Notes under the pieces: generated by a model
What the model was told of the DNA's origin: nothing
The model's database searches: none
The model's input: the letters and a program-made list of their open reading frames with translations, nothing else
Assembly: GCF_900185725.1 (NCBI RefSeq)
Contig: NZ_FYAU01000029.1
Location: forward strand, 434,001 to 498,000
Reading direction: 5' to 3'
DNA length: 64,000 bases
Source: Stappia sp. TSB10P1A
GTDB taxonomy: Bacteria; Pseudomonadota; Alphaproteobacteria; Rhizobiales; Stappiaceae
Translations under genes and position numbers: made by a program
Shown here: positions 1 to 64,000 of the stretch, piece after piece
Layout: every line of letters begins with the position of its first letter
How positions within the stretch are numbered: position 1 is the first letter of the stretch

Positions 1-204
1 GAATGGCGCACGCCGCCGCTTTGGGGTATCGGACTGACGGGCGTGGTCTCTGGCCAGGAGAGCTATCTGCATGACGGGCGGGCGCGCACGCTGGAAGAGG
101 CGATCCTCTGGCATGGCGGCGAGGGCCAGGCGGCGCGCGACGGCTATGCGGCGCTGGAGCGCGAGGACCGGGAGGCACTGCTGCGCTTCCTCAAGTCTCT
201 TTAA
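1..204 (+). CDS. Di-heme oxidoreductase (DUF1111), C-terminal fragment
   Basis: The window opens inside this gene; 67 C-terminal residues remain before the TAA at 202-204. The run TPPLWGIGL followed by HDGRARTLEEAILWHGGE is typical of the C-terminal end of the DUF1111 'thiol oxidoreductase' family, periplasmic c-type di-heme proteins related to the cytochrome c peroxidase/MauG fold. The heme-binding CXXCH sites would lie upstream of the window. The gene is followed by an imelysin and a DUF1513 gene, the usual order of a proteobacterial iron-associated operon. The family call is fairly secure; the physiological substrate is unknown. Confidence 0.8.
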   Translation, partial: EWRTPPLWGIGLTGVVSGQESYLHDGRARTLEEAILWHGGEGQAARDGYAALEREDREALLRFLKSL

Positions 205-245
205 GCGGGCAGCGGCCGGCCAAGGCCGGTGATGAGGACGGGAGC

Positions 246-1415
246 GTGACGATGACGGGCGCGACTTGCGAAACGGCGATGCGGGACATGGGGGCCGATG
301 CCGGCAGGCGGCTTGCCGCTCGCGGGCGGGGGGTGCTGCTGTCGGCGGTTCTGTCCGGCCTCGTGGCGCTGGCGGGAGTGTCCGCGCTCCCGCGGTCGGC
401 TGCGGCGGATCTCGACTATTCCCGTTTCTGGCCGGCGGCCGTTGCCGGCTTTGCCGTCCCGGCGAGCGACGCCCTGGTGCAGACGATGCCGGCTCTGGCG
501 ACCGCTATCGAGATCGCCTGTACGGGCGGCTCTCCCGAACCGTTCGAGGAGGCCTTTACCCAGGCCGTCGGGGCGGCGGCGCGGCTCACCGTCCTGCGGG
601 CCGGGGCCCTTGCCGACGACAATCGCCTGGAGCGCATCGCCTTCATTCCGGACGGGCGCGGCGTCGTGCGGCGGCAGGTGACGCGCCTCATTGCCGAGCG
701 CGATCCGACGACGCTCGACGCCGCGCGCCTGCGCGAGAAGAGCGTCGCGCTGCAGGGGCTGACGGCGCTGGAATGGGTGGCCTTCGACAAGGACGGCAAG
801 ATCGTGCTGGCCGATCGCGGCGAGGAGGGGGCCTATCGCTGTGCCTATGCGGCAAGCCTTTCCGAGCGGCTCGGCGCGACCGCCCGCGAGCTGCGGGCGG
901 CGTTCGAAACGCCCTCCGGCCAGACCGCGTTGCTGCTCGCTCCCGGTCCGGACAACGCCCTGGCGCGGACCCACAAGGAGGCGGCCGGCTTCGTCTTCAA
1001 CGCGGTGATGACCTCGCTGGAGCTGATCCGCGATCAGATGCTGGTGCCGATGGTCGGCGAGCAGGGCTCGGCCGCCGGTGTGGCGCGGGTGCCGTTTTCC
1101 CGTTCGCGCAATGGCGCAGCCTATCTGACGGGGGCGATCGACGGTCTGTTCCGGGCCGTGGTGGCTGCGGGCTATGCCGATGGCGCGGCCGAAACCGTCT
1201 GGATCGGCAATGCCCTGCGCTTCGAGCGCGACAATGCGTCGAAGGCGCTGGCGGCGCTGCCCGCCGACCTGGAGGCGGCGCTGGCCGACGAGACGGCGCG
1301 CGGCCGGCTCGCCTATGTTCTGACCGTGCTGACCGGCCTGCGCACCATGCTGTCCGGGGAACTCGCCGGTCATCTGGACTTTCGCGGAGGCTTCAATGCT
1401 CTGGACGGCGATTGA
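246..1415 (+). CDS. Imelysin-family (M75) iron-regulated protein
   Basis: A 389-residue protein starting at GTG 246 (an in-frame ATG lies two codons later, at 252). Residues about 28-55 form a hydrophobic export signal ending near an Ala-Ala-Ala-Asp site, so it is probably periplasmic. The body matches imelysin-like proteins, which bind iron or support its uptake. The family signature GxHxxE appears here as GLTALE (residues 171-176), with the His replaced by Thr. It sits between the di-heme oxidoreductase and DUF1513 genes and overlaps the latter by 20 bp, so the three are probably one transcript. It would be the 'second imelysin' of such operons. Its role in periplasmic iron handling is inferred. 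Confidence 0.85.
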   Translation: MTMTGATCETAMRDMGADAGRRLAARGRGVLLSAVLSGLVALAGVSALPRSAAADLDYSRFWPAAVAGFAVPASDALVQTMPALATAIEIACTGGSPEPFEEAFTQAVGAAARLTVLRAGALADDNRLERIAFIPDGRGVVRRQVTRLIAERDPTTLDAARLREKSVALQGLTALEWVAFDKDGKIVLADRGEEGAYRCAYAASLSERLGATARELRAAFETPSGQTALLLAPGPDNALARTHKEAAGFVFNAVMTSLELIRDQMLVPMVGEQGSAAGVARVPFSRSRNGAAYLTGAIDGLFRAVVAAGYADGAAETVWIGNALRFERDNASKALAALPADLEAALADETARGRLAYVLTVLTGLRTMLSGELAGHLDFRGGFNALDGD

Positions 1416-2538
1416 CAGGCGCTCCCTGCTGGTTGGCGGCGGGGCGGCGCTGGCCGCCCTTGCCTTCGGACACCGACCGGGGCGGGCGGGCGAGCCTGTT
1501 CCGTCCGAGGACCCGCTGTTTGCCGCCGCCCGGCGCGGGGCGGATGGCCGCCACAGCATCGTCGTCACCGGGCTCGACGGCACCGATCGGCAGGTGATCC
1601 CGCTGCCCGGCCGGGGCCACGATATTGCGGTCTGTCCCGCGAGCGGACGCTGCCTTGCCTTCGCCCGCCGTCCGGGCACTTTCGCGGTCCTGTTCGATGC
1701 GGCGGGCACGCGCCCGCCTGTGGTCTTCGAGGCAGTGCCGGGCCGGCATTTCTATGGCCATGGCGCCTTTTCGCCCGATGGCCGGCTCGCCTATGCGACG
1801 GAGAACGACTATCTCGGCAATCGCGGCGTGATCGGCGTCTATGATGTCAGCGGCACGCGGCCGCAGCGGGTCGGCGAGTTCTGGTCCGGCGGCATCGGCC
1901 CGCACGACATCCTGCCGCTGCCCGACGGGCGCAGTCTCGTCGTTGCCAATGGCGGCATCGAGACCCATCCCGACACCGGGCGCCGCAAGCTCAACCTGGA
2001 GACGATGTGCCCCAACGTCACCGTGATCGACCGCGACAGCGGCACGGTGCGCGGCGTCGCCGACCTGCCTCCCGGCCTGCACAAGCTGTCGCTGCGCCAC
2101 ATGGCGGTGACCGGCGCCGGCAAGGTCTGGATCGGGGCGCAATATGAAGGCGGTCTTGAGGAAACGCCGCCGCTGATGGCCTCCCTCGATCTGGAGGACG
2201 GCCGCCTGCGCCTGCATGATGTGCCGGATGCGCTGCGCGGCCGCCTTGCCAACTATGTCGGCTCGCTCGCCATGAGCCGGGACAGCGAGGTTGTCGCCGC
2301 GTCCTGCCCGCGTGCCGGCCTTGTCCTGTATTTTTCCGCGCGTGATGGCGCGTTCCTGTCCAGCCAGCAGCGCGCCGATGCCTGCGGCCTTGCGGAACTG
2401 GATCGCGACGGCTTCCTGATTTCGGACGGGCAGGGCGGCCTCAGCGAGAGCGGCGACCGCGCCGGTGCGCCGACGCTGCTGGCCTCCCTCGCCGGCACGT
2501 CCTGGGACAATCACATGGTGGCGATCGATCCGGCCTGA
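1396..2538 (+). CDS. DUF1513 protein, Tat-exported beta-propeller-like
   Basis: 380 residues. The N-terminus (DRRSLLVGGG, then a hydrophobic Ala/Leu stretch and an Ala-Gly end) looks like a twin-arginine export signal, so the protein probably folds before export to the periplasm. The rest has repeated blocks such as HGAFSPDGRLAYATE and GPHDILPLPDGRSLVVANGG, as in seven-bladed propeller proteins of the DUF1513 family. Its start lies inside the end of the imelysin gene, suggesting translational coupling. DUF1513 genes regularly accompany imelysin and DUF1111 genes and are thought to work in iron acquisition; no enzymatic activity is established. Confidence 0.85.
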   Translation: MLWTAIDRRSLLVGGGAALAALAFGHRPGRAGEPVPSEDPLFAAARRGADGRHSIVVTGLDGTDRQVIPLPGRGHDIAVCPASGRCLAFARRPGTFAVLFDAAGTRPPVVFEAVPGRHFYGHGAFSPDGRLAYATENDYLGNRGVIGVYDVSGTRPQRVGEFWSGGIGPHDILPLPDGRSLVVANGGIETHPDTGRRKLNLETMCPNVTVIDRDSGTVRGVADLPPGLHKLSLRHMAVTGAGKVWIGAQYEGGLEETPPLMASLDLEDGRLRLHDVPDALRGRLANYVGSLAMSRDSEVVAASCPRAGLVLYFSARDGAFLSSQQRADACGLAELDRDGFLISDGQGGLSESGDRAGAPTLLASLAGTSWDNHMVAIDPA

Positions 2539-2557
2539 CGGCCCGGAACCTGCTGCG

Positions 2558-3082
2558 TCAGACCGTATCGCTGAAGTCGATTTCGGCCATCAGGTCGCCG
2601 GCAAGGGTCTCCAGCGCCGCCGAGAGGTCGCCGGCGGCAAGGTCCACCGGCAGCACCACGTCCACCTGCGCGCGGAACATGCGTTCGCCGCTCATCGAGC
2701 CGGCGGAAACCTCCGTCTCCAGCGCGGTGATGCTGACGCCCTTGGCCGCCAGCACGGCGGCCAGCGCATGCACGATCCCCGGATGGTCCTGGCAGATGAC
2801 GGTCATCCGGGCCGCCTGGCCATGGGTTTCGCGGCTGGTTTCGCTGCGCTTCAGCGTCGTGGCGATGCCCGCGGCGGACAGGCCGGCGAGCGCCTGTTCC
2901 AGCGCCTCGATCCGCTCCTGCGGCACTTCGACCCGGACAATGCCGGCGAACGTGCCGGCGAGCCGTGCCATCGAGCTCTCGATCCAGTTGCCGCCATGGG
3001 CGGCGATGACGTCTGACAGCCGTTCGACAAGGCCTGGGCGATCGTCGGCGATCGCCGTCAGAACCAGCGAGATCATGGACAT
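2558..3082 (-). CDS. Tandem ACT-domain protein, GcvR-like
   Basis: 174 residues starting MSMISLVLTAIADDRPGLVERLSDVIAAHGGNW. The ATG at 3082 is chosen because GGGAGG lies 9 bases upstream; a longer reading to 3310 has no family similarity. Two ACT domains are visible, about residues 3-75 and 88-165, the second containing DHPGIVHALAAVLAAKGV. This is the layout of glycine cleavage system transcriptional repressor (GcvR) proteins, which sense amino acids without binding DNA themselves. No gcv gene lies nearby, so the regulatory partner cannot be named from context. It converges with the DUF1513 gene over a 19-bp gap. Confidence 0.82.
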   Translation of the reverse strand: MSMISLVLTAIADDRPGLVERLSDVIAAHGGNWIESSMARLAGTFAGIVRVEVPQERIEALEQALAGLSAAGIATTLKRSETSRETHGQAARMTVICQDHPGIVHALAAVLAAKGVSITALETEVSAGSMSGERMFRAQVDVVLPVDLAAGDLSAALETLAGDLMAEIDFSDTV

Positions 3083-3155
3083 GGGCGTAAGCCTCCCGGA
3101 TGTTTTCCGGCAGGCTAGACCATAGCGCGAACAATGGAAACCGGTACGCGCGTGC

Positions 3156-3680
3156 TCAAGAAGCGGGTCGTGCCTGCGTCCGGGGGGCGCCGAAGACCGC
3201 CGCCGCCAGCCGCGCCATGATCCGCGACAGACGGCCATAGATCCGCAGCGGCAGGCGCGCCACCGGCGGCACCACGTCGTGGCAGAAAGCGATCTTGCGG
3301 ACATAGCCATGCACCTGCCATTCGAACCAGGTGAAGGCGGGGAAATAAGCAGTGTCGCCGGCCGTCAGCTTGCGCACCTCGCCGTCCGGTCCGGTCACCG
3401 TGACCGCTCCTTCCAGGACGTAGACCGCCTCGTCGCAGCCGAAATACCAGTTGAAGCGGCCCCCCGTGCAGTCCCAGACCGACAGGGTGGCATAGCGGTC
3501 CTCTCCGCGCGCGATCTGGACGGCACGCGCCTGCGGGTCGCCGTCCAGCACCCAGTCCGGATTGATCGGCGCGGGCGGCAGGTCCAGCCCGTCCAGCCGC
3601 GCCAGCGTCAGGCCGGCCGGCGTGCGGTCGGCCGTGGCCATGGCAGCTCCAAGCGCACTGGCGGACGCGGTGTCGGTCAT
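3156..3680 (-). CDS. Cupin protein (DUF861/EutQ-like)
   Basis: 174 residues. The central part carries a single cupin barrel: GRFNWYFGCDEAVYVLEGAV, then TVTGPDGEVRKLTAGDTAYFPAFTWFEW, matching the DUF861 group related to ureidoglycine aminohydrolase and EutQ cupins. The usual first-motif metal-binding His pair is not obvious, since FGCDEAVYV contains Cys, Asp and Glu instead, so metal content is uncertain. The C-terminal 40 residues are basic and Ala-rich. It lies upstream of the ACT-protein gene on the same strand with a 73-bp gap and is divergent from the cobalamin cluster. Substrate unknown. Confidence 0.75.
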   Translation of the reverse strand: MTDTASASALGAAMATADRTPAGLTLARLDGLDLPPAPINPDWVLDGDPQARAVQIARGEDRYATLSVWDCTGGRFNWYFGCDEAVYVLEGAVTVTGPDGEVRKLTAGDTAYFPAFTWFEWQVHGYVRKIAFCHDVVPPVARLPLRIYGRLSRIMARLAAAVFGAPRTQARPAS

Positions 3681-4055
3681 GGTCGGTCGTCTCCCCCTCT
3701 GGTGGTGCCCTCCGCTGTATCACCAAGCGGTGAAGAACCGGTTTCCGGCACGGCGCCGGGTTCCGCCGCCTTGCCGACAGCGGCTGCCGTATTTGGCCCT
3801 TGCGGGGGGCGCAAGGCTCCACTAGCGTGCCCGGCCAATGACGGCGTCCCTGGAGGGACTGAAAGCGAGTCCGGTGGCGACCGACCCACATCGGGGGTCC
3901 AGTCCGGAGCTGTCCGAACGGTATGCGGTCCGGCGCGGCACATGGTCGTGCGGGAGCCCTGTCCTGTATCCGGCCGCTTTGCTCTCTCCCGGTGCCGCCG
4001 CGCCGGACCCGTCCGGCTTGCCATGCGGGCGTGTGGCCAAGAGGGAGCTTTTGAG
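3681..4055. other. Intergenic region between cupin gene and cobalamin cluster
   Basis: 375 bases separating the divergent cupin and cbiX genes. Since the cluster makes cobalamin, I looked for a B12 riboswitch on the plus strand. I could not find the conserved box near its 3' end (AGYCAGGAGACCTGCC-like) or the GGTG...CACTG core. Several short GTCCGG-containing direct and inverted repeats occur around 3865-3990, suggesting RNA structure or regulator sites. The last part (4041-4047, GAGGGAG) is a ribosome binding site for the small ORF at 4056. No credible longer gene is present. Confidence 0.5.
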
Positions 4056-4127
4056 ATGAAACCGGAATTTGTCTTCGCCGCCGTTTTGGCCGAGCGTCCC
4101 CTGCGTTGCGACCGGGGAGAGGCATGA
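4056..4127 (+). CDS. Putative 23-residue leader ORF before cbiX
   Basis: ATG 4056 to TGA 4125-4127 encodes MKPEFVFAAVLAERPLRCDRG plus two residues. GAGGGAG at 4041-4047 is placed 8 bases before the ATG, a good ribosome binding site. The stop overlaps the cbiX start (ATGA at 4124-4127), the arrangement expected for translational coupling. There is no recognised homologue, and the peptide could simply couple translation of cbiX to an upstream signal. It may also be chance, because the region is GC-rich and the ORF short. Confidence 0.35.
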   Translation: MKPEFVFAAVLAERPLRCDRGEA

Positions 4128-5311
4128 TGGCCGATGCGATGACTGCGACGGGCGAGAAGCTGGGCCTGATGATCTGCGGCCATGGCAGCCGCAATCGCGG
4201 CGCGGTGCGCGAATTCGCCCAGCTCGCCGAGCGGCTGAAGGCCCGCTTTCCCGGCTGGCCGGTGGAATACGGCTATCTCGAGTTTGCCAATCCGGTGATC
4301 AAGGACGGTCTCGACCGGCTGCGCGAGCAGGGCTGCACCCGCATCCTTGCCGTGCCGGGCATGCTGTTTGCCGCCGGCCATGCCAAGAACGACATCCCGT
4401 CCGTTCTCAACACCTATCAGGCGCAGCATGACGGCGTGACGATCACCTATGGCCGTGAGCTCGCCATCGACACCAGGATGATCCGCGCCGCCGGCGACCG
4501 CATCCGCGAGGCGCTGGAAAAGGCAGGCGACGACGTGCCGCTGCACGAGACCCTGCTGATGGTCGTGGGGCGCGGCGCCTCCGATCCCGACGCCAACTCC
4601 AATGTCTCCAAGGTTACCCGCATGCTGTGGGAGGGCTTCGGCTTCGGCTGGGCCGAAACGTGCTATTCCGGCGTCACCTTTCCGCTTGTCGAGCCCGGCC
4701 TCGAGCACGCGGCGAAGCTCGGCTATCGCCGCGTCGTCGTCTTCCCGTATTTCCTGTTCTCCGGCGTTCTCGTCAGCCGCATCTACAACACCGCCGACGA
4801 GGTGGCGGAGCGCCATCCGGATATCGAGTTCGTCAAGGCCGGCTATCTCAACGACCATCCCCAGGTCATCGACACGATGGCCGACCGGGTCACCGAGATC
4901 CTGCAGGGCGCCAACCTGATGAACTGCCAGATGTGCAAGTATCGGGAGCAGGTGCTCGGCTTCGAGGCCGATGTCGGGCGGCCGCAGGAAAGCCACCACC
5001 ACCATGTCGAGGGGCTCGGCGCCGACGCCGAGTGCAAGCTATGCGAGGACGTGTGCACCGGCGCCTGCGAGGCGCAGGCCGCGAGCCATCACTCCCACCA
5101 TCACGACCATGACCATGGCCATCACGACCACCATCATCATGATCACGGCCATCATCATCATGACCATGACCATGATCATGGGCACCACCACCACCACCAC
5201 GGCCATCACCACCACCATGGTCACGGCCACGATCACGACCATCACCATCCGCCCTATCCCCATGCGGACCATCCGCTGGGGCCAAAGTCGATGAGGAAGC
5301 GGACCACATGA
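4124..5311 (+). CDS. cbiX: Sirohydrochlorin cobaltochelatase CbiX, long form
   Basis: 395 residues. Inserts Co2+ into sirohydrochlorin, the committing step of the cobalt-early corrin route. Two homologous chelatase halves are seen: GHGSRNRG near the N-terminus holds the first metal-binding His, and the second half begins near VVGRGASDPDANSN. After the enzyme core come C268-x2-C271 (NCQMCKYRE), which in CbiXL proteins binds an iron-sulfur cluster, a second group C304-x2-C307-x3-C311-x3-C315, and a tail with about 40 histidines between 5080 and 5270. The His tail probably stores or delivers cobalt (inference). Start ATG 4124 follows GGGGAGAGG. It is first in an operon with cobH. Confidence 0.93.
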   Translation: MMADAMTATGEKLGLMICGHGSRNRGAVREFAQLAERLKARFPGWPVEYGYLEFANPVIKDGLDRLREQGCTRILAVPGMLFAAGHAKNDIPSVLNTYQAQHDGVTITYGRELAIDTRMIRAAGDRIREALEKAGDDVPLHETLLMVVGRGASDPDANSNVSKVTRMLWEGFGFGWAETCYSGVTFPLVEPGLEHAAKLGYRRVVVFPYFLFSGVLVSRIYNTADEVAERHPDIEFVKAGYLNDHPQVIDTMADRVTEILQGANLMNCQMCKYREQVLGFEADVGRPQESHHHHVEGLGADAECKLCEDVCTGACEAQAASHHSHHHDHDHGHHDHHHHDHGHHHHDHDHDHGHHHHHHGHHHHHGHGHDHDHHHPPYPHADHPLGPKSMRKRTT

Positions 5312-5321
5312 GGTGTGGGGC

Positions 5322-5975
5322 GTGAGCGGCGGGCGCTACGACTACGAGCGCGATCCTGCGGAAATCTATCGCCGCTCCTTTGCCATCGTGCGCGAGGAGG
5401 CCGACCTTTCCGCCCTGCCCGAAGCGCTGCACCCGGCTGCGATCCGCATCGTCCATGCCTGCGGCATGCCGGAGGTGGTGGCCGATCTTGCCTGGCGCGG
5501 CGATGTCGCGGCGGCGGTCGGCGAGGCGCTTGCCGCCGGTGCGCCGGTCTTTGCCGATGTGCGCATGGTCTGCGAGGGGGTGATCCGCGCCCGCCTGCCG
5601 GCCTGCAACGATCTCGTCTGCACGCTCAACGAGCCGCCCGTGCCCGGCCTTGCCCGCCGTCTCGGCACCACCCGCTCGGCCGCGGCCGTCGACCTGTGGC
5701 GCGACCGGCTGGAGGGCGCCGTCGTCGTCGTCGGCAACGCCCCGACCGCGCTGTTTCATCTGCTGGAGCGGATCGCCGAGGGCTTTCCGCGCCCGGCCGC
5801 GATCCTCGGCTTTCCGGTCGGCTTCGTCGGCGCGGCGGAATCGAAGGAGGCGCTGCTGGAAAGCCCGCTCGATATTCCCTGCCTGGTGCTGCGCGGCCGG
5901 CGCGGCGGCTCGGCCATCGCCGCCGCCGCCCTCAACGCGCTGGCCGCCGGCGTGCCGGAGGAGGGGACCGCGTGA
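5322..5975 (+). CDS. cobH: Precorrin-8X / cobalt-precorrin-8 methylmutase
   Basis: 217 residues, the usual length for CobH/CbiC. It moves the methyl group from C11 to C12 of the ring to give hydrogenobyrinate or cobyrinate. The conserved start YDYERDPAEIYRRSFAIVREEADL and the catalytic-His segment AIRIVHACGMPEV (His about residue 43) are present, as is GFPVGFVGAAESKEAL near the C-terminus. GTG 5322 is preferred over the GTG at 5313 because GAGGTG sits just before it and the protein then begins close to known family starts. The end overlaps cobL by 4 bp. Confidence 0.93.
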   Translation: MSGGRYDYERDPAEIYRRSFAIVREEADLSALPEALHPAAIRIVHACGMPEVVADLAWRGDVAAAVGEALAAGAPVFADVRMVCEGVIRARLPACNDLVCTLNEPPVPGLARRLGTTRSAAAVDLWRDRLEGAVVVVGNAPTALFHLLERIAEGFPRPAAILGFPVGFVGAAESKEALLESPLDIPCLVLRGRRGGSAIAAAALNALAAGVPEEGTA

Positions 5976-7198
5976 GCGACAAGGACACGGTACGACCCGC
6001 CCCCTGGCTCACCGTGATCGGCCTCGGCGAGGATGGTATCGACGGGTTGTCCCCGATTGCCCGGCAAGCTCTGCTGGAGGCTAAACGCGTCTTCGGCGGT
6101 GCCCGCCATGGCGACCTCGTTGCCCCGCTCGGGATCAAGGTCGAGACCTGGCCGAGCCCGTTTCACGAAGGGCTGGACGCGCTGCTGGCCGCGCGCGGCA
6201 AGCCCGTCGCGGTGCTGGCGAGCGGCGATCCCATGTGGTTCGGCATCGGCTCGACGCTCGCGCGCTCCGTTCCGCACGACGAAATGCTTGTCCTGCCGGC
6301 ACCCTCGTCCCTGTCGCTTGCCGCCGCACGGCTCGGCTGGCCGTTGCAGGACGTCGAGACCCTGTCGCTGCACGGCCGCCCGCTCGATCTGCTGCGCGCA
6401 GTTCTTTATCCCGGCGCCAGGCTCCTCTGCCTGACGTCCGGTGCCGGCGCGGCGGAAGAGATCGCCGACCTGCTCGTCGACGAGGGCTATGGCGCCAGCC
6501 GGCTGACCGTGCTGGAGCATCTCGGCGGACCGGCCGAGCGGGTTCTCTCGGGCAGCGCCGAGGGCTGGCGCGGTGAGGTCGCGGCCCTCAATGTGGTGGC
6601 GCTCGAGGCGGTCGCGGTGCGCGACACGCCGCTGCGCCCGCGCCTTCCCGGCCTGCCGGACGATGCCTTCCGCCATGACGGCAAGATCACCAAGCGGGAG
6701 GTCCGCGCGGTCACGCTCGCCCGCCTTGCGCCCATGCCCGGTGCCCTGTTGTGGGATATCGGCGCGGGCTCGGGCGCGGTCGCCATCGAATGGCTGCGCG
6801 CCGCTCCCCGCAGCCGCGCCATCGCACTGGAGCCGGACGATACCCGCCGCGCCACCGCACGGGCGAATGCGGCGGCCCTCGGCGTGCCGCATCTCGACCT
6901 TCGCCCCGATGCCGCGCCGCAAGGCCTCGACGGCTTGCCGGCGCCCGACGCGATCTTTCTCGGCGGCGGCCTCACCGCGCCCGGCACGCTGGAGGCGGCG
7001 CTCGCAGCGCTGCGGCCCGGCGGCCGGCTGGTCGCCAATGCGGTGACGCTGGAAAGCGAGGCGATCCTTCTTGCCGCCCATGCCCGCCATGGCGGCGAGC
7101 TGGTGCGCATCGCGGTGTCGCGCGCCGGTGCCGTCGGCGGCATGACCGGATGGCGCCCGCTGATGCCGGTGACCCAGTGGAGCCTGATCGTCCCATGA
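5972..7198 (+). CDS. cobL: Precorrin-6Y C5,15-methyltransferase (decarboxylating), CbiE-CbiT fusion
   Basis: 408 residues. It methylates C5 and C15 of the ring and removes the C12 acetate carboxyl. The N-terminal half (to about residue 205) is a CbiE-like tetrapyrrole methylase (LTVIGLGEDGIDGL, VLASGDPMWFGIG). The C-terminal half is a CbiT-like class I methyltransferase with the SAM-binding loop LLWDIGAGSGAVAIEWL. The fused form is the CobL arrangement; the separate CbiE and CbiT proteins catalyse the same steps in other bacteria. Starts at GTG 5972, overlapping the cobH stop (GTGA), and ends in an ATGA overlap with cobI. Confidence 0.94.
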   Translation: MSDKDTVRPAPWLTVIGLGEDGIDGLSPIARQALLEAKRVFGGARHGDLVAPLGIKVETWPSPFHEGLDALLAARGKPVAVLASGDPMWFGIGSTLARSVPHDEMLVLPAPSSLSLAAARLGWPLQDVETLSLHGRPLDLLRAVLYPGARLLCLTSGAGAAEEIADLLVDEGYGASRLTVLEHLGGPAERVLSGSAEGWRGEVAALNVVALEAVAVRDTPLRPRLPGLPDDAFRHDGKITKREVRAVTLARLAPMPGALLWDIGAGSGAVAIEWLRAAPRSRAIALEPDDTRRATARANAAALGVPHLDLRPDAAPQGLDGLPAPDAIFLGGGLTAPGTLEAALAALRPGGRLVANAVTLESEAILLAAHARHGGELVRIAVSRAGAVGGMTGWRPLMPVTQWSLIVP

Positions 7199-7923
7199 CT
7201 GCTGGAACCCTTTACGGCGTTGGCCTCGGCCCCGGCGATCCGGACCTGATGACGGTGAAGGCGCACCGGCTGATCTCGGGCGCGCAGGTCGTCGCCTATC
7301 CGGCGCCGGACGACGGCGAGAGCTTTGCCCGCTCCATCGCCGCGGCGATTATTCCGCCGTCCGCCCGGGAAATCCCGATTGTCGTGCCGATGCGCGTTGC
7401 GCGCTTCCCGGCACAGGCCGTCTACACCCGCGCGGCCGAGGAGATCGGCGAAGTCCTCGCCTCCGGTACGGATGTGGTGACGCTGTGCGAGGGCGACCCG
7501 TTCTTCTATGGCTCCTTCATGTATCTGTTCGAGCGGCTGTCGCGGCGCTTTCCCTGCGAGATCGTGCCGGGCGTGACCTCGCTCACCGCCTGCGCCGCCC
7601 GCCTTGCCCGGCCGCTCACCGCGCGCAACGATGTCCTCACCGTCATTCCCGGACCGCTGCCGGACGAGGAGATCGCCGCGCGGATCGAGGCGGCCGGCGC
7701 CATCGCCATCATGAAGGTCGGGCGCCACCTGCCGCGCCTGCGCCGGTTGATCGAGGGGCTGGGCCTCATCGATCATGCAGGCTATGTGGAGCGGGCGACG
7801 CTTCCGGCAGAAAAGGCGATGCCCCTTGCCGAGGTGACGGACGCCGCCGCCCCCTATTTCTCGATGATCCTGATCTACAAGGGAGACGAAGCGTGGATGC
7901 TACCGCCGCAATCCTCGTCCTGA
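7195..7923 (+). CDS. cobI: Precorrin-2 / cobalt-factor II C20-methyltransferase
   Basis: 242 residues. Transfers a SAM methyl group to C20. The tetrapyrrole methylase signature is complete: YGVGLGPGDPDLMTVKA at the N-terminus, VTLCEGDPFFYGSFMYLFERL in the middle and EIVPGVTSLTACAA after it. With CbiX in the same operon the natural substrate is probably cobalt-factor II rather than metal-free precorrin-2, making it functionally a CbiL; this is inference from context. The 3' end overlaps the next gene by 31 bp, so translation is probably coupled. Confidence 0.93.
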   Translation: MTAGTLYGVGLGPGDPDLMTVKAHRLISGAQVVAYPAPDDGESFARSIAAAIIPPSAREIPIVVPMRVARFPAQAVYTRAAEEIGEVLASGTDVVTLCEGDPFFYGSFMYLFERLSRRFPCEIVPGVTSLTACAARLARPLTARNDVLTVIPGPLPDEEIAARIEAAGAIAIMKVGRHLPRLRRLIEGLGLIDHAGYVERATLPAEKAMPLAEVTDAAAPYFSMILIYKGDEAWMLPPQSSS

Positions 7924-9713
7924 CGCCGGCGGCGGAGCCTGTCGCGCGCCGCATCGCGGCCGCGCTTCCGGGCGCCATGCTGCACGGGCTCGCCCACCGG
8001 GTGCCCGGTCTCGACGTGTCCTTCGCCGAGACGCTGAACCATATCCGCGCGCTCTATCAGGCCGGCACCCCCATCGTCGGCGTTTGCGCTTCCGGCATCC
8101 TGATCCGCGCGCTGGCCGCCGTGATCGAGGACAAGCGGTCCGAGCCGCCGGTTCTCGCCGTCTCGGAGGACGGGGCCAGCGTCGTGCCGCTGCTCGGCGG
8201 CCATCGCGGCGCCAATTCGCTCGCCCGCCAGGTGGCGGAGGCGCTGGGCGGCCATGCGGCGGTGACGACGCAGGGCGACACGGCGCTGGGCGTTGCGCTC
8301 GATTCGCCGCCCAAGGGCTGGTGGCTCGCCAATCCGCAGGATGCCAAGGGCGTCATGGCCCGCCTGCTGGCCGGCGAGCCCGTCCGTCTCACGGGCGAGG
8401 CCCCCTGGATCACCCGCTCGCGCCTGCCGCTGGCGGACACGGCGGAAATGGAAATCGTCGCCAGCGTCGAGGCCATCGCGCCCGGTGCCGACCGGCTCGT
8501 CTATCACCCGCGCCGCCTCGTCGTCGGCGTCGGCTGCGCCAGGGGCTGCCCGGCGGAGGAACTCACCTCGCTGGTGCGTGAGGCGCTAAGCAGTGCCGGC
8601 CTTGCCGAAGGGGCGGTGGCGCTTGTCGCGACCCTCGATCTCAAGGCGGACGAGGCCGCGGTCAACGCGCTCGCCGGCCAGCTCGGCGTGCCGCTGCGCG
8701 TCTTTCCCGCCGCCCGGCTGGAGCAGGAGACACCGCGCCTTGCCAACCCGTCGGACGTCGTCTTCGCCGAGGTCGGCTGCCACGGCGTGGCGGAGGGCGC
8801 GGCGCTGGCCGCGACCGGGGCGGAAGGGTCGCTGCTCATCGAGAAGCGCAAGACCGCCAATGCCACCGTCGCCGTCGCCCTTGCGCCGGAGCCGGTCAAC
8901 CCGGCGGAGGTCGGCCGCCCGCGCGGCCGTCTTGCGGTGATCGGCATCGGCCCCGGCCGCGACGACTGGCGCACGCCGGAAGCCTCGCACCTGCTCGCCG
9001 ATGCCGACGAGGCGGTCGGTTATTCGCTCTATCTCGACATCGTCGCGCCGCTGATCCAGGGCAAGCCGCGCCATGCCTTCCCGCTCGGCGCGGAGGAGGA
9101 GCGCGTCCGCTTCGCGCTGGAGCGCGCCGGCGAGGGGCGCTCGGTGGCGCTGGTCTCCTCGGGCGATGCCGGCATCTATGCGATGGGCGCGCTGGTCTAC
9201 GAACTGCTGCACCGCGACACCACGGAGGGCGGCGTCTCGGATGCGGCAAAACGCGTCGAGGTGGTCAACGCCCCCGGCATCTCGGCGCTGCAGGCAGCTT
9301 CCGCGCGCATTGGCGCGGTGCTCGGCCATGACTTCTGCACCATCTCCCTGTCGGACCTCCTGACCCCGTGGCAGGCGATCGAGCAGCGGCTGAAGGCCGC
9401 CGCCGCCGGCGATTTCGTCATCGCCTTCTACAATCCCGTGTCGAAGCGCCGCCGCACCCAGTTGGCCGAGGCACGCGAGATCCTGCTCGCCGCCCGCCCG
9501 GCCGATACGCCGGTGGTGCTCGGCTACAATCTCGGCCGCGAGGGCGAGACGCTGACCGTGACGACGCTCGGCGAGCTCCGCGTCGACGATGTCGACATGC
9601 TGACCACCGTGCTGGTCGGCTCGTCCGCCTCGCGCGCCGTCATGACCGGATCGGGCCGGCCCTTCGTCTACACCCCCCGCGGCTACGCCAAGCGCATCGA
9701 GGAAAAGCTGTGA
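7893..9713 (+). CDS. CbiG-CobJ/CbiH fusion: cobalt-precorrin-5A hydrolase plus C17-methyltransferase
   Basis: 606 residues. GTG 7893 follows GGGAG by 7 bases and lies inside cobI. Residues about 1-185 are the CbiG N-terminal domain (VVPLLGGHRGANSLARQVAE). About 205-345 are the CbiG C-terminal domain (RLVVGVGCARGCPAEEL, EVGCHGVAEGAAL). About 348-606 are a CobJ/CbiH methylase (AVIGIGPGRDDWRTPEA, VSSGDAGIYAMGALVYE, VVNAPGISALQAA, VLGYNLGREGETL). CbiG opens the delta-lactone of cobalt-precorrin-5A and is specific to the cobalt-early route; CobJ/CbiH methylates C17 with ring contraction. Fusing them puts two close steps on one polypeptide. No interrupted domain is visible. Confidence 0.93.
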   Translation: MDATAAILVLTPAAEPVARRIAAALPGAMLHGLAHRVPGLDVSFAETLNHIRALYQAGTPIVGVCASGILIRALAAVIEDKRSEPPVLAVSEDGASVVPLLGGHRGANSLARQVAEALGGHAAVTTQGDTALGVALDSPPKGWWLANPQDAKGVMARLLAGEPVRLTGEAPWITRSRLPLADTAEMEIVASVEAIAPGADRLVYHPRRLVVGVGCARGCPAEELTSLVREALSSAGLAEGAVALVATLDLKADEAAVNALAGQLGVPLRVFPAARLEQETPRLANPSDVVFAEVGCHGVAEGAALAATGAEGSLLIEKRKTANATVAVALAPEPVNPAEVGRPRGRLAVIGIGPGRDDWRTPEASHLLADADEAVGYSLYLDIVAPLIQGKPRHAFPLGAEEERVRFALERAGEGRSVALVSSGDAGIYAMGALVYELLHRDTTEGGVSDAAKRVEVVNAPGISALQAASARIGAVLGHDFCTISLSDLLTPWQAIEQRLKAAAAGDFVIAFYNPVSKRRRTQLAEAREILLAARPADTPVVLGYNLGREGETLTVTTLGELRVDDVDMLTTVLVGSSASRAVMTGSGRPFVYTPRGYAKRIEEKL

Positions 9714-10501
9714 CCGTCCACTTCATCGGCGCCGGGCCCGGCGATCCCGACCTCATCACCGTTCGCGGACTGAAGCTGATCGCGGCTTGCCCCGTCTGTC
9801 TTTACGCCGGTTCGCTGGTGCCCGAGGCCATCGTGGCGGCCGCGCCCGAGGGCGCGCGCGTGATCGACACCGCGCCGATGACCCTCGACGAGATCATGGC
9901 GGAGATCGAGGCGGCGCATGCGCGCGGCGAGGACGTGGCGCGCGTCCATTCCGGCGACCCTTCGCTCTATGGCGCGATTGCCGAGCAGATCCGCCGGCTG
10001 AAGGAGAAGGACATTCCCTTCGACGTGACGCCCGGCGTGCCGGCCTTTGCCGCCGCCGCCGCCGCGCTCGGCCAGGAACTGACCGTGCCGGAGATCGCGC
10101 AGACGGTGATCCTCACCCGCACGACGATGAAGTCCTCCGACATGCCGAAGGGCGAGGATCTGGAGACGCTCGGCAGGAGCGGCGCGACGCTGGCGATCCA
10201 CCTCTCGATCCGGAACCTGCGCGAGATCGAGCGCCAGCTCGTTCCGCTCTATGGTGCCGACTGCCCGGTCGTCGTCGCCTACCGGGTCGGCTGGCCGGAC
10301 CAGAGCTTCATCCACGGCACGCTCACCGACATTCGCGACAAGGTGCGCGAGGCGAAGATCACCCGCACCGCGCTGATCTTCGTCGGCCGGGCACTGCAGC
10401 CGGCCGAGGACTTCCGCGACAGCGCGCTCTATCACGCCGATCACGTCCATGTGCTGCGGCCGAAGAAGAAAAAGGCGAAGGCCGCAGTGTCGTCCGCCTG
10501 A
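9710..10501 (+). CDS. cobM: Precorrin-4 / cobalt-precorrin-4 C11-methyltransferase
   Basis: 263 residues. Methylates C11, the step before CbiG acts. It begins VHFIGAGPGDPDLITVRG, contains VARVHSGDPSLYGAIAEQ and DVTPGVPAFAAAAAALG, and has the long central segment EIAQTVILTRTTMKSSDMPKG typical of CobM/CbiF. The C-terminus ends in a Lys-rich stretch. Start is GTG 9710 overlapping the preceding TGA, so it closes a tightly coupled plus-strand series. A 15-bp gap then separates it from the convergent cobB. Confidence 0.94.
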   Translation: MTVHFIGAGPGDPDLITVRGLKLIAACPVCLYAGSLVPEAIVAAAPEGARVIDTAPMTLDEIMAEIEAAHARGEDVARVHSGDPSLYGAIAEQIRRLKEKDIPFDVTPGVPAFAAAAAALGQELTVPEIAQTVILTRTTMKSSDMPKGEDLETLGRSGATLAIHLSIRNLREIERQLVPLYGADCPVVVAYRVGWPDQSFIHGTLTDIRDKVREAKITRTALIFVGRALQPAEDFRDSALYHADHVHVLRPKKKKAKAAVSSA

Positions 10502-10516
10502 CCGGGCGTCACGCCG

Positions 10517-11839
10517 TCAGGCGCGATCGATCAGGTGAATGAACGAACCCGAGACGCGGCCGACGCGCAGGCCGACATCGCCGACCAGCGCTCCAAGCGC
10601 ATCCCGTGCCTGGAACAGCCGCTCCGCCTGGCCTTCCTGCACGATGGTCGCGTAGTGGAATTCGTGCCCCGCAAGCTGTCCCTGCCACGGCGCGCCGGCA
10701 AAGGCGAAGAGCCGCCGATAGCCGAGCTGGCGCCTGCGCGTTGCAAAGCTCGTCTCCAGCGGCAGCAGGCCCAGCATCGGGTGGCGGGTTCCGTCAGTGT
10801 CCGTCAACTCGTCGCCCAGCACCATGTAGCCGCCGCATTCGCCATAGATCAGCGCGCCGCGCGCCGCCGCTGCATGCAGGCCGGCCCTGAAGCTGCCGGC
10901 CGCCGCGATCCGGCCGGCATGCAGCTCCGGATAGCCGCCGGGCAGATAGACCGCGTCGCACTGCGCATCCGGCGCCTCGTCGGCGAGCGGCGAGAAGAAC
11001 GACAGCTCGGCGCCCTGCGCCTGCCAGCCTGTCAGGAGATGCGGATAGGCGAAGGCGAAGGCGATATCGCGGGCAATCGCGACGCGCTGGCCGGGCGGCG
11101 GCAGCGTTGCCGCCGCGCCGCTGCGGGTCAGCGGAAGCGCCAGCGCGTGGATCGCGTCGAGGTCGCAGCTCTCGGCGACGCGGGTGGCCGCGTGATCGAG
11201 AAACGCGGCGAGATCGCCATGTTCTCCCGCCTGCACCAGCCCGAGATGGCGTTCCGGCAGGTCGAGCCCGGCATCGCGCGGCACCGCGCCGAGCACCGGC
11301 ATGCCGATGCCGGCAAGCGCCGAACGCAGCATCTCGGCGTGGCGCGGGCTGCCGACCCGGTTGAGGATCACGCCGGCGACGGTCACGTCCGCGCGGTGGT
11401 CGCGAAAGCCCCGCACCAGCGCGGCGACCGACTGCGACTGTTTCCCCGCATCGACCACCAGAACCACCGGCAGCCCCAGCCGAGCGGCAAGATCGGCGGT
11501 CGAGCCGCTGCCGTCGGCCGCGCCGTCGTAAAGGCCCATCACACCCTCGACCAGCAGCAGATCCGCATCTTCCGCCTGACGCGCGGCGAGCGTCTCGACG
11601 AGGTCGCCGCGCATGGCGAAGGGATCGAGATTGACGCAGGGCCGTCCGCTCGCCGCCGCATGGAAGGCGGGATCGATATAGTCCGGCCCGGTCTTGGCGC
11701 TGGCGACGCGGATGCCGGCCTTGCGGAAGGCTTTGAGCAGGGCGAGCGTCAGGGTGGTCTTGCCGCTGCCCGACGCCGGTGCGGCAATGACGAGGCCGCT
11801 GCCTGCCCTGGATTCGCCTGCCCTGATTTCGGCGGTCAT
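10517..11839 (-). CDS. cobB: Cobyrinate a,c-diamide synthase
   Basis: 440 residues. ATP- and glutamine-dependent amidation of the a and c side chains of cobyrinate (CbiA) or hydrogenobyrinate (CobB). The N-terminal domain carries the P-loop APASGSGKTTLTLALLKA and LLVEGVMGLYDGAADGSG. The C-terminal type-1 glutaminase domain has YLPGGYPELHAGRIAAAGSF and the catalytic-Cys segment ALIYGECGGYMVLG. With CbiX, CbiG and CbiD encoded nearby, a CbiA role on cobalt-containing substrate is the better functional reading. It starts 2 bp after the cobA stop and is transcribed with it, opposite to the rest of the cluster. Confidence 0.93.
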   Translation of the reverse strand: MTAEIRAGESRAGSGLVIAAPASGSGKTTLTLALLKAFRKAGIRVASAKTGPDYIDPAFHAAASGRPCVNLDPFAMRGDLVETLAARQAEDADLLLVEGVMGLYDGAADGSGSTADLAARLGLPVVLVVDAGKQSQSVAALVRGFRDHRADVTVAGVILNRVGSPRHAEMLRSALAGIGMPVLGAVPRDAGLDLPERHLGLVQAGEHGDLAAFLDHAATRVAESCDLDAIHALALPLTRSGAAATLPPPGQRVAIARDIAFAFAYPHLLTGWQAQGAELSFFSPLADEAPDAQCDAVYLPGGYPELHAGRIAAAGSFRAGLHAAAARGALIYGECGGYMVLGDELTDTDGTRHPMLGLLPLETSFATRRRQLGYRRLFAFAGAPWQGQLAGHEFHYATIVQEGQAERLFQARDALGALVGDVGLRVGRVSGSFIHLIDRA

Positions 11840-11841
11840 GG

Positions 11842-12780
11842 TCAGCCGCCGCTCGCCGGCCGTGCCGTGGCCGCCTCGCGCAGGCCCAGCGGGTTCGGGT
11901 CGAGCTTGCGCCCGGCGGCCGCGCCGAGCCAGTCGAGCCCGGCGCGCAGCCGCACCACCTCGCCCACGACGACGATGGCCGGCGGCTCCAGCTTCGCGGC
12001 CTCGGCCTCGGCGGAGGCGCGCGCCAGCGTCGTCTCCAGCACGGTCTGGTCGGGCAGCGAGGCATTGCAGACGATGGCGACCGGCTCCTCGCCCCGGCGC
12101 CCGCCGGCCAGCAGCTTGGAGACGATCAGGTCGAGATGCTTCATCGCCATATACATGACGATGACCGGCGCGCCGCGCGCCACCGCGTCCCAGTCGATGG
12201 CCGAAGGCGTCAGGCCGGTCTGGTCGTGGCCGGTCAGGAAGGTGACGGTCTGGTTGGTGTCGCGATGGGTCGCGGGAATGCCGGCATAGGCCAGCCCGCC
12301 GATGCCGGCCGTCACGCCGGGAATGATGCGGAACGGCACGCCATGCGCGACCAGCGTCAGCGCTTCCTCGCCGCCGCGGCCGAAGACGAACGGGTCGCCG
12401 CCCTTCAGCCGCAGCACCCGCTTGCCGGCCCTTGCATAGTCGACCAGCTTCAGCGAGATGTCGCGCTGCTTCGGGCTCGGCTTGCCGCCGCGCTTGCCGG
12501 CATAGTCGATGATCGCGTCGGGCCGCGCGAGATCGAGGATCGAGGCGTCGACCAGCGCGTCATGGACGATGACGTCGGCCTGGGCGAGGCCGTTGAGCAC
12601 ATGCAGCGTCAACAGGCCGGGATCGCCCGGCCCGGCGCCGGCCAGCCACACCGAGCCGGGGGCGAAGTCGGGAAGGCGGACGCCGCGCGGCAACAGCCCG
12701 CCGAGCGGGGTCTCGGGGGCGGCGGCGGGGCGGGGAGCGGCCGTGTCGGCAGCCTGGTCCGGGCGGTTCGCGTTTGACAT
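11842..12780 (-). CDS. cobA: Uroporphyrinogen-III C-methyltransferase (SUMT)
   Basis: 312 residues from ATG 12780; an ATG three codons earlier (12789) is an alternative and neither has a strong ribosome binding site. It makes precorrin-2 from uroporphyrinogen III by methylating C2 and C7. Landmarks: VWLAGAGPGDPGLLTLHVLNG, RVLRLKGGDPFVFGRGGEEAL, FRIIPGVTAGIGGLAYAG and IVMYMAMKHLDLI. The first 35 residues are Ala/Pro-rich and poorly conserved. There is no CysG-type dehydrogenase/ferrochelatase domain, so precorrin-2 oxidation must be done by another protein. First gene of a cobA-cobB unit, divergent from cbiD. Confidence 0.93.
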   Translation of the reverse strand: MSNANRPDQAADTAAPRPAAAPETPLGGLLPRGVRLPDFAPGSVWLAGAGPGDPGLLTLHVLNGLAQADVIVHDALVDASILDLARPDAIIDYAGKRGGKPSPKQRDISLKLVDYARAGKRVLRLKGGDPFVFGRGGEEALTLVAHGVPFRIIPGVTAGIGGLAYAGIPATHRDTNQTVTFLTGHDQTGLTPSAIDWDAVARGAPVIVMYMAMKHLDLIVSKLLAGGRRGEEPVAIVCNASLPDQTVLETTLARASAEAEAAKLEPPAIVVVGEVVRLRAGLDWLGAAAGRKLDPNPLGLREAATARPASGG

Positions 12781-12882
12781 TCCGATCATTTCTACGCCGC
12801 TGCGGCCGCCGCGCCAAGGTCGGTTGGCGTCGGCGTCCATAGCAATTGCGACCTTGCCGCGCCCGCCCCTATAGTCCGGCGC

Positions 12883-13989
12883 ATGAGCCGCAAGGAAACA
12901 TCCGCGCTTCGCCGGGGCTGGACCACCGGAACCTGTGCGACCGCCGCCGCCAAGGCCGCCTATCAGGCCTTGCTGACCGGCGCGTTTCCCGATCCCGTCG
13001 AGGTGACGCTGCCGAAAGGCGAGCGACCCGCCTTCGCGCTGGCGCTGGAGGAGTTGGGCGAGGGCTTTGCCCGCGCCGGCATTGTCAAGGACGCGGGCGA
13101 CGATCCGGACGTCACTCATGGTGCGACGGTGATCGCCAGCGTGCGCCTCGCGCCGGCCGGATCCGGGGTTCTGTTCCGCGCCGGCGAGGGCGTCGGGACG
13201 GTGACGCTGGCCGGCCTGCCGATCCCGCCCGGAGAACCCGCGATCAACCCGGTGCCGCGCGCCATGATCGCCGGCGCCATTGCCGAGGTGGCCGCCCGCT
13301 TCGGCGCGAGCGGCGATGTCGAGGTGGAGATCTCGATCCCCGGCGGCGAGGCGCTGGCGCAGCGCACCATGAACCCGCGCCTCGGCATCCTCGGCGGCCT
13401 GTCGGTGCTCGGTACCACGGGCATCGTCCGCCCGTTTTCCTGCGCCGCCTGGATCGCCTCGATCCATCGCGGCGTCGATGTGGCGCGCGCCGCCGGCCTG
13501 CCGCATGTGGTCGGCGCCACCGGCTCGACCTCCGAGGATGCGGTGAAGGCGCGCCACGACCTGCCCGAGACGGCCTATCTCGACATGGGCGACTTCGCCG
13601 GCGGACTGCTCAAGTATCTGCGGGCCCATCCGGTGCCGAAGCTGACGCTGGCCGGCGGCTTCGCCAAATTCGTCAAGCTGGCGCAGGGAGCGCTCGACCT
13701 GCATTCGGCGCGCAGCCAAGTGGATTTCGCAGCGCTCGCCCTGCTGCTGGAGCGGGCAGGGGCCCCAAGCGAGATCGTCGAGGCGGCGCGGGGCGCCAAC
13801 ACCGCCAAGGAGGTGCTCGACCGCGCCGAAGCCGCCGGCATCGATGTCGCCGCCGAGGTGGCGCGCGGCGCCCATGCCGCCGCCCGTGCCGTACTGCGCG
13901 ATGCGCCGGTCGATGTCGAGGTGCTGGTGGTCGACCGGGCCGGCGCCGTCGTTGCCCATCGCCCGTTCGATGCGGAAGGTCCCGCGTGA
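12883..13989 (+). CDS. cbiD: Cobalt-precorrin-5B C1-methyltransferase
   Basis: 368 residues, full length. CbiD methylates C1 in the cobalt-early pathway, replacing CobF of the aerobic route. The family start LRRGWTTGTCATAAAKAAYQAL is clear, followed by TLPKGERPAFAL, the Pro/Asn-rich segment PAINPVPRAMIAGAI, GIVRPFSCAAWIASIHRGVDVA and AGGFAKFVKLAQGALDLHSARS. It has no class III methylase fold; CbiD is structurally distinct. The start ATG is 102 bp from the divergent cobA. Its 3' end overlaps cobK by 4 bp (GTGA). Confidence 0.95.
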   Translation: MSRKETSALRRGWTTGTCATAAAKAAYQALLTGAFPDPVEVTLPKGERPAFALALEELGEGFARAGIVKDAGDDPDVTHGATVIASVRLAPAGSGVLFRAGEGVGTVTLAGLPIPPGEPAINPVPRAMIAGAIAEVAARFGASGDVEVEISIPGGEALAQRTMNPRLGILGGLSVLGTTGIVRPFSCAAWIASIHRGVDVARAAGLPHVVGATGSTSEDAVKARHDLPETAYLDMGDFAGGLLKYLRAHPVPKLTLAGGFAKFVKLAQGALDLHSARSQVDFAALALLLERAGAPSEIVEAARGANTAKEVLDRAEAAGIDVAAEVARGAHAAARAVLRDAPVDVEVLVVDRAGAVVAHRPFDAEGPA

Positions 13990-14741
13990 GCGCGCCGCTT
14001 CCCGTCCTGCTGCTGGCCGGCACCGGCGAGGCGCGGGCGCTGACCGGCCGGCTTGCCGATGATCCGCGATTTGCGGTCACCGCCTCGCTGGCCGGCGCCG
14101 TCGAGCGGCCACAGGCCTATCCGGGCCGCGTGCGCATCGGCGGCTTTGGCGGGGTGCTGGGGCTGGAAGAGTGGCTGCGGGGCGAGGGCATTGCCGCGGT
14201 GATCGACGCCACCCATCCCTTCGCGGCGCGCATCTCCGCCAATGCTGTCGCCGCCTCGCAAGCAGTTGGCCTTCCCCTGTTGCGGCTGGAGCGCCCGGCC
14301 TGGCAGGCCGGGCCGGGCGATAACTGGCAGGAGGTTGCCGATCTGGACGCGGCGGCGGCACTCCTGCCCCAGGGCGCCCGTCCGTTCCTCGCCGTCGGTC
14401 GCAAGGAGATCTCGCGCTTCGCAACGCGCCGCGATCTCGACTGTTTGACGCGGATGATCGACCCGCCGGAGCCGGAAACTGCACTGCCGCCGGGCCGGCT
14501 GCTGCTGGCTCGCCCTTCCAGGGATATCGACGCGGAAGCCGCCTTGCTGGAGCAGCACGGCGCGACTCATCTGGTGACCAAGAACAGCGGCGGCCCCTTC
14601 GGCGAGGCGAAGCTGCTCGCCGCCCGCCGTCTCGGCCTGCCGGTGATCATGGTGCGCCGGCCGGCTCTTGCCGGCGGCGAGGTGGTCGCGGATGTCCCGG
14701 CCGCGCTGGCCTGGCTGGAGGCGCGGGCCGCCTGTCGGTGA
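13986..14741 (+). CDS. cobK: Precorrin-6A / cobalt-precorrin-6A reductase
   Basis: 251 residues from GTG 13986. NADPH-dependent reduction of the precorrin-6A macrocycle (CobK) or its cobalt form (CbiJ). The N-terminal Rossmann-type motif LLLAGTGEARALTGRLAD, AVIDATHPFAARISANAV, PFLAVGRKEISRF and LVTKNSGGPFGEAKLLAARR are all family hallmarks. Because it follows cbiD with a 4-bp overlap, it most likely works on the cobalt-containing intermediate (CbiJ role). It is the last cobalamin gene of the window; the next gene belongs to the polysaccharide locus. Confidence 0.93.
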   Translation: MSAPLPVLLLAGTGEARALTGRLADDPRFAVTASLAGAVERPQAYPGRVRIGGFGGVLGLEEWLRGEGIAAVIDATHPFAARISANAVAASQAVGLPLLRLERPAWQAGPGDNWQEVADLDAAAALLPQGARPFLAVGRKEISRFATRRDLDCLTRMIDPPEPETALPPGRLLLARPSRDIDAEAALLEQHGATHLVTKNSGGPFGEAKLLAARRLGLPVIMVRRPALAGGEVVADVPAALAWLEARAACR

Positions 14742-14898
14742 GGCCGGCGCTTGTTCCACCACCTTTGGCCGGTGATGCCGAATGCACGACCACTTGAGGA
14801 AATGTTAACCATGACGGTCGAGACTTGCGAGCGTGCCCGCCCGTGGCGTGGTGCCGGGGCGCAATGCGACCCGTGAGACCAGCAGCGGCTTCCCGAGC

Positions 14899-16905
14899 AT
14901 GATCGATATCTACCAGATCCCCGGCATTCTGAAGAAGCGCATGATCTGGCTGATCATTGTGCCTCTGGTCTTCATGACGCTGGCCGTTGTCTATCTGATG
15001 CTGCGCACGCCGACCTACAAGGCCTTGGCGGAACTGCTGATCGAGCCGCAGGCCCTGCAGATCGTCGGCAACGAGATCGTGTCGCGCCAGGGCGGCGACA
15101 GCGTCCAGCGCCTGGCCGTCGACAGCCAGGCCTATGTCATTCTCTCCAACTCCGTGCTGAACGAGCTCATCGACAAGCTGGACCTTGAAAACGACCGGGC
15201 GATCCTGCCGCAGTCCGGGGGGCTGCTGTCGAAGCTGCTGGGCGGCGGCACGGCGCCGTCGGCGGAGGATCGCAGGTCCGCGACAATCGCCGGGCTGCGC
15301 GAGCGTCTCAAGGTAATACGCATAGAGAATGCCTTCGTCTTCAACATCTTCATGGAGCATCCTGATCGCTTCCGGGCCGCCGAGATCGCCAACGAGGCGG
15401 CGCGCATCTATCTCGACGAGCAGCGCGTCCAGCGCACCGAAGCGACCCTGCGCGCCTCGGTCGAGCTGCAGGCCCAGGCGGACAACATGCGCCGGCGGGT
15501 GGAGGCGGCGGAGGCGAAGGTCGAGGCCTTCCGCGCCGAGAATGGCCTGATCCGCACCGCCGAGCGCGGCCTCGTCGTCGGCCAGCGGCTGCAGGAGCTG
15601 AACTCGCAACTGACCCAGGCGCGGGTCGAGCTGGAGGGCGCGCGCGCCAATGCCGATCTCCTCGCCGGGCTGACGGCCGGTGCCATCGAGGGCGGTGCCC
15701 TGCCCGTCCGGCTGCAGACCACCACGCTCGGCTCGCTCCGCGTCCAATATGCCCGCATCGCCGAGCGCGAGGCGCAGGCCGCCACGACGCTCGGGGCCAA
15801 TCATCCGCAGCTTCGAGAGCTTCGTTCGCAACTGGCCAACACCCGGCAGCTCATCGACGAGGAACTCAGCCGCGTCCGTCGCTCGGCCGATGCCGACCTG
15901 CAGCGGGCGGAAGCGAATGTCGTCGCGCTGGAAACCGAGGTGCAGCGCGTCACCTCGACCAGCGTCGACCAGAGCAGGGCGGAAATCCAGCTCCGCCAGT
16001 TGGAAAGCGAGGCGGACTCGCTCGCCTCGGTCTATCGCACCTTCCTGAGCCGGGCCAAGGAGCTGGACGAGCAGAGCAGCATCGACACCAGCAGCTCCCG
16101 CATCATTTCGCCGGCCGTGGCGCCGCTGCGCTCCACCGCCCCCTCCGGCCTCATCGTGCTGCTGGCCGCCGGTGTCTTCGGCACCATCATGGCGGCGGGG
16201 GCGGCCGTCGGCTGGGAGATCCTCAACGGCAAGCTCGGCTCGGAGCGCGAACTGGTGGACATCACCGGCGTGCCGCTGATCGCCAGCATTGCGGTCCCGG
16301 CCAGCCGGCGGGGGCTGCGCCGACGCGGCGGCGAGGGAGCCGCCGAGCGCCAACTTGCCGTCACGCGCATCGCCTTCGCGCTGCGCCATGCGTTCGAGAA
16401 CGAGCGTCCGGCCCATGTGCTGGTGCTGGCGACAGGCCCGGGCATCGACACCGCGCCGCTGTCGCGCGCCATCGCCGCCAGCCTCTACGATATGGGCGAG
16501 GACGTGCTGCTTGCCCGGCCCGGCGACGGCGCCGCGCGGCTCGCCGCACCCGCCGGCGGCACCGCCATGGCACAGTCGGGCGGTCGCTCCCGCCTGTCCG
16601 CCCGCCGCCGCGAGGCGGAGGCCACCGCCCTTGCGCCGACGGGGGCCCTCACGGTCGAACGGCTCGATGGCGAGTCCCGCCGGGCGGGGCTGGATGCCTT
16701 CGACACTGCCGGCAGCGAGTTCCTGATTGTCGACGGCGGCTCCGCGCTCGACAATTCTCATCTCCCCGTGCTTCTCGACTATAGCGACGCGATCCTGCTG
16801 GTGACCCAGGTGGGCGGAACCGCCCGGTCCGATCTCGACCGCACCCTCGCCCTGCTGAAGCCTTGGGAAGAGCGGATGATCGGCAATGTCGCGCTGGCGG
16901 CCTGA
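14899..16905 (+). CDS. Exopolysaccharide chain-length protein (Wzz/GumC type) with degenerate kinase domain
   Basis: 668 residues from ATG 14899 (MIDIYQIPGILKKRMIWL); upstream in-frame GTG codons at 14833 and beyond give no family sequence. Membrane segment 1 is about residues 16-36, then a Wzz domain, a long coiled coil (about 150-380, Glu/Gln/Arg/Ala-rich heptads), and membrane segment 2 near 415-440 (GLIVLLAAGVFGTIMAAG). Residues about 495-668 resemble a BY-kinase domain, but the P-loop reads LATGPGIDTAPLSRAIAASL without the GK[ST] signature and there is no Tyr-rich tail. It probably sets polymer length and contacts the export machinery without phosphorylating. First gene of the polysaccharide locus. 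Confidence 0.87.
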   Translation: MIDIYQIPGILKKRMIWLIIVPLVFMTLAVVYLMLRTPTYKALAELLIEPQALQIVGNEIVSRQGGDSVQRLAVDSQAYVILSNSVLNELIDKLDLENDRAILPQSGGLLSKLLGGGTAPSAEDRRSATIAGLRERLKVIRIENAFVFNIFMEHPDRFRAAEIANEAARIYLDEQRVQRTEATLRASVELQAQADNMRRRVEAAEAKVEAFRAENGLIRTAERGLVVGQRLQELNSQLTQARVELEGARANADLLAGLTAGAIEGGALPVRLQTTTLGSLRVQYARIAEREAQAATTLGANHPQLRELRSQLANTRQLIDEELSRVRRSADADLQRAEANVVALETEVQRVTSTSVDQSRAEIQLRQLESEADSLASVYRTFLSRAKELDEQSSIDTSSSRIISPAVAPLRSTAPSGLIVLLAAGVFGTIMAAGAAVGWEILNGKLGSERELVDITGVPLIASIAVPASRRGLRRRGGEGAAERQLAVTRIAFALRHAFENERPAHVLVLATGPGIDTAPLSRAIAASLYDMGEDVLLARPGDGAARLAAPAGGTAMAQSGGRSRLSARRREAEATALAPTGALTVERLDGESRRAGLDAFDTAGSEFLIVDGGSALDNSHLPVLLDYSDAILLVTQVGGTARSDLDRTLALLKPWEERMIGNVALAA

Positions 16906-18178
16906 AGCCTCGGGGGCCCCCGTCTGGACCCGACTGCCGCCATCGCGGCCCGCCGCCCTTCGTCGCCCCGACACCTATGATCTGTGGCTCCTTGCCGCCG
17001 GCCTTGTGATCGTCGGCACGGTGGTCTTCAACTTCTTCCTGGCCTTCCTCAACACCCGGGTGATGGGCATTTCCCAGAACACGGTGATGCTGGCGGAACT
17101 GGTACTGATTGCCGGGGCGTTGCTGCTCGCCGCCGACCGCCGGGCCGGGCTCTACGCGCTGCTCGCCATCTATCTGTCCTATATGGCGCTGATCCTGGCG
17201 CTGCGACCGGAACTCGACCTCAAGGCGATCCGCGACGGGCTCATTCCCATCGTCTTCTACTTTCTTGGCCGCCGGGTCCGGGACATCGCCGGCGTCGATC
17301 GGATCGTGCTGCTCACCGCCGCCATCGTGGTGGCGGTCGGCCTGTTCGAGTATTTCCTGCTCGATCTCTTCATCGCCTATGTCAACGTGCTGCAATACTA
17401 CGTCGCCCGTGGCTCGCTGGAGGTCGCCGAGCATATCGTCGAGGGGTCCTCGCTGTTCATCAGCGGCATCCGCATGGAAGGGCGCAACATGCTGCCGTTT
17501 CTGGGCACGCACCGTGTCTCCTCGGTGTTCCTCGAACCCGTCGGCATGGGCAATTACGGTGCCTTCCTGGTGCTCTGGGCGGTGTTCCGCAAGGACATGG
17601 CGGGACGCGGCCTGCTGTTCTTCGCCGGCTGTGTCGTTCTCATCCTGTGCGATGCCCGCTTCGGCACGATGGTCTGCTTCGCCAGTGTCGGGGCGATGCT
17701 TTTCTATCGGCTGGTGCCGTCCCTGATCTGGTTTCTGGTCCCGGCCCTCATCATCCTGGCGATGGCGATCTACGGCATGACCACGGATGCCTTGCGCTGG
17801 GACGACAATTTTGGCGGTCGCTGGCTGCATGCCTCGTGGCTGCTGCTCAAGCTCGATATCCAGGGCGTCTTCGGCATCTCCACCTATGACGGTTTCCTGG
17901 AGGACAATGGCTATGCCTATTCGCTCCACCAGTTCGGCCTCATCGGCGTCGCCGGCCTGTGGGCGCTCTACATTTTCGCGCCGCTGCGCTCGCTCGATGC
18001 CTGGCGCTTCCGTGTCCCGATCATCGTCTATATCTGCCTGCTGATGGTGGTCTCCGCCTCGCTCTTTTCGATCAAGACCGCCGCCCTGTTCTGGTTCTGC
18101 GCCGGCGCCGTCGATGTCTGGCGGGGCTTTGCCTCCGGCCGGGCTCAGCCCGTCGCGCCCCCCAGCGCCTCCCGGTAG
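16886..18178 (+). CDS. Wzy-like polysaccharide polymerase (multi-pass membrane protein)
   Basis: 430 residues, with about ten hydrophobic helices beginning near residue 33 (DLWLLAAGLVIVGTVVFNFF). A large loop around residues 165-215 contains EGRNMLPFLGTHRVSSVFLEPVGMGNYG; such Arg/Glu-rich extracytoplasmic loops are typical of O-antigen polymerase/ligase-type proteins. No kinase or transferase motif is present. The start lies inside the end of the chain-length gene (20-bp overlap), which supports a joint role: polymerising repeat units whose length the Wzz protein controls. Low sequence conservation in this class means the exact polymer cannot be deduced. The 3' end overlaps the convergent GT4 gene by 34 bp. 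Confidence 0.75.
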   Translation: MSRWRPEASGAPVWTRLPPSRPAALRRPDTYDLWLLAAGLVIVGTVVFNFFLAFLNTRVMGISQNTVMLAELVLIAGALLLAADRRAGLYALLAIYLSYMALILALRPELDLKAIRDGLIPIVFYFLGRRVRDIAGVDRIVLLTAAIVVAVGLFEYFLLDLFIAYVNVLQYYVARGSLEVAEHIVEGSSLFISGIRMEGRNMLPFLGTHRVSSVFLEPVGMGNYGAFLVLWAVFRKDMAGRGLLFFAGCVVLILCDARFGTMVCFASVGAMLFYRLVPSLIWFLVPALIILAMAIYGMTTDALRWDDNFGGRWLHASWLLLKLDIQGVFGISTYDGFLEDNGYAYSLHQFGLIGVAGLWALYIFAPLRSLDAWRFRVPIIVYICLLMVVSASLFSIKTAALFWFCAGAVDVWRGFASGRAQPVAPPSASR

Positions 18179-19353
18179 AAGTCGGCATAGCGCTCGGCGG
18201 TGCCGTCCCAGGAATAGATCCGCGCCACCGCCATGGCGTCCTGGCGCAGGGCCTGCGGCGCAGCAGCGAGCCGCGCATGGGCGGCCTCCAGCGCCTCCGC
18301 CGCCTGTTCGGAATTGGCGAAGTCCGCCAGCGTGATCCCGGCATGCCGCTGCGCGAAGGCGATGAAGGCGGAATTCGGCTCGATCACCGGAACGAGACCT
18401 GCGCTCATCGCCTCGATCAGGGCGAGGCCGAAGCCTTCATAGACCGAGGCGCTGGCGAAGAGGCTGGAGCGGCCGACGATCTCGCGCATGGCCGTATCGT
18501 CCGGCCCGACATGGAGCTGCGCCTTGCCGGTCAGCCCGCGCTCGGCGATCATCGCCTCCACGTCCGCGGCGCTCCAGTCGAAGGGCGTGCCGACGATGTC
18601 GAGCCGCCAGTCGGGATCGCGCCGGCACAGCAGGGCGAGCGCGTCGAGCACCCGGTCGATGCGCTTGTTGTGCGACAGCCGGCCGATGGTGACGATCCCC
18701 TTGACCGGCGCCTTCGATCCCGCGTCCCCCAGCTTGGCAAGGTCGACGCCGTTCTCGATCAAGCGGACCTTGCTGGGGGCGATGGCGGCGAAGCGGTCGT
18801 AGTCGCTCTGGCTGCAGCAGGCGAGGCCCCGATAGGCGGTGGCCGAGAGCCGGGTCAGCGTGTTGAACCAGACCGTCTTCAGCCCGCCCGCCGTGCCGCT
18901 GTGGAAGAAGCCGCCATGGGTGGTGGCGACCAGCGGCTTGCGGTGAAACGGGGCGGCGAGCGCCAGCGCGTCGAAGAAGAAGTCGATGGCGTGGACATGC
19001 ACGAGATCCGCCTCGGCGATCGCCCGGAACACCCCCGGCGTCACCGGATAGCGGGTCGAGCCGTGCCAGGGCAGGCGGATCACCTCGACCCCGTCGATCA
19101 CCTCGCGCGCCGGCAGGCGCTCGCGCGTGCCGCCGCGGAACACCCGGTCGCAGGTGACGATCGTTACCCGCGCGAACCGGTCCTTCTGGCGGGCCACAAG
19201 GCTTGCGACGAAATCCTCCAGCCCGCCGACGCTCGGCTTGTACTGGCGCACCACATGCACCAGCCGCAGGCGGTCCAGCGGGTCGCCGGTCGCCGCCTCG
19301 GCGAGGCTGCGGTCGGGGGCATCGCGGTTGGGGGCGCTGGCGGGAGCGCTCAT
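18145..19353 (-). CDS. Glycosyltransferase family 4
   Basis: 402 residues. GT-B fold: the N-terminal domain starts VHVVRQYKPSVGGLEDFVASLV, the glycine-rich acceptor-side loop of GT4 enzymes. The C-terminal domain has GIVTIGRLSHNKRIDRVLDAL and the nucleotide-sugar EX7E region SVYEGFGLALIEAMSAG. The pattern is close to GumH-type mannosyltransferases, but the donor sugar is not certain. Cytoplasmic, at the membrane face, adding one sugar to the lipid-linked repeat unit. It lies downstream of the deacetylase gene with a 4-bp overlap (two-gene minus-strand unit) inside the otherwise plus-strand locus. Confidence 0.85.
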   Translation of the reverse strand: MSAPASAPNRDAPDRSLAEAATGDPLDRLRLVHVVRQYKPSVGGLEDFVASLVARQKDRFARVTIVTCDRVFRGGTRERLPAREVIDGVEVIRLPWHGSTRYPVTPGVFRAIAEADLVHVHAIDFFFDALALAAPFHRKPLVATTHGGFFHSGTAGGLKTVWFNTLTRLSATAYRGLACCSQSDYDRFAAIAPSKVRLIENGVDLAKLGDAGSKAPVKGIVTIGRLSHNKRIDRVLDALALLCRRDPDWRLDIVGTPFDWSAADVEAMIAERGLTGKAQLHVGPDDTAMREIVGRSSLFASASVYEGFGLALIEAMSAGLVPVIEPNSAFIAFAQRHAGITLADFANSEQAAEALEAAHARLAAAPQALRQDAMAVARIYSWDGTAERYADFYREALGGATG

Positions 19354-20459
19354 GCGGCGGGCTCCGCGATGCCGGCCAGCGGACTGCCGCCGCGCGCGGC
19401 GATGGCGCGGAACAGCCCGTCGATACCACAGGCGGTATAGGCGGCGGAGTCCTCGGTGTATTCGGCGTTCTGCCGGGGCAGGGTGAAGAGATGGTGCGCG
19501 TGCTCGGGAAACAGCGAGCCCGGCATGGTGGTGACGGCGGTGCGGAAGCCCGCCTCGCGCACGATCCGCGGCTCGCGCTCGCCCGACAGGGACGGCGGGC
19601 CGTAGGGATAGGCGAAATGCGGCACCTCGCGGCCGAGCAGCGTTTCCAGATAGGCCTTGTTGTCGGCAATGTCGGAGCGCAGGTCGGCCTCATTGAGCAG
19701 GGCGAGGGCGCGGTGGGTCGTGGTATGGGCGGCGATCTCGATCAAGGGATGCCGGTCGGCGGCGACGACGCCGGCCTCATCCAGAATGTGCCGGTCGATC
19801 GCATCGGCAAGCGAGATGCCGTGGGAGCGGAAGGTCGGGGCCAGCATCTCCGCCCGGCGGAAGTCGCCCCAGACCCAGGCGATGGCGCGCCGCAGGCCGC
19901 CGATCTTGCTGTCGAGGTCCGGGCACAGGAAGCGCGCGTCCATCGCCTCGATCTCGATCCGCTCGCGGGCGCGGAACAGTTCGGTAAGGCCGAGCCACCA
20001 GGCGTTGAGGGTGCGGGTCGTCATTTCGGTCGGCACATAGATCGTTGCCGGCGCGGCATATTTCTCCAGCACCGGCAGCGCCAGGTCGATGTTCGAGCGA
20101 TAGCCGTCGTCGAAGGTCAGCACCGCGAAGGGGCGCGGGTCGTTCTCAGCCAGCCGGCGGATCGCCTCGTCCAGCGTCACCACCTCGCGGCCGCGCTGCC
20201 TCAGTCCGGCCAGGATCCGCTCGAAGTCGTCGATCCGGCATCCCTGGTCGAGCTGGGCGCGGGGATCGCGGGTGAAGTCGTGGAACATCAGGATGACGCC
20301 GGAGCCGCCATAGCGCCGGGCGAGGAGGCGGGTGAGGCCGCTGTTCGCCAGCAGCCGCAGGCCGAGCGTCTTCGCCCGCCGGCGGGTGAGGTCAGCGAGG
20401 TTCGGTCGCGGCCGTGTCGCGGGGCGTGCCTGCACGGTGTCCTCGGTCGTTGCCGTCAT
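19350..20459 (-). CDS. Polysaccharide deacetylase (NodB/CE4 fold)
   Basis: 369 residues. The NodB-homology domain starts near residue 50 (GVILMFHDFT). Catalytic motifs: AVLTFDDGYRSN (Asp-Asp metal and base) and the metal His pair in EIAAHTTTHRALALL. A long insertion of about 90 residues lies between them, as in several envelope-polysaccharide CE4 proteins. There is no signal peptide in the first 45 residues, only an Arg-rich stretch, so it may act on cytoplasmic lipid-linked intermediates (inference). Probably N-deacetylates a sugar of the locus polymer. Upstream gene of the minus-strand pair with the GT4 gene. Confidence 0.85.
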   Translation of the reverse strand: MTATTEDTVQARPATRPRPNLADLTRRRAKTLGLRLLANSGLTRLLARRYGGSGVILMFHDFTRDPRAQLDQGCRIDDFERILAGLRQRGREVVTLDEAIRRLAENDPRPFAVLTFDDGYRSNIDLALPVLEKYAAPATIYVPTEMTTRTLNAWWLGLTELFRARERIEIEAMDARFLCPDLDSKIGGLRRAIAWVWGDFRRAEMLAPTFRSHGISLADAIDRHILDEAGVVAADRHPLIEIAAHTTTHRALALLNEADLRSDIADNKAYLETLLGREVPHFAYPYGPPSLSGEREPRIVREAGFRTAVTTMPGSLFPEHAHHLFTLPRQNAEYTEDSAAYTACGIDGLFRAIAARGGSPLAGIAEPAA

Positions 20460-20759
20460 CTTCTTGCCATCCTGTCATGCAGGAAGTCTGCGCCGCGCAT
20501 CGCGCTGCCGTCGCCCGCGAAGCTAGGATCAAGGTATGAACGGCCGGTTGCCGCTGGCCGGACAGGCCAGCGTTTTCGGCCCCATGGTAAAGCAAGATTG
20601 AAGCGGGGTCGCCGGACCGCCCTGTCCTTTTGCGGCAAGCTCCGATTAACTCAACCGGCCGGAAACGCGCCCGCACGACTGGCGAAACGGCCCCGAACAC
20701 GGGCGATTAACATGTTTCCGCTATCAGGCGGGGTAGACTCACCGCCTAGGACAAGCTCC
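20460..20759. promoter_or_regulatory. Divergent promoter region within polysaccharide locus
   Basis: 300 bases between the divergent deacetylase and GT4 genes, holding the promoters for both directions. TTAAC-containing, relatively AT-rich boxes occur near 20646 and 20707. AGGCGG/CCGCCT arms at 20726-20731 and 20742-20747 can pair just before the plus-strand ribosome site. A 21-codon ORF at 20536 was seen but has no support. No operator can be assigned. Confidence 0.4.
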
Positions 20760-22007
20760 ATGAACCCGCCCAGGCCGATGCGCATCTTGATGGCTTGCGC
20801 TGCCTTTCCGCCCTACATGGACGGCGGCGGGCCGATTTCCGCCCTGATGCTCGCGCGCATGCTCGCGGGCGAGGGGCATGTGCTGCGCGTCGTCAATGCG
20901 GCGGACGAGGAGGGGCTGGAGCGCCTCGACGGGTTCGAGGTCCGGCGCATCCGCCCGACCAATGTCTACTGGAACTATCGCCGGCCCCGCCCGACCTGGA
21001 AGAAGGCCGTCTGGCACCTGCTGGAAAACGGCAACCCGCGCGCCTTCCAGGTGATGCGCCGCGAGATCGCCGACTTCCGGCCCGATGTGCTGCTGACCGA
21101 CAGTATCGAGAACATCAACGTCGCCTCCTGGGCGGCGGCCCGCTCGCTCGGTGTGCCGGTGGCGCATACGCTGCGCAGCGCCTTCCTGCTGTGCTGGCGC
21201 GGCGTCATGCAGAAGCCCGACGGACGCAACTGCGAAAGCCAGTGCACCGGCTGCTGGCTGACCTCGCTCGGCAAGCGCCATTTCACCCGCTATGTCGATG
21301 CGGTCTGCGGCGAGAGCCGGGAGGTGATCGAACGGCATGTCTCGGCCGGCTATTTCCCCAATGCCTTGAGCGCCCGCATTCCCGGCGCCGTCGACAGGGT
21401 TGCCGGCGCCGCGGCCCGCCCCTTCCCGGCGGGCCGTCCCTTGCGCGTCGGCTTTCTCAGCGTCCACACGCCGTTCAAGGGGCTGCAGGTGCTGGGCGAG
21501 GCGGCCTGTGCCGCCACCGGCCGGCCGGTGGACTATGTCATCGCCGGCACGGCGCCGGACGGCAGCGAGGCACCGGCGCTCACCCGCGCCTTTCCCCCCG
21601 AGCGCACCCGCTTCCTCGGCTGGAGCGATCCGGCGGCGTTCTTCCCGCAGATCGACCTGCTGGTGTTCCCCTCGCTCGGCCGCGAGGCCTTCGGCCGTGT
21701 CGCCATTGAGGCCTTCGCCCATGGCGTGCCGGTGCTCGGCTCCGATCTCGGCGGCATCGCCGAGACGGTGGCCGACGACCATAACGGCTTCCTGTTCCCG
21801 CCCGGCGATGTCGCCGCGCTCGCCGCGCTGATCGACCGGGTCGCCGGCGACGGTGCGCTTTACGAGCGGCTGTCGCGGGGGGCGCTGGCCTCCGCCGAGC
21901 CCTATTATCGGCCGCATGTCGCCGCCGCCTATACGAGGTTCCTGACGAGTGCCATCGACCATGCGGCGGCGCGCCTGGAGCGCGGGCGCGAGCAGGTGGC
22001 CTCATGA
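20760..22007 (+). CDS. Glycosyltransferase family 4
   Basis: 415 residues from ATG 20760 (TAGGA about 9 bases upstream). N-terminal GT-B domain: MRILMACAAFPPYMDGGGP then ISALMLARMLAGEGH. It contains a Cys-rich insertion (NCESQCTGCWLTSLGKRHF, residues about 160-180) that could bind a metal, as in several GT4 enzymes of exopolysaccharide clusters. C-terminal donor domain: PLRVGFLSVHTPFKGLQVLGE and the EX7E motif EAFGRVAIEAFAHGVPVLGS. It overlaps the flippase gene by 4 bp. Donor and acceptor sugars unknown; cytoplasmic assembly of the repeat unit is inferred from context. Confidence 0.87.
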   Translation: MNPPRPMRILMACAAFPPYMDGGGPISALMLARMLAGEGHVLRVVNAADEEGLERLDGFEVRRIRPTNVYWNYRRPRPTWKKAVWHLLENGNPRAFQVMRREIADFRPDVLLTDSIENINVASWAAARSLGVPVAHTLRSAFLLCWRGVMQKPDGRNCESQCTGCWLTSLGKRHFTRYVDAVCGESREVIERHVSAGYFPNALSARIPGAVDRVAGAAARPFPAGRPLRVGFLSVHTPFKGLQVLGEAACAATGRPVDYVIAGTAPDGSEAPALTRAFPPERTRFLGWSDPAAFFPQIDLLVFPSLGREAFGRVAIEAFAHGVPVLGSDLGGIAETVADDHNGFLFPPGDVAALAALIDRVAGDGALYERLSRGALASAEPYYRPHVAAAYTRFLTSAIDHAAARLERGREQVAS

Positions 22008-23386
22008 TCGGGCGGATCCGCGCCATTATCGCCAGCAAGGGAGGTCGCAAGATCTTCTGGGCGCTGGTCAGCCGGGGCAGCAGCACGGTGCTGAGCTTCG
22101 CCCTGCTTCTGGTGGCGAGCCGGGTGCTCGATACCGACGAATACGGCCTCTACATCTTCCTGTTCTCGATCGGCTCCTCGCTCGGGCTGATCGCCGTCTT
22201 CGGCCAGCAGGTCCTGCTGATGAAGCACTTCCGCGTGGCCGAGCATGTGCGCGGGGAGACCAACCAGCCGATCCTCTTCTACAACGCGCTGTGGCTCGGC
22301 GTCGGCTGCGGCGGCCAGGTGCTGGCGGCGCTTGTCGTCTGGATCTTCTCCGACCGGCTCCCCTATCCTTACGACCACCTGCCGGTCGCCCTGCTGTTCG
22401 GGGCGATCTTCACCTTGAGCGAATATCTGCAGAGCTATTTCATCGTCCATGCGCGCATCGTGCTGGCCCTGGTGCCGCGCGAGAATCTCTGGCGCCTGGT
22501 GTCCAGCCTGACGCTGGTGGGCCTTGCCTGGGCCGGCCTGCTGCACACCGGCGCTGCGGCGATCGAGATCGTCACCGGCCTGCTCGCGCTGATGGTCGGC
22601 TACCAGTTCGTCCGCTTCGTCGGCCGGGAGGGGCTGTCGTTCCTGGGTTCCGCCGAGGCCCGGGCGCAGGTCCCCTCGCGCGCCTGGCGCCGCGAGACGC
22701 TGACCTTCTCGGCCAACGGCTTCTTCTCGGCCGCCGCGGTCTATTTCGAGACGATCCTGATCGGCATCGCCATCGGCCTGGACGTTGCGGCCTTCTATTT
22801 CGTCGCCACCCGCATCGCCTCCCTGTTGATCCTGCCGGTGCTGGCGATCGACACGGTCGGCGTGCCGCTGATTTCCGCCCGCTTCCAGGAGCGGGACTAT
22901 GCCGGCGCGCAGAAGCTCGTCTCCATGCTGTCGGCGGGCAGTTTCGTGCTGGCCTTCATCGGCGGCCTCGCCCTGCTGGTGGTCGGGCCCTTCGTGCTGC
23001 ATCTGTTCAATCCCGCCTTTGTCGAGCATTTCCCGGTGCTGGTGCTGCTGTCGATCGGGGCGATTGCCCATGCCTTCTTCGGGCCCGGCACCTGGCTGAT
23101 GATGATCGGCGGCGGCGAGGCCTATCTGCTCAAGGCGCGCAGCCTGGTGTTCGCGGCCTATCTCGGCCTGCTCTTCCTGCTGGCCAGCCAGTTCGGACCG
23201 GAAGGCGTCGCCATGGCCGGCGTCATCGAACTGGTGACGCTGCACCTGATCTCGCGCCGCTGGGTGCTGCGCAAGTGGCAGGTCGACAATGCCGCCACCT
23301 CGTTCCTGGTCCTGCGCTGGCGCGAGAGGCGGGCGACGGGCGAGGCCGCTCGGCAATTGGAGGCGGGGGACAATGGCCGTCTCTAG
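22004..23386 (+). CDS. Wzx-like polysaccharide flippase
   Basis: 460 residues, with about 12-14 hydrophobic helices. The N-terminus SRGSSTVLSFALLLVASRVLDTDEYGLYIFLFSI is the typical opening of the MATE-like oligosaccharide flippase superfamily (small/polar residues, then R-x-L and EYG-LYIF). It moves the lipid-linked repeat unit across the inner membrane before polymerisation. Start ATG 22004 overlaps the GT4 stop; the gene end overlaps the GH5 start by 14 bp. With the Wzy-like and Wzz-like proteins it makes a complete Wzx/Wzy-type set, although no priming transferase or outer-membrane exporter is in the window. Confidence 0.87.
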   Translation: MIGRIRAIIASKGGRKIFWALVSRGSSTVLSFALLLVASRVLDTDEYGLYIFLFSIGSSLGLIAVFGQQVLLMKHFRVAEHVRGETNQPILFYNALWLGVGCGGQVLAALVVWIFSDRLPYPYDHLPVALLFGAIFTLSEYLQSYFIVHARIVLALVPRENLWRLVSSLTLVGLAWAGLLHTGAAAIEIVTGLLALMVGYQFVRFVGREGLSFLGSAEARAQVPSRAWRRETLTFSANGFFSAAAVYFETILIGIAIGLDVAAFYFVATRIASLLILPVLAIDTVGVPLISARFQERDYAGAQKLVSMLSAGSFVLAFIGGLALLVVGPFVLHLFNPAFVEHFPVLVLLSIGAIAHAFFGPGTWLMMIGGGEAYLLKARSLVFAAYLGLLFLLASQFGPEGVAMAGVIELVTLHLISRRWVLRKWQVDNAATSFLVLRWRERRATGEAARQLEAGDNGRL

Positions 23387-24425
23387 GATCATAGCCGGCG
23401 GCGTTCTCGCCGCCTTGCTGCTTGGCGCGCTGCCCGTGGGCGCGGCCGAGTGCCTGCGCGGCGCCAATGCGGCCGGCGCCGAGTTCGGCGAGGCGCTGCC
23501 CGGCGAGTTCGGCCGTCACTACATCTATCCCTCAGCCGAGACCCTGCGCTACCTGCGCTCGAAGGGGATGAATGTCGTCCGCCTGCCGTTCCGCTGGGAG
23601 CGGCTGCAGAAGCGGCAATTCGCCGAGTTCGATGCGACCGAGCTGACGCGCCTGCGCGAGACGGTCGCGGCCGCCACCGGGCTCGGCATGACGGTCGTGC
23701 TCGATCCGCACAATTTCGCCATGTACTACCAGAAGACCATCGGCAGCGACGATGTGCCGATTGCCGCCTTCGCCGATTTCTGGCGTCGTCTCGCGCCGCT
23801 CTTTGCCGGGCGCGACGACGTCATCTATCTGCTCATGAACGAACCGGCCTTGATCACGGCGCAGCACTGGCTGCCGTCCGCCAATGCGGCCATCGCCGAG
23901 ATCCGCGCCGCCGGCGCCGACAATTTCATCCTCGTGCCGGGCACCATCTGGACCGGCGCCGTTCACTGGTATGCCGATCAGCCGGGCGGCTCCAATGCGC
24001 AGGTGATGCGCGGCGTCATCGACCCGCTCAATCACTACGGCTTCGACATCCACCAGTATCTCGACGACGACTATTCCGGCACCAGGACCGCCTGCAACAA
24101 GGTGGACGAGGCGATCGCCGCGCTGGAGCGCGTCACCGCCTGGATGGAGGAGACCGGCAACCGCGCCTTCCTCGGCGAGTTCGGCGGCCATGCCCGCCCC
24201 GATTGCTATCGCGGCCTTGCCCGCCTCGTCGGCCTTGTCAACGCGCGCCCCGACATCTGGGCCGGCTGGGCGATCTGGGCCGCCGGCGACTGGTGGGGCG
24301 ACCATCCGCTCTCGGTGCAGCCGCTCGAGGACGGGCTCGACCGGCCGCAGATGGTGGCGATCGAGCATTTCATCCCGCGCCGGACAGAGCAGGAGCGCAC
24401 ATGCGAGGCGTTGCGCCGCCGATGA
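23373..24425 (+). CDS. Secreted GH5 endoglycanase (cellulase-like)
   Basis: 350 residues from ATG 23373, with GGAGG 8 bases before. N-terminal signal: residues 4-24 hydrophobic, ending GAAECLRG, so exported. The GH5 barrel follows: GMNVVRLPFRWERLQ, MTVVLDPHNFAMYY, the acid/base Glu in VIYLLMNEPALI, YGFDIHQYLDDDYSGT and the nucleophile Glu in RAFLGEFGGHARP. Placed inside the polysaccharide locus it probably trims or releases the locus polymer or controls its length rather than feeding on plant cellulose (inference). Its end overlaps the next gene by 25 bp. Confidence 0.9.
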   Translation: MAVSRIIAGGVLAALLLGALPVGAAECLRGANAAGAEFGEALPGEFGRHYIYPSAETLRYLRSKGMNVVRLPFRWERLQKRQFAEFDATELTRLRETVAAATGLGMTVVLDPHNFAMYYQKTIGSDDVPIAAFADFWRRLAPLFAGRDDVIYLLMNEPALITAQHWLPSANAAIAEIRAAGADNFILVPGTIWTGAVHWYADQPGGSNAQVMRGVIDPLNHYGFDIHQYLDDDYSGTRTACNKVDEAIAALERVTAWMEETGNRAFLGEFGGHARPDCYRGLARLVGLVNARPDIWAGWAIWAAGDWWGDHPLSVQPLEDGLDRPQMVAIEHFIPRRTEQERTCEALRRR

Positions 24426-26215
24426 CGACGAGGGACCCCGCACCGCGCCTGCCGGTCGCCTTTGCCGGCACCTTCGGTCTGCTGGACATGGCCGGCGGCG
24501 ATGTCGGCGTGGTCGTTTGCGAGCCCTGGGGCTACGAGGCGCTCTGCGCCCGCCGCGCCCTGCGCGTGCTGTCCGACCGCCTGTCGGCGCTGGGCTGTCC
24601 GGTGCTGCGCTACGACCAGCCCGGCGCGGGCGATTCGCTCGCCGGCACGGGAGAGATCGAGGGCCTCGCCCCATTCGAGGCGGCGCTCGCGGCCGCCTGC
24701 GAGACGCTGCTGCGGCACACCAAGGCCACCCGCGTCGTACTGCTCGGCCTCGGGCTCGGCGCGGCCCTGTGCCTGCGCCATGCCGGGACCCATCCGCAAG
24801 GCATCGCCGGCCTCGTGCTGCTGGCGCCGCCGGTCAAGGGGCGCCTCTGGCTGCGCGAGACCCAGGCCCGCGCCTCGATGATCGGCGAGATCACCGGCTC
24901 GGCCCCCGCACCCGGCCCCGGCGAGGCGCTGCAGATCGCCGGCCTGCCCCTGTCCGAGGCGCTTGCCGGCGAGCTTCGCGGCCTCGACCTCGGCTCCCTG
25001 ACGCCGCCGGCCTGTCCGGTGCTGGCGCTGGCGCGCGAGGGACGCTCCGCGGAAATCGCCCTGTGCGAGGCGCTGGCCGGCGCCACCGGCGGCGAGGCCG
25101 GCATCATGGCCGGCTATGACGACCTGATGAGCGACCCGACCGGCTCGATCGTGCCGGAGGCCGATTTCGCGAAGGTCATGTCCTGGCTGCGCCGCCTCCT
25201 GCCGGAGGGCGGTCTGGCGGGCCGTGACGACCTTGTGCCGGCCGCCGCGCCGGCCGCTCTCGCCGCTGCGGACTTCCAGGAAACCCTGTGCCTGTTCGGC
25301 CCGCGCGAGGCCCTGGTCGGGGTCTGGTGCGAGCCCTCCCGTCCGGATCCGCAGGCCCTGCCGGTGATGCTGCTGAATGCCGGCGGCAATCCGCGCGCCG
25401 GCTGGGCCCGCGGCGCGGTGGAACTCGCCCGCGCCCTTGCCATGGCCGGCATCCCCTCCTTCCGCTTCGACCTTGCCGATATCGGCGACAGCCGGCCTCT
25501 GCCCGGCGGCCCCGCCATCGTGCACTACGATCCCGCGCTTCCGGCGCAACTGTCCGCCGCCATCGATCTGTGCGAGGCGAGGGGCGGCGGCAGCCGCGTC
25601 GTCGTCACCGGCAATTGCGGCGGCGCCTATCTGGCGCTGAACGGCGCGGTGACGGACCCGCGCGTCGCCCAGGTGGTGGCGGTCAATCTCCAGCGCTTCC
25701 TGTGGGACCCGCGCGACGATGTCGCCGAGGTGCTGCGCTTCGGTCACAGTTCGGCGAGCGAGTATGGCCGCAAGCTGTTCAACCTGGAGAAATGGAAGCG
25801 GGTGCTGGCCGGCAAGTCCCACCCGATCGGCATCCTGCGCAATCTGGCGATCCGGGCCTGGCGGGAGAGCGAGCGGCGTCTTGCGCCGTTCCTGTTCGGG
25901 CTGGCGCCGTTCTCGCGGCTCTACCGGCAGGTGCATGCCAACCTGGCGACCCTGACCCTGCGCCGCGTCGGCGTCGTCCTCGTCTTCAGCGAGGGCGATC
26001 CCGGCCTTGCCGAGCTGGAGACATTCTTCGGCGAAGGGTGGAAGCGGCTCGCCGCCTATCCGAACATCGCCGTCGTCCTCATTCCGGACGCCGACCACAA
26101 CCTCACGCCGGCGGCGGCGCGGCTGGCGCTGCGCGACCAGGTGATCGCGGCGTCCCTGGGAACCCGTGCCGGGGCGGGAGAGGCCACGGCGGCGGAGGTT
26201 CAGCCCGCCGCGTAA
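24401..26215 (+). CDS. Tandem alpha/beta-hydrolase protein with altered nucleophiles
   Basis: 604 residues from ATG 24401 (AGGAG 5 bases upstream); ATG 24422 is an alternative. Two alpha/beta-hydrolase halves are visible. The first (about 10-270) has PWGYEALCARRALRVLSDRL and LRYDQPGAGDSLAG, but its nucleophile elbow reads LGLGLG, with Gly118 where Ser is expected. The second (about 290-595) has VMLLNAGGNPRAGWARG and the elbow GNCGG with Cys406 as possible nucleophile, then a late Asp and His (IPDADHN). This resembles exosortase-associated hydrolase pairs fused into one chain. It is translationally coupled to the GH5 gene, suggesting polysaccharide acyl-group or transfer chemistry, but the reaction is unknown. 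Confidence 0.7.
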   Translation: MRGVAPPMTTRDPAPRLPVAFAGTFGLLDMAGGDVGVVVCEPWGYEALCARRALRVLSDRLSALGCPVLRYDQPGAGDSLAGTGEIEGLAPFEAALAAACETLLRHTKATRVVLLGLGLGAALCLRHAGTHPQGIAGLVLLAPPVKGRLWLRETQARASMIGEITGSAPAPGPGEALQIAGLPLSEALAGELRGLDLGSLTPPACPVLALAREGRSAEIALCEALAGATGGEAGIMAGYDDLMSDPTGSIVPEADFAKVMSWLRRLLPEGGLAGRDDLVPAAAPAALAAADFQETLCLFGPREALVGVWCEPSRPDPQALPVMLLNAGGNPRAGWARGAVELARALAMAGIPSFRFDLADIGDSRPLPGGPAIVHYDPALPAQLSAAIDLCEARGGGSRVVVTGNCGGAYLALNGAVTDPRVAQVVAVNLQRFLWDPRDDVAEVLRFGHSSASEYGRKLFNLEKWKRVLAGKSHPIGILRNLAIRAWRESERRLAPFLFGLAPFSRLYRQVHANLATLTLRRVGVVLVFSEGDPGLAELETFFGEGWKRLAAYPNIAVVLIPDADHNLTPAAARLALRDQVIAASLGTRAGAGEATAAEVQPAA

Positions 26216-28677
26216 GGTACCGGCGCGCCGCCGAGCGGCGCGACCTGCCCGCGCGGCCGTGCCTCGCCCGGCGCCCCGGCCCGCCGGCGCAGCTCGACGC
26301 GCTTCACCGCTCCGGGAGCGAGATGGAACCCGTTGTCGAGCGCCAGGAACGCCTCGTCGCGGATCGCGACGCTCTGCGCCACCCTGTCGGTCGACAGGTG
26401 CAGGCACCAGCCGCCCTCCGGCGTGGCGACGACCTCGGCGGCAACCTTCGCCCCGCGCGCCGACGCCTTGCGCCCGAGCGGGAAGTGGAACGCCTCGTCC
26501 AGCACCGTTCCGGTCTGCGGATCAAGCGCCCGCACATGCACGCAGTCATGCGACGGCGGGCCGAAGCGGAAGGCGAGTGTCGTGTCGAAAAAGGCGCCGA
26601 TCAGCCGCGTCGCCGGCAGGCTCAGGCTGCCATGCGCGGGCATCTCCACCACCTCCGCGCCGCTCGCCACCGCCATATGCCCCTCGCGCAGGCAGGCGAT
26701 CTCGAGCCGCAGGGGACGTGCGTCGGGCCCGTCGTTCTGCAGGTGGATGTCGAGCCCGTTGGTGCCCTCGTCGGTCACGGTCAGGCGCAGCGGCGCGAAC
26801 GCCCGGCGCAAGCCATGCCAGGCGGATTTCGGCGTGCCGTCATGGGCGATGACGCCCCAGCCGGCGCCCGGCATCAGGTCCTGGAAGGTCCACACCAGCG
26901 CTCCGCCGCAGCCCGATCCCTGGCGCCGCCATTCCGCGAATGTCGCCTCCATCACCTCGGCGACGGCCGCCCGGCCGTGGTCGAGATAGGCCGCCGGATC
27001 GCCGTAGCGCAGGTCGAGCGGCTCGATCCCGTAGAGCTCGCGCAGATAGTGGTCGCGCACGTCCTCGAAATCCCAGCCGACATCCCGGTCGCGCGGCACC
27101 CCGCGTTTCCAGTCCGGATGGTGGCAGGGGGCGAGCTCGCAGACCGCGCCGGGCTCCGGCACGTTGGAAAAGGCAAGGCATTCGCCGGCAAAGCGCACAT
27201 TTGCCCGCCTTGCATCCTCCAGCGGCCGGCGATAGGCGCCGACGCCGTAGTAATGGGCAATGCCCGCATTCGGCGAAAACGGCATGGCCCCGCCGCTCGG
27301 CGAGTTCGCCACATAGGGCACGTCGGGCCGCGCGCTTGCCGCCGCACCGGGCAGGATCTCCTCGCTCAAGGCTCCGCGCCAGCGCTCTTCCGGCAGGCCC
27401 ATCATCGCACCCTGCTGGTGCATCTCGCTGCCGCCGCAGATCACCGCGAGCGAGGGCGAGGCGCTGCTTGCGGCCAAAAGGTCCGCCGTCTCGCGGGCGA
27501 CTTTCGCCGCGAAGTCGGGATCGCTCACCGGATAGTCGAAATTGGCGAAGGGCAGGTCCTGCCACACGAGAAGGCCGAACTCGTCGCACAGCTCGAAGAA
27601 GGCCCGGCTTTCCGGCGCCATCGTGCCGCCGATCCGCAGCATGTTCATATGTGCATCGCGCGCCAGCTCCAGCCAGGGGCGATAGGCCTCGACCGTGCCG
27701 GGCAGGGCGCAGATGTCGGCGCTGGTCCACACCGCGCCGCGGCAGAACACCGGCACGCCGTTGACGAGAAGGGCGAAACCGTTGCCGTCCGGCCCCCGGT
27801 CGACCTCGATCCGCCGGAAGCCGGTGCGTCCCAGCAACCGGTCGTGGCCGCCGCCGACGAGCCGGACCTCGTGCAGCGCGGGTGTTCCGTGCGTGTGCGG
27901 CCACCAGGGGTCGATATCGGGAAGCTCCAGCGTCGCCGCGAGCCTGCCGTCCGCCTGTGCGTGCAGCGGCGCCTCCACACCGGCGCAGGCAATATGCTCG
28001 CCGCTCGCAAAGGCCGCGCCGGGCCGCAGCGAAACAGTGAGCTCTCCGGTGCCGTCCGCGCGCAAGGCGGCGCGGATCGAAAGATCGTGGAGCAGGATGT
28101 CGGACGCAGCAGCCAGCGTCATCGCCCGCCAGGGCCCGACCGCATGCACGCTCGGGCACCAGCCCGGCATGTGGCCGAGCAGGGTGCTGCGCACCATCCG
28201 AAGGCCCGGCTCGTCGACGAGCCGCGTCCGCCAGCGGGCGCGGGGTCCCTTGCGGGCGAAATGCGGCGTCAGCGCGCGAAAGCAGAACACCAGCTCCGCC
28301 GGGCCGTCGAGGTCGAACTCGACCTCCAGCGGCTGGTACATGCTGTCGGAGGCGAGCAGCGGCGCGCCGTCGATCCAGGCTTCGCAGACCGTCGCCAGCC
28401 CGTCGCAGCGCAGGACGTGGCGCCCGGCCTGCGCCGGTTCGATCCGGCAGCGATACCAGACGTCCTTGTCGTGCAGCGGCGTCGGATCTTCGCGCGAAAA
28501 CCGCCCCGCCGCCTCCAGCGCCGCCGCCGCCGTTCCCGGCACCATTCCCGGAACCCAGTCGGCGTCCGCGTCCATGTCGGCGGGCGTTGTCCAGGCATCC
28601 GCCGGGGTCACGCAGAGCCGCCAGTCGGCGCCGGCAAGGCGGTTGGCGGCTGCGGGCAGGGTGGCAAGGTCGATCAT
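26200..28677 (-). CDS. Glycoside hydrolase family 2 (beta-mannosidase-like)
   Basis: 825 residues from ATG 28677, with GGGGGAG 5 bases upstream. N-terminal jelly-roll sugar-binding domain (VWYRCRIEPAQAGRHVLRCDGLATVCEAWIDG in two blocks), an Ig-like domain, then the TIM barrel (AHMNMLRIGGTMAPESRAFFELCDEFGLLVWQDLPF in parts). Probable acid/base Glu418 in VICGGSEMHQ (GH2 proteins usually have NE) and probable nucleophile Glu499 in FAGECLAFS. No signal peptide, so cytoplasmic. It is the last gene of the carrier-protein operon, 40 bp after DUF1839, and overlaps the convergent hydrolase gene by 16 bp. Substrate unknown; beta-mannoside is a guess from family similarity. Confidence 0.82.
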   Translation of the reverse strand: MIDLATLPAAANRLAGADWRLCVTPADAWTTPADMDADADWVPGMVPGTAAAALEAAGRFSREDPTPLHDKDVWYRCRIEPAQAGRHVLRCDGLATVCEAWIDGAPLLASDSMYQPLEVEFDLDGPAELVFCFRALTPHFARKGPRARWRTRLVDEPGLRMVRSTLLGHMPGWCPSVHAVGPWRAMTLAAASDILLHDLSIRAALRADGTGELTVSLRPGAAFASGEHIACAGVEAPLHAQADGRLAATLELPDIDPWWPHTHGTPALHEVRLVGGGHDRLLGRTGFRRIEVDRGPDGNGFALLVNGVPVFCRGAVWTSADICALPGTVEAYRPWLELARDAHMNMLRIGGTMAPESRAFFELCDEFGLLVWQDLPFANFDYPVSDPDFAAKVARETADLLAASSASPSLAVICGGSEMHQQGAMMGLPEERWRGALSEEILPGAAASARPDVPYVANSPSGGAMPFSPNAGIAHYYGVGAYRRPLEDARRANVRFAGECLAFSNVPEPGAVCELAPCHHPDWKRGVPRDRDVGWDFEDVRDHYLRELYGIEPLDLRYGDPAAYLDHGRAAVAEVMEATFAEWRRQGSGCGGALVWTFQDLMPGAGWGVIAHDGTPKSAWHGLRRAFAPLRLTVTDEGTNGLDIHLQNDGPDARPLRLEIACLREGHMAVASGAEVVEMPAHGSLSLPATRLIGAFFDTTLAFRFGPPSHDCVHVRALDPQTGTVLDEAFHFPLGRKASARGAKVAAEVVATPEGGWCLHLSTDRVAQSVAIRDEAFLALDNGFHLAPGAVKRVELRRRAGAPGEARPRGQVAPLGGAPVPYAAG

Positions 28678-28717
28678 CTGGCTCCCCCGGGTCCGGCCGG
28701 GCCGCGTGGCCGCAGCG

Positions 28718-29713
28718 TCACGCCGCGCGGGTGCCGGCGCGCGCCGCAAGCTTCGCCTCCAGCCCGGCCATCAGCGTGTCCCAGGCCGTTGCTGCCGGCG
28801 TCAAGGCCTCGCCGAGCCCGGCGAAGCGCTTGCGCGCCAGCGCCCTTGCAAGCTGGAACTGCAGCGTCTTGCAGCATTCGGAGATGGCGCGTGCCGCACC
28901 GGCTTCCGCCGCTAGGCCGCCGTCCGGCGCGAGCCAGTCGAGATGGCTTGCCGCCAGCTCGAAATTGGCGCCGGCCTGGCGCAGCGTGTTGAAGGCGTAT
29001 TTGTGGAAGGCCTCGAAGGGCCGCTCCGACAGCGCCTCGATCTCGGCGGCAAAGCCCGATGCATAGGCGGCAAAGGGATTGTCCTTGGGCCGCCGCGCCA
29101 GATGTCCGGCAAGCAGCCGCCAGGCGATCTCGCGCGGGTTGCCGGCCGGGGCGGTCTCGGGGAATTTCGCGAATTCGGTATAGGGCAGGAACGGCAGCGG
29201 CTGGGCCTGGTCGCCGCGCTGGAACACCCCGTCGAAATCCTCGCCCTCCAGCTCGAAGAAGCCGGCATTGTGGAAGTAGCGCAGGCGCCTGGCGCCTTCG
29301 TCCAGCGCGGTGATCGCCACCGTCGTCTTGCCGTGCTCGATGCGGTAGCTGACGCCCTGCGTGTCGGGCAGGAAATAGCTGTCGACCTCGACGAGGCAGA
29401 GCCGGCCACGGGCGATCTGCGTCGCCACATGCTGCTCGACCGGCTCGTAGACGGCAAGTTCCGTCGCCCGGATGCCGTAGAGCGTCTCCAGGTCCTCCAG
29501 CGGCACCTTGAAGAAGGTGAACTGGTCGCCCTCGAAATCCTGCGTCACGGTGAAGCCGAGCATTGCCTCCACCGGCAGGCCGAGCGCGTGCAGCACCTCG
29601 ATCCACAGGTCGACATAGCAATTGGTCTCCGGCCACATCCTGCCTGCGTCATGCAGCGGATGCGGCCGGTAGCCGTCGGCCCGAAGGGCGGCGAGCCTGT
29701 CGAATGCGGGCAT
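28718..29713 (-). CDS. DUF1839 family protein
   Basis: 331 residues from ATG 29713, 2 bp after the ligase gene. Characteristic stretches: MWPETNCYVDLWIEVLHALGL, DFEGDQFTFFKVPLEDLETLYGI, CLVEVDSYFLPDTQGVSYR and FHNAGFFELEGEDFDGVF. Cys, Asp/Glu and His residues in NCYVD, EVDSYFLPD and IEHGKT could form a Cys-His-Asp type active site, as in papain-fold or transglutaminase-fold transferases, but this is inference. DUF1839 genes are known neighbours of amino acid:[carrier protein] ligases, so a role in moving the amino acid off the carrier, or in making the acceptor, is plausible. Confidence 0.8.
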   Translation of the reverse strand: MPAFDRLAALRADGYRPHPLHDAGRMWPETNCYVDLWIEVLHALGLPVEAMLGFTVTQDFEGDQFTFFKVPLEDLETLYGIRATELAVYEPVEQHVATQIARGRLCLVEVDSYFLPDTQGVSYRIEHGKTTVAITALDEGARRLRYFHNAGFFELEGEDFDGVFQRGDQAQPLPFLPYTEFAKFPETAPAGNPREIAWRLLAGHLARRPKDNPFAAYASGFAAEIEALSERPFEAFHKYAFNTLRQAGANFELAASHLDWLAPDGGLAAEAGAARAISECCKTLQFQLARALARKRFAGLGEALTPAATAWDTLMAGLEAKLAARAGTRAA

Positions 29714-29715
29714 GG

Positions 29716-30627
29716 TCAGCCCCACAGCGCCTTGCGCACGTCGGCCGGCCAGTCGGCCGTCTCCAGCCCGTGCCGGGCGAACAGCGCGAGCGCGATCCGC
29801 TCCAGGCCGAAGCCGACACAGGCCGTATGCGCGGTCGCACCATCATGGGTCGTCAGGCCCCAGGTCGTGCCGAAATGGTCCTGGTGGTAGTTGAAGCTGA
29901 GGCAGGCGGTCTTCTTCGCCGACGAGGTCACCGGGATCAGCAGCTCGAATTTCAGCTTCTGCTCGCGCTGGCTGTTGCCCATCATCTTGCCGGCGCGGCC
30001 GAAGAACGGATCGTTCGCCGTGTCCAGCTCGACGTCCAGTCCGACGGCGGAAATCAGCGCCTGGCCGCGCTCCATCCAGTCCTCGCGGAACTCCGTCACC
30101 TGGTCCGGCGTGCCCATGCGCACGAATTCGCGCATGCGGAAGAGCTGCATGCGGGCCGGGTCCTTCGAGGGTTCGTGGCGGAAGCAGTAGGACTGCAGGT
30201 CGAACAGCCCGCCGCCCTCCGGCAGCGGCCCGCGCTTGGCGATCACCGGATAGAGCGGGTAGCAGGCCGCCGGGGTCAGCACCACGTCGGTCGCCTTCTG
30301 CCCTTCCGTCCAGTCGCCGCCCTCGGCGATACATTGCAGCAGGTTGGCGTGGTCGAGCTCGCAGCCGCAGAAACTGTGCACCGTGCCGGCCAGTTGCGGG
30401 AAGCTCTTCATGTAGCCGGACCCTTCGAAATGGGTGCGGTTCATGCCCGGCGGGAAGCGGATCACCTCGGGCCGCGCATCGGCCGGCGCGTGGACGTCGA
30501 TCAGCTTTTCGAAGCGCGCGATCACGTCCTCGAAGGCGCCGCTGCGGCCATAGAGGCCGTCGATGCCGGTGTCGATCAGCAGGCCGGCGGCGAGCAGCCG
30601 GTCGAGCAGCGAGCTCTGCATGTCCAT
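29716..30627 (-). CDS. Amino acid:[acyl-carrier-protein] ligase (atypical seryl-tRNA synthetase)
   Basis: 303 residues. A class II aminoacyl-tRNA synthetase catalytic domain without the tRNA-binding arm of SerRS. Motif 2 appears as [27 protein letters not shown] and motif 3 as [20 protein letters not shown] (each seen in parts). Zn-binding side chains are likely provided by Cys in GCELDH and AACYPLYP and by a Glu. In Bradyrhizobium such proteins activate glycine or alanine and load it on the phosphopantetheine arm of a small carrier protein rather than on tRNA (Mocibob and colleagues). The cognate carrier is encoded two genes upstream. Which amino acid is used here cannot be read off reliably. 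Confidence 0.9.
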
Positions 30628-30639
30628 TCTGTCCTCCCC

Positions 30640-31821
30640 TCAGCCGAAAAGGCTGGTGTCCTGCTTGTGCACGAGCAGCATGGTCGACGTGTTGCCGAGG
30701 ATGCGGTCGTTGGAGATCATCAACTGGGCCGAATGCGCGTCGCGCAGGTGCCGGCCGAGGCTGTAGGGCGTGCCGTTCTTGTAGCCGAGGATGCCGCAGA
30801 TCAGCATGCAGTGGTTGATGATCGCCAGGATCGTCTGCGAACTGGCGATCTTCAGGTTGTTGATGGCGACGGCGAAGCTCATCGACGACAGCTTGTCCTC
30901 GTCCTGGCGGGCTTCCTCGTATTTCTCGACGGCGGCGACGATGCTGGCCTTCACCCCCTGCAGCAGGGTCGAGGCCTCGGCCAGCCGCAGCGCGCCGGGC
31001 GGCGCCTGGTCGGGTGTGCGGCGTGCGGCCGCGCGCACGAAGGCCTGGGCCCGGGCGAAGGCGTCGGCGGCGATGCCGTACCACACCGCGCTCCACAGGA
31101 TATGCGCATGGGCGAGCATCGACTGTGCGGCGATCTCGGCGAAGGGCCGGGGCAGGATCTGCCTGGCCGGCGCCTCGCCCTTGAACAGGAAGCCGTCGGA
31201 GCAGGTGCCGCGCATGCCGAGCGTGTCCCACACATGGGTCTGCTCGAGCGTGTACTGGTCCTTCAGGAAGACGGTCATCACCTGGTCGCTGGAGGCGGCC
31301 TGGGGATGTGCCCGCGAGGTGATCAGGATGGCGTCGGCGTCGAGGCCGTAGGAGATGACGGTGGCGTCCTTCTGCAGCCGGCAGGTGTCGCCCTCGACCT
31401 CGATCGCGCAGATCGAATTGCGCAGGTTGCCGCCGATGCCGCCTTCGGTGGTGGCCGAGCCGAGCAGCAGTTGCTCGCTCGCCACCCTGGCCATGAAGCC
31501 GCGGTGCCAGTCGTCGCCCTCGCTGTGGCTGACCAGGCTCGACGCCTTGATGTGGTGCATGGCGAAGATCATCGCGGCCGAGGCGCAGGCCTGGCCGAGG
31601 ATCGCACAGAGTTCGGCGATCTGCGCCACCGTGGCGCCCTCGCCGCCGAGATCCACCGGGATCTGGCAGCCGAGCAGCCGTTCGTTGCGCATCGCCTCGA
31701 CCGCTTCGCGCGGGAACCGCGCCTCGCTGTCGACCGCTTCCGCATGGGCGGCGGCGATGGTTGCGACCCGGCGCATGCGCTCGCAGAGCGTCGTCGCCAG
31801 AGCGGAGCCGAGCGCGTTCAT
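30640..31821 (-). CDS. Acyl-CoA dehydrogenase-like flavoprotein
   Basis: 393 residues from ATG 31821, overlapping the carrier-protein stop (ATGA). Acyl-CoA dehydrogenase fold: N-terminal helical domain (ERLLGCQIPVDLGGEGATVAQIAELCAILGQ in parts), mid beta domain (LLLGSATTEGGIGGNLRNS, DTLGMRGTCSDGF) and C-terminal helical domain (KIASSQTILAIINHCMLICGI, SLGRHLRDAHSAQLM). Position between the carrier-protein and ligase genes suggests it oxidises or otherwise acts on a carrier-bound aminoacyl thioester, as flavoproteins do for prolyl-carrier proteins in pyrrole biosynthesis. That role is inferred; a classical fatty-acid substrate is less likely in this operon. Confidence 0.85.
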   Translation of the reverse strand: MNALGSALATTLCERMRRVATIAAAHAEAVDSEARFPREAVEAMRNERLLGCQIPVDLGGEGATVAQIAELCAILGQACASAAMIFAMHHIKASSLVSHSEGDDWHRGFMARVASEQLLLGSATTEGGIGGNLRNSICAIEVEGDTCRLQKDATVISYGLDADAILITSRAHPQAASSDQVMTVFLKDQYTLEQTHVWDTLGMRGTCSDGFLFKGEAPARQILPRPFAEIAAQSMLAHAHILWSAVWYGIAADAFARAQAFVRAAARRTPDQAPPGALRLAEASTLLQGVKASIVAAVEKYEEARQDEDKLSSMSFAVAINNLKIASSQTILAIINHCMLICGILGYKNGTPYSLGRHLRDAHSAQLMISNDRILGNTSTMLLVHKQDTSLFG

Positions 31822-32078
31822 CACGCCACCCGCTCTTGCGGGGCGAGCTCGGCGACCGCCGAAGAGATCGCGCCGATGCTGGCGAAGGTCTTGCGGTTGA
31901 GCATCGTCTCCGGGAATTCGATGTCGAACCGCTCCTCCAGCGCCAGCATCAACTGGACGGAGGCGAAGGAAGACAGGCCGGCGGCATAGAGATCGGCGTC
32001 GTCGGCAAGGGTGGCGACATCCACCGGAAGCTTGCCGTGGCTGGCGATGATCTCGCGCACATCCTCGATGATTGACAT
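31821..32078 (-). CDS. Small acyl/aminoacyl carrier protein
   Basis: 85 residues from ATG 32078 (AGGAG 8 bases upstream); the longer reading to 32168 adds non-conserved sequence. Four-helix carrier-protein pattern, acidic overall, with the phosphopantetheine attachment site DLYAAGLSSFASVQLML (Ser about residue 34-35) and a downstream FDIEFPETML helix. The motif is LSS rather than the DSL of fatty-acid ACP, as seen in the carriers used by amino acid:[carrier protein] ligases. First gene of the five-gene operon. It probably shuttles an activated amino acid between the ligase, the flavoprotein and DUF1839. Confidence 0.9.
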   Translation of the reverse strand: MSIIEDVREIIASHGKLPVDVATLADDADLYAAGLSSFASVQLMLALEERFDIEFPETMLNRKTFASIGAISSAVAELAPQERVA

Positions 32079-32129
32079 TGTCACGCTCCTGTAAATGCGA
32101 CACCAGCGAAAATACTTGTGTCCATGTGG

Positions 32130-32145
32130 TTCGGTTATGTCCGAA
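32130..32145. promoter_or_regulatory. Inverted repeat upstream of the carrier-protein operon
   Basis: TTCGG-TTATGT-CCGAA: perfect 5-bp arms with a 6-base spacer, 52-67 bases upstream of the carrier-protein ATG at 32078 and therefore in promoter position. A second short CGG/CCG pair lies about 35 bases further upstream. Candidate site for an unidentified regulator; no regulator gene is adjacent. Confidence 0.35.
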
Positions 32146-32427
32146 ATGTGCTTCAGCGAGTGACGCAAAGGAATGCAGATGTCGGAGCCGAACCGTTTGG
32201 CGATCTCGTTGCCTGCGGTATCGCATGTCCGGATTGAAAATATCTAAAGATGATTGCAGACAAAAGCTGGAGATTTATTAAGGTTAATCCTGACCTGTGC
32301 AAGGCGTCGAACCCGGCTGCGACGCTTTGACCATACGGCGCGCCGCGTGTCGGCGGGCCCGTGCCAGCTCGCGCCTTCCCCCCGCCCCTCTTCGTCCCGT
32401 CCGCCTGGATGCCGTCGGGGCTTTTCG

Positions 32428-32447
32428 TTGACCGACCGGTCGATCAA
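32428..32447. promoter_or_regulatory. Palindromic operator, TetR type
   Basis: TTGACCGACCGGTCGATCAA is a 20-bp palindrome with a single mismatched pair (positions 5 and 16). ACCGACCGGTCGGT-like sites are known targets of TetR-family repressors controlling acyl-CoA and aromatic catabolism genes. It lies 95 bases upstream of the thiolase start, overlapping or next to its likely promoter (TATATG at about 32452). No tetR gene is adjacent, so the repressor would be encoded elsewhere. Confidence 0.6.
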
Positions 32448-32541
32448 TTAGTATATGCCGGCGAGAGGCGTTGACGCCCGCCTGAGGGGCGGGGAAAAAG
32501 ACGCCGGCAATAACGGTCCGGGCGGACCAGGGAGGTCTTTG

Positions 32542-33747
<1,206 letters not shown>

Positions 33748-33773
33748 CGGGCCCCTTGCGCCTTCCCTGGTGA

Positions 33774-33805
33774 GGTCCGGAGCGACGAACTGTCGCGCCC
33801 GGACC
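33774..33805 (+). terminator. Hairpin after the thiolase gene
   Basis: Nested stem: GGTCCGG (33774-33780) with CCGGACC (33799-33805), and inside it GCGAC (33782-33786) with GTCGC (33792-33796). It lies 27 bases after the pcaF stop. No T-run follows, so it may act as a 3' stabilising or Rho-assisted terminator. Confidence 0.5.
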
Positions 33806-33971
33806 GGGAGAAAGTAGGAGAAAGGAAAGGGCTCGCCCTACACGATTTCTTGAGCCTTGGCCGCTACGATCCGTATCGTGAAGCTGTCCGGGGCAGGGCA
33901 CGCTTCGCGTGTCCGAACCTGAGGCAGGGTCGGCGGTGTGTTCGCCGCCGCCGGAACAGGAGGTCGAGAAC

Positions 33972-34262
33972 GTGGATGCTGAAAGGGAGGACGCGCGCCG
34001 CAGCAGCCGGGTGCGAACTCTCAAGCAGGGCCGGCTGGTGCTGGAGGGCAAGGGCGGGTTCGGCATCGACTGCCGGATCGTCAACCTGTCCCCCCATGGT
34101 GCCCGTCTCAAGCTGGAGACCCCGCTGACCCGCAGCGAGGCGATCGAGCTGATCTTCCTGCCCGAGAACATCCGCACCAGGGTGCGGATCGTCTGGCAGG
34201 ACGGCAACCAGATGGGCGTCGAATTCTGCGAGCCGCTGTCCTGGCTGAAGAACCTGACCTGA
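33972..34262 (+). CDS. PilZ-domain protein (c-di-GMP binding)
   Basis: 96 residues from GTG 33972, preceded by AGGAGG at 33958-33963; the longer reading from GTG 33909 lacks such a site. The PilZ signatures are RRSSRVRTLKQGRLVLEG (RxxxR region, residues about 9-25) and CRIVNLSPHGARLKLE (the D/NxSxxG motif as NLSPHG). These bind cyclic di-GMP. A single-domain PilZ protein probably acts as an adaptor for motility, adhesion or polysaccharide output; the polysaccharide locus is 8 kb away, but no direct link is seen. A short ACGAT/ATCGT inverted repeat lies upstream near 33865-33879. Confidence 0.88.
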   Translation: MDAEREDARRSSRVRTLKQGRLVLEGKGGFGIDCRIVNLSPHGARLKLETPLTRSEAIELIFLPENIRTRVRIVWQDGNQMGVEFCEPLSWLKNLT

Positions 34263-34283
34263 CCTGTTGAGGCCGCTGCGCCG

Positions 34284-35102
34284 TCAGGCGGGCGGCAGCG
34301 CCGCCAGGTCGCGGTGGCCGACATGGGCCGCGAGCTCCCCGCGGCCGATCTGACCCTGGCGCAGGGCCAGCCAGTCGGCGAGCGCCGTATCCGCCGCGCC
34401 ACTGTCCCGCGCCGCCTCGGCCCAGCCCCCCACCAGCATCTTCAGGAAATCTGTTTCGCCGGGCAGCGCCTGCCAGTCGGCAGCGCCCTCGTGCGTGCGA
34501 TATCCCTGCGCGCGGAAGGCGGCGGCCGCATGCGCATGCGCGCCCGGCCCCAGCGCCGGGCCGAAGCCCTTGTCGCGGCCCTGATGGGTCCGCAGCGCCG
34601 CATGCACCGTCTCGTCGAAGGGGTGCTCTGGTGCCAGCGACTGCCGCCCGTCATAGGTCAGCATGGCGAGGAAGGGCAGGGCGCGGCGGGCCAGCGTCCG
34701 CGCCAGCCGGTCGATCCAACCGGCCGAGACGAGGTCGAGAAAGGCCGATGTCGTCACCGCGTCGATGCCGGACAGCAGCTCGGCGGAGAGGCCCCGCGCC
34801 AGGTCGGCGGCGACGACCGCGGCCGCCAGCCCGTCCCGCTCGGCCATCTCGCGGGCCAGTGCCAGCAGCGCCGGATCGTGTTCGGCGAGCCGCCAGCTCG
34901 TGGCAAAGCGCAGATGCGGATGCAGCGCCCGCATCGTCGCGCCGGTCCCCGCGCCAAGGTCGAGGATGACCAGTGGCGCGTCGCCCCTGGCCTTGGCGCG
35001 TCTCTCCAGATGATCGAGAAAGGCCTTGCGCACGGCCGTGTTGCGGGCGCGCAGATCCGCCGGCTCGCGCGCCGACAGCCACGCGCCGGAAAAGCCGCTC
35101 AT
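34284..35102 (-). CDS. Class I SAM-dependent methyltransferase
   Basis: 272 residues from ATG 35102, overlapping the glycosyltransferase stop (ATGA). SAM-binding motif I is PLVILDLGAGTGATMRALHP; the acidic loop WRLAEHDPALLALAREMAE and ADLARGLSAELLSGIDAVTTSAFLDLVS (in parts) follow. Family members occur with PTPS-like and Zn-dehydrogenase genes in alphaproteobacteria. It is the last gene of the four-gene minus-strand operon and would methylate the product or an intermediate of that pathway. The substrate is unknown. Confidence 0.83.
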   Translation of the reverse strand: MSGFSGAWLSAREPADLRARNTAVRKAFLDHLERRAKARGDAPLVILDLGAGTGATMRALHPHLRFATSWRLAEHDPALLALAREMAERDGLAAAVVAADLARGLSAELLSGIDAVTTSAFLDLVSAGWIDRLARTLARRALPFLAMLTYDGRQSLAPEHPFDETVHAALRTHQGRDKGFGPALGPGAHAHAAAAFRAQGYRTHEGAADWQALPGETDFLKMLVGGWAEAARDSGAADTALADWLALRQGQIGRGELAAHVGHRDLAALPPA

Positions 35103-36169
35103 CGCCCGATCTCCGCGATCAGCGCGGCGAGCCGCCGTGCCTGCTCCGGCCAGCCCGGCAGGCCCTGCGCATGGGCGCGCGCCGCCTGGGCCAGGCTCTG
35201 GCGCAGCGCCGCGTCTTCGGCGAGCCGCCGGATCGCCGCGCCGACAGAAGCCGCATCGCCCGCCTCGCACAGGATGCCCGCCGCCGCCGGCACGGTGTCG
35301 CGCACCGCGCCAGCGCCGGTCGCCACCACCGGCAGGCCGTGCGCCATCGCCTCGACAAAGGCCATGCCATAGCCCTCGTAGAGCGTGGTCAGCACGAACA
35401 GGTCCGCCTGGGCATAGAGCGCGTCGAGCGCCGCGCGGCCGAGCGCGCCATGCAGCCGCACCCGCTGCGACAGGCCGAGCCGTTCGATGATCGCGCGCAC
35501 GCTCGCCGCATGGGCGCGATCGAACTCGCCGCTGCCGGCGATGTCCAGCGTCACCGCCGGGTCGTCGATCTGCGCCAGCGCGGCCAGCAGCGTCGGGTGG
35601 TCCTTGCGCGGCACCAGCGAGCCGACCGACAGCAGGCGGAACGGCTCGCCCGGCCGCCGGACCCGTGCCACCGGCGGCGCGGGCAGTACGAGGCCCGGCT
35701 CCAGCACGCTCACCTTCGCGCTTGGCACGCCGAATTCGGTGGTGACGGCGGCGGCGGTCGCCGGGCTCGTCGTCACCACATGGCGGGCCAGCGCCAGCGC
35801 GCGCCGTTCGCTCGCCGCAAGCTCCGCCGCCCGCGCCGGCGGCAGGCCGCTCTCATGCGCCAGCGGATGGTGCACCAAGGCGATCAGCCGCAGCCGCTGC
35901 GCCTGCGGGGCGGCAATGGCGTCCATCACGCCGAAGGCCAACCCGTCGATCATCACCGCTTCGCCGTCGGCGAGCCCGGAAAGCAGCGCCGCGCCCGCCT
36001 CAAGCGTCGCCGGGGAGGGCGCCGGGTAGCCCTCGCCCAGCGTTGCCGCGCTCACCTGCGTCCCCGTCGCCGCCAGCGCCGCCAGCAGCTCGCGGTCATA
36101 GACATAGCCGCCGGTCGGCGTCTCCAGCCGGCCGGGATAGAGGAAGGTAAGGCGCCCCGCCGCCATCAC
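35099..36169 (-). CDS. Glycosyltransferase family 4
   Basis: 356 residues. GT-B: N-terminal FLYPGRLETPTGGYVYDREL (glycine-rich loop) and IALVHHPLAHESGL; C-terminal RLLSVGSLVPRKDHPTLLAAL and the EX7E-type TLYEGYGMAFVEAMAHGLPVV. It overlaps the PTPS-like gene by 4 bp at its 5' end and the methyltransferase gene by 4 bp at its 3' end, so the three are strictly coupled. A glycosyl group is probably added to a small metabolite, possibly pterin-like, rather than to a polymer, since no export or polymerisation genes are present in this operon (inference). Confidence 0.85.
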   Translation of the reverse strand: MMAAGRLTFLYPGRLETPTGGYVYDRELLAALAATGTQVSAATLGEGYPAPSPATLEAGAALLSGLADGEAVMIDGLAFGVMDAIAAPQAQRLRLIALVHHPLAHESGLPPARAAELAASERRALALARHVVTTSPATAAAVTTEFGVPSAKVSVLEPGLVLPAPPVARVRRPGEPFRLLSVGSLVPRKDHPTLLAALAQIDDPAVTLDIAGSGEFDRAHAASVRAIIERLGLSQRVRLHGALGRAALDALYAQADLFVLTTLYEGYGMAFVEAMAHGLPVVATGAGAVRDTVPAAAGILCEAGDAASVGAAIRRLAEDAALRQSLAQAARAHAQGLPGWPEQARRLAALIAEIGR

Positions 36170-36564
36170 AGCGTGCCTTCGTACCAGGCCCGCGCCGCGT
36201 GGGATTCGTGCAGCGTCACCCGGATCGCGGAGAGCTCGCTGGCGGGCCGGCCGAGCCGGTTCTCCCGCGCCGCCCGCGCCAGCGCCTCGAAGATATGCCG
36301 GCTCAGGAATTCCGTGGTGGTGTTCCGGCCCTTGAACTCCGGCACCTCGTCGAGGTTGCGATAGTTCAGCGGCGCCAGCGTTTCCTTGAGCACCTCATGG
36401 GCGCGGCCGATGTCGATGACGATGCCGTTCGCGTCGAGCTCCGGCGAGAAGAACGCGGCATCGACGACGAAGGTCGCCCCGTGCAGCCGCTGTGCGGGGC
36501 CGAACACCTCGCCCGTGAACGAATGGGCGATCATGATGTGGTCGCGGACTTCGACGGCATGCAT
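36166..36564 (-). CDS. 6-pyruvoyl/6-carboxy-tetrahydropterin synthase-like protein with altered active site
   Basis: 132 residues from ATG 36564 (AGGAG 10 bases upstream). The PTPS/QueD fold is recognisable: IMIAHSF (first Zn His), RLHGATFVVDAAFF, NGIVIDIGRAHEVLKETLAPLNYRNLDEVPEF (in parts), GRNTTTEFLSRHIFEAL and RVTLHESHAARAWY. Compared with QueD, the HGH Zn pair is HGA (third His lost), the catalytic Cys region CGRLHGH is AQRLHGA, and the Asp-His of LDHxxLN is LNYRNLD. It therefore probably does not perform the standard QueD reaction; a side-chain-modifying or binding role is possible. Coupled to the GT4 gene by a 4-bp overlap. Confidence 0.78.
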   Translation of the reverse strand: MHAVEVRDHIMIAHSFTGEVFGPAQRLHGATFVVDAAFFSPELDANGIVIDIGRAHEVLKETLAPLNYRNLDEVPEFKGRNTTTEFLSRHIFEALARAARENRLGRPASELSAIRVTLHESHAARAWYEGTL

Positions 36565-36655
36565 CTGTCGGGGTCTCCTGCTGGAACTGGCGGCCGGTCC
36601 GGCCGGGGGGAGGGGCGAGCGTGTCGGCGGGATCTTGCGGAAGAATGCGCCCTCT

Positions 36656-37681
36656 TCAGGGCGCTGCCGGCGGTGCCTCGTCGTCATGGTGGATCGGCTG
36701 GGCCAGCACCGGCACCCGGCCGGCGAAGATCTCCGGCAGCCGGGCGGGCGCCTCCTCGATGGAAATCGGCGGCGCGATCAGCGCGTCGAGCGCCGGGTCG
36801 CGCAGCAGCGCCAGCGCCGTCTCCAGGCGCCGGCGATAGGTCCAGCGCGCCAGCCTTTCCGGCGGCAGGCTGCCGACCTGGCTGGAGCGCAGCGTCAGCC
36901 GCCGGCTGTGGAAGCCGCCGCCCAGATGCGCCGTGACCGGGGCCGTGCCGTACCAGCTCATCTCCACCACCTTCGCCTCCGCTCCGGCCAGGAAAAGCGC
37001 CGTGTCGAGGCCGGACGGGTGGCCGGAGGTGTGGAAGACGAGGTCCTGGTCGGGCGGCGCCTCGCCGGGCCGGGCGAAATTCGCGCCGAGGCTGCGCGCC
37101 GGGCGCTCCTTCGCCGGATCGATGTCGACCACCGTCACCTGCGTCCCCGGCAGCCGGGCGGCGAGAGAGGCGACCAGCAGTCCGACGACCCCGCCGCCGA
37201 CGACGGCGATGCGGTCTCCGGGCGCCGCGCCCCCGTCCCACAGTCCGTTGAGCGCGGTCTCCATATTGGCGGCAAGGATCGCGCGCAGCGGCGGCACGCC
37301 CGCCGGCACCGGCACCGCTGCCGTCCCGGCGACGACGAAGCGGTCCTGATGCGGATGCAGCACGAACACGGTCTCGCCGGCCCGCGCCGGATCGCCGCCG
37401 GCGATCTCGCCGACACAGGCATAGCCATATTTGACCGGGAAGGGGAACTCGCCCGCCTGGAACGGCGCGCGCATGCGCTGCCATTCGCTTTCGGGCACCG
37501 CGCCGGTGAAGACCAGCCGCTCGGTCCCCAGACTGACGCCGCTCCACAGGCTGCGCACGACGACCTCGCCCGCCTGCGGCCGGCGCAGCGCTTCCTGGCG
37601 CAGTTCCAGCCGCCCCGGACCCGTGGTCCAGAGCGCCCGCGCGGAATACGGGTCCTTGCCGGGAGTGCTGCGCTGCGTCAC
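36656..37681 (-). CDS. Zinc-type alcohol dehydrogenase (MDR superfamily)
   Basis: 341 residues from GTG 37681, preceded by AAGGAGG. MDR layout: N-terminal GroES-like domain (EVVVRSLWSGVSLGTERLVFTG, FPVKYGYACVGEI) and Rossmann domain with the cofactor loop DRIAVVGGGVVGLLVASLAA followed by VTVVDIDPAKERPARSLGA. The catalytic-zinc Cys of classical ADH is Ser/Gly here (GVSLGTE), so zinc catalysis is doubtful, as in the subfamily that accompanies PTPS-like proteins. First gene of the four-gene operon, 91 bp before the PTPS-like gene. It probably oxidises or reduces the small-molecule intermediate of that operon. Confidence 0.82.
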   Translation of the reverse strand: MTQRSTPGKDPYSARALWTTGPGRLELRQEALRRPQAGEVVVRSLWSGVSLGTERLVFTGAVPESEWQRMRAPFQAGEFPFPVKYGYACVGEIAGGDPARAGETVFVLHPHQDRFVVAGTAAVPVPAGVPPLRAILAANMETALNGLWDGGAAPGDRIAVVGGGVVGLLVASLAARLPGTQVTVVDIDPAKERPARSLGANFARPGEAPPDQDLVFHTSGHPSGLDTALFLAGAEAKVVEMSWYGTAPVTAHLGGGFHSRRLTLRSSQVGSLPPERLARWTYRRRLETALALLRDPALDALIAPPISIEEAPARLPEIFAGRVPVLAQPIHHDDEAPPAAP

Positions 37682-37770
37682 AAATCCTCCTTAGTCCGGC
37701 GCAACCTATAGCGCAACGGACGGGGCGGGGCATCCGCCATCGCCGGCCTCGCACAACAGGGTTGCGTATC

Positions 37771-39651
37771 ATGCGTCAGACCGGGTCGCCGACCTGCCCT
37801 GCGCCGGAGACCTCCGGCGACGCGGCCCCTGCGCCGGGTCCCGATGCCGCGCGGCTGGCGCGCCGGCGCGCGGTCTTCGCCGCCCTGGTGCTTGCCACCA
37901 TCGCCGGATTGACCGCCCTGCTCGGCCTTGCCTTTGCCGGCGACGGCACGATCACCTGGGGCGAGTGGCTGATGATCGGCTGCTTCCTGCTGACCCTGCC
38001 CTGGACGGCGATCGGCTTCTGGAACGCGGTGATCGGCCTTGCCGTCCTGCGGCTGTCGCGCGATCCGCTCGCCGCCGTCTCCACCCTGCGTCCGGGCGAT
38101 GCCGCCGGCGACAGCACCGCCTCCACCGCGATCCTCTCCTGCATCCGCAACGAGGATGTCGACGCCGTCGCCGCCTCGCTCGATGCCATGGCCGCCGACC
38201 TGGTGCGCTCCGGCCGCGCCGCCGGCTTTGCCCTCTATGTCCTCAGCGACACCGATGACGCGAAGATCGCCGCCCGCGAGGAGCGCGCCTTTGCCGCGCT
38301 TGCCGCGTGCTGGGCCGGCCGTCTGCCGGTTCTCTACCGCCGCCGGGCGGAAAATCCCGGCTTCAAGGCCGGCAACATCCGCGACTTTCTCGAGCGCTGG
38401 GGCGCCGCGCATGACTATGCCATCGTGCTCGATGCCGACAGTTTCCTGTCGGCGCGGACGATGCTCGACCTCACCGCGCGGATGGATGCCAACCCGCGCG
38501 TCGGCATCCTGCAGACCCTCGTCGTCGGCCTGCCGGCGACGAGCGCCTTCGCCCGCATCTTCCAGTTCGGCATGCGCCTCGGCATGCGCTCCTACACGCT
38601 CGGCAGCGCCTGGTGGCAGGGCGATTGCGGCCCCTATTGGGGCCACAACGCCATCCTGCGCCTTGCCCCCTTCGCCGAACATTGCGACCTGCCGCGGCTG
38701 CCGGGCGCCGGGCCGCTGTCCGGCTGGGTGCTGAGCCACGACCAGGTCGAGGCGGTGCTGATGCGCCGCGCCGGCTACGAGGTCCGCGTGCTGCCGCTGG
38801 AGGGCGAGAGCTTCGAGGAGAACCCGCCCAACCTGCTGGAGTTCATCCGCCGCGAGCTGCGCTGGTGCCAGGGCAACCTGCAATATCTGAAGCTGCTCGG
38901 CCTGCCGGATCTCAAGCCGGTCAGCCGGGTGCAACTGGTACTGGCGATCCTGATGTTCGTCTCCGCCCCGGCCTGGCTCGCCTTCATGGCGACCGGCGCG
39001 GCGCTGGTCGCCTTCGGCACCGGCGAACTGATCCGCGTCGACCTGACGGCGGGCTTCGCGCTGTTCGTCATCGTCCTGACGATGATCTTCGCGCCGAAGA
39101 TTGCGACCTGTCTCGATATTCTGGCCGATCGCCGGCAGCGCGCCGCCTTTGGCGGCGGCCTGCGGGTTGCGGCAAGCTGGCTGACCGAGCTGGTCTTCTC
39201 CATGCTGATGGCGCCGGTCATTGCGGTTGCCGTCACCCTGTTCATCGCCGGCCTGCCCTTCGGCAAGGCCATCGGCTGGGGCGCGCAGATCCGCGACACC
39301 CGCACCCTGCCGCTCGGCCTGTGCGCGGCCAAGCTCTGGCCGCAGACCCTGTTCGGCCTGGCCGGCGTCGGCTTTGCCCTCGCGCTCACGCCGGGTCTCG
39401 TCTGGCCGCTGCTGCCGGTCGTCCTCGGCCCGGCGCTGGCCATCCCGCTGGCGCGCCTGACCTCGGGCAAGGCCGCCGGCCGGCTGGCGCTCGCCTCGCG
39501 CCTGTGGCGCCTGCCGGAGGAGATCGCCCCGCCGCCCTGCCTGCTGCCGCTGCGCCTTCCCGCCCATGCCCTGCTCGGCGTTGCCTTTGCCGGGTCGGAG
39601 GCCGCATCCGGCGCCGGCCTCTCCGTGGATCTGGCTCGCGCCGAGGGCTGA
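37771..39651 (+). CDS. opgH: Glucans biosynthesis glucosyltransferase H
   Basis: 626 residues from ATG 37771. Inner-membrane GT2 enzyme polymerising beta-1,2-linked glucose from UDP-glucose for osmoregulated periplasmic glucan. Two N-terminal membrane helices (about 35-60 and 68-98), then the cytoplasmic GT-A domain with AILSCIRNEDVDAVAASLDAM, the DxD-type motif AIVLDADSFLSARTM, the acceptor motif WVLSHDQVEAVLMRRAGYEV and RRELRWCQGNLQYLKL (QxxRW-like), followed by about six further helices. It lacks the long N-terminal extension of enterobacterial OpgH. The partner opgG is not in the window. It is divergent from the dehydrogenase gene over 89 bp. Confidence 0.92.
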   Translation: MRQTGSPTCPAPETSGDAAPAPGPDAARLARRRAVFAALVLATIAGLTALLGLAFAGDGTITWGEWLMIGCFLLTLPWTAIGFWNAVIGLAVLRLSRDPLAAVSTLRPGDAAGDSTASTAILSCIRNEDVDAVAASLDAMAADLVRSGRAAGFALYVLSDTDDAKIAAREERAFAALAACWAGRLPVLYRRRAENPGFKAGNIRDFLERWGAAHDYAIVLDADSFLSARTMLDLTARMDANPRVGILQTLVVGLPATSAFARIFQFGMRLGMRSYTLGSAWWQGDCGPYWGHNAILRLAPFAEHCDLPRLPGAGPLSGWVLSHDQVEAVLMRRAGYEVRVLPLEGESFEENPPNLLEFIRRELRWCQGNLQYLKLLGLPDLKPVSRVQLVLAILMFVSAPAWLAFMATGAALVAFGTGELIRVDLTAGFALFVIVLTMIFAPKIATCLDILADRRQRAAFGGGLRVAASWLTELVFSMLMAPVIAVAVTLFIAGLPFGKAIGWGAQIRDTRTLPLGLCAAKLWPQTLFGLAGVGFALALTPGLVWPLLPVVLGPALAIPLARLTSGKAAGRLALASRLWRLPEEIAPPPCLLPLRLPAHALLGVAFAGSEAASGAGLSVDLARAEG

Positions 39652-39675
39652 GGCGCGGCGCCCGCTGCCCTATCG

Positions 39676-39801
39676 CTACAGGATCGCCCAGCGGATCAGG
39701 CTCGCCACCGCGAACAGGGTCAAGACGCCGGCGAGCCACAGGCCGGCGAACCAGGCGAGCCGCAGATGGAGCGGCCGCCGCTCCGGCCCGTTTCGCCTCA
39801 T
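39676..39801 (-). CDS. DUF2474 small membrane subunit of the oxidase operon
   Basis: 41 residues, MRRNGPERRPLHLRLAWFAG then one hydrophobic helix (LWLAGVLTLFAVASLI). DUF2474 proteins follow cydB of CIO-type bd oxidases and are thought to be small accessory subunits like CydX. The ATG at 39801 overlaps the cydB stop (ATGA). The short length and basic N-terminus before the single transmembrane segment fit the family. Confidence 0.8.
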   Translation of the reverse strand: MRRNGPERRPLHLRLAWFAGLWLAGVLTLFAVASLIRWAIL

Positions 39802-40808
39802 CAGTGATAGCCCTCGCCGGGGCGCACCTTGCCGCGAAACACCCAATAGGCATAGGCGGTGTAGGCGAGGATCATCGGGATCAGCACCGCCGCCCCGACC
39901 AGCAGGAATTTCAGCGAACTGTCCGGTGCCGCGGCGTCCCACAGGGTGATCGAGGTCGGCACCACATAGGGGAAGAGGCTCACGCCGAGCCCGATGAAGG
40001 TGACGAGGAACAGGCCGAGGCTCGCCAGGAACGGCACCGCGTCGCGGCCGGAGCGCAGGCTGGCGAACAGCAGCGCGGCGAGCGCCAGCACCATCAGCGG
40101 CACCGGCGCGGTGTAGACGATCTGCGGGAACTCGAACCAGCGCGCGGCGAATTGCGGATGCAGCGAGGGGGTCCACAGGCTGACGATGCCGATCATCACC
40201 AGCAGCAGGCTGCCGGTGACCATCGCCTTGCCGCGGAAATGTTCCTGCATCGGTCCCTCGCATTTCCACACCAGCCAGGTGGCGCCGAGCAGCGCGTAGC
40301 CGGTGGCGACGGCGATGCCGGTGAAGACCGAGAACGGCGTCAGCCAGTCCAGCCAGCCGCCGGCATAGGCCCGGCCCTCGACCTCGATCCCCTGGATGAT
40401 GGCGCCGAGCGCGATGCCCTGCGCCAGCGCCGCGGTCAGCGATCCGAGGAAGAAGGCGATGTCCCAGATCCATTGCCGCTCGGGGCGCGCCTTGAAGCGG
40501 AATTCGAAGACGACGCCGCGGAACACCAGTCCGATCAGCATCGCCATGATCGGCGCGTAGAGCGCCGGCATCAGCACCGCATAGGCGAGCGGGAACACCG
40601 CATAGAGCCCGCCGCCGCCCAGCACCAGCCAGGTCTCGTTGCCGTCCCACACCGGCGCGACGGAGTTCATCATCACGTCGCGCTCGGTCTTGGAGCGGGC
40701 GAGCGGGAACAGGATCCCGAGGCCGAGGTCGAAGCCGTCGAGCACCACATAGAGGAACACCGCGGTGGCGATCAGCAGCGCCCAGATCAGGGCGAGATCG
40801 AAGATCAT
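39801..40808 (-). CDS. cydB: Cytochrome bd-type (CIO) ubiquinol oxidase subunit II
   Basis: 335 residues with about nine membrane helices. The start FDLALIWALLIATAVFLYVVLDGFDLGLGIL (in parts), MNSVAPVWDGNETWLVLGGGGLYAVFPLAY and FKARPERQWIWDIAFFLGSL are hallmarks of CydB/CioB. Subunit II supports heme assembly and quinol oxidation in the two-subunit enzyme that reduces O2 to water with high affinity. The gene starts 3 bp after the cydA stop; a 4-bp overlap joins it to the DUF2474 gene. Confidence 0.94.
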   Translation of the reverse strand: MIFDLALIWALLIATAVFLYVVLDGFDLGLGILFPLARSKTERDVMMNSVAPVWDGNETWLVLGGGGLYAVFPLAYAVLMPALYAPIMAMLIGLVFRGVVFEFRFKARPERQWIWDIAFFLGSLTAALAQGIALGAIIQGIEVEGRAYAGGWLDWLTPFSVFTGIAVATGYALLGATWLVWKCEGPMQEHFRGKAMVTGSLLLVMIGIVSLWTPSLHPQFAARWFEFPQIVYTAPVPLMVLALAALLFASLRSGRDAVPFLASLGLFLVTFIGLGVSLFPYVVPTSITLWDAAAPDSSLKFLLVGAAVLIPMILAYTAYAYWVFRGKVRPGEGYH

Positions 40809-40811
40809 GGC

Positions 40812-42221
40812 TTACCTCCGCCGGTTCGGGTTGACGTCGGCGACATAGGCGGGGGCGGGGGTGACGCCGGCGGCGCGGGTCGGCTCGCCCGCCTCCGGTC
40901 CCTCGGCGTCGCCGCCCGGTGTCTTGGCCATCGACCGCAGCAGGTAGCCCGTGCCGATGCCGAAGACGATGAAATAGACCACGATGAACACCAGCAGCGA
41001 GGTCGCCACCGCCGGCGCGTCGACCGGCGAGATGCTGTCGCTGGTGCGCAGCAGTCCATAGACCGTATAGGGCTGGCGGCCGACCTCGGTGGTGATCCAG
41101 CCGGCCAGCACGGCGATGAAGCCGGTCGGCCCCATCGCCACCACCGCCCGGTGGAAGACCGGCGTGTCGGCGAGCCGCCCGCGCCGGCGCAGATAGAGGC
41201 TCCACAGCCCGATCGCCAGCATCAGGAAGCCGATGCCGACCATGATGCGGAAGGAGAAGAACACGATCGTCGCGTTTGGCCAGTCCTCGCGCGGGAAGTC
41301 CTTCAGCCCCGGCACCCGGCCGTCCAGCGAATGGGTGAGGATCAGGCTGCCGAGCTTCGGCACCTCGATCTTGTAGCGGGTTTCCGCCGCCGCCATGTCG
41401 GGAAAGCCGAACAGGATCAGCGGCGCGCCGGTCTCGCCGTCGAAATGGCCTTCCATCGCGGCGATCTTCGCCGGCTGGTGCTCCAGCGTGTTGAGCCCGT
41501 GCATGTCGCCGGCAACGATCTGCACCGGCGTCACCAGCACCGCCATCCACATCGCCATCGACAGCATCACCTTCGCGCCCTCGTTGGCGCGGTCCTTGAG
41601 CAGGTGCCAGGCGCCGACCGCGCCGACCACGAAGGCGGTGGTCAGATAGGCCGCCAGCATCATGTGGACGAAGCGATAGGGGAAGGAGGGGTTGAAGACG
41701 ATCTCGAACCAGTTTTCCGGCACGAACTGGCCGGCCTCGTTGATCGCGTAGCCGGTCGGCGTGTGCATCCAGCTGTTCACCGACAGGATCCAGAAGCCCG
41801 ACAGGGCGGTGCCGAAGGCGACCATCGCGGTGGCGAGGAAGTGCAGCCTCGGTCCCACCCGGTTGAGTCCGAACAGCATGATGCCGAGGAAGCCGGCCTC
41901 CAGGAAGAAGGCGGACAGCACCTCATAGCCCATCAGCGGGCCGAGCACCGGGCCGGTCTTGTCGGAAAACACCGACCAGTTGGTGCCGAACTGGTAGGTC
42001 ATGACGATGCCGGAGACGACGCCCATGCCGAAGGCGACGGCGAAGATCTTCAGCCAGAACTTGAACAGGGTCAGGTAGATCTCTCGGCGGGTCGCCAGCC
42101 ACAGCCCTTCCAGCACCATCAGATAGCTTGCAAGGCCGATGGTGAAGGACGGGAAGATGATGTGAAACGAGACGGTAAAGGCGAACTGGAAACGCGCCAG
42201 GTCGACTGCGGAAAACTCCAT
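40812..42221 (-). CDS. cydA: Cytochrome bd-type (CIO) ubiquinol oxidase subunit I
   Basis: 469 residues from ATG 42221 (AAGGAG 8 bases upstream); the longer reading to 42539 is non-homologous. Heme-bearing subunit: the N-terminus FSAVDLARFQFAFTVSFHIIFPSF holds the heme-ligand His, then YLTLFKFWLKIFAVAFGMGVVSGIVMTYQFG, GWITTEVGRQPYTVYGLLRT and a C-terminal helix pair. The quinol-binding loop is short, as in cyanide-insensitive (CIO) oxidases of proteobacteria. It gives respiration at low oxygen or under inhibitors. Promoter expected in 42222-42586; no clear FNR box was found there. Confidence 0.94.
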   Translation of the reverse strand: MEFSAVDLARFQFAFTVSFHIIFPSFTIGLASYLMVLEGLWLATRREIYLTLFKFWLKIFAVAFGMGVVSGIVMTYQFGTNWSVFSDKTGPVLGPLMGYEVLSAFFLEAGFLGIMLFGLNRVGPRLHFLATAMVAFGTALSGFWILSVNSWMHTPTGYAINEAGQFVPENWFEIVFNPSFPYRFVHMMLAAYLTTAFVVGAVGAWHLLKDRANEGAKVMLSMAMWMAVLVTPVQIVAGDMHGLNTLEHQPAKIAAMEGHFDGETGAPLILFGFPDMAAAETRYKIEVPKLGSLILTHSLDGRVPGLKDFPREDWPNATIVFFSFRIMVGIGFLMLAIGLWSLYLRRRGRLADTPVFHRAVVAMGPTGFIAVLAGWITTEVGRQPYTVYGLLRTSDSISPVDAPAVATSLLVFIVVYFIVFGIGTGYLLRSMAKTPGGDAEGPEAGEPTRAAGVTPAPAYVADVNPNRRR

Positions 42222-42586
42222 CTGTCGGCTCCTTCGCGGCTCTTGCCGGGTCGCCGCGGCCCCCGCTCTGCCCCGGCGAAAACAGTGGTCGGGATCACGC
42301 TGTGCCCGAGAAACTTGCGACCTCGCCGGCACTTGACCATGCGACCGATTGAAGCCCGAGCCGTGCGCCAAGGCAACCCCCGGCGGGCGGGCCGGCCGGC
42401 CGCCCGGTCCCGGCCGCGGTTTGCCTGCCTTCCTGCCGCCGCGCCCTCTGCTTTGCCGGCAGAGGAAAACAGGCGGGCCGGCCGGTGCCTTGCGGGGTTT
42501 TGACTCTGGCGCGAATCGGCGCAAGACTTCGTTAACCATTTCGGCGGCGGCAGGTCCGACCTGCCGCGGAATTGTTGGGGAACGTC
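42222..42586. promoter_or_regulatory. Divergent region between cydA and the orphan ORF
   Basis: 365 bases. A TTGACT box at about 42500-42505 could be a plus-strand -35 element, but no well-spaced -10 box is seen. No TTGAT-N4-ATCAA FNR-type site was recognised. A perfect inverted repeat at 42547-42567 is listed separately. The remainder is GC-rich and without recognisable genes. Confidence 0.4.
42547..42567. promoter_or_regulatory. Perfect inverted repeat before the orphan ORF
   Basis: GCGGCAGGT-CCG-ACCTGCCGC: 9-bp perfect arms and a 3-base centre, ending 19 bases before the ATG at 42587, so it covers or adjoins the ribosome binding area. It could be a repressor operator or, in RNA, a stable hairpin controlling initiation. 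Confidence 0.5.
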
Positions 42587-42877
42587 ATGTCCGCATTTGT
42601 TCAGTCACTGCCGACCCTGAACGACAGCCTGCGTTTTGCCGAGCAGCATGTCGGGGATATCCTCTACACGCCGAGGTCGCCGGACGGCGCCGCCTATCGC
42701 TTCATCGTCCGTGGCAGCGGCCGTTTCGGCAACGGCGCCCGCAGCAGCCGCCCCTGCGAGGTGCTGGCCGCCACCCGCCGCGAGGCGGAGCTGCGCCGCC
42801 TGCATGCGGTCGCCACCAGCATCGCGCAATATCTGGAAGAGCGGATCGCCGCCGAAAGCCCGCTCGCCGCCGAGTGA
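42587..42877 (+). CDS. Uncharacterised small protein
   Basis: 96 residues from ATG 42587 (TTGGGGA upstream). I do not recognise a family. The sequence reads as a folded basic/acidic mix: LNDSLRFAEQHVGDILYTPRS, then AAYRFIVRGSGRFGNGARSSR and a C-terminal helix (RREAELRRLHAVATSIAQYLEERIA). No membrane segment or signal peptide. Codon use matches the neighbours, with strong third-position G/C, which supports it being real. It is convergent with the dipeptidase gene (10-bp gap) and divergent from cydA. The palindrome directly upstream suggests regulated expression. Confidence 0.6.
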   Translation: MSAFVQSLPTLNDSLRFAEQHVGDILYTPRSPDGAAYRFIVRGSGRFGNGARSSRPCEVLAATRREAELRRLHAVATSIAQYLEERIAAESPLAAE

Positions 42878-42887
42878 GGACCGTCCC

Positions 42888-43937
42888 TCAGGCCCAGGTC
42901 CGCTCCAGCACCGACAGCCAGTTCTTCCAGGCGATCTTCTCGATCAGCTCCTCGCCGTAGCCCGCCTCGCGGAAGGCCTGCAGCAGCGCCGGCAGGCCGG
43001 CGACGTCGCCGATGGCGCGCGGCACCATGCAGCCGTCGAAATCCGAGCCGAGCGCCACCCCGTCCTCGCCGAGCCGCGAGATCAGGTGGTCCATGTGCCG
43101 CACCATCACCGAAAGCGGCGTGTCGGAGACATTGGCCCCGTCCGGCCGCAGGAAGGCGACGTGGAAGTTGAGCCCGACGACGCCGCCGCTCTCGGCGATG
43201 GCGTCGAGCTGCCGGTCGGTCAGGTTGCGCGCCGAGGGGCAGACCGCATGGGCGTTGGAATGGGTGGCGACCAGCGGCCGGTCGGTGAGCGCGGCAACGT
43301 CCCAGAAGCCTTTCTCGGTGATATGCGACAGGTCGACCATGATCTTCAGCCGGTTGCAGGCGCGCACCAGTTCCTTGCCCGCTGCCGTCAGCCCCGGCCC
43401 CGTGTCGGGGGAGGAGGGGCAGGTCATCGGCACCCCGTCGCCGAAGATGTTCGGCCGGCTCCACACCGGCCCGAGCGAGCGCAGGCCGGCGGCGTGCAGC
43501 ACCTCCAGCGCGGTCAGCTCGGCATCGATCGCCTCGGCCCCTTCCACATGCAGCACCATGGCGAGCTTTTTCGCCGCCATCGCCGCGCGGATCTCCGCCG
43601 CAGTCCGGCAGATCGCCACCTCGCCGGCGCTGTCGCGTTCCAGCCGCAGCGCGCGAGCCAGCAGCCGCAGCGTGAAGGCCAGCGCCTCCGGCTGGGCGAC
43701 CTCGGCGAAATTCGCCGGATCGTCCGGATCGTAGCGCAGCTTCAGCGCCTCGCCGAGCTGCGAGGGCACATACATGGCGAACAGCCCGCCGGCGAATCGG
43801 CCCTTTCGGGCGCGCGGCAGGTCGATATGGTCGCGCGCGGCGCGCTCGAAGAAGGAGCGCTCGCGGGCCGTGCCGGCGCCGAGCTCCAGCTTGAGCAGCG
43901 TGTCGTTATGGCCGTCGAAGACGGGGATCTGGCTCAT
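42888..43937 (-). CDS. Membrane dipeptidase (peptidase M19)
   Basis: 349 residues from ATG 43937. Renal-dipeptidase family zinc enzyme hydrolysing dipeptides, including some with D-residues at the C-terminus. Binuclear metal ligands can be placed: His and Asp in VFDGHNDTLLKLE, Glu in MVLHVEGAEAID, His in VDLSHITEKGF and in VATHSNAHAVCPSARNL, Asp in VALGSDFDGCMVP. No signal peptide is visible, so it is probably cytoplasmic in this organism despite the family name. The gap of 91 bp to mtnA on the same strand leaves open whether they share a transcript. Confidence 0.92.
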   Translation of the reverse strand: MSQIPVFDGHNDTLLKLELGAGTARERSFFERAARDHIDLPRARKGRFAGGLFAMYVPSQLGEALKLRYDPDDPANFAEVAQPEALAFTLRLLARALRLERDSAGEVAICRTAAEIRAAMAAKKLAMVLHVEGAEAIDAELTALEVLHAAGLRSLGPVWSRPNIFGDGVPMTCPSSPDTGPGLTAAGKELVRACNRLKIMVDLSHITEKGFWDVAALTDRPLVATHSNAHAVCPSARNLTDRQLDAIAESGGVVGLNFHVAFLRPDGANVSDTPLSVMVRHMDHLISRLGEDGVALGSDFDGCMVPRAIGDVAGLPALLQAFREAGYGEELIEKIAWKNWLSVLERTWA

Positions 43938-44028
43938 GCGGATGCGGTCCTGGGAGAGGGCGTGCGGGCGGGTGGGCGGGCGGGCGCGAGTGTCGCCGCC
44001 CCGCCGCCGCAACGCAAGAGGGGGGGCG

Positions 44029-45141
44029 TCAGGCGGCGCGCCGCTCCGGGAACAGGCTCGCGAGCCCGTCGGCGCTTGCCGCGCAGATGCCGCGCTCGGT
44101 GATCAGGCTGGTGACCAGCCGCGCCGGCGTCACGTCGAAGGCCGGGTTGGCCGCCTCCGTCGTCGGCGGGGTGACGGCGACGGTCTCGACCCGCCCGTCC
44201 TGCGTCAGGCCGGTCAGATGCGTCACCTCGCGCCCCGAGCGTTCCTCGATCGGGATCTCGCGCAAGCCGTCGCGGACGGTCCAGTCGATGGTCGAGGAGG
44301 GCAGGGCGACATGGAACGGCACGCCGTTGTCATGAGCGGCCAGCGCCTTGAGATACGTGCCGATCTTGTTGCAGACATCGCCCGTCGCCGTGGTGCGGTC
44401 GGTGCCGACGATCACCATGTCGACGAGCCCGTGCTGCATCAGGTGGCCGCCGGCATTGTCGACCACCAGCCGGTGCGGCACCCCGTGCCGGCCGAGTTCC
44501 CAGGCGGTCAGTCCGGCGCCCTGGTTGCGCGGACGCGTCTCGTCGACCCACACATGCACCGGGATGCCGGCATCGTGCGCCTGGTAGATCGGCGAGGTCG
44601 CCGTGCCCCAGTCGACGGTGGCGAGCCACCCGGCATTGCAATGGGTCAGGATGTTGACCGGCTCGCCCCCACCCTTGCCTTGGCGCTTGCGCGCGGCGAT
44701 CTCGCGGATCAGGGCCAGCCCGTGCCGGCCGATGGCGTGGTTGACCGCGACATCCTCCTCGCAGATCTCGCCGGCCTTCGCCCAGGCGGCGGCCGCGCGC
44801 TGGTCTTCGGCCAGCGGCGCCACCCGTGCGGTCACCGCGTCGAGCGCCCAGCGCAGGTTGATCGCCGTCGGCCGGGTCGCGGCCAGCAGGGCGGCGGCCT
44901 TTGCCAGTCCCGCATCGGAAGGATCGCGCGCCAGCGCCATGGCGAGGCCATAGGCGGCGGTGGCGCCGATCAGCGGCGCGCCGCGCACCCACATGTCGCG
45001 GATCGCCGTGGCGGCGGCGTCCAGCGTCGCCAGTTCCGTGGTGACGAAACCGTGCGGCAGCCGCGTCTGGTCGATGATATGCACCGACCGGCCATGCTCT
45101 GCCGGCCAGATGGAGCGGTGGGCAACGCCGTCGATCTTCAT
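44029..45141 (-). CDS. mtnA: Methylthioribose-1-phosphate isomerase
   Basis: 370 residues from ATG 45141 (GGAG 6 bases upstream). Converts 5-methylthioribose-1-phosphate to methylthioribulose-1-phosphate in methionine salvage. The eIF2B-like fold is clear: [21 protein letters not shown], the catalytic Cys168 in [38 protein letters not shown] and the catalytic Asp in [19 protein letters not shown]. No other mtn gene is in the window, so the rest of the salvage or the dihydroxyacetone-phosphate shunt must be elsewhere. No SAM riboswitch was recognised upstream. Confidence 0.95.
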
Positions 45142-45245
45142 GACATCTCCGTACCGATGGGGCCGATCCCTGTCGGGGAGGTAAAGCATGTTTTCGCCGT
45201 GTCCACCACCTGCGGGCGAAAAGGCGGCCCAAAAGCGCATGCGAA

Positions 45246-45275
45246 AAGGGCGGGGTCCTCGCGAACCCCGCCCTT
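45246..45275 (-). terminator. Intrinsic terminator after the heme monooxygenase gene
   Basis: AAGGGCGGGGT (45246-45256) pairs perfectly with ACCCCGCCCTT (45265-45275) around an 8-base loop. Read on the minus strand the stem is followed by TTTTCGC. It lies 22 bases beyond the stop at 45298, so it should end the DUF2325-monooxygenase transcript before mtnA. Confidence 0.8.
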
Positions 45276-45297
45276 GCAAGTCTTCGCGGCCGAGGCC

Positions 45298-45612
45298 TCA
45301 GGCGGTTTCGGTCAGCACTGCCTCGAAGCCCTCGAACTCCGGCGGCCCGAGATAGAGCGGCTTGTTGTCGCCCGCCCCCTTGTGCGCGTCGCGGAACGCC
45401 TGGCTCTTGGTCCAGGCGAGGAAGGCGTCCTTGTCCCGCCAGATCGTGTGCGAGGCATAGAGCGTGTGGTCCTCGCGGTCCGGGCCCTTCAGCAGGTGGA
45501 ACTCGACGAAGCCGTCCATCTCCGCGAGGCGCCGCTCGCGGTTGCGCCACACTTCCTCGAAGGCGTCCTCGTTGCCGGACTTCACGCGGAAGCGGTTCAT
45601 GGCAATATACAT
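45298..45612 (-). CDS. Heme-degrading monooxygenase (HmuQ/ABM family)
   Basis: 104 residues from ATG 45612. ABM-fold protein with MYIAMNRFRVKSGNEDAFEEVW, GFVEFHLLKGPDREDHTLYASHTIWRDKDAF (in parts) and AGDNKPLYLGPPEFEGFE, matching the HmuQ/HmuD heme oxygenases of rhizobia that open heme to biliverdin-type product and free iron. It overlaps the DUF2325 stop (ATGA) and is near hemP, so an iron-from-heme role is well supported by context. A terminator follows it. It could alternatively be a general antibiotic-biosynthesis-type monooxygenase, but the sequence block and neighbours favour heme. Confidence 0.87.
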   Translation of the reverse strand: MYIAMNRFRVKSGNEDAFEEVWRNRERRLAEMDGFVEFHLLKGPDREDHTLYASHTIWRDKDAFLAWTKSQAFRDAHKGAGDNKPLYLGPPEFEGFEAVLTETA

Positions 45613-46931
45613 CAGACAGTGTCTCCCTCTTCTGATCCTGGCCCCTGCGGGGCAAGGTGGACCGCCTTGCGCGTGCCGACAAGGTCCTGCAAGGCCTTGC
45701 GGAACGCGGTCTGGCCGGTGCTGCGCAGCGGCACGAACGGCTTGTTGAGCTTCTGGCAGATCTTCTTGGCCCGCAGGCAGGCGTCGTGGCTGACGCAATT
45801 CACCGGGCAGAAGACGCAATCGACCGACGGCAGCAGGTGGTCGAGCCGCTGCGGGGCGTCCTCGACGCCGCCGTCATGGTGGACGAAGGTGGTGTTGAAC
45901 GCCTCGGCGATGCCGCGCAGCCGGTCGCGGTGGCCATGCATGCCGCCGACATAGAGGATCGCCTTGGGCCGTGCGGCCTCGCCCGCCGGCACCGGCGCGT
46001 TGTGCGGCATCGCCGCCCTGGCCGCCGCACTTGCCGCCCCACTGGCCGCCCCATTGGCCGTCATGCCTGTCGGCTGCGCCGCCGGGCGCCGCGTCTCGCC
46101 GCCGATCTCGCGCAGCCGCTCCTCGGCCTGGCGCGCCCGCACCCGCGCCGATTGCAGCGCCCGCCCGGCCTTGTCGAGCCGCCGGCGCAGCGTCGCCGCC
46201 TCCGGCGCGGTCTCGCCGGTCTCCGGCGCCCGTGCCTCCTCCGCCGCCCGTCCGGCCTTGAGCCTTGCCAGCGCCGCGCGCAAGTCGGCGAGCTCCCGGT
46301 CGCGCTGGACGAGCGCCTCGCGCAGGCCCGCCTCCACCCGCCGTGCCCGCTCCTCGGCCTCCTGCAGCTGGTCGCGCAGGGTCGCCGCCTCCTCGTTCTT
46401 CTGGCGGAACGAGGCGCCGGCCAGGTGCGACCACATATGCACCTCGCCGAAGATCCGCGCGCGCAAGGCGCCCGGCACGTGCTGGTGCGTCATGAAGGCC
46501 CAATAGGCCGGGCCGACCTGGCCGCGGTCGCACATGTCGCGCCACAGCGCGTCCAGCTCCGCGGCGCTGCGGGCGCGGCCGACCCGGCGCAGCGCGCCCT
46601 CGTAGCGGCCGTCGAGCAGTTTCTGAAAGGCGCGGGTGAAGGCGCAGTCGGTGGTCGACAGGCGCACGAAATGGCCGTGCACGTCGTAGTCGGGCGTGTC
46701 GGGGGCAACGTCGATGCCGACCTTGCGGGCGATGCGGCGCAGGTCCGCGACGCTGGCACAGGTGCCGACGATGGAACAGTGGACGCTGTCGCCCTGCTCC
46801 CACAGGCAGATGCGCCGGCGTCCGGCCTGGGCATCGCCCCCGGCCTCCTCGCAGGCGAAAGGGGCACGTCCCGAATGGGCGGCGACCGCATCCTCGATCG
46901 CCTTTCGCAGCTTGTCATCCCTGGCGCACAT
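45612..46931 (-). CDS. DUF2325 domain protein of the heme locus
   Basis: 439 residues from ATG 46931 (GGGAGGGG upstream). The N-terminal half (to about 185) is soluble and Cys/His-containing. A long Ala/Arg/Glu coiled coil spans about 185-275, then an Ala/Pro linker. The C-terminal DUF2325 domain is about 325-425, with ILYVGGMHGHRDRLRGIAEAF and VDCVFCPVNCVSHDACLRAKKIC. The CxxC-x3-C pattern with adjacent His could bind metal, iron or heme (inference). Coupled with the heme monooxygenase by a 4-bp overlap and divergent from hemP. DUF2325 proteins are known neighbours of heme-use genes in alphaproteobacteria; function undefined. Confidence 0.83.
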   Translation of the reverse strand: MCARDDKLRKAIEDAVAAHSGRAPFACEEAGGDAQAGRRRICLWEQGDSVHCSIVGTCASVADLRRIARKVGIDVAPDTPDYDVHGHFVRLSTTDCAFTRAFQKLLDGRYEGALRRVGRARSAAELDALWRDMCDRGQVGPAYWAFMTHQHVPGALRARIFGEVHMWSHLAGASFRQKNEEAATLRDQLQEAEERARRVEAGLREALVQRDRELADLRAALARLKAGRAAEEARAPETGETAPEAATLRRRLDKAGRALQSARVRARQAEERLREIGGETRRPAAQPTGMTANGAASGAASAAARAAMPHNAPVPAGEAARPKAILYVGGMHGHRDRLRGIAEAFNTTFVHHDGGVEDAPQRLDHLLPSVDCVFCPVNCVSHDACLRAKKICQKLNKPFVPLRSTGQTAFRKALQDLVGTRKAVHLAPQGPGSEEGDTV

Positions 46932-47121
46932 GGAGCCGTGCCCCTCCCGAAACAGGTTGAAAACGCTTGGTCACGATTTGGCTTGGTCAAGAGCGTGGCT
47001 TGCTGGCCGTCGAGGGAGTGGACGGGGAGCTGGCTGGCGCTTGGATCTCCGTCTGCCATCTCCGGGCACAGCGAGAGGCGAAACGGACATTGCCTTTCCT
47101 ATAAAACATGAGTATTTCAGT

Positions 47122-47135
47122 CAAGAATATTCTTG
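47122..47135. promoter_or_regulatory. Palindrome CAAGAATATTCTTG
   Basis: Perfect 14-bp palindrome upstream of hemP. It shares its last four bases with the next palindrome, so two dimeric regulators could not occupy both sites at once unless on different faces. Candidate operator for an iron- or heme-responsive regulator. Confidence 0.55.
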
Positions 47136-47150
47136 CGAACGGTTCGCAAG
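47132..47150. promoter_or_regulatory. Palindrome CTTGCGAACGGTTCGCAAG
   Basis: Perfect 9-bp arms around a single G. Placed immediately before the iron control element and about 90-107 bases from the hemP ATG. The GAAC/GTTC half-sites recall several regulators, but the 1-base spacing does not match the usual LexA site. Regulator unknown. Confidence 0.55.
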
Positions 47151-47167
47151 TTTAGAGCAATTCCAAA
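47151..47167. promoter_or_regulatory. Iron control element (Irr box)
   Basis: TTTAGAGCAATTCCAAA compares with the rhizobial iron control element TTTAGAA-N3-TTCTAAA at 12 of 14 defined positions. Irr binds this site under iron limitation to repress or activate heme and iron genes. Its place in the hemP / heme-monooxygenase divergent promoter fits such control; activity itself is inferred. Confidence 0.68.
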
Positions 47168-47238
47168 CCGCGGACGGAAGAACCGGAGTTTCCGGCCATT
47201 TCGCCCAAGGACCAAGCGATCGAAGGAGCAAGTCGATC

Positions 47239-47469
47239 ATGTCCCAGTCTGCGACCCCCGCCCATCAGGTCCAAGCTGCCGCTTATCGCCGGTCGCGCAG
47301 CCAGCAGCGCACCCTGACCCTGCCGAAAACGGCGAAGGTCGTCCAGGAACCGTTGGAACTCGACAGCTCCGCCCTGTTCCAGGGCGCCCGCGAGGTCCAT
47401 ATCCGTCACAAGGACATGGTCTACCGCCTCTCGATCACCCGATTCGAGAAGCTGCTGCTGACCAAATAG
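47239..47469 (+). CDS. hemP: Hemin uptake protein HemP
   Basis: 76 residues from ATG 47239 (AAGGAG 10 bases upstream). The C-terminal HemP block is clear: LFQGAREVHIRHKDMVYRLSITR followed by FEKLLLTK (in parts). HemP/HmuP is a small cytoplasmic protein found in heme-uptake loci; in Bradyrhizobium it acts as a co-activator that binds the promoter of the outer-membrane heme receptor together with Irr. The N-terminal 30 residues are Gln/Arg/Ser-rich and variable. No receptor or ABC transporter for heme is adjacent here. A hairpin follows the gene. Confidence 0.92.
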   Translation: MSQSATPAHQVQAAAYRRSRSQQRTLTLPKTAKVVQEPLELDSSALFQGAREVHIRHKDMVYRLSITRFEKLLLTK

Positions 47470-47514
47470 GCCTCCTGCCGCGAGCCCTCCCCCGCGAGTG
47501 CCGCCGGAGCCGGT

Positions 47515-47544
47515 GCCGGAAGCGTGTCCCGTCGCGCTTCCGGC
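47515..47544 (+). terminator. Hairpin after hemP
   Basis: GCCGGAAGCG (47515-47524) pairs with CGCTTCCGGC (47535-47544), a perfect 10-bp stem with a 10-base loop, 45 bases after the hemP stop. Only scattered T residues follow (GCTTGCCTTCCTT), so termination may be weak or Rho-assisted. Confidence 0.55.
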
Positions 47545-47910
47545 GCTTGCCTTCCTTGCGCCGATCTGCGAAGGAAGAAGCCGTCGAACGGCAACCCGGC
47601 AGGACCAGACGTGAGCCTCGGTGACATTCCGGCCGCCCTTTTCGCGGCACCGACCGACCGGCCGTCCTCGGCCGGCCGCTCCGTGCTGCCCGGCGGGTGC
47701 CGCCTTGCCGGCCGGTCCTCCCCATTCCAGGCCCTGCATCAGGGTCCGGCCTGCGGCCGATTTAGGCAGTTGCCGCACTGAGCCGTCTCTGCCGCCGGTC
47801 TTCGTCCTGCCGCTGGAAAGCGGCGGAAAGTCTGGTAAAAGACCCCCCGAACTCCCTTCTCACGTGCCGCGCCGGCATGCCGGCCGCGCGCTGCCAGTCA
47901 CGACGGTGCC
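47545..47910. other. Intergenic region upstream of pheS
   Basis: 366 bases without a convincing gene. It should contain the pheS promoter and leader. I looked for a T-box and for a phenylalanine-rich leader peptide of the pheM type and saw neither. GC-rich complementary runs (GCCGGC, GGCCGGC) are frequent around 47660-47720 and 47870-47895 but do not make a defined terminator with a T-run. Confidence 0.45.
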
Positions 47911-48993
47911 ATGTCCGAATTGCAATCCCTTGAAACTGCGATCCTCGCGGCCGTCGCCGCCGCGTCGAACGAGGCCGAGCTGGAAGAGGTGCGCATCGCC
48001 GCCCTCGGCAAGAAAGGGTCCGTGTCCGAGAAGCTGAAGACCCTCGGCTCCCTGTCGCCGGACGAGCGGCGCGAGATGGGCCCGGCGATCAACGGCCTCA
48101 AGACCCGGGTCACCGATGCGCTCGCCGCCCGCCGCGAGCTGCTGCAGGACGCCGCCCTCGACGCGCGCCTCCAGCGCGAGCGCGTCGACGTCACCCTGCC
48201 GCTGCGTGCCGCGCCCGCCGAGGCCGGGCGCATCCATCCGGTCAGCCAGGTCATCGACGAACTCACCGCGATCTTCGCCGACATGGGCTTTTCCATCGCC
48301 GAAGGTCCGGACATCGAGACCGACCATCTCAACTTCACCCAGCTCAACTTCCCGCCCGACCATCCGGCGCGCGAGATGCACGACACGTTCTTCCTGCCCG
48401 AAAAGGCGGACGGCGAGCGCATGCTGCTGCGCACCCACACCTCGCCGGTGCAGATCCGCACGATGATGTCGCAACAGCCGCCGATCCGGGTGATCATCCC
48501 GGGCCGCACCTATCGCTGCGACAGCGACCAGACCCACACGCCGATGTTCCACCAGGTCGAGGGTCTGGTGATCGACAAGCAAAGCCATATCGGCCACCTG
48601 AAATGGGTGCTGGAGGAGTTCTGCAAGGCCTTCTTCGAGGTCGACGAGGTGCGCATGCGCTTCCGCCCGTCCTACTTCCCCTTCACCGAGCCGTCGATGG
48701 AGGTCGATATCGGCTGCGACCGCTCGGGCAACGAGGTGAAGATCGGCGAGGGCAACGACTGGCTGGAGATCCTCGGCTGCGGCATGGTCCATCCCAATGT
48801 CATCCGCAATTGCGGCCTCGACCCGGATGTCTACCAGGGCTTCGCCTGGGGCATGGGCATCGACCGTATCGCCATGCTGAAATACGGCATGCCGGACCTG
48901 CGCGCCTTCTTCGACGCGGATGTCCGCTGGATCGAGCATTACGGCTTCCGCCCGCTCGACCTGCCGACCCTGTTCGGAGGACTGTCGCGATGA
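47911..48993 (+). CDS. pheS: Phenylalanyl-tRNA synthetase alpha subunit
   Basis: 360 residues, full length. Catalytic subunit of the alpha2-beta2 enzyme that charges tRNA-Phe. An N-terminal coiled coil (about 1-85) for tRNA binding, then the class II core: [33 protein letters not shown] (in parts), motif 2 around [43 protein letters not shown] and motif 3 [22 protein letters not shown]. It ends in an ATGA overlap with a membrane-protein gene rather than running straight into pheT. Confidence 0.97.
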
Positions 48994-49655
48994 GACCGCG
49001 GTCGATGATTGCCCGCCTGCGCGCGGCGCTGCTGCCGCTGCTGGCGCTCGCCGTGCTGGCGGCCGGCCTGCTGCCGCCGGCGCCCGTTGCGGCCCAGCCC
49101 GCCTCCTTCGTCGAGGTCTGCGCCGACAAGACCCAGGAGCGCGGCCGGCTGCGCTATTGCGACGCCTATTTCCGCGATGCGCTCGGTCCCCAGGCCGACA
49201 CGGTTCTCTACCTGCGCGACCGCATCACCACCCTGCGCGCCAGCCAGGAGATGAACGCGGAGAGCAATTACGAGAGCTTCCTGACGGCGGTCGCCATCGT
49301 CGCCTTCCTGTCGATCGCCACCATGGTGCTGGTGTCGGCGGAGCGCCGCATCGACGGCATCGCCAAGTGGTCGTCGGTCACCTCGGCCGCCGCCGTGCTG
49401 GTGATGGTGGCGATCCTCACCTTCGGCTGGCTCGACAAGTACCGGGCGGAGGATGCGGCGATGCTGGAGCTCGGCCTGTTGCGCGATCAGGTGGAGGTCG
49501 AGGCCTCCCATGCCATCGCCAGCGGGCGCGGCCTCGACGAGGCGATGATCCGCCGCTGGACCGACCGGCTGCACGAGATCGGCCTGCGCTTCGCCAAGAA
49601 TTACGGCGCCGCCTCCATCGTGCCGGACCTCGACCGCTTCACGCCGCAGAACTGA
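48990..49655 (+). CDS. Uncharacterised membrane protein between pheS and pheT
   Basis: 221 residues. The ATG at 48990 overlaps the pheS stop. A basic N-terminus and hydrophobic helix (about 10-32, ending PVAAQPAS) look like a signal peptide, followed by a Cys pair ([20 protein letters not shown]). Two membrane helices come next (about 91-113 and 126-148), then a C-terminal soluble helix region ([26 protein letters not shown]). I do not recognise a family. Tight coupling to pheS and a 68-bp gap to pheT place it in the synthetase operon, but nothing in the sequence links it to tRNA charging. Confidence 0.8.
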
Positions 49656-49723
49656 CGCAGCCGCGCCGGCGCGCGGAGCCCCGCCGCGCCGGTCCCGTCA
49701 CGATACCTGAAGAGACACGACCC

Positions 49724-52144
49724 ATGAAGTTCACCCTGTCCTGGCTGAAGGAACATCTGGAGACCGACGCCACTCTCGACGAGATCGTCGAGGCGCTGAC
49801 CCGCGTCGGCCTGGAGGTCGAGCATGTCGCCAATCCGGCCGACCGCCTGAAGCCCTTCACCATCGCCAGGGTGCTGGAGGCCCGCCAGCACCCCAATGCC
49901 GACCGCCTGCGCGTCCTCACCGTCGATGCCGGCGACGGCAAGGAGCCGCTGCAGATCGTCTGCGGCGCGCCCAATGCCCGCACCGGCCTTGTCGGCGTGC
50001 TCGCCCGTCCGGGCGACTATGTGCCGGGCATCGACGTCACCCTGTCGGTCGGCAAGATCCGCGATGTCGAAAGCTTCGGCATGATGTGTTCGGAGCGCGA
50101 GCTGGAACTGTCGGAGGCCCATGACGGCATCATCGACCTTCCCGAGGATGCGCCGGTCGGCGCCTCCTATGCCGCCTATGTCGGGCTCGACGACCCGGTC
50201 ATCGAGATCGGCCTGACGCCGAATCGTCCGGACTGCACCGGCGTTTCCGGCATCGCCCGCGATCTTGCCGCCGCCGGCCTCGGCAAGCTGAAGGAGAACC
50301 GCCCGGCGCAGGTGCCCGGCACCGGCCCGTGCCCGGTCGCGGTGCGGCTGGAGTTCGGCGACACGCCCTCGCTCTGCCCGGCCTTCGCCCTGCGCCTGGT
50401 GCGCGGCGTGAACAACGGCCCCTCGCCGGAGTGGATGCAGAAGCGGCTGCGCGCCATCGGCCTGCGCCCGATCAATGCGCTGGTCGACATCACCAATTAC
50501 ATCACCTTCGACCGCGGCCGGCCGCTGCATGTCTTCGACGCGGCCAAGGTCAAGGGCGATCTCGTCGTCCGCCGCGGCCGCGCGGGCGAGGAGCTGCTGG
50601 CGCTGGACGGGCGCACCTATCAGGTGGACGACAGCGTCTGCGTCATCGCCGACGACAACGGCCTGGAATCGCTCGCCGGCATCATGGGCGGCGAGCTGTC
50701 CGGCTGCACCGAGGACACCACCGACGTGCTGATCGAATCGGCCCTGTGGGACGAGACCAACCTCGCCCGCACCGGCCGCCGGCTCGGCATCAATTCCGAT
50801 GCCCGCTACCGCTTCGAGCGCGGCGTCGATCCGGCCTTCTGCCTGCCGGGGCTGGAACTCGCCACCCGCATGGTCATGGACCTGTGCGGCGGCACGCCGA
50901 GCCAGGTGACGCTTGCCGGCCATGTGCCGGAGACCGACCGCACCATCGAGTTCCCTTTCGCCGAGGTCAAGCGCCTGTCGGGCCTCAAGCTCTCCGACGC
51001 GGAGATCAAGGGCGTGCTCACCCGTCTCGGCTTCTGGGTCACCGGCAGCGGCGAGGGCGTGCGCGTCGCCCCGCCGTCCTGGCGTCCGGACATTCACGGC
51101 AAGGCGGACCTGGTCGAGGAGGTCGTGCGCATCGTCGGCCTCGATTCGGTCGCCTCGACGCCGCTGCCGCGCGGCGCCACCGTCACCGGCCAGGTGCTCA
51201 CCCCGGCGCAGGTCCGCCGCTCGCAGGCGCGCCGGGCGCTCGCCGTGCGCGGCATGAAGGAAGCCGTCACCTGGTCCTTCATCCCGCAGGACCAGGCCGA
51301 GGCCTTCGGCGGCGGTTCGCCGGCCCTGCGCCTTGCCAACCCGATCTCCGCCGACATGTCGGACATGCGCCCGAGCCTGGTGCCGGGCCTTGCCACGGCG
51401 GCGCAGCGCAATGCCGATCGCGGCTATCCGGATGTCGCCCTGTTCGAGGTCGGCCAGGTCTTTGCCGACGACACGCCGCAGGGCCAGTCGATGGTCGCCG
51501 CCGGCCTGCGCCGCGGCACGGCGGTGATGACCGGCGCCGATCGCCACTGGGCCGGCAATGCGCCTGAGGTCGGCGTCTTCGATGCCCGCGCCGATGCGGA
51601 AGCCGCGCTCGCCGCCATCGGCGTGTCGGTCGACAAGCTGATGATCTTCTCCGAAAGCGCGCCCTGGCTGCATCCGGGCCGCTGCGGCGAATTGCGTCTC
51701 GGCCCCAAGACGGTCCTCGCCCGCTTCGGCGAGCTGCATCCGCGCATCGCCAGGGCGCTCGATCTCGACGGCCGGCTCGCCGTCTTCGAGGTCTATCTCG
51801 ACGCGGTGCCGCTGCCCAAGGGCAGGGCCGGCCGCTCCAAGGGCGCCTTCGCCGCCTCGGACCTGATGCCGGTGCGCCGCGACTTCGCCTTCGTCGTCGA
51901 GGAGGCGGTGACCGCCGACCGGCTGATCAAGGCCGCGCGCGGCGCCGAGAAGACCTTGATCAGCGACGTCACGCTGTTCGACGTCTATCGCGGCGCCGGC
52001 ATCGCGCAAGGGCACAAGTCGATGGCCATCGACGTGACGCTGCAGCCGCGCGAGCGCACCTTGACCGAGGAGGAGATCGACGCGGTCGGCGCCAAGATCC
52101 GCGCCGCGGTGGAAAAGGCGACCGGCGGCACCTTGCGCACTTGA
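49724..52144 (+). CDS. pheT: Phenylalanyl-tRNA synthetase beta subunit
   Basis: 806 residues from ATG 49724, full bacterial length. It begins [26 protein letters not shown]; a tRNA-binding OB domain follows ([26 protein letters not shown] in parts, about 45-150). Then come B3/B4 editing domains ([23 protein letters not shown] in parts), a B5 DNA-binding-like domain, an inactive class II fold and a C-terminal anticodon-binding FDX-ACB domain ([43 protein letters not shown]). It functions only with PheS, encoded one gene upstream. Confidence 0.97.
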
Positions 52145-52301
52145 TCGGGGCGCCCGAACCGGGCACCTGCCGCTGACGGGACTTGCGCCGCGCGCCCTTG
52201 CCCCCCATCCTTCGGGCCAGGGGCGACGCGCGGCGCGGCCTGTCGTTGCGAGGGGCTGCTCGCGCGAGGGACCGGGACGTGCAACAGGAGAGGGTCATGC
52301 G

Positions 52302-53324
52302 ATGAAGCCGGCGCAAGCCGTGCCTCCCGCCCTTGGCCAGGGCCTTGCCTTCGGGCGCACCACGCTGGGCGATCCCTCGCTTGCCAGCGAGGATGACCGC
52401 AGGCGTGTGCTGGAGCTGATCCTGCGCATGGATCCGGTGGTGATGCGGGTGCTGCGGATCGCCCGCGGCCTTGCCCTGCCGGACTGGCGCCTTGCCAGCG
52501 GCGCCATCTACCAGACCGTCTGGAACGCGCTGACCGGCCGCCCCGCCGGCCATGGCATCCGCGATTTCGACCTGGTCTATTTCGACGGGGATACCAGCTA
52601 CGAGGCCGAGGACCGGGTGATCACCCGCGCCCGCCCGCGCTTTTCCGGCCTGCCGGCGCCGGTGGAGATCCGCAACCAGGCGCGCGTGCCCCTCTGGTTC
52701 CGGCAAAAGCACGGCATCGACTATCCGCCGCTCGCCTGCACCGACGAGGCGCTCCTCAACTATGCCGCGCGCACCCATGCCGTTGCCGTGCGGCTGGAGG
52801 CGGACGGCCGCCTGTCGCTCGCCGCGCCCTTCGGTCTTGCCGATATCTTCGCCATGCGGCTGGTGCCCAATCCGGCGCTCGACAATTCGGCGGCCTATCT
52901 GGACAAGGCGCTGCGGATGAAGGCCGCCTGGCCGGAACTGGAGATCCTGCCCTGGCCGTCGGACCGGGCGCCGCGCGCCGCGCCGCGTGTCGACGAGCCC
53001 ACTCCCGAGCCGGCGAACGAGGACGATCCGGGCGAGGCCTCGCCCGCCGCCTCGCCTCCTGCCACCCCCTCGCATCGCCCCTCGCACACGCTCTCGCACC
53101 GGGAAGAGCTGCTGCGGCAGAGCCCGTTCCGCCGCCATCTGCCGGGCGACCGCTATGCCCGCCTCGTTGGCGGCGACCTCGGGGCGCGGCCGGGCGCGCC
53201 TGCCGGCGAGCATGATGAAGGGCACGGCGAAGAGAGCGGCACCGCGGCGGATCAGCCGGCGGCGAGCGTTGCCCGCGACTGGATCCGCGTCTCGACCAGC
53301 CCGCGCAGCGAATTCCCCAGATAA
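52302..53324 (+). CDS. Nucleotidyltransferase-like protein (NTP_transf_6) with disordered tail
   Basis: 340 residues from ATG 52302. Residues about 30-225 match the NTP_transf_6/DUF925 family: MDPVVMRVLRIARGLALPDW, LASGAIYQTVWNALTGRPAG, then IRDFDLVYFDGDTSYEAED with the paired Asp typical of nucleotidyltransferase metal sites. Family members are usually about 190 residues. Here a Pro/Glu/Ala/His-rich low-complexity tail (about 230-340) is added, and its last 73 bases overlap the 3' end of the convergent pabB gene. Substrate unknown. The tail might be real or a read-through of an eroded stop; the core call is good. Confidence 0.78.
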   Translation: MKPAQAVPPALGQGLAFGRTTLGDPSLASEDDRRRVLELILRMDPVVMRVLRIARGLALPDWRLASGAIYQTVWNALTGRPAGHGIRDFDLVYFDGDTSYEAEDRVITRARPRFSGLPAPVEIRNQARVPLWFRQKHGIDYPPLACTDEALLNYAARTHAVAVRLEADGRLSLAAPFGLADIFAMRLVPNPALDNSAAYLDKALRMKAAWPELEILPWPSDRAPRAAPRVDEPTPEPANEDDPGEASPAASPPATPSHRPSHTLSHREELLRQSPFRRHLPGDRYARLVGGDLGARPGAPAGEHDEGHGEESGTAADQPAASVARDWIRVSTSPRSEFPR

Positions 53325-55114
53325 ATCTTGTCCGCGCTGGCGAGGTCTTCTGGCCGCAGGTCCGCCTCCACCGCGCGTCCGCTGTCGAGCAGCGCGGCCC
53401 GCAGCGTGCCCGGCAGCAGCCCGTGCCGCAGCGCCGGGGTCAGCAGCCGGCCGCCGCGCGCGAGGAAGAGGTTGGTGAAGCTGCCTTCCGTCAGATAGCC
53501 CCCGTCATTGGCGAAGATCACCTCGTCGCAGCCGGTCGAAGCGGACAGCCGCGCCCGCGTGCCGTCATAGATCTCGCGCCGCGTCGTCTTGTGCCACAGC
53601 AGCGGATCGCCGGCCGCCATCGTCACATCGGCGAGGACCGCCGTCCACTGCTTCACCGCCGGCGGCAGCTCCCGGTCCTCCAGCGCCAGCTTGCCGTCGC
53701 CGGCCAGTTCCAGCCGCACCCGGCGAGGACCTTCGAAAGCCGCCGCCCGCCGCGCCAGCAGCGCCCGCGCCGCCTCCTTGTCGAGCGGAAAACCGAGCCG
53801 CGCCGCACTGTTGGTAAGCCGGCTAATATGCCGCTCCAGCAGCAGGTATCCGGCCAGCGGCCCCCCCGTCTCCGGCGGATGCCAGGCCATCGTCTCGAAC
53901 AGCGCGAAGTCCGGCGCCTCGCGCTCCAGGAAGGCGAGCTTCAGCCGGCACTCGTCATATTCCGGCGTGCTGGCGGAATCGAACACCAGCCCCGATCCCG
54001 CGCCGACCTCGAACCGGCCGTCCGCCTCCACCACCAGCGTGCGGATCGCCACGTTGAAGCGGAAGTCGCCGGAGGGCTCCAGATGGCCGATGCCGCCGGT
54101 ATAGATGCCGCGCGGCCCGCTCTCCAGCCGATGGATGATCTGCATCGCCGAAAGCTTCGGCGCCCCGGTGATCGAGCCGCAGGGAAACAGCTCGCGCATA
54201 CAGGCGGCAAAGCCGGTCCCGGCCGGCACCTTTCCCTCCACCGTCGAGGTCATCTGGAACAGCGTCGAATAAGGCTCGACCTCGAAGAGGCGCGGCACCT
54301 TGACGCTGCCCGTTTGCGCGATGCGCGACAGGTCGTTGCGCATCAGGTCGACGATCATCACGTTCTCGGCTTGCGATTTCGGGTCGCCGGCAAGCGCCCG
54401 CGCGATGCGCCGGTCCTCCTCGTCCGTCCGCCCGCGCGGTGCGGTGCCCTTCATCGGCCGGCTCGTCACCCGCGTGCCGCGTCGCTCCAGGAACAGCTCC
54501 GGCGACAGCGACAGCACGGTGCGGCTCTCCGTTCTCAGGAACGCCGCATGGCCGACCGGCTGCGACAGCAGCAGCCGGGCGAACAGCCGAGCCGGGTCGC
54601 CGGTGATCCGCCCGCGCGCCCGCATCGTCAGGTTGGCCTGGTAGATGTCGCCCCTGGCAAGATGATCGCGCACGGCGGCGAAGGCCGCATCGTAGTCTTC
54701 GCGGCTCAGTTCGAACCCGTCGACCCGAGCATCCGTCCCGCCGCATCCCGCTTGCGCGATGTCGCCGGCGCCGATTCGCGCCAGCGCCTCGCTCATCGTC
54801 AGCCTCTCGGCCTCCTCATAGACGCCGAAGCGCAGCAAGGGCAGCGCCGGGTCGTTCGGCGCAAGCCCCCGCAGCTTGTCCTCGAAGGCGAAGCCCGCCT
54901 CATAGGCGATGAAACCGGCGACATGAAAGCCCGCGCGCGCCGCTGCCTCGGCCTCGGCGAGCGCCGCTTCGACGCCGCCGACCTCATGGCAGGCGATGAT
55001 CCGCCGCGGCCGGGCGAACAGCAGCGCCGTTGCCGCTCCCGCGTCGAAAAGCGCCAGCATGTCGGCGGGTGCCTGGGGGGCTGCTGCCCGTCCCGTGTCG
55101 CCGCTCTCGTCCAT
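53252..55114 (-). CDS. pabB: Aminodeoxychorismate synthase component I fused to aminodeoxychorismate lyase
   Basis: 620 residues. The N-terminal part (to about 375) is the chorismate-binding PabB domain: SREDYDAAFAAVRDHLARGDIYQANLT (in parts), SLSPELFLERRGTRVTSRPMKGTAPRG with the active-site Lys, MIVDLMRNDLSRI and RELFPCGSITGAPKLSAMQII. The C-terminal part (about 390-620) is a class IV aminotransferase/lyase like PabC: LHKTTRREIYD-type PLP Lys (in WHKTTRREIYDGTRA) and CDEVIFANDGGYLTEGSFTNLFL. Together they make p-aminobenzoate from chorismate and ammonia for folate. ATG 55114 is used; the ribosome site is weak and ATG 55060 is an alternative. Confidence 0.93.
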   Translation of the reverse strand: MDESGDTGRAAAPQAPADMLALFDAGAATALLFARPRRIIACHEVGGVEAALAEAEAAARAGFHVAGFIAYEAGFAFEDKLRGLAPNDPALPLLRFGVYEEAERLTMSEALARIGAGDIAQAGCGGTDARVDGFELSREDYDAAFAAVRDHLARGDIYQANLTMRARGRITGDPARLFARLLLSQPVGHAAFLRTESRTVLSLSPELFLERRGTRVTSRPMKGTAPRGRTDEEDRRIARALAGDPKSQAENVMIVDLMRNDLSRIAQTGSVKVPRLFEVEPYSTLFQMTSTVEGKVPAGTGFAACMRELFPCGSITGAPKLSAMQIIHRLESGPRGIYTGGIGHLEPSGDFRFNVAIRTLVVEADGRFEVGAGSGLVFDSASTPEYDECRLKLAFLEREAPDFALFETMAWHPPETGGPLAGYLLLERHISRLTNSAARLGFPLDKEAARALLARRAAAFEGPRRVRLELAGDGKLALEDRELPPAVKQWTAVLADVTMAAGDPLLWHKTTRREIYDGTRARLSASTGCDEVIFANDGGYLTEGSFTNLFLARGGRLLTPALRHGLLPGTLRAALLDSGRAVEADLRPEDLASADKIYLGNSLRGLVETRIQSRATLAAG

Positions 55115-55294
55115 CTGCTGCCGGTCTCGTCCTGCTCGCCCGTCCCCGCCGGCCGTCTTAAGTCAGTTGCCCTGCGTTGCATAGCCGCGCGCGCGACATG
55201 GGCCCGTCCGTTTTCGCCCCCGTCGCCATGTCCACGGTTTTCGTGCAACCTGCAAGGCGCTACAGACGTTTGCAAGGCACGAGCGGAGCACTGC

Positions 55295-57280
55295 ATGACC
55301 GGCGACCAGATCGCGATCCTTGCCATTCTCGCCCTGGCGATGGCCGCCTTCCTGTCCGGGCGCCTGCGCCACGACATCGTGGCGATGGGTGCGCTGATCG
55401 CCTGTGTCGTCGCCGGTCTGGTGCCCTCGCAGGAGGCGTTTGCCGGCTTCGGCCATCCGGCGGTGATCACGGTTGCCTGCGTGCTGGTGCTGAGCCGCGC
55501 GCTGCAGACCTCCGGCGCCGTCGATGTCCTGGCCCGCACGGTGCTGCCGGCGCGGGCCGGGCGCACCGTCAGCCTCGCCGCGCTGGTCGGCCTTGGCGCG
55601 GCGCTCTCCGGCTTCATGAACAATGTCGGCGCCATGGCGCTGTTGATGCCGGTGGCGCTGCAGCTTGCCCGCCGCCTCGACATGACGCCGGGCCGCATGC
55701 TGATGCCGCTCGCCTTCGGCACGATCCTCGGCGGCATGACGACGCTGATCGGCACCCCGCCGAACCTCATCGTCTCCGGCTTTCGCGTCTCCAATTCCGG
55801 CAGCGGCTTTTCCATGTTCGACTTCGCGCCGGTCGGCGTCGCCGTGGCGCTGGCCGGCATTGCCTTCGTCGTCACCATCGGCTGGCGGCTGGTGCCGGTT
55901 ACCCGCGCCGCCGCCGGCGAGGCCTTCGAGGTCGGCTCCTATCTCACCGAGGTGCGGGTGGTCGACAAGGGCAAGGCCGACGGCATGACCCTGCACGAGA
56001 TCGAGGCGGAGCTCGACAAGGCCGATGCCCAGGTCGTCGGTCTGGTGCGCGGCGGCCTGCGCATCAGCGCCCCGCGCGGCAACCGCCGGGTCCAGGGCGG
56101 CGACGTCCTGGTGCTGGAGGCCGATGTCGAGGGCATCGCCGAAGCGCTCTCCAAGCTCGACCTGAAGCTGGAGGAGCAGGTCAAGGCGCAGGACGAGGAG
56201 CGCGAGGAAAAGGAGCGCGCCCGCGAGCTGCAGGCCCGCCGCGCCGAAGACGAGGTGCGCCGCCGCGAGATCGACGAGGCCGCCGCCCTTGGCGACGTGG
56301 CGCTGGCGCCTCAGCCGCAGCCCCAGCCCCGGCCGGAGCCGGCGGCCGGCGGCAAGGGGCAGGGCGCCTCCTCCCGGTCCGGCGAGGCGGAGCGGGGCGA
56401 GGTTCGCCGCGACGGGGAGGCGGACGAGGTGGTGCTGCGTGAGCTGGTGGTGCGGCCGGAATCGCAGCTTGTCGGCCGTTCGGCGCGCGATCTCGCCCTG
56501 CGCAGCCGCTACGGGCTGAACCTGCTCGGCGTTTCGCGCGACGGCCGCCGCGAGACCACGCGGCTGCGCACCCTGAGATTGCAGTCGGGCGATCTGCTGT
56601 TGATGCAGGGGCCGGCCGAGGTGCTGACCGTCTTCGCCTCGGAAATGGGTTGCGTGCCGCTGGCCGAGCGCGACTTGCGCATTCCCGACAAGCGCCTCGC
56701 CCTGCTGTCGGCGGTGATCCTGGCGCTGTCGATCCTGGTCGCGGCGGTCGGCCTGCTGCCGGCCTCCGTCGCCTTCGCCGCCGGCGTGCTCGCCTCCATG
56801 GTGCTGAAGACCATGCCGCTGCGCGCCGTCTACACCGCCATCGACTGGCCGGTGGTGGTGCTGCTCGCCGCGCTCATTCCCGTTGCCGGCGCCCTGGAGG
56901 CGACCGGCACGGCCGGGCTCATCGCCTCCTTTCTGGTCGGCAGCGTCGCCCAGGGCCATCCGGTCGCCGCGCTGGCCATGGTGCTGGTCGTCACCATGTT
57001 CCTGTCGGACGTGATGAACAACGCGGCGACCGCCGCCGTCATGTGCCCGATCGCCATCGGCATCGCCCTGGCGCTCGGGGTCAGCGCCGATGCCTTCCTG
57101 ATGGCGGTGGCGATCGGCGCCTCCTGCGCCTTCCTCACCCCCATCGGCCACCAGAACAACACGCTGATCCTGGGTCCCGGCGGCTTCGGCTTCGGCGACT
57201 ACTGGCGCCTCGGCCTGCCGCTGGAACTGCTGGTGATGGCCGTCGCCATGCCCCTGCTGCTGCTCGTCTGGCCGCTGTAG
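55295..57280 (+). CDS. SLC13/DASS-type permease with two TrkA-C (RCK_C) domains
   Basis: 661 residues from ATG 55295 (GGAG 8 bases upstream). Two membrane halves with the repeated signature: SGFMNNVGAMALLMPVALQLA in the first, FLSDVMNNAATAAVMCPIA in the second, and IGTPPNLIVSGFR after the first. Between them is a cytoplasmic insert: RCK_C domain 1 (about 216-285), a highly charged coiled-coil and Gln/Pro linker (about 286-375), and RCK_C domain 2 (about 380-450). The architecture is that of sulfate or anion transporters of the SLC13 group; the ligand is not deducible. Stand-alone gene, divergent from pabB. Confidence 0.88.
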   Translation: MTGDQIAILAILALAMAAFLSGRLRHDIVAMGALIACVVAGLVPSQEAFAGFGHPAVITVACVLVLSRALQTSGAVDVLARTVLPARAGRTVSLAALVGLGAALSGFMNNVGAMALLMPVALQLARRLDMTPGRMLMPLAFGTILGGMTTLIGTPPNLIVSGFRVSNSGSGFSMFDFAPVGVAVALAGIAFVVTIGWRLVPVTRAAAGEAFEVGSYLTEVRVVDKGKADGMTLHEIEAELDKADAQVVGLVRGGLRISAPRGNRRVQGGDVLVLEADVEGIAEALSKLDLKLEEQVKAQDEEREEKERARELQARRAEDEVRRREIDEAAALGDVALAPQPQPQPRPEPAAGGKGQGASSRSGEAERGEVRRDGEADEVVLRELVVRPESQLVGRSARDLALRSRYGLNLLGVSRDGRRETTRLRTLRLQSGDLLLMQGPAEVLTVFASEMGCVPLAERDLRIPDKRLALLSAVILALSILVAAVGLLPASVAFAAGVLASMVLKTMPLRAVYTAIDWPVVVLLAALIPVAGALEATGTAGLIASFLVGSVAQGHPVAALAMVLVVTMFLSDVMNNAATAAVMCPIAIGIALALGVSADAFLMAVAIGASCAFLTPIGHQNNTLILGPGGFGFGDYWRLGLPLELLVMAVAMPLLLLVWPL

Positions 57281-57315
57281 CAGCCGGCGAGGAGGGCTCC
57301 GGCCATCCGCCCGCC

Positions 57316-57780
57316 TCAGGCCGGCGGCGGCAGGATGGTCATGCCGGTCGCGCCGGCCACCTGCATCACCTTCGCCACGTCCGGCGGCCCGTCCATCGGC
57401 GCCGGCGCGCGCGTCTCGTCGGCGACCGGCCGGCCCAGTTCGGTGAAGAAGCGCTCGTGCATGTGGCCCGGCGCGTTGAGGATCAGCACCCGTGCCGGCG
57501 CGTCTCCCCTTGCGGCGAAGGCATGCACAGCCCCGTCGGGAATCGCCACATGGCTGCCCGGCCCGGCGATCCGCGTTTCGCCCGCGACCATGAACTCGAT
57601 CTCGCCCTCCAGCACGTAGAAGGCCTCGGTCTCGCCGGCATGGTGGTTGGGCGGCGCGCCGAGCCCCGGCGGCACCACCGCCTCGACAAGACAGAACTTG
57701 CCCATCGTCTCGCCGGGAAAGGCATGGAATTTCATCAGGATGCCGAGCGTTTCATAGGTTCTGGCGCGACTGTCTGCCAC
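57316..57780 (-). CDS. Cupin-domain protein
   Basis: 154 residues from GTG 57780 (GGAG 7 bases upstream); the longer reading to 57828 would start inside the operator region. The cupin metal site is intact: PPNHHAGETEAFYVLEGEIEFMV (His-His-x-Glu pattern) and the later VAIPDGAVHAFAARG His. It resembles quercetinase-like small cupins that appear next to TetR regulators. Divergent from the tetR gene with shared operator repeats, so it is probably its main target. Substrate unknown; oxygenase or isomerase activity is possible. Confidence 0.82.
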   Translation of the reverse strand: MADSRARTYETLGILMKFHAFPGETMGKFCLVEAVVPPGLGAPPNHHAGETEAFYVLEGEIEFMVAGETRIAGPGSHVAIPDGAVHAFAARGDAPARVLILNAPGHMHERFFTELGRPVADETRAPAPMDGPPDVAKVMQVAGATGMTILPPPA

Positions 57781-57790
57781 GGTCTGTCTC

Positions 57791-57860
57791 CACTTGTGAG
57801 AAGGAAGCGATGCCCTTATGATACACAAGTCTTTTTATGAGACAAGTGTCTTATTATGAG
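57791..57860. promoter_or_regulatory. Repeated half-sites in the cupin/tetR divergent promoter
   Basis: ACAAGTCTTTTTATGAG at 57825-57841 is followed directly by ACAAGTGTCTTATTATGAG at 57842-57860, an imperfect tandem repeat. CACTTGTG at 57791-57798 is the inverse of the CACAAGT element. The region is AT-rich against the local background and likely holds both promoters and the TetR operator. Confidence 0.6.
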
Positions 57861-57866
57861 GAAGGC

Positions 57867-58460
57867 ATGACGGCGACCCGCGAACGCATCTCCCAGAAGT
57901 CCCGCACCCGCGAGGCGATCCTGGCCGGCGCCCGTGCGCTCATCGAGCGCGGCGAGCCGGTGACGGTGACGGCCGCCGCCGCCGAGAGCGGCATCTCCAA
58001 GGCGACGGCCTATCGCTATTTCTCCGATCCGGCGGTGCTGGCGGCGGAGGCGGGCCTTGCGGTGGAGGTGCGCGACTATGCCGAGATCGTGCAAGGCTGC
58101 GACACGCCGCGCGCGAAGGTGCTGGCCGTCAGCCTCTACATGTTCGATCTGGCGCTGGCGCATGAGCCGGCCTTTCGCCAGTTCCTGGCGCGCAGTCTCG
58201 ACTGCTGGCTGGCGGAAGGCGGCACCAAGGCGCCGCTGCGGGGCGCGCGCCGCGTTGCCATGTTCGAGGCGGCCCTTGCCGGGCACCGCCCGGCCCTGCC
58301 GGCGGATCGGCTCGCCCTTTTGGTCGGCGCCCTGTCGGCGGCCACCGGCACCGAGGCGATGATCGCGCTCACCGATGTCGCCCGCCTGTCGCCGGACATG
58401 GCCCGTCAGGCCCTGCGCGAAATGACCGAGGCGATTCTCGACCGGTTCCTCGGCGCGTGA
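57867..58460 (+). CDS. TetR/AcrR-family transcriptional regulator
   Basis: 197 residues from ATG 57867 (GAGG 6 bases upstream); the ATG at 57837 would lie in the operator repeat. The N-terminal helix-turn-helix covers about residues 10-55: RISQKSRTREAILAGARALIERG and the recognition helix GISKATAYRYFSDPAVLAAEA. The C-terminal ligand-binding domain is all-helical and not diagnostic. Divergent from the cupin gene, it very likely represses both genes through the shared repeats and responds to an unknown small molecule. Confidence 0.88.
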   Translation: MTATRERISQKSRTREAILAGARALIERGEPVTVTAAAAESGISKATAYRYFSDPAVLAAEAGLAVEVRDYAEIVQGCDTPRAKVLAVSLYMFDLALAHEPAFRQFLARSLDCWLAEGGTKAPLRGARRVAMFEAALAGHRPALPADRLALLVGALSAATGTEAMIALTDVARLSPDMARQALREMTEAILDRFLGA

Positions 58461-58478
58461 GAGGGCCGCGCGCGCGCC

Positions 58479-59117
58479 TCAGATCTTCTGCGCCACCACG
58501 AAGCGCGCCTTGTGCGAGGCCGGCAGCAGGTCCGCCTCCACGATGCGGAAGCCGGCGTCTACGATCGTCCGGTCCAGTTCGGCGATGCTGAGAAAGCCGA
58601 CATGCGGCGCCTTGCCGACAAGCTGCATCGCCGTGACCAGCGGGCGGATGTACCAGCCCCAGTTCTTCAGGCAGACCGTCTTGGAGATCAGCAGCCCGCC
58701 CGGCTTCAGCTTCTCGCGCAGCGCGGCGAGCGTGCCCGGCAGGTCCTCCAGCAGATGCAGCAGGTTGAAGGCCAGCACCGCGTCGAAGGGCGGCGCGCCG
58801 GCGGCGAGTTCCGCCCGTCCGGCCTCGCTCGCCGCCGTCTTCTGGAAGTCGACCGTCTCGACACCGGCCGCCGCGGCCCGCTCGCGGGCGATCGCGATCA
58901 TTTCGCCCGAGATGTCGGTGCCGAGATAGCGGCCCGCATGTCCGGCCAGCCGCAAGGCCGTCGTGCCGGTGCCGCAGCCGATCTCCAGCACCCGGTCCTG
59001 CGGCGTCAGATGCGCCGCCGTCGCCTCCAGCGTCCGCTGGTAGGCGGCCTCGTTCCGGATCGGGCTGGCGGCGTATTTGCGCGCCGCCTTGTCCCAGAAG
59101 TCGTCCTGCCTGCGCAT
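58479..59117 (-). CDS. Class I SAM-dependent methyltransferase
   Basis: 212 residues from ATG 59117 (GGAG 9 bases upstream). It begins RRQDDFWDKAARKYAASPIRN; SAM-binding motif I is DRVLEIGCGTGTTALRLAG, followed by YLGTDISGEMIAIARERA and DAVLAFNLLHLLEDLPGTLAAL. The layout matches small UbiE/Methyltransf_11 proteins. The C-terminal segment ISKTVCLKNWGWYIRPLVTAMQLVGKAPHVGFLS (in parts) is characteristic of a subfamily of unknown substrate. Divergent from the LysR gene, whose product probably controls it. Confidence 0.87.
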   Translation of the reverse strand: MRRQDDFWDKAARKYAASPIRNEAAYQRTLEATAAHLTPQDRVLEIGCGTGTTALRLAGHAGRYLGTDISGEMIAIARERAAAAGVETVDFQKTAASEAGRAELAAGAPPFDAVLAFNLLHLLEDLPGTLAALREKLKPGGLLISKTVCLKNWGWYIRPLVTAMQLVGKAPHVGFLSIAELDRTIVDAGFRIVEADLLPASHKARFVVAQKI

Positions 59118-59184
59118 GTCATCCGGCTCCGCTGTCGGTTTCGCTCGCGTCTCTGGCTTAGCGTGGCGGCGAACCAAATGAAAT

Positions 59185-59198
59185 TGCATAAAAATGCA
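59185..59198. promoter_or_regulatory. Inverted repeat TGCAT-AAAA-ATGCA in the methyltransferase/lysR promoter
   Basis: Perfect 5-bp arms and a 4-base A spacer, 21-34 bases before the lysR ATG, with a further TGCAT at 59216-59220 overlapping the start codon. It fits a LysR-type binding site in the 101-bp divergent promoter and suggests autoregulation. Assignment is by position only. Confidence 0.5.
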
Positions 59199-59218
59199 GT
59201 CTCGTTATACGTTTTTGC

Positions 59219-60109
59219 ATGAATTTCCGTCCCCCCTTCGACTGGAACCGCCTGCGCGCCTTTCTCGTCACCGCCGAGGAGGGCTCGCTCTCGGCCGCCG
59301 CCCGCATCCTCAAGCTGACCCAGCCGACGCTCGGCCGCCAGGTCGCGGCGCTGGAAGCCGAACTTGGCGTCATCCTGTTCGAGCGGGTCGGCCGCTCCCT
59401 CAGCCTCACCCGCTCGGGGCTGGAACTGCTGGAGCATGCCCGCGCCATGGGCGAGGCGGCGAACCGCGTCTCGCTGGCCGCCTCCGGCCGGGTCGAGGCG
59501 GTCGAGGGCGAGGTCTCGATCGCCGCCAGCGACGTCACCGCCGCCTTCCTGCTGCCGCCGATGCTGGCGCGGCTGCGCGCGGCGGCGCCCGGCATCTCGG
59601 TCAACGTCGTTGCCTCCAACAGTCTGAGCGACCTGCTGCGCCGCGAGGCCGACATTGCCATCCGTCATGTCGAGCCGCAGGACGGCGATCTGGTCGTCCG
59701 GCGGATGCCCGACATGCTGGCCCGGATCTATGCCTCGCGCGATCTCATCGCCCGGCAGGGCGGGCACCCGCGCGATGCCGCCGCCCTGTCGGCCTGGCCC
59801 TTCATCGGCTTCGAGCGCTCCGAACGGTTCCGCCTGGCGCTGAACACGGAAGGCCTGTCGCTGACCCAGGGCAGCTTCCCCATCGTCAGCGAGAACGGCG
59901 TCGTCGCCTGGCACTATGTCCGGGCCGGGCTCGGCGTCGGCGTCATGGTCGAGGCGGTCGCCCGCCAGGCGCCGGAGGTCGAGTGCGTTCTGCCGGACAT
60001 GCCGCCCTTTGTCGTCCCGGTCTTCCTGGTCACCCATCGCGAGCTGCACACCAGCCGGCGCATCAGGATCGTCTTCGACCTTATCACGGGCCTGCTGGCC
60101 GGGGATTAA
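59219..60109 (+). CDS. LysR-family transcriptional regulator
   Basis: 296 residues. N-terminal winged helix: DWNRLRAFLVTAEEGSLSAAARILKLTQ then PTLGRQVAALEAELGVILFERVGRSLSLT, the standard LysR DNA-binding domain. The C-terminal periplasmic-binding-like effector domain begins near residue 95 (EGEVSIAASDVTAAFLLPPML). The sequence is close to the LysR subgroup with RHVEPQDGDLVVRRM, often encoded opposite a small methyltransferase or oxidoreductase. It probably regulates the divergent methyltransferase gene and itself through the TGCAT repeat. Confidence 0.93.
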   Translation: MNFRPPFDWNRLRAFLVTAEEGSLSAAARILKLTQPTLGRQVAALEAELGVILFERVGRSLSLTRSGLELLEHARAMGEAANRVSLAASGRVEAVEGEVSIAASDVTAAFLLPPMLARLRAAAPGISVNVVASNSLSDLLRREADIAIRHVEPQDGDLVVRRMPDMLARIYASRDLIARQGGHPRDAAALSAWPFIGFERSERFRLALNTEGLSLTQGSFPIVSENGVVAWHYVRAGLGVGVMVEAVARQAPEVECVLPDMPPFVVPVFLVTHRELHTSRRIRIVFDLITGLLAGD

Positions 60110-60131
60110 ATGACGAGCGGACGGGGATAGC

Positions 60132-60167
60132 GCCGAAGACAGGGCCGAAGACAGGGCCGAAGACAGG
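60132..60167. repeat. Tandem repeat, 12-base unit x3
   Basis: GCCGAAGACAGG occurs three times in direct succession without a mismatch. It lies 23 bases after the lysR stop in non-coding sequence. Three exact copies suggest replication slippage; copy number may vary between strains. Confidence 0.9.
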
Positions 60168-60320
60168 AGCGGGCGAGGGGGCTTGCCTCGGGAGGCTGGT
60201 CCGGGGCCGGCGTGAGCTCCCGCCTCGCGCACGTGTCCCCGCCGCTATCCCCGTCCTGTCCCCGCTGGGCCTCCGCGCCGCGGTTTGGCGATTTTGCGAC
60301 GATTGAGACGCGAAAAGCCG

Positions 60321-60357
60321 ATTTCGAGACGGAATTTTGCAAAATCCGTCTCGAAAT
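60321..60357. repeat. Large inverted repeat, 13-bp perfect arms
   Basis: ATTTCGAGACGGA (60321-60333) and TCCGTCTCGAAAT (60345-60357) are exact inverse complements. The centre TTTTGCAAAA is itself palindromic, so with one bulged A the whole element pairs. Position between convergent genes suggests a bidirectional terminator or transcript-end structure. Confidence 0.75.
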
Positions 60358-60392
60358 TTCTCAAAATCCGACAAGCGGTCGCCGGCACGCAA

Positions 60393-60420
60393 AAGGCGCG
60401 CTCCTTGCGGGGCGCGCCTT
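60393..60420 (-). terminator. Intrinsic terminator of the infC-rpmI-rplT operon
   Basis: AAGGCGCGC (60393-60401) pairs with GCGCGCCTT (60412-60420), a perfect 9-bp stem with a 10-base loop, about 46 bases beyond the rplT stop. On the minus strand it is followed by TTTTGCG (CCTTTTGCG), a modest U-run. Confidence 0.75.
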
Positions 60421-60465
60421 CCGTTTGTCTGTCGATCCCGCGAGGGCGGATCGGGCTCTCGCGCC

Positions 60466-60825
60466 TCAGGCGGCGAGGGCGCCCTTTGCCTGCTCGGTCA
60501 AGAGCTTGAACGCATCCGGCTCGCGGATGGCGATGTCGGAGAGGACCTTGCGGTCGATCTCGATGCCGGCCTTGTTGAGGCCGTCGATGAAGCGCCCGTA
60601 GGTCAGGCCGTGCTCACGGACAGCGGCGTTGATGCGCTGGATCCAGAGCGAACGGAAGTTCCGCTTGCGAACCTTGCGGTCGCGATAGGCGTACTGGCCG
60701 GCCTTCTCGACCGCCTGCTTGGCAACGCGGATCGTGTTCTTGCGACGACCGTAGTAGCCCTTGGCGGCCTTGAGGACCTTCTTGTGCTTGGCGTGGGCGG
60801 TAACGCCCCTTTTGACACGCGACAT
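60466..60825 (-). CDS. rplT: 50S ribosomal protein L20
   Basis: 119 residues, full length. Very basic; starts [19 protein letters not shown], then [20 protein letters not shown] and [21 protein letters not shown], all universally conserved in bacterial L20. It binds 23S rRNA early in large-subunit assembly and, in several bacteria, the leader of its own operon. Last gene of infC-rpmI-rplT, 39 bp after rpmI. Confidence 0.98.
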
Positions 60826-60864
60826 GGGGTGTAACTCCTTGAAAAGTCTAGAACGTCGTCAGGT

Positions 60865-61062
60865 TCAGCCGTAGGGCAGGAACTTCTTGACGATACGGGC
60901 ATCGGGCTCGGCCAGAGTGGTCGTGCCGCGTGCGTTGCGGATGAACTTGGCGGAACGCTTGATCATCCCGTGACGCTTGCCCGCCTGAGCGGTCTTGACC
61001 TTGCCGGTCGCGGTCAGTTTGAAGCGCTTCTTGGCGCCGGACTTCGTCTTCAGCTTGGGCAT
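60865..61062 (-). CDS. rpmI: 50S ribosomal protein L35
   Basis: 65 residues from ATG 61062, with AAAGGA upstream; the longer reading adds unrelated residues. [20 protein letters not shown] is the canonical L35 start, followed by [18 protein letters not shown] and a C-terminal Lys-Lys-Phe-Leu-Pro-Tyr. A small basic large-subunit protein. Between infC and this gene lie 318 bases, unusually long for this operon, holding hairpins that may control L35/L20 synthesis. Confidence 0.97.
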
Positions 61063-61080
61063 TTTGCATCCTTTCTTGGC

Positions 61081-61101
61081 CCGGCGGGGCTGAACCGCCG
61101 G
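61081..61101 (-). promoter_or_regulatory. Hairpin before the rpmI ribosome binding site
   Basis: CCGGCGG (61081-61087) pairs with CCGCCGG (61095-61101) around a 7-base loop; the rpmI Shine-Dalgarno region (AAAGGA, near 61068-61073) follows 8-13 bases downstream on the minus strand. In other bacteria L20 represses this operon by binding structured RNA in the leader, so this is a candidate site (inference). Confidence 0.45.
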
Positions 61102-61309
61102 CTTTTGTTGGAAGCCGTTTGTGAGCCGCCACGGCATGCCCTTTTGTCGCGGATGTCGGCCGAAACACGGCCGGTCCCGCGAAGCCGGGCGGCTCGGGAC
61201 AGGGGCTTATAGGCAAAGCCGGGGCGAAACGCAAGCGCTCCGGCGGACTTGCCGGACCTCGTGCCGCCCGTTTGCGGCCCGTTCGCCGGCCCTTGCCGTG
61301 AAACTGCGA

Positions 61310-61335
61310 AACCCGGCCCTTTTTAAGGCCGGGTT
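61310..61335 (-). terminator. Hairpin after infC
   Basis: AACCCGGCC (61310-61318) pairs with GGCCGGGTT (61327-61335), a 9-bp stem with an 8-base loop. It starts about 45 bases beyond the infC stop. On the minus strand only TTT follows (GGGTTTCGC), so termination may be partial, leaving rpmI-rplT at least partly linked to infC. Confidence 0.55.
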
Positions 61336-61380
61336 CCGCGAAAAACCGCCGCGTGCCGCGGCCGTGTCGGGTGGCAGGCG

Positions 61381-61923
61381 TCAGCGCGCGATCGGCGCCA
61401 GCACCATCACCATCTGGCGGCCTTCCAGCCGCGGGTGGGATTCGACCTTGGCGAACTCGGCCGTCTCGTCCCGCACCTTGTTGAGCAGCGCGACGCCCAG
61501 GTCCTGATGCGCCATTTCGCGTCCGCGGAACCGCAGGGTGACCTTGACCTTGTCGCCCTCGTCGAAGAAACGCTTCATGTTCCGCATCTTCACCTCATAA
61601 TCATGGGTGTCGATGTTCGGACGCATCTTGATTTCCTTGACCTCGACGATCTTCTGGTTCTTGCGCGCCTCTGCCGCCTTCTTCTGGCTCAGATACTTGT
61701 ACTTGCCATAGTCAAGGATCTTGCAGACGGGCGGCGAAGAGTTCGGAGAAATCTCGACAAGATCCAGACCGGCCTCTTCGGCCATCCTCAAGGCGTCTTC
61801 CGTGGGCGTGACACCGAGGTTCTGTCCGTCCTGGTCGATGAGCTGGACTTCCCGAACGCGGATCTCTTGGTTTGTGCGCGGGCCTTCCTTGGTCGGCGGC
61901 GGGGCGCGGTATGGACGGCGAAT
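61381..61923 (-). CDS. infC: Translation initiation factor IF-3, ATT start codon
   Basis: 180 residues. No ATG, GTG or TTG gives a full-length product: the first such codon (TTG 61791) would cut off 44 conserved residues. Reading upstream in frame gives [20 protein letters not shown] then [18 protein letters not shown], a normal IF-3 N-terminus, beginning at ATT 61921-61923 with AGGAG 9 bases before. An ATT start is the classic means by which IF-3 limits its own translation. The C-terminal domain includes [20 protein letters not shown] and [18 protein letters not shown]-3 checks start codons on the 30S subunit. First gene of the infC-rpmI-rplT set. Confidence 0.93.
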
Positions 61924-62082
61924 GGTCGCAATCTCCTCTAACGTTTCAACGACTTGGCGAAGCCGGCGCGCGGCCGGCGGTTTTGCCCTGCAACGACAAA
62001 TACCCCGAACGCCGGGCGCCGGGGAAAACTTGGCACGCCGCAGGGCGCCATGCCAAGAAAATCAAGCGAAACCGGCGCGGAG

Positions 62083-63306
62083 TCAACCGCTTTCGCTTCG
62101 CCGGCTGGCCGCCGCGCCGGGATCGTCCGGGGACAAGCCGGCGCCGAGCAGCCGTTCGTAGACGGCGAGCGTTGCCCCGCACATCGCCTCGACCGTGAAG
62201 TCGCGGCGCACATGGGCGCGCGCCCGTGCGGCCAGCGCCGCGCGGTTCTGCGGCGCGAGCGCCAGCATCTCGGAAAGCGTCCGGGCCAGCGCTGCGGCAT
62301 CGTTCGCCGGCACGCGCCAGCCGGTGCGCTGGTCCTCCGCGACATCGGGCGGCGCCAGCACCGTCTCGGGCACGGCGCCAAGGTTGGTCGCGACCACCGG
62401 CACGCCGGCGGCCTGCGCCTCGACGGCGGCCCGGCCAAAGGCTTCCGGCTCGATCGAGGCAACGACCGCGACATCGGCAAGGGCGAGGGCTGCGGCGACA
62501 TCGGCGCAGTGGCCGACCAGCCGCACCCGGTTCCCGAGGCCGGCATTGGCGATTCGCCAGTTCAGCTCCGCCACATAGGCCTCGCGCCCCTGCGGGTCGC
62601 CGGCCAGGATCGCCGTCCAGCCGGCCGGCGCCTCGCCCGAGGCGGCAAGGCGCACCAGCGCGTCGATCAGCACCGCCTGGCCCTTCCAGGGGGTCAGGCG
62701 GGCAAGGTTGAGGATCACCCGCTCGCCGGCCTGAAGGCCCCAGGCATCGGCCAGCGCCTGCCGGCGCTCGGGCGAAACGGACGCCGCATCGAGCGCGGCA
62801 AGGTCGGAGCCGCGATGGATGACGGTGAGGCGGTCTGTCGCGAAAGGGTGCCGCTCGGCGATCAGCGCGGCCGTGTAGCGGGAATTGGCGATCACCGCAT
62901 CGCCCCGCGCCATCACCGAATTGTAGAGCCCCTTCAAGGCGTTGGTCTGGTTGTAGATGCCGTGATAGGTGGTGACGAAGGCAAGATCCAGCCGCCGTGC
63001 GGCGATCAGTGCCGACCAGGCCGGCGCGCGCGAGCGGGCATGGATCAGATCGACCCCCTCCGCCCGCGCAAGGCGCGTCAGCGTGCCGGCATTGCGCCAG
63101 ATCGCAATCGGCGACTTTCGTCCCACCGGCAGCGTCACATGCTCGCCGCCGGCCGCCTCAAGCTCCGCCACCAGCCGGCCGCCGCGGCTTGCGACGATCG
63201 CCCGGTGACCGGCCGCCACCAGCGCCCGCGCCACGTCGACCGTCGTGCGCTCGGCGCCGCCCGTGTCGAGGTCCGGGATGACTTGCAGCACGGTTCGGCG
63301 GGTCAC
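62083..63306 (-). CDS. Glycosyltransferase family 4
   Basis: 407 residues from GTG 63306 (AGGAG 6 bases upstream); a longer reading to 63402 adds a non-conserved stretch. The N-terminal GT-B domain begins TVLQVIPDLDTGGAERTTVDVARALVAAGH (in parts), the acceptor-domain GGAE motif of the GT4 family. The C-terminal domain has ILNLARLTPWKGQAVLIDAL and the donor EX7E motif EPEAFGRAAVEAQAAGVPVVAT. Stand-alone, upstream of infC on the same strand with a 159-bp gap. Probably a lipopolysaccharide or envelope glycan enzyme; acceptor unknown. Confidence 0.87.
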   Translation of the reverse strand: MTRRTVLQVIPDLDTGGAERTTVDVARALVAAGHRAIVASRGGRLVAELEAAGGEHVTLPVGRKSPIAIWRNAGTLTRLARAEGVDLIHARSRAPAWSALIAARRLDLAFVTTYHGIYNQTNALKGLYNSVMARGDAVIANSRYTAALIAERHPFATDRLTVIHRGSDLAALDAASVSPERRQALADAWGLQAGERVILNLARLTPWKGQAVLIDALVRLAASGEAPAGWTAILAGDPQGREAYVAELNWRIANAGLGNRVRLVGHCADVAAALALADVAVVASIEPEAFGRAAVEAQAAGVPVVATNLGAVPETVLAPPDVAEDQRTGWRVPANDAAALARTLSEMLALAPQNRAALAARARAHVRRDFTVEAMCGATLAVYERLLGAGLSPDDPGAAASRRSESG

Positions 63307-63435
63307 GGCGGCTCCTGTCGGATGGGGCAAGCGAAGGCCCGGCGCGGAGTTTTCTGGCGCGGACTTTTCAAGGCTTGCGACCTGTGCCACATCGGGCGGC
63401 AATCAGGCAAGAGAGCGAGGCAGACGGAGGCAGCG

Positions 63436-64000
63436 ATGGACGGAGAGGCTCAGGATCAGGTGCGCCATATCGAGGTCGGCGCCGACAGGCGGCGGATCGC
63501 CGTGCTGCGCGAGGAGGGCGCGCCGGGGCGCTGCGGCGTGCTGTGGCTGTCCGGCTTCAAGTCCGACATGGCCGGCACCAAGGCCGAGGAACTGGCCACC
63601 TGGGCGCGCGCCACCGGCCGCGCCATCACCCGCCTCGACTATTCCGGCCACGGCCTCTCGGGCGGCGCGTTCGAGGACGGCACCATCTCGCGCTGGGCCG
63701 AGGAGGCGCGGGCGGTGCACGAGGCCTTCTGCCGCGAGCCGACCATCGTCGTCGGCTCGTCGATGGGCGGCTGGATCGCGCTGCTGCTGGCCCGCGCGCT
63801 TGCCGCCCGGCCGGTGGCGGCCGCGCCGCTCGCCGGCATGGTGCTGATCGCCCCGGCGCCGGACTTCACCGAAGAGCTGATGTGGAAGCACGAGTTCACC
63901 GACGAGATCCGCGAGACGATCCTGCGCCAGGGCCGTTTCGAGCGCCCGTCGGAATATGACGACAGCCCCTATGTGATCACCCGGGCGCTGATCGAGGACG
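63436..64000 (+). CDS. Alpha/beta hydrolase, N-terminal part (cut by window end)
   Basis: 188 residues visible from ATG 63436; the gene runs off the window. Alpha/beta-hydrolase fold: GVLWLSGFKSDMAGTKAEEL, RLDYSGHGLSGGAFEDGTI and the nucleophile elbow IVVGSSMGGWIALLLARAL with Ser in GSSMGG. The combination GFxSDMxGTKA is typical of the ABHD10-like bacterial esterase/thioesterase group. The catalytic Asp and His should follow beyond the window. Divergent from the GT4 gene. Substrate unknown. Confidence 0.87.
   Translation, partial: MDGEAQDQVRHIEVGADRRRIAVLREEGAPGRCGVLWLSGFKSDMAGTKAEELATWARATGRAITRLDYSGHGLSGGAFEDGTISRWAEEARAVHEAFCREPTIVVGSSMGGWIALLLARALAARPVAAAPLAGMVLIAPAPDFTEELMWKHEFTDEIRETILRQGRFERPSEYDDSPYVITRALIED

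Follow-up and report, generated by a model that had tools for sequence, protein, structure and literature searches.

A conserved carrier-protein operon of Stappia sp. TSB10P1A predicted to join an amino acid to an amine

Why relatives of tRNA synthetases should load amino acids onto carrier proteins was asked in 2010, and no answer was found in the literature that we searched. The question arises again in Stappia sp. TSB10P1A, a marine relative of root-nodule bacteria, where such a ligase is encoded together with four other proteins within the 64 000-nucleotide stretch of DNA analysed here (the window). The original prediction, made from the letters alone, was that this operon passes an amino acid, activated and perhaps oxidised, on to an acceptor that might be a sugar. 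It described the purpose as unknown and so overlooked the note in proof of Iyer et al. (2010), which had described the neighbourhood and predicted almost the same pathway, with Atu2574 ligating the amino acid to a sugar amine as an amide (PMC2922099). From the analysis below we favour, with somewhat more confidence than doubt, a carrier-protein pathway that joins an amino acid to an amine, most likely that of an amino sugar. The features concerned are as follows.

31821..32078, minus strand: aminoacyl carrier protein (PF00550; NF005480 at 114 bits, cut-off 72), with the phosphopantetheine serine, Ser37, in YAAGLSS
30640..31821, minus strand: ACAD-fold flavoprotein (PF02771/PF00441; AF2 model pLDDT 90.3), with a 1-bp overlap with the carrier stop
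29716..30627, minus strand: amino acid:[carrier protein] ligase (NF005479 at 509 bits, cut-off 357), 12 bp from the flavoprotein gene
28718..29725, minus strand: DUF1839 protein (PF08893 at 423 bits; AF2 model pLDDT 91.8)
26200..28677, minus strand: GH2 glycosidase (PF22666), 40 bp from the DUF1839 gene
24422..26215, plus strand: tandem alpha/beta hydrolase (Pfam hydrolases; TIGR03100/TIGR03101 below cut-off)
19350..20459, minus strand: HfsH/PgaB-like polysaccharide N-deacetylase (TIGR03938 at 40 bits and NF050820 at 31.5 bits, both below cut-off)
14833-24425, or to 26215, mostly plus strand: Wzx/Wzy-type polysaccharide locus (Pfam, NCBIfam and gene calls)

The five genes lie in the predicted order on the minus strand from 32078 to 26200, overlapping or 12-40 bp apart, and profile matches back the identity assigned to each (carrier with a GLSS site, ACAD-like protein, ligase without a tRNA arm, DUF1839 and GH2). 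The DUF1839 gene has a GTG start that gives a 10-bp overlap with the ligase gene, with an in-frame ATG just inside. All five members named at the outset are therefore present, but the operon probably has a sixth that was overlooked, the tandem alpha/beta hydrolase, whose gene is convergent with the GH2 gene in the window (16-bp overlap of the 3' ends). In Azospirillum and Mycetohabitans the hydrolase gene is on the same strand as GH2 with a 4-bp overlap, and in Shinella it lies some 23 kb from the operon. Seven of the eight class genomes with a hydrolase match also have the ligase; this search used a single query protein with at most three candidates scored per genome, so misses are possible. 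A scan for promoters and terminators gave one promoter-like and two terminator-like sites (shuffle means 0.4 and 2.7). A defence system was set aside, as the only PADLOC match was that of the GH2 protein, at 39 bits, to one portion of a long model with several domains.

The original prediction had staked itself on GH2 and DUF1839 recurring beside the ligase in other genomes, and in this respect it was not refuted. The order flavoprotein-ligase-DUF1839-GH2 was found in all 80 of the nearest DUF1839 loci and the carrier gene in 79 of them, the remaining locus being cut by a contig end; these are the 80 best-ranked of at least 585 relatives that were confirmed (594 pattern matches listed), so the set leans towards near relatives. 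In the sampled genomes 18 of 19 loci have the same gene order, the sole departure being one absence of GH2. GH2 is lacking in locus L026 and in an R. binae plasmid stretch and is thus dispensable. DUF1839 was detected in 5 of 385 sampled genomes of the class and 16 of 398 of the phylum, and in every case (5/5 and 16/16) a copy is directly beside the ligase (Fisher p 4e-9 and 2e-21, respectively, uncorrected for phylogeny). These genome searches are samples, and contigs of some of these genomes are also represented among the 80 loci. The row counts given below for DUF1839 (139), ligase (155), carrier (122) and GH2 (99) count some genes more than once through overlapping loci, with the window entered twice among the GH2 rows, and 4 of 40 loci were dropped from the DUF1839 alignment on account of stop codons or reading frame once the stretch was extended.

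The first step would be the activation of a small amino acid with ATP by the ligase and its loading onto the holo-carrier, as expected by orthology and as in print for relatives, which are reported to charge a carrier protein and not tRNA (PMC2922099, PMC9437257). The ligase has 303 aa, of which residues 115-300 match 311-504 of PRK00960, that is, only the catalytic half of an archaeal-type SerRS. Among solved structures, 4h2w and 3mey (Bll0957) match it best, and for the carrier the nearest chains are 4h2w_C (titled 'Aminoacyl carrier protein') and that of Atu2571 (2jq4). With the Bll0957 system (3mey, 4h2w) the Stappia operon has in common the ligase core, a dedicated carrier and three candidate Zn ligands, C122, E167 and C270, which occur in 155/155 partly overlapping rows as placed by the 4h2w alignment and to which we take the Cys/Glu/Cys numbering of amino acid:carrier protein ligases to apply. 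One ligase gene (genome G557) contains an in-frame TAA. The Bradyrhizobium-like loci sampled differ in having a GNAT-like neighbour instead of DUF1839 and GH2. More widely, ligases of other lineages are often kept with a carrier or flavoprotein, with a GNAT-like protein, an ATP-grasp or an MBOAT protein as possible transfer partner. In published data sets bll0957 and its ACAD neighbour bll0958 appear in a PhaR proteomics table (PMC10888616), and Atu2573 is a network hub gene (PMC11941606).

The protein that gives the pathway a concrete reaction is DUF1839. Its AF2 model matches CcbD almost over its full length (Z 19.1, rmsd 3.6 Å, 289 of 335 residues; Foldseek E 2.4e-4), as well as AziU (Z 18.0) and CtaG (Z 17.8), the group as a whole scoring Z 15.0-19.1. 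The next match is at Z 7.4 or below, and other full-length folds were set aside on this basis among the matches listed by Foldseek, which may have missed families. The CcbD step belongs to the celesticetin pathway, CtaG to that of closthioamide and AziU3/U2 to that of azinomycin; the full-length fold of the last two is shared with DUF1839 (Z 15-18), whereas the pathways differ. Only the fold links DUF1839 to these three (9-16% identity), and a DUF1839 profile of 37 sequences run against the PDB (E up to 10) gave no match to CcbD, CtaG or AziU, so that DUF1839 is proposed to work like CcbD and not to be a member of its sequence family. CcbD, working through a Cys thioester, couples proline held on a carrier protein to an amino sugar (PMC12945683). 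By analogy we propose that DUF1839 is a papain-like, carrier-dependent amide-forming transferase of the CcbD/CtaG type, which would take the acyl group onto Cys36 and then link it in an amide bond to an amine, an amino sugar being the likeliest source.

The DUF1839 protein of the window has Cys36, as do 132 of 139 partly overlapping rows; the seven rows without it represent three genes, from genomes that carry a second copy with the Cys. In these three genomes, however, it is the copy beside the ligase that has lost Cys36 and that cannot itself work through this residue, which weighs against our reading. H131, H152 and D163 are invariant, with Thr or Ser at 134/135 in Cys-bearing copies; the triad of DUF1839 has been modelled as C-(T/S)-H (PMC10318531), whereas that of CcbD is described as Cys-His-Glu. 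Arg294 (139/139 rows) and Arg298 (129/139), together with Glu48 of the carrier (122/122), all from partly overlapping rows, resemble the docking pattern of CcbD arginines and carrier glutamates (PMC12945683).

DUF1839 might instead be a hydrolase, or form a peptide bond with an amino acid or protein such as elongation factor P (EF-P), with GH2 a coincidental neighbour. Hydrolases do occur within the papain-like fold (PMC10318531), and 44 of the 80 nearest loci (best 80 of at least 585) have EF-P/EpmA/EpmB-like genes upstream. That adjacency was seen in loci of Rhizobium, allied genera or MAGs, and no EF-P module match was found in the window, in the Azospirillum-like genomes G280 and G358 or in the betaproteobacterial stretches; EF-P was accordingly set aside as the acceptor. 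The strong fold neighbours are biosynthetic enzymes, as AziU and CtaG are, and not proteases, and the presence of GH2 in 18/19 sampled-genome loci argues against coincidence. We therefore regard this whole alternative as improbable.

Between loading and transfer, the aminoacyl group on the carrier would be oxidised by the ACAD-fold flavoprotein, with oxygenation the likelier route. In all 41 rows of its alignment (30 operon sequences, the window and 10 from loci without DUF1839, with 9 of the 39 available operon sequences left out) Ile or Val replaces the catalytic Glu of the MCAD type, at a column set by the 7p98 alignment and referring to the MCAD-type position only. As this base is absent, oxygenation seems likelier than ordinary alpha,beta-dehydrogenation, and a glycyl substrate has no beta carbon for desaturation. 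An ordinary dehydrogenase, for example one converting alanyl to dehydroalanyl carrier, would be compatible with the rest of our model. The fold (Z about 40) does not discriminate; ColB1, a dehydrogenase of carrier-bound cysteine, is among its matches at Z 39.6. With the single sequence the N-oxygenases KijD3 and DnmZ come first (50.9-50.5 bits), with butyryl-CoA dehydrogenase (49.9) almost level, but the profile search ranks dehydrogenases (93 bits for 7p98, and 84) above N-oxygenases (73), which weighs against oxygenation. On balance we consider the dehydrogenase the less probable of the two. The annotated plasmid stretches, whose gene tables are incomplete, name no gene for a flavin reductase, which weighs against the main reading.

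The GH2 glycosidase and the tandem hydrolase may trim or release the glycoconjugate, as co-conservation and motifs suggest. The nearest solved structures to the GH2 protein are beta-mannosidases. Both catalytic Glu are present in 99/99 partly overlapping rows, and the residue before the acid/base is Ser in 97 and Asn in two, giving the SE motif of the GH2_14 type. At a pocket position that is His or Trp elsewhere the rows have Gly (81/99), Ser (13), Pro (4) or Ala (1). The window protein has both the Ser and the Gly, as do BmGH2_14 and SdGH2_14, the two GH2_14 enzymes assayed, which are without a signal peptide (PMC12243196); no N-terminal signal segment is apparent by eye in the window protein either, which is thus apparently cytoplasmic. 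The same paper links a Ser before the acid/base to substituted or C2-modified sugars and gives slow hydrolysis of a synthetic galactoside, with mannosidase activity not seen (PMC12243196). The two halves of the hydrolase resemble exosortase-A-associated hydrolases 2 and 1 (TIGR03101/TIGR03100 family models, below cut-off).

What, then, might the acceptor be? An exopolysaccharide locus does lie opposite the operon as predicted (14833-26215, mostly plus strand), with Wzz/GumC-like and polymerase-like proteins, glycosyltransferases, a flippase and a GH5 enzyme; the protein encoded at 17006-18178 has no Pfam match and is called a polymerase by position only. This locus is a possible acceptor pathway and its HfsH/PgaB-like deacetylase (19350..20459) a possible source of the amine. 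Some lineages may use as acceptor an intermediate of the polysaccharide encoded next door, whose amines such a deacetylase could expose. In the strongest form of this idea an amino sugar of the repeat unit would receive the amino acid, or its oxidised form, ahead of export, making the pathway a cytoplasmic equivalent of the Alm and Dlt aminoacylation systems. Polysaccharide genes adjoin the operon in several different arrangements, again in a genome of family f2 (G728, locus L165), share a plasmid with it in Shinella and surround the ligase in an actinobacterium, there without DUF1839; deacetylase-like genes occur in the polysaccharide loci of both the window and Shinella, and in Mycetohabitans the annotation places an ArnT-type gene 8 kb upstream of the operon. 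Against this, although 41 of the 80 nearest loci have one or more of seven seed polysaccharide genes within 10 kb and 26 have two or more, the other 39 have none (best 80 of at least 585), and no polysaccharide cluster was found in the annotated stretches of the Azospirillum, Mycetohabitans, R. gallicum, Phyllobacterium and R. rhizoryzae copies, which at 20-29 kb could let a distant cluster escape. The linkage is recurrent, not general, and decoration of exopolysaccharide appears to us rather unlikely.

The product could alternatively be a diffusible aminoacyl-amino-sugar or aminoacyl-amine, lincosamide- or mycothiol-like and independent of polysaccharide. Plasmid copies of the operon stand alone (one adjoins nif genes), some on plasmids typed conjugative, as far as the incomplete PLSDB gene tables extend; MFS transporter genes lie upstream of the Phyllobacterium and Shinella copies, the CcbD fold of DUF1839 would suit such a product, and a likeness to mycothiol logic has been remarked on (PMC2922099). 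The recurrence of polysaccharide genes speaks against it, as does the failure to find a conserved transporter family across the 80 nearest loci (an ABC transporter set is present in 22-25 of the best 80 of at least 585), and we hold it to be possible but doubtful. Given the CcbD fold of DUF1839 and the conservation of GH2 and DUF1839 beside the ligase, the main inference of the original prediction, that an amino acid passes from the carrier to an acceptor, fits better than the rivals tested, whereas its exopolysaccharide link is not general; the prediction is partly supported.

Known systems place the proposal in context. AlmEFG and Dlt also move a carrier-borne amino acid to a glycan, but their ligase and transferase families differ and the transferase here is predicted to be soluble. 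Lincosamide synthetase (LmbC/LmbN-CP/LmbD; CcbD) similarly combines an activating enzyme, a carrier and a papain-like Cys condensing enzyme; it activates by an NRPS A-domain where the Stappia operon has an aaRS-like ligase, and it is without the extra flavoprotein, GH2 and hydrolase. The neighbourhood of Iyer et al. (2010) is the same as ours (ACP, redox enzyme, SerRS-like ligase, the uncharacterised Atu2574 and a glycosidase), and as printed their note gives neither a structure for Atu2574 nor the hydrolase (PMC2922099). We have taken Atu2574 to be DUF1839 by position only (the carrier being Atu2571). To their account are added here the CcbD-type fold, which supports their amide-to-sugar-amine prediction, the GH2_14-type motif, the hydrolase partner and the genome counts; a search that covered some papers only in part, and met DUF1839 in a single one, found no test of the operon and no paper connecting DUF1839 with CcbD.

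The fold of DUF1839 thus turns a question raised in 2010 into a concrete, testable reaction, in which Cys36 would pass the aminoacyl group from the carrier to an amine, and it suggests a few candidate acceptors. More speculatively, rhizobia, Azospirillum, Burkholderiales and plasmids may carry an aaRS-based counterpart of lincosamide synthetase that makes unrecognised amides of an oxidised small amino acid (e.g. N-hydroxyglycyl) with an amino sugar, the ligase being paired with different possible transfer enzymes in other lineages. The operon is widespread in plant-associated bacteria and is found also on conjugative plasmids, and if the main reading is true a DUF family would gain a function, as would GH2 enzymes that have no clear natural substrate.

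The five genes of the operon lie on the minus strand, and their coordinates and domain searches confirmed the original observation of a one-strand set of carrier protein, flavoprotein, ligase, DUF1839 and GH2; a hydrolase gene at the operon's 3′ end is convergent with GH2.

32078–31821, minus strand: carrier protein (PF00550, NF005480)
31821–30640, minus strand: ACAD-like flavoprotein (PF02771/PF00441)
30627–29716, minus strand: aminoacyl:carrier-protein ligase (NF005479, 509 bits versus a cut-off of 357)
29725–28718, minus strand: DUF1839 (PF08893, 423 bits)
28677–26200, minus strand: GH2 (PF22666)
24422–26215, plus strand: tandem alpha/beta hydrolase, its halves resembling exosortase-A-locus hydrolases 2 and 1, below cut-off

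A solved ligase–carrier pair is a relative of the window operon: complex 4h2w has a carrier chain that bears the name Aminoacyl carrier protein, and the window carrier aligns identically with 2jq4 (Atu2571) over the matched stretch. It is also a locus of the kind already described in 2010, in passages that list as neighbours of the ligase an ACP, a redox enzyme, a glycosidase, ‘liposaccharide’ genes and the conserved protein Atu2574, and that predict oxidation of the aminoacyl group and an amide to a surface-sugar amino group (Iyer et al., 2010; PMC2922099).

GTDB genome contigs were scanned with a five-sequence DUF1839 alignment, which gave at least 585 confirmed relatives, and the best 80 loci were kept. 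Among these 80, Stappia sp. WLB 29 comes closest (93% DUF1839 identity), which places the window in Stappia or a near relative; the order flavoprotein–ligase–DUF1839–GH2 is found on a single strand in all, and the carrier lies upstream in 79, the 80th locus starting at a contig end. As close relatives inherit shared order, evenly drawn genomes were also used. DUF1839 occurs in 5/385 genomes of a class sample and 16/398 of a phylum sample (18 genes), and the ligase exceeds its cut-off in 10/385 and 28/398 respectively (Fisher P for co-occurrence 4e-9 and 2e-21, kinship ignored). The ligase adjoins every DUF1839 gene in the class sample (5/5) and directly adjoins one in 16/16 genomes of the phylum sample, where the two remaining genes are second copies; no DUF1839 without this ligase was met in the 385 and 398 genomes, and the ligase does occur in these samples without DUF1839. 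Comparison of ligase neighbourhoods, proposed earlier as a check on the association with GH2 and DUF1839, found both conserved: at 19 sampled loci (window included) carrier and flavoprotein are 5′ of the ligase in every case, and GH2 follows DUF1839 in 18, being absent from L026. DUF1839 is also carried on 59 plasmid-collection records (12 typed conjugative), with GH2 in seven of eight such stretches (absent in R. binae). The operon is real and strongly conserved. On the conjugative R. gallicum plasmid pRgalIE4872c (L196) all five genes follow nifHDKENX-fdxB.

The tandem alpha/beta hydrolase is a probable sixth member. A relative is present at 50 of the best 80 of at least 585 loci, within the stretch at 12 of the 19 sampled loci (truncated in one of the 12 where the stretch ends) and in 5/8 plasmid stretches carrying DUF1839. 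Matches (E 1e-15) occur in 8/385 class-sample genomes, seven of them among the ten ligase genomes (Fisher P 4e-12), and in six of these seven the gene and the ligase are at most 4 kb apart, that of G186 being on a separate contig. It lies on the GH2 strand in Azospirillum lipoferum and Mycetohabitans rhizoxinica, downstream of GH2 and overlapping it by 4 bp, and at two loci (L031 and L034) only carrier, ligase and hydrolase were found of the genes sought.

A passage in PMC10318531 places DUF1839 among the papain-like proteins, assigns it a C-(T/S)-H triad and, going by its gene neighbours, suggests a possible acyl-CoA-dependent role in processing glycans at the cell wall. The AlphaFold2 model (37 sequences, pLDDT 91.8) has its strong full-length PDB matches in CcbD (Z 19.1 over 289 residues with rmsd 3.6), AziU3/U2 (Z 18.0) and CtaG (Z 17.8, further entries down to 15.0), the first row below this group having Z 7.4. 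CcbD and LmbD, according to part of PMC12945683, couple carrier-bound (alkyl)proline to the thiooctose amino group, forming the amide via a cysteine thioester, and CcbD docks the carrier through arginines 312, 316 and 324. DUF1839 has the matching full-length predicted fold and a conserved cysteine, but a sequence-profile search did not link it to CcbD, and for this reason we claim that it may work like CcbD, not that it shares its sequence family. Cys36 is present in 132/139 rows (overlapping loci of one gene may recur), and the seven rows lacking it represent three genes, one each from G613, G681 and Cupriavidus metallidurans CH34 (loci L159, L194, and L157 with L158). In all three cases it is the ligase-adjacent copy that lacks the cysteine, and the genome or record has a second DUF1839 gene with it; the operon copy is therefore not always the catalyst. 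This suggests either that the cysteine matters or that active and inactive chains may pair. Arg294 (139/139 rows), Arg298 (129/139) and carrier Glu48 (invariant, 122/122) form a pattern that resembles the CcbD–carrier interface.

The flavoprotein model has an ACAD fold (pLDDT 90.3), which matches numerous dehydrogenases and monooxygenases at Z about 40, and sequence searches with it did not separate dehydrogenase from oxygenase. In 41/41 flavoproteins, ten of them from loci without DUF1839, Ile or Val stands where MCAD-type enzymes have their catalytic Glu. Oxygenation, as put forward in 2010, would be more likely than desaturation. The nearest solved structures to the window GH2, in whose N-terminus a signal segment was not apparent by eye, are beta-mannosidases, and alignment to these placed its residues. 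The catalytic Glu pair is kept in 99/99 rows; the family has the GH2_14 traits of Ser before the acid/base (97/99, Asn in two) and Gly at the position of the mannosidase Trp (81, with Ser 13, Pro 4 and Ala 1). Two assayed GH2_14 enzymes, in a passage of PMC12243196, cleave pNP-galactoside slowly, mannosidase activity being undetectable; the same paper associates a Ser at this site with sugars that are substituted or modified at C2.

Ligases also occur with other partners. At six Bradyrhizobium-like loci (L030, L172–L176) flavoprotein and ligase are followed not by DUF1839 but by a GNAT-like gene (named by eye, no Pfam match), a possible alternative transfer enzyme with weak relatives in Shinella's polysaccharide stretch as well. 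At L035, L036 and L041, divergent aaRS-like ligases (about 33% identity, below cut-off) lie near an MBOAT-like gene; at the latter two, ligase and MBOAT are grouped with a GNAT gene, a carrier (recognised by eye) and another conserved protein (by eye DltD/SGNH-like, without a Pfam match), which gives the appearance of a Dlt-like operon where an aaRS ligase takes the place of DltA. A Priestia plasmid (L201) carries carrier, ACAD-like gene, ligase, DMT transporter, ATP-grasp, alpha/beta hydrolase, alanine permease and alanine racemase, a Gram-positive version with a different partner set.

The suggested proximity to exopolysaccharide genes is seen in the window and at 41 of the best 80 of at least 585 loci, which have at least one of seven seed polysaccharide genes within 10 kb (at least two in 26), but not in general: 39 have none, and no polysaccharide cluster was found in annotated stretches around the copies from Phyllobacterium, R. 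rhizoryzae, Azospirillum and R. gallicum (the last beside nif genes), or in that of Mycetohabitans, which has just an ArnT-type and an acyltransferase gene. Some loci have GT–GH5–polymerase–GumC upstream, others have downstream either hydrolase–GT–GumC or the window-type hydrolase–GH5–flippase–GT. A polysaccharide-deacetylase gene is common to the window and Shinella loci, and in Tsukamurella the ligase lies amid glycosyltransferases, with no DUF1839 match in the stretch. Within its polysaccharide locus a Shinella plasmid (L195, 14504–21562) has a second cassette resembling exosortase-A-associated genes (alpha/beta hydrolase related to the window tandem hydrolase, ACP, AMP-binding ligase, type III PLP enzyme, ATP-grasp protein). 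At 44/80 loci (L050, L052, L096 and 41 more) the operon is preceded upstream by EF-P, EpmA and EpmB, which were named by recognising the sequences rather than by searching families. The window also has cobalamin-biosynthesis-like genes (4124–14741, translations by eye) before the polysaccharide locus and a minus-strand cluster (34284–37681) with QueD-like pterin synthase, glycosyltransferase and zinc-type dehydrogenase.

Gene content, conservation, folds and motifs are the observations made, and on balance we favour a pathway in which a small amino acid, borne on the carrier protein, is coupled to an amine, probably that of an amino sugar. The ligase would load the amino acid onto the carrier, as is known from relatives. 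Bll0957 prefers glycine. The flavoprotein would then oxidise the aminoacyl group and an acceptor amine would receive it, with GH2 and the hydrolase having putative roles in the pathway. Part of PMC9437257 lists Gly, Ala and Ser as substrates of aminoacyl:carrier-protein ligases. The forwarding of an amino acid, perhaps oxidised, to an acceptor, possibly a sugar, as originally predicted, gains from the predicted CcbD-like fold and the conserved operon; its oxidation, its transfer and the acceptor are what we infer. The tandem hydrolase and GH2_14 traits are additions to the 2010 picture; the modelled fold, catalytic-residue conservation and counts support the 2010 prediction, which the structural match to CcbD makes testable.
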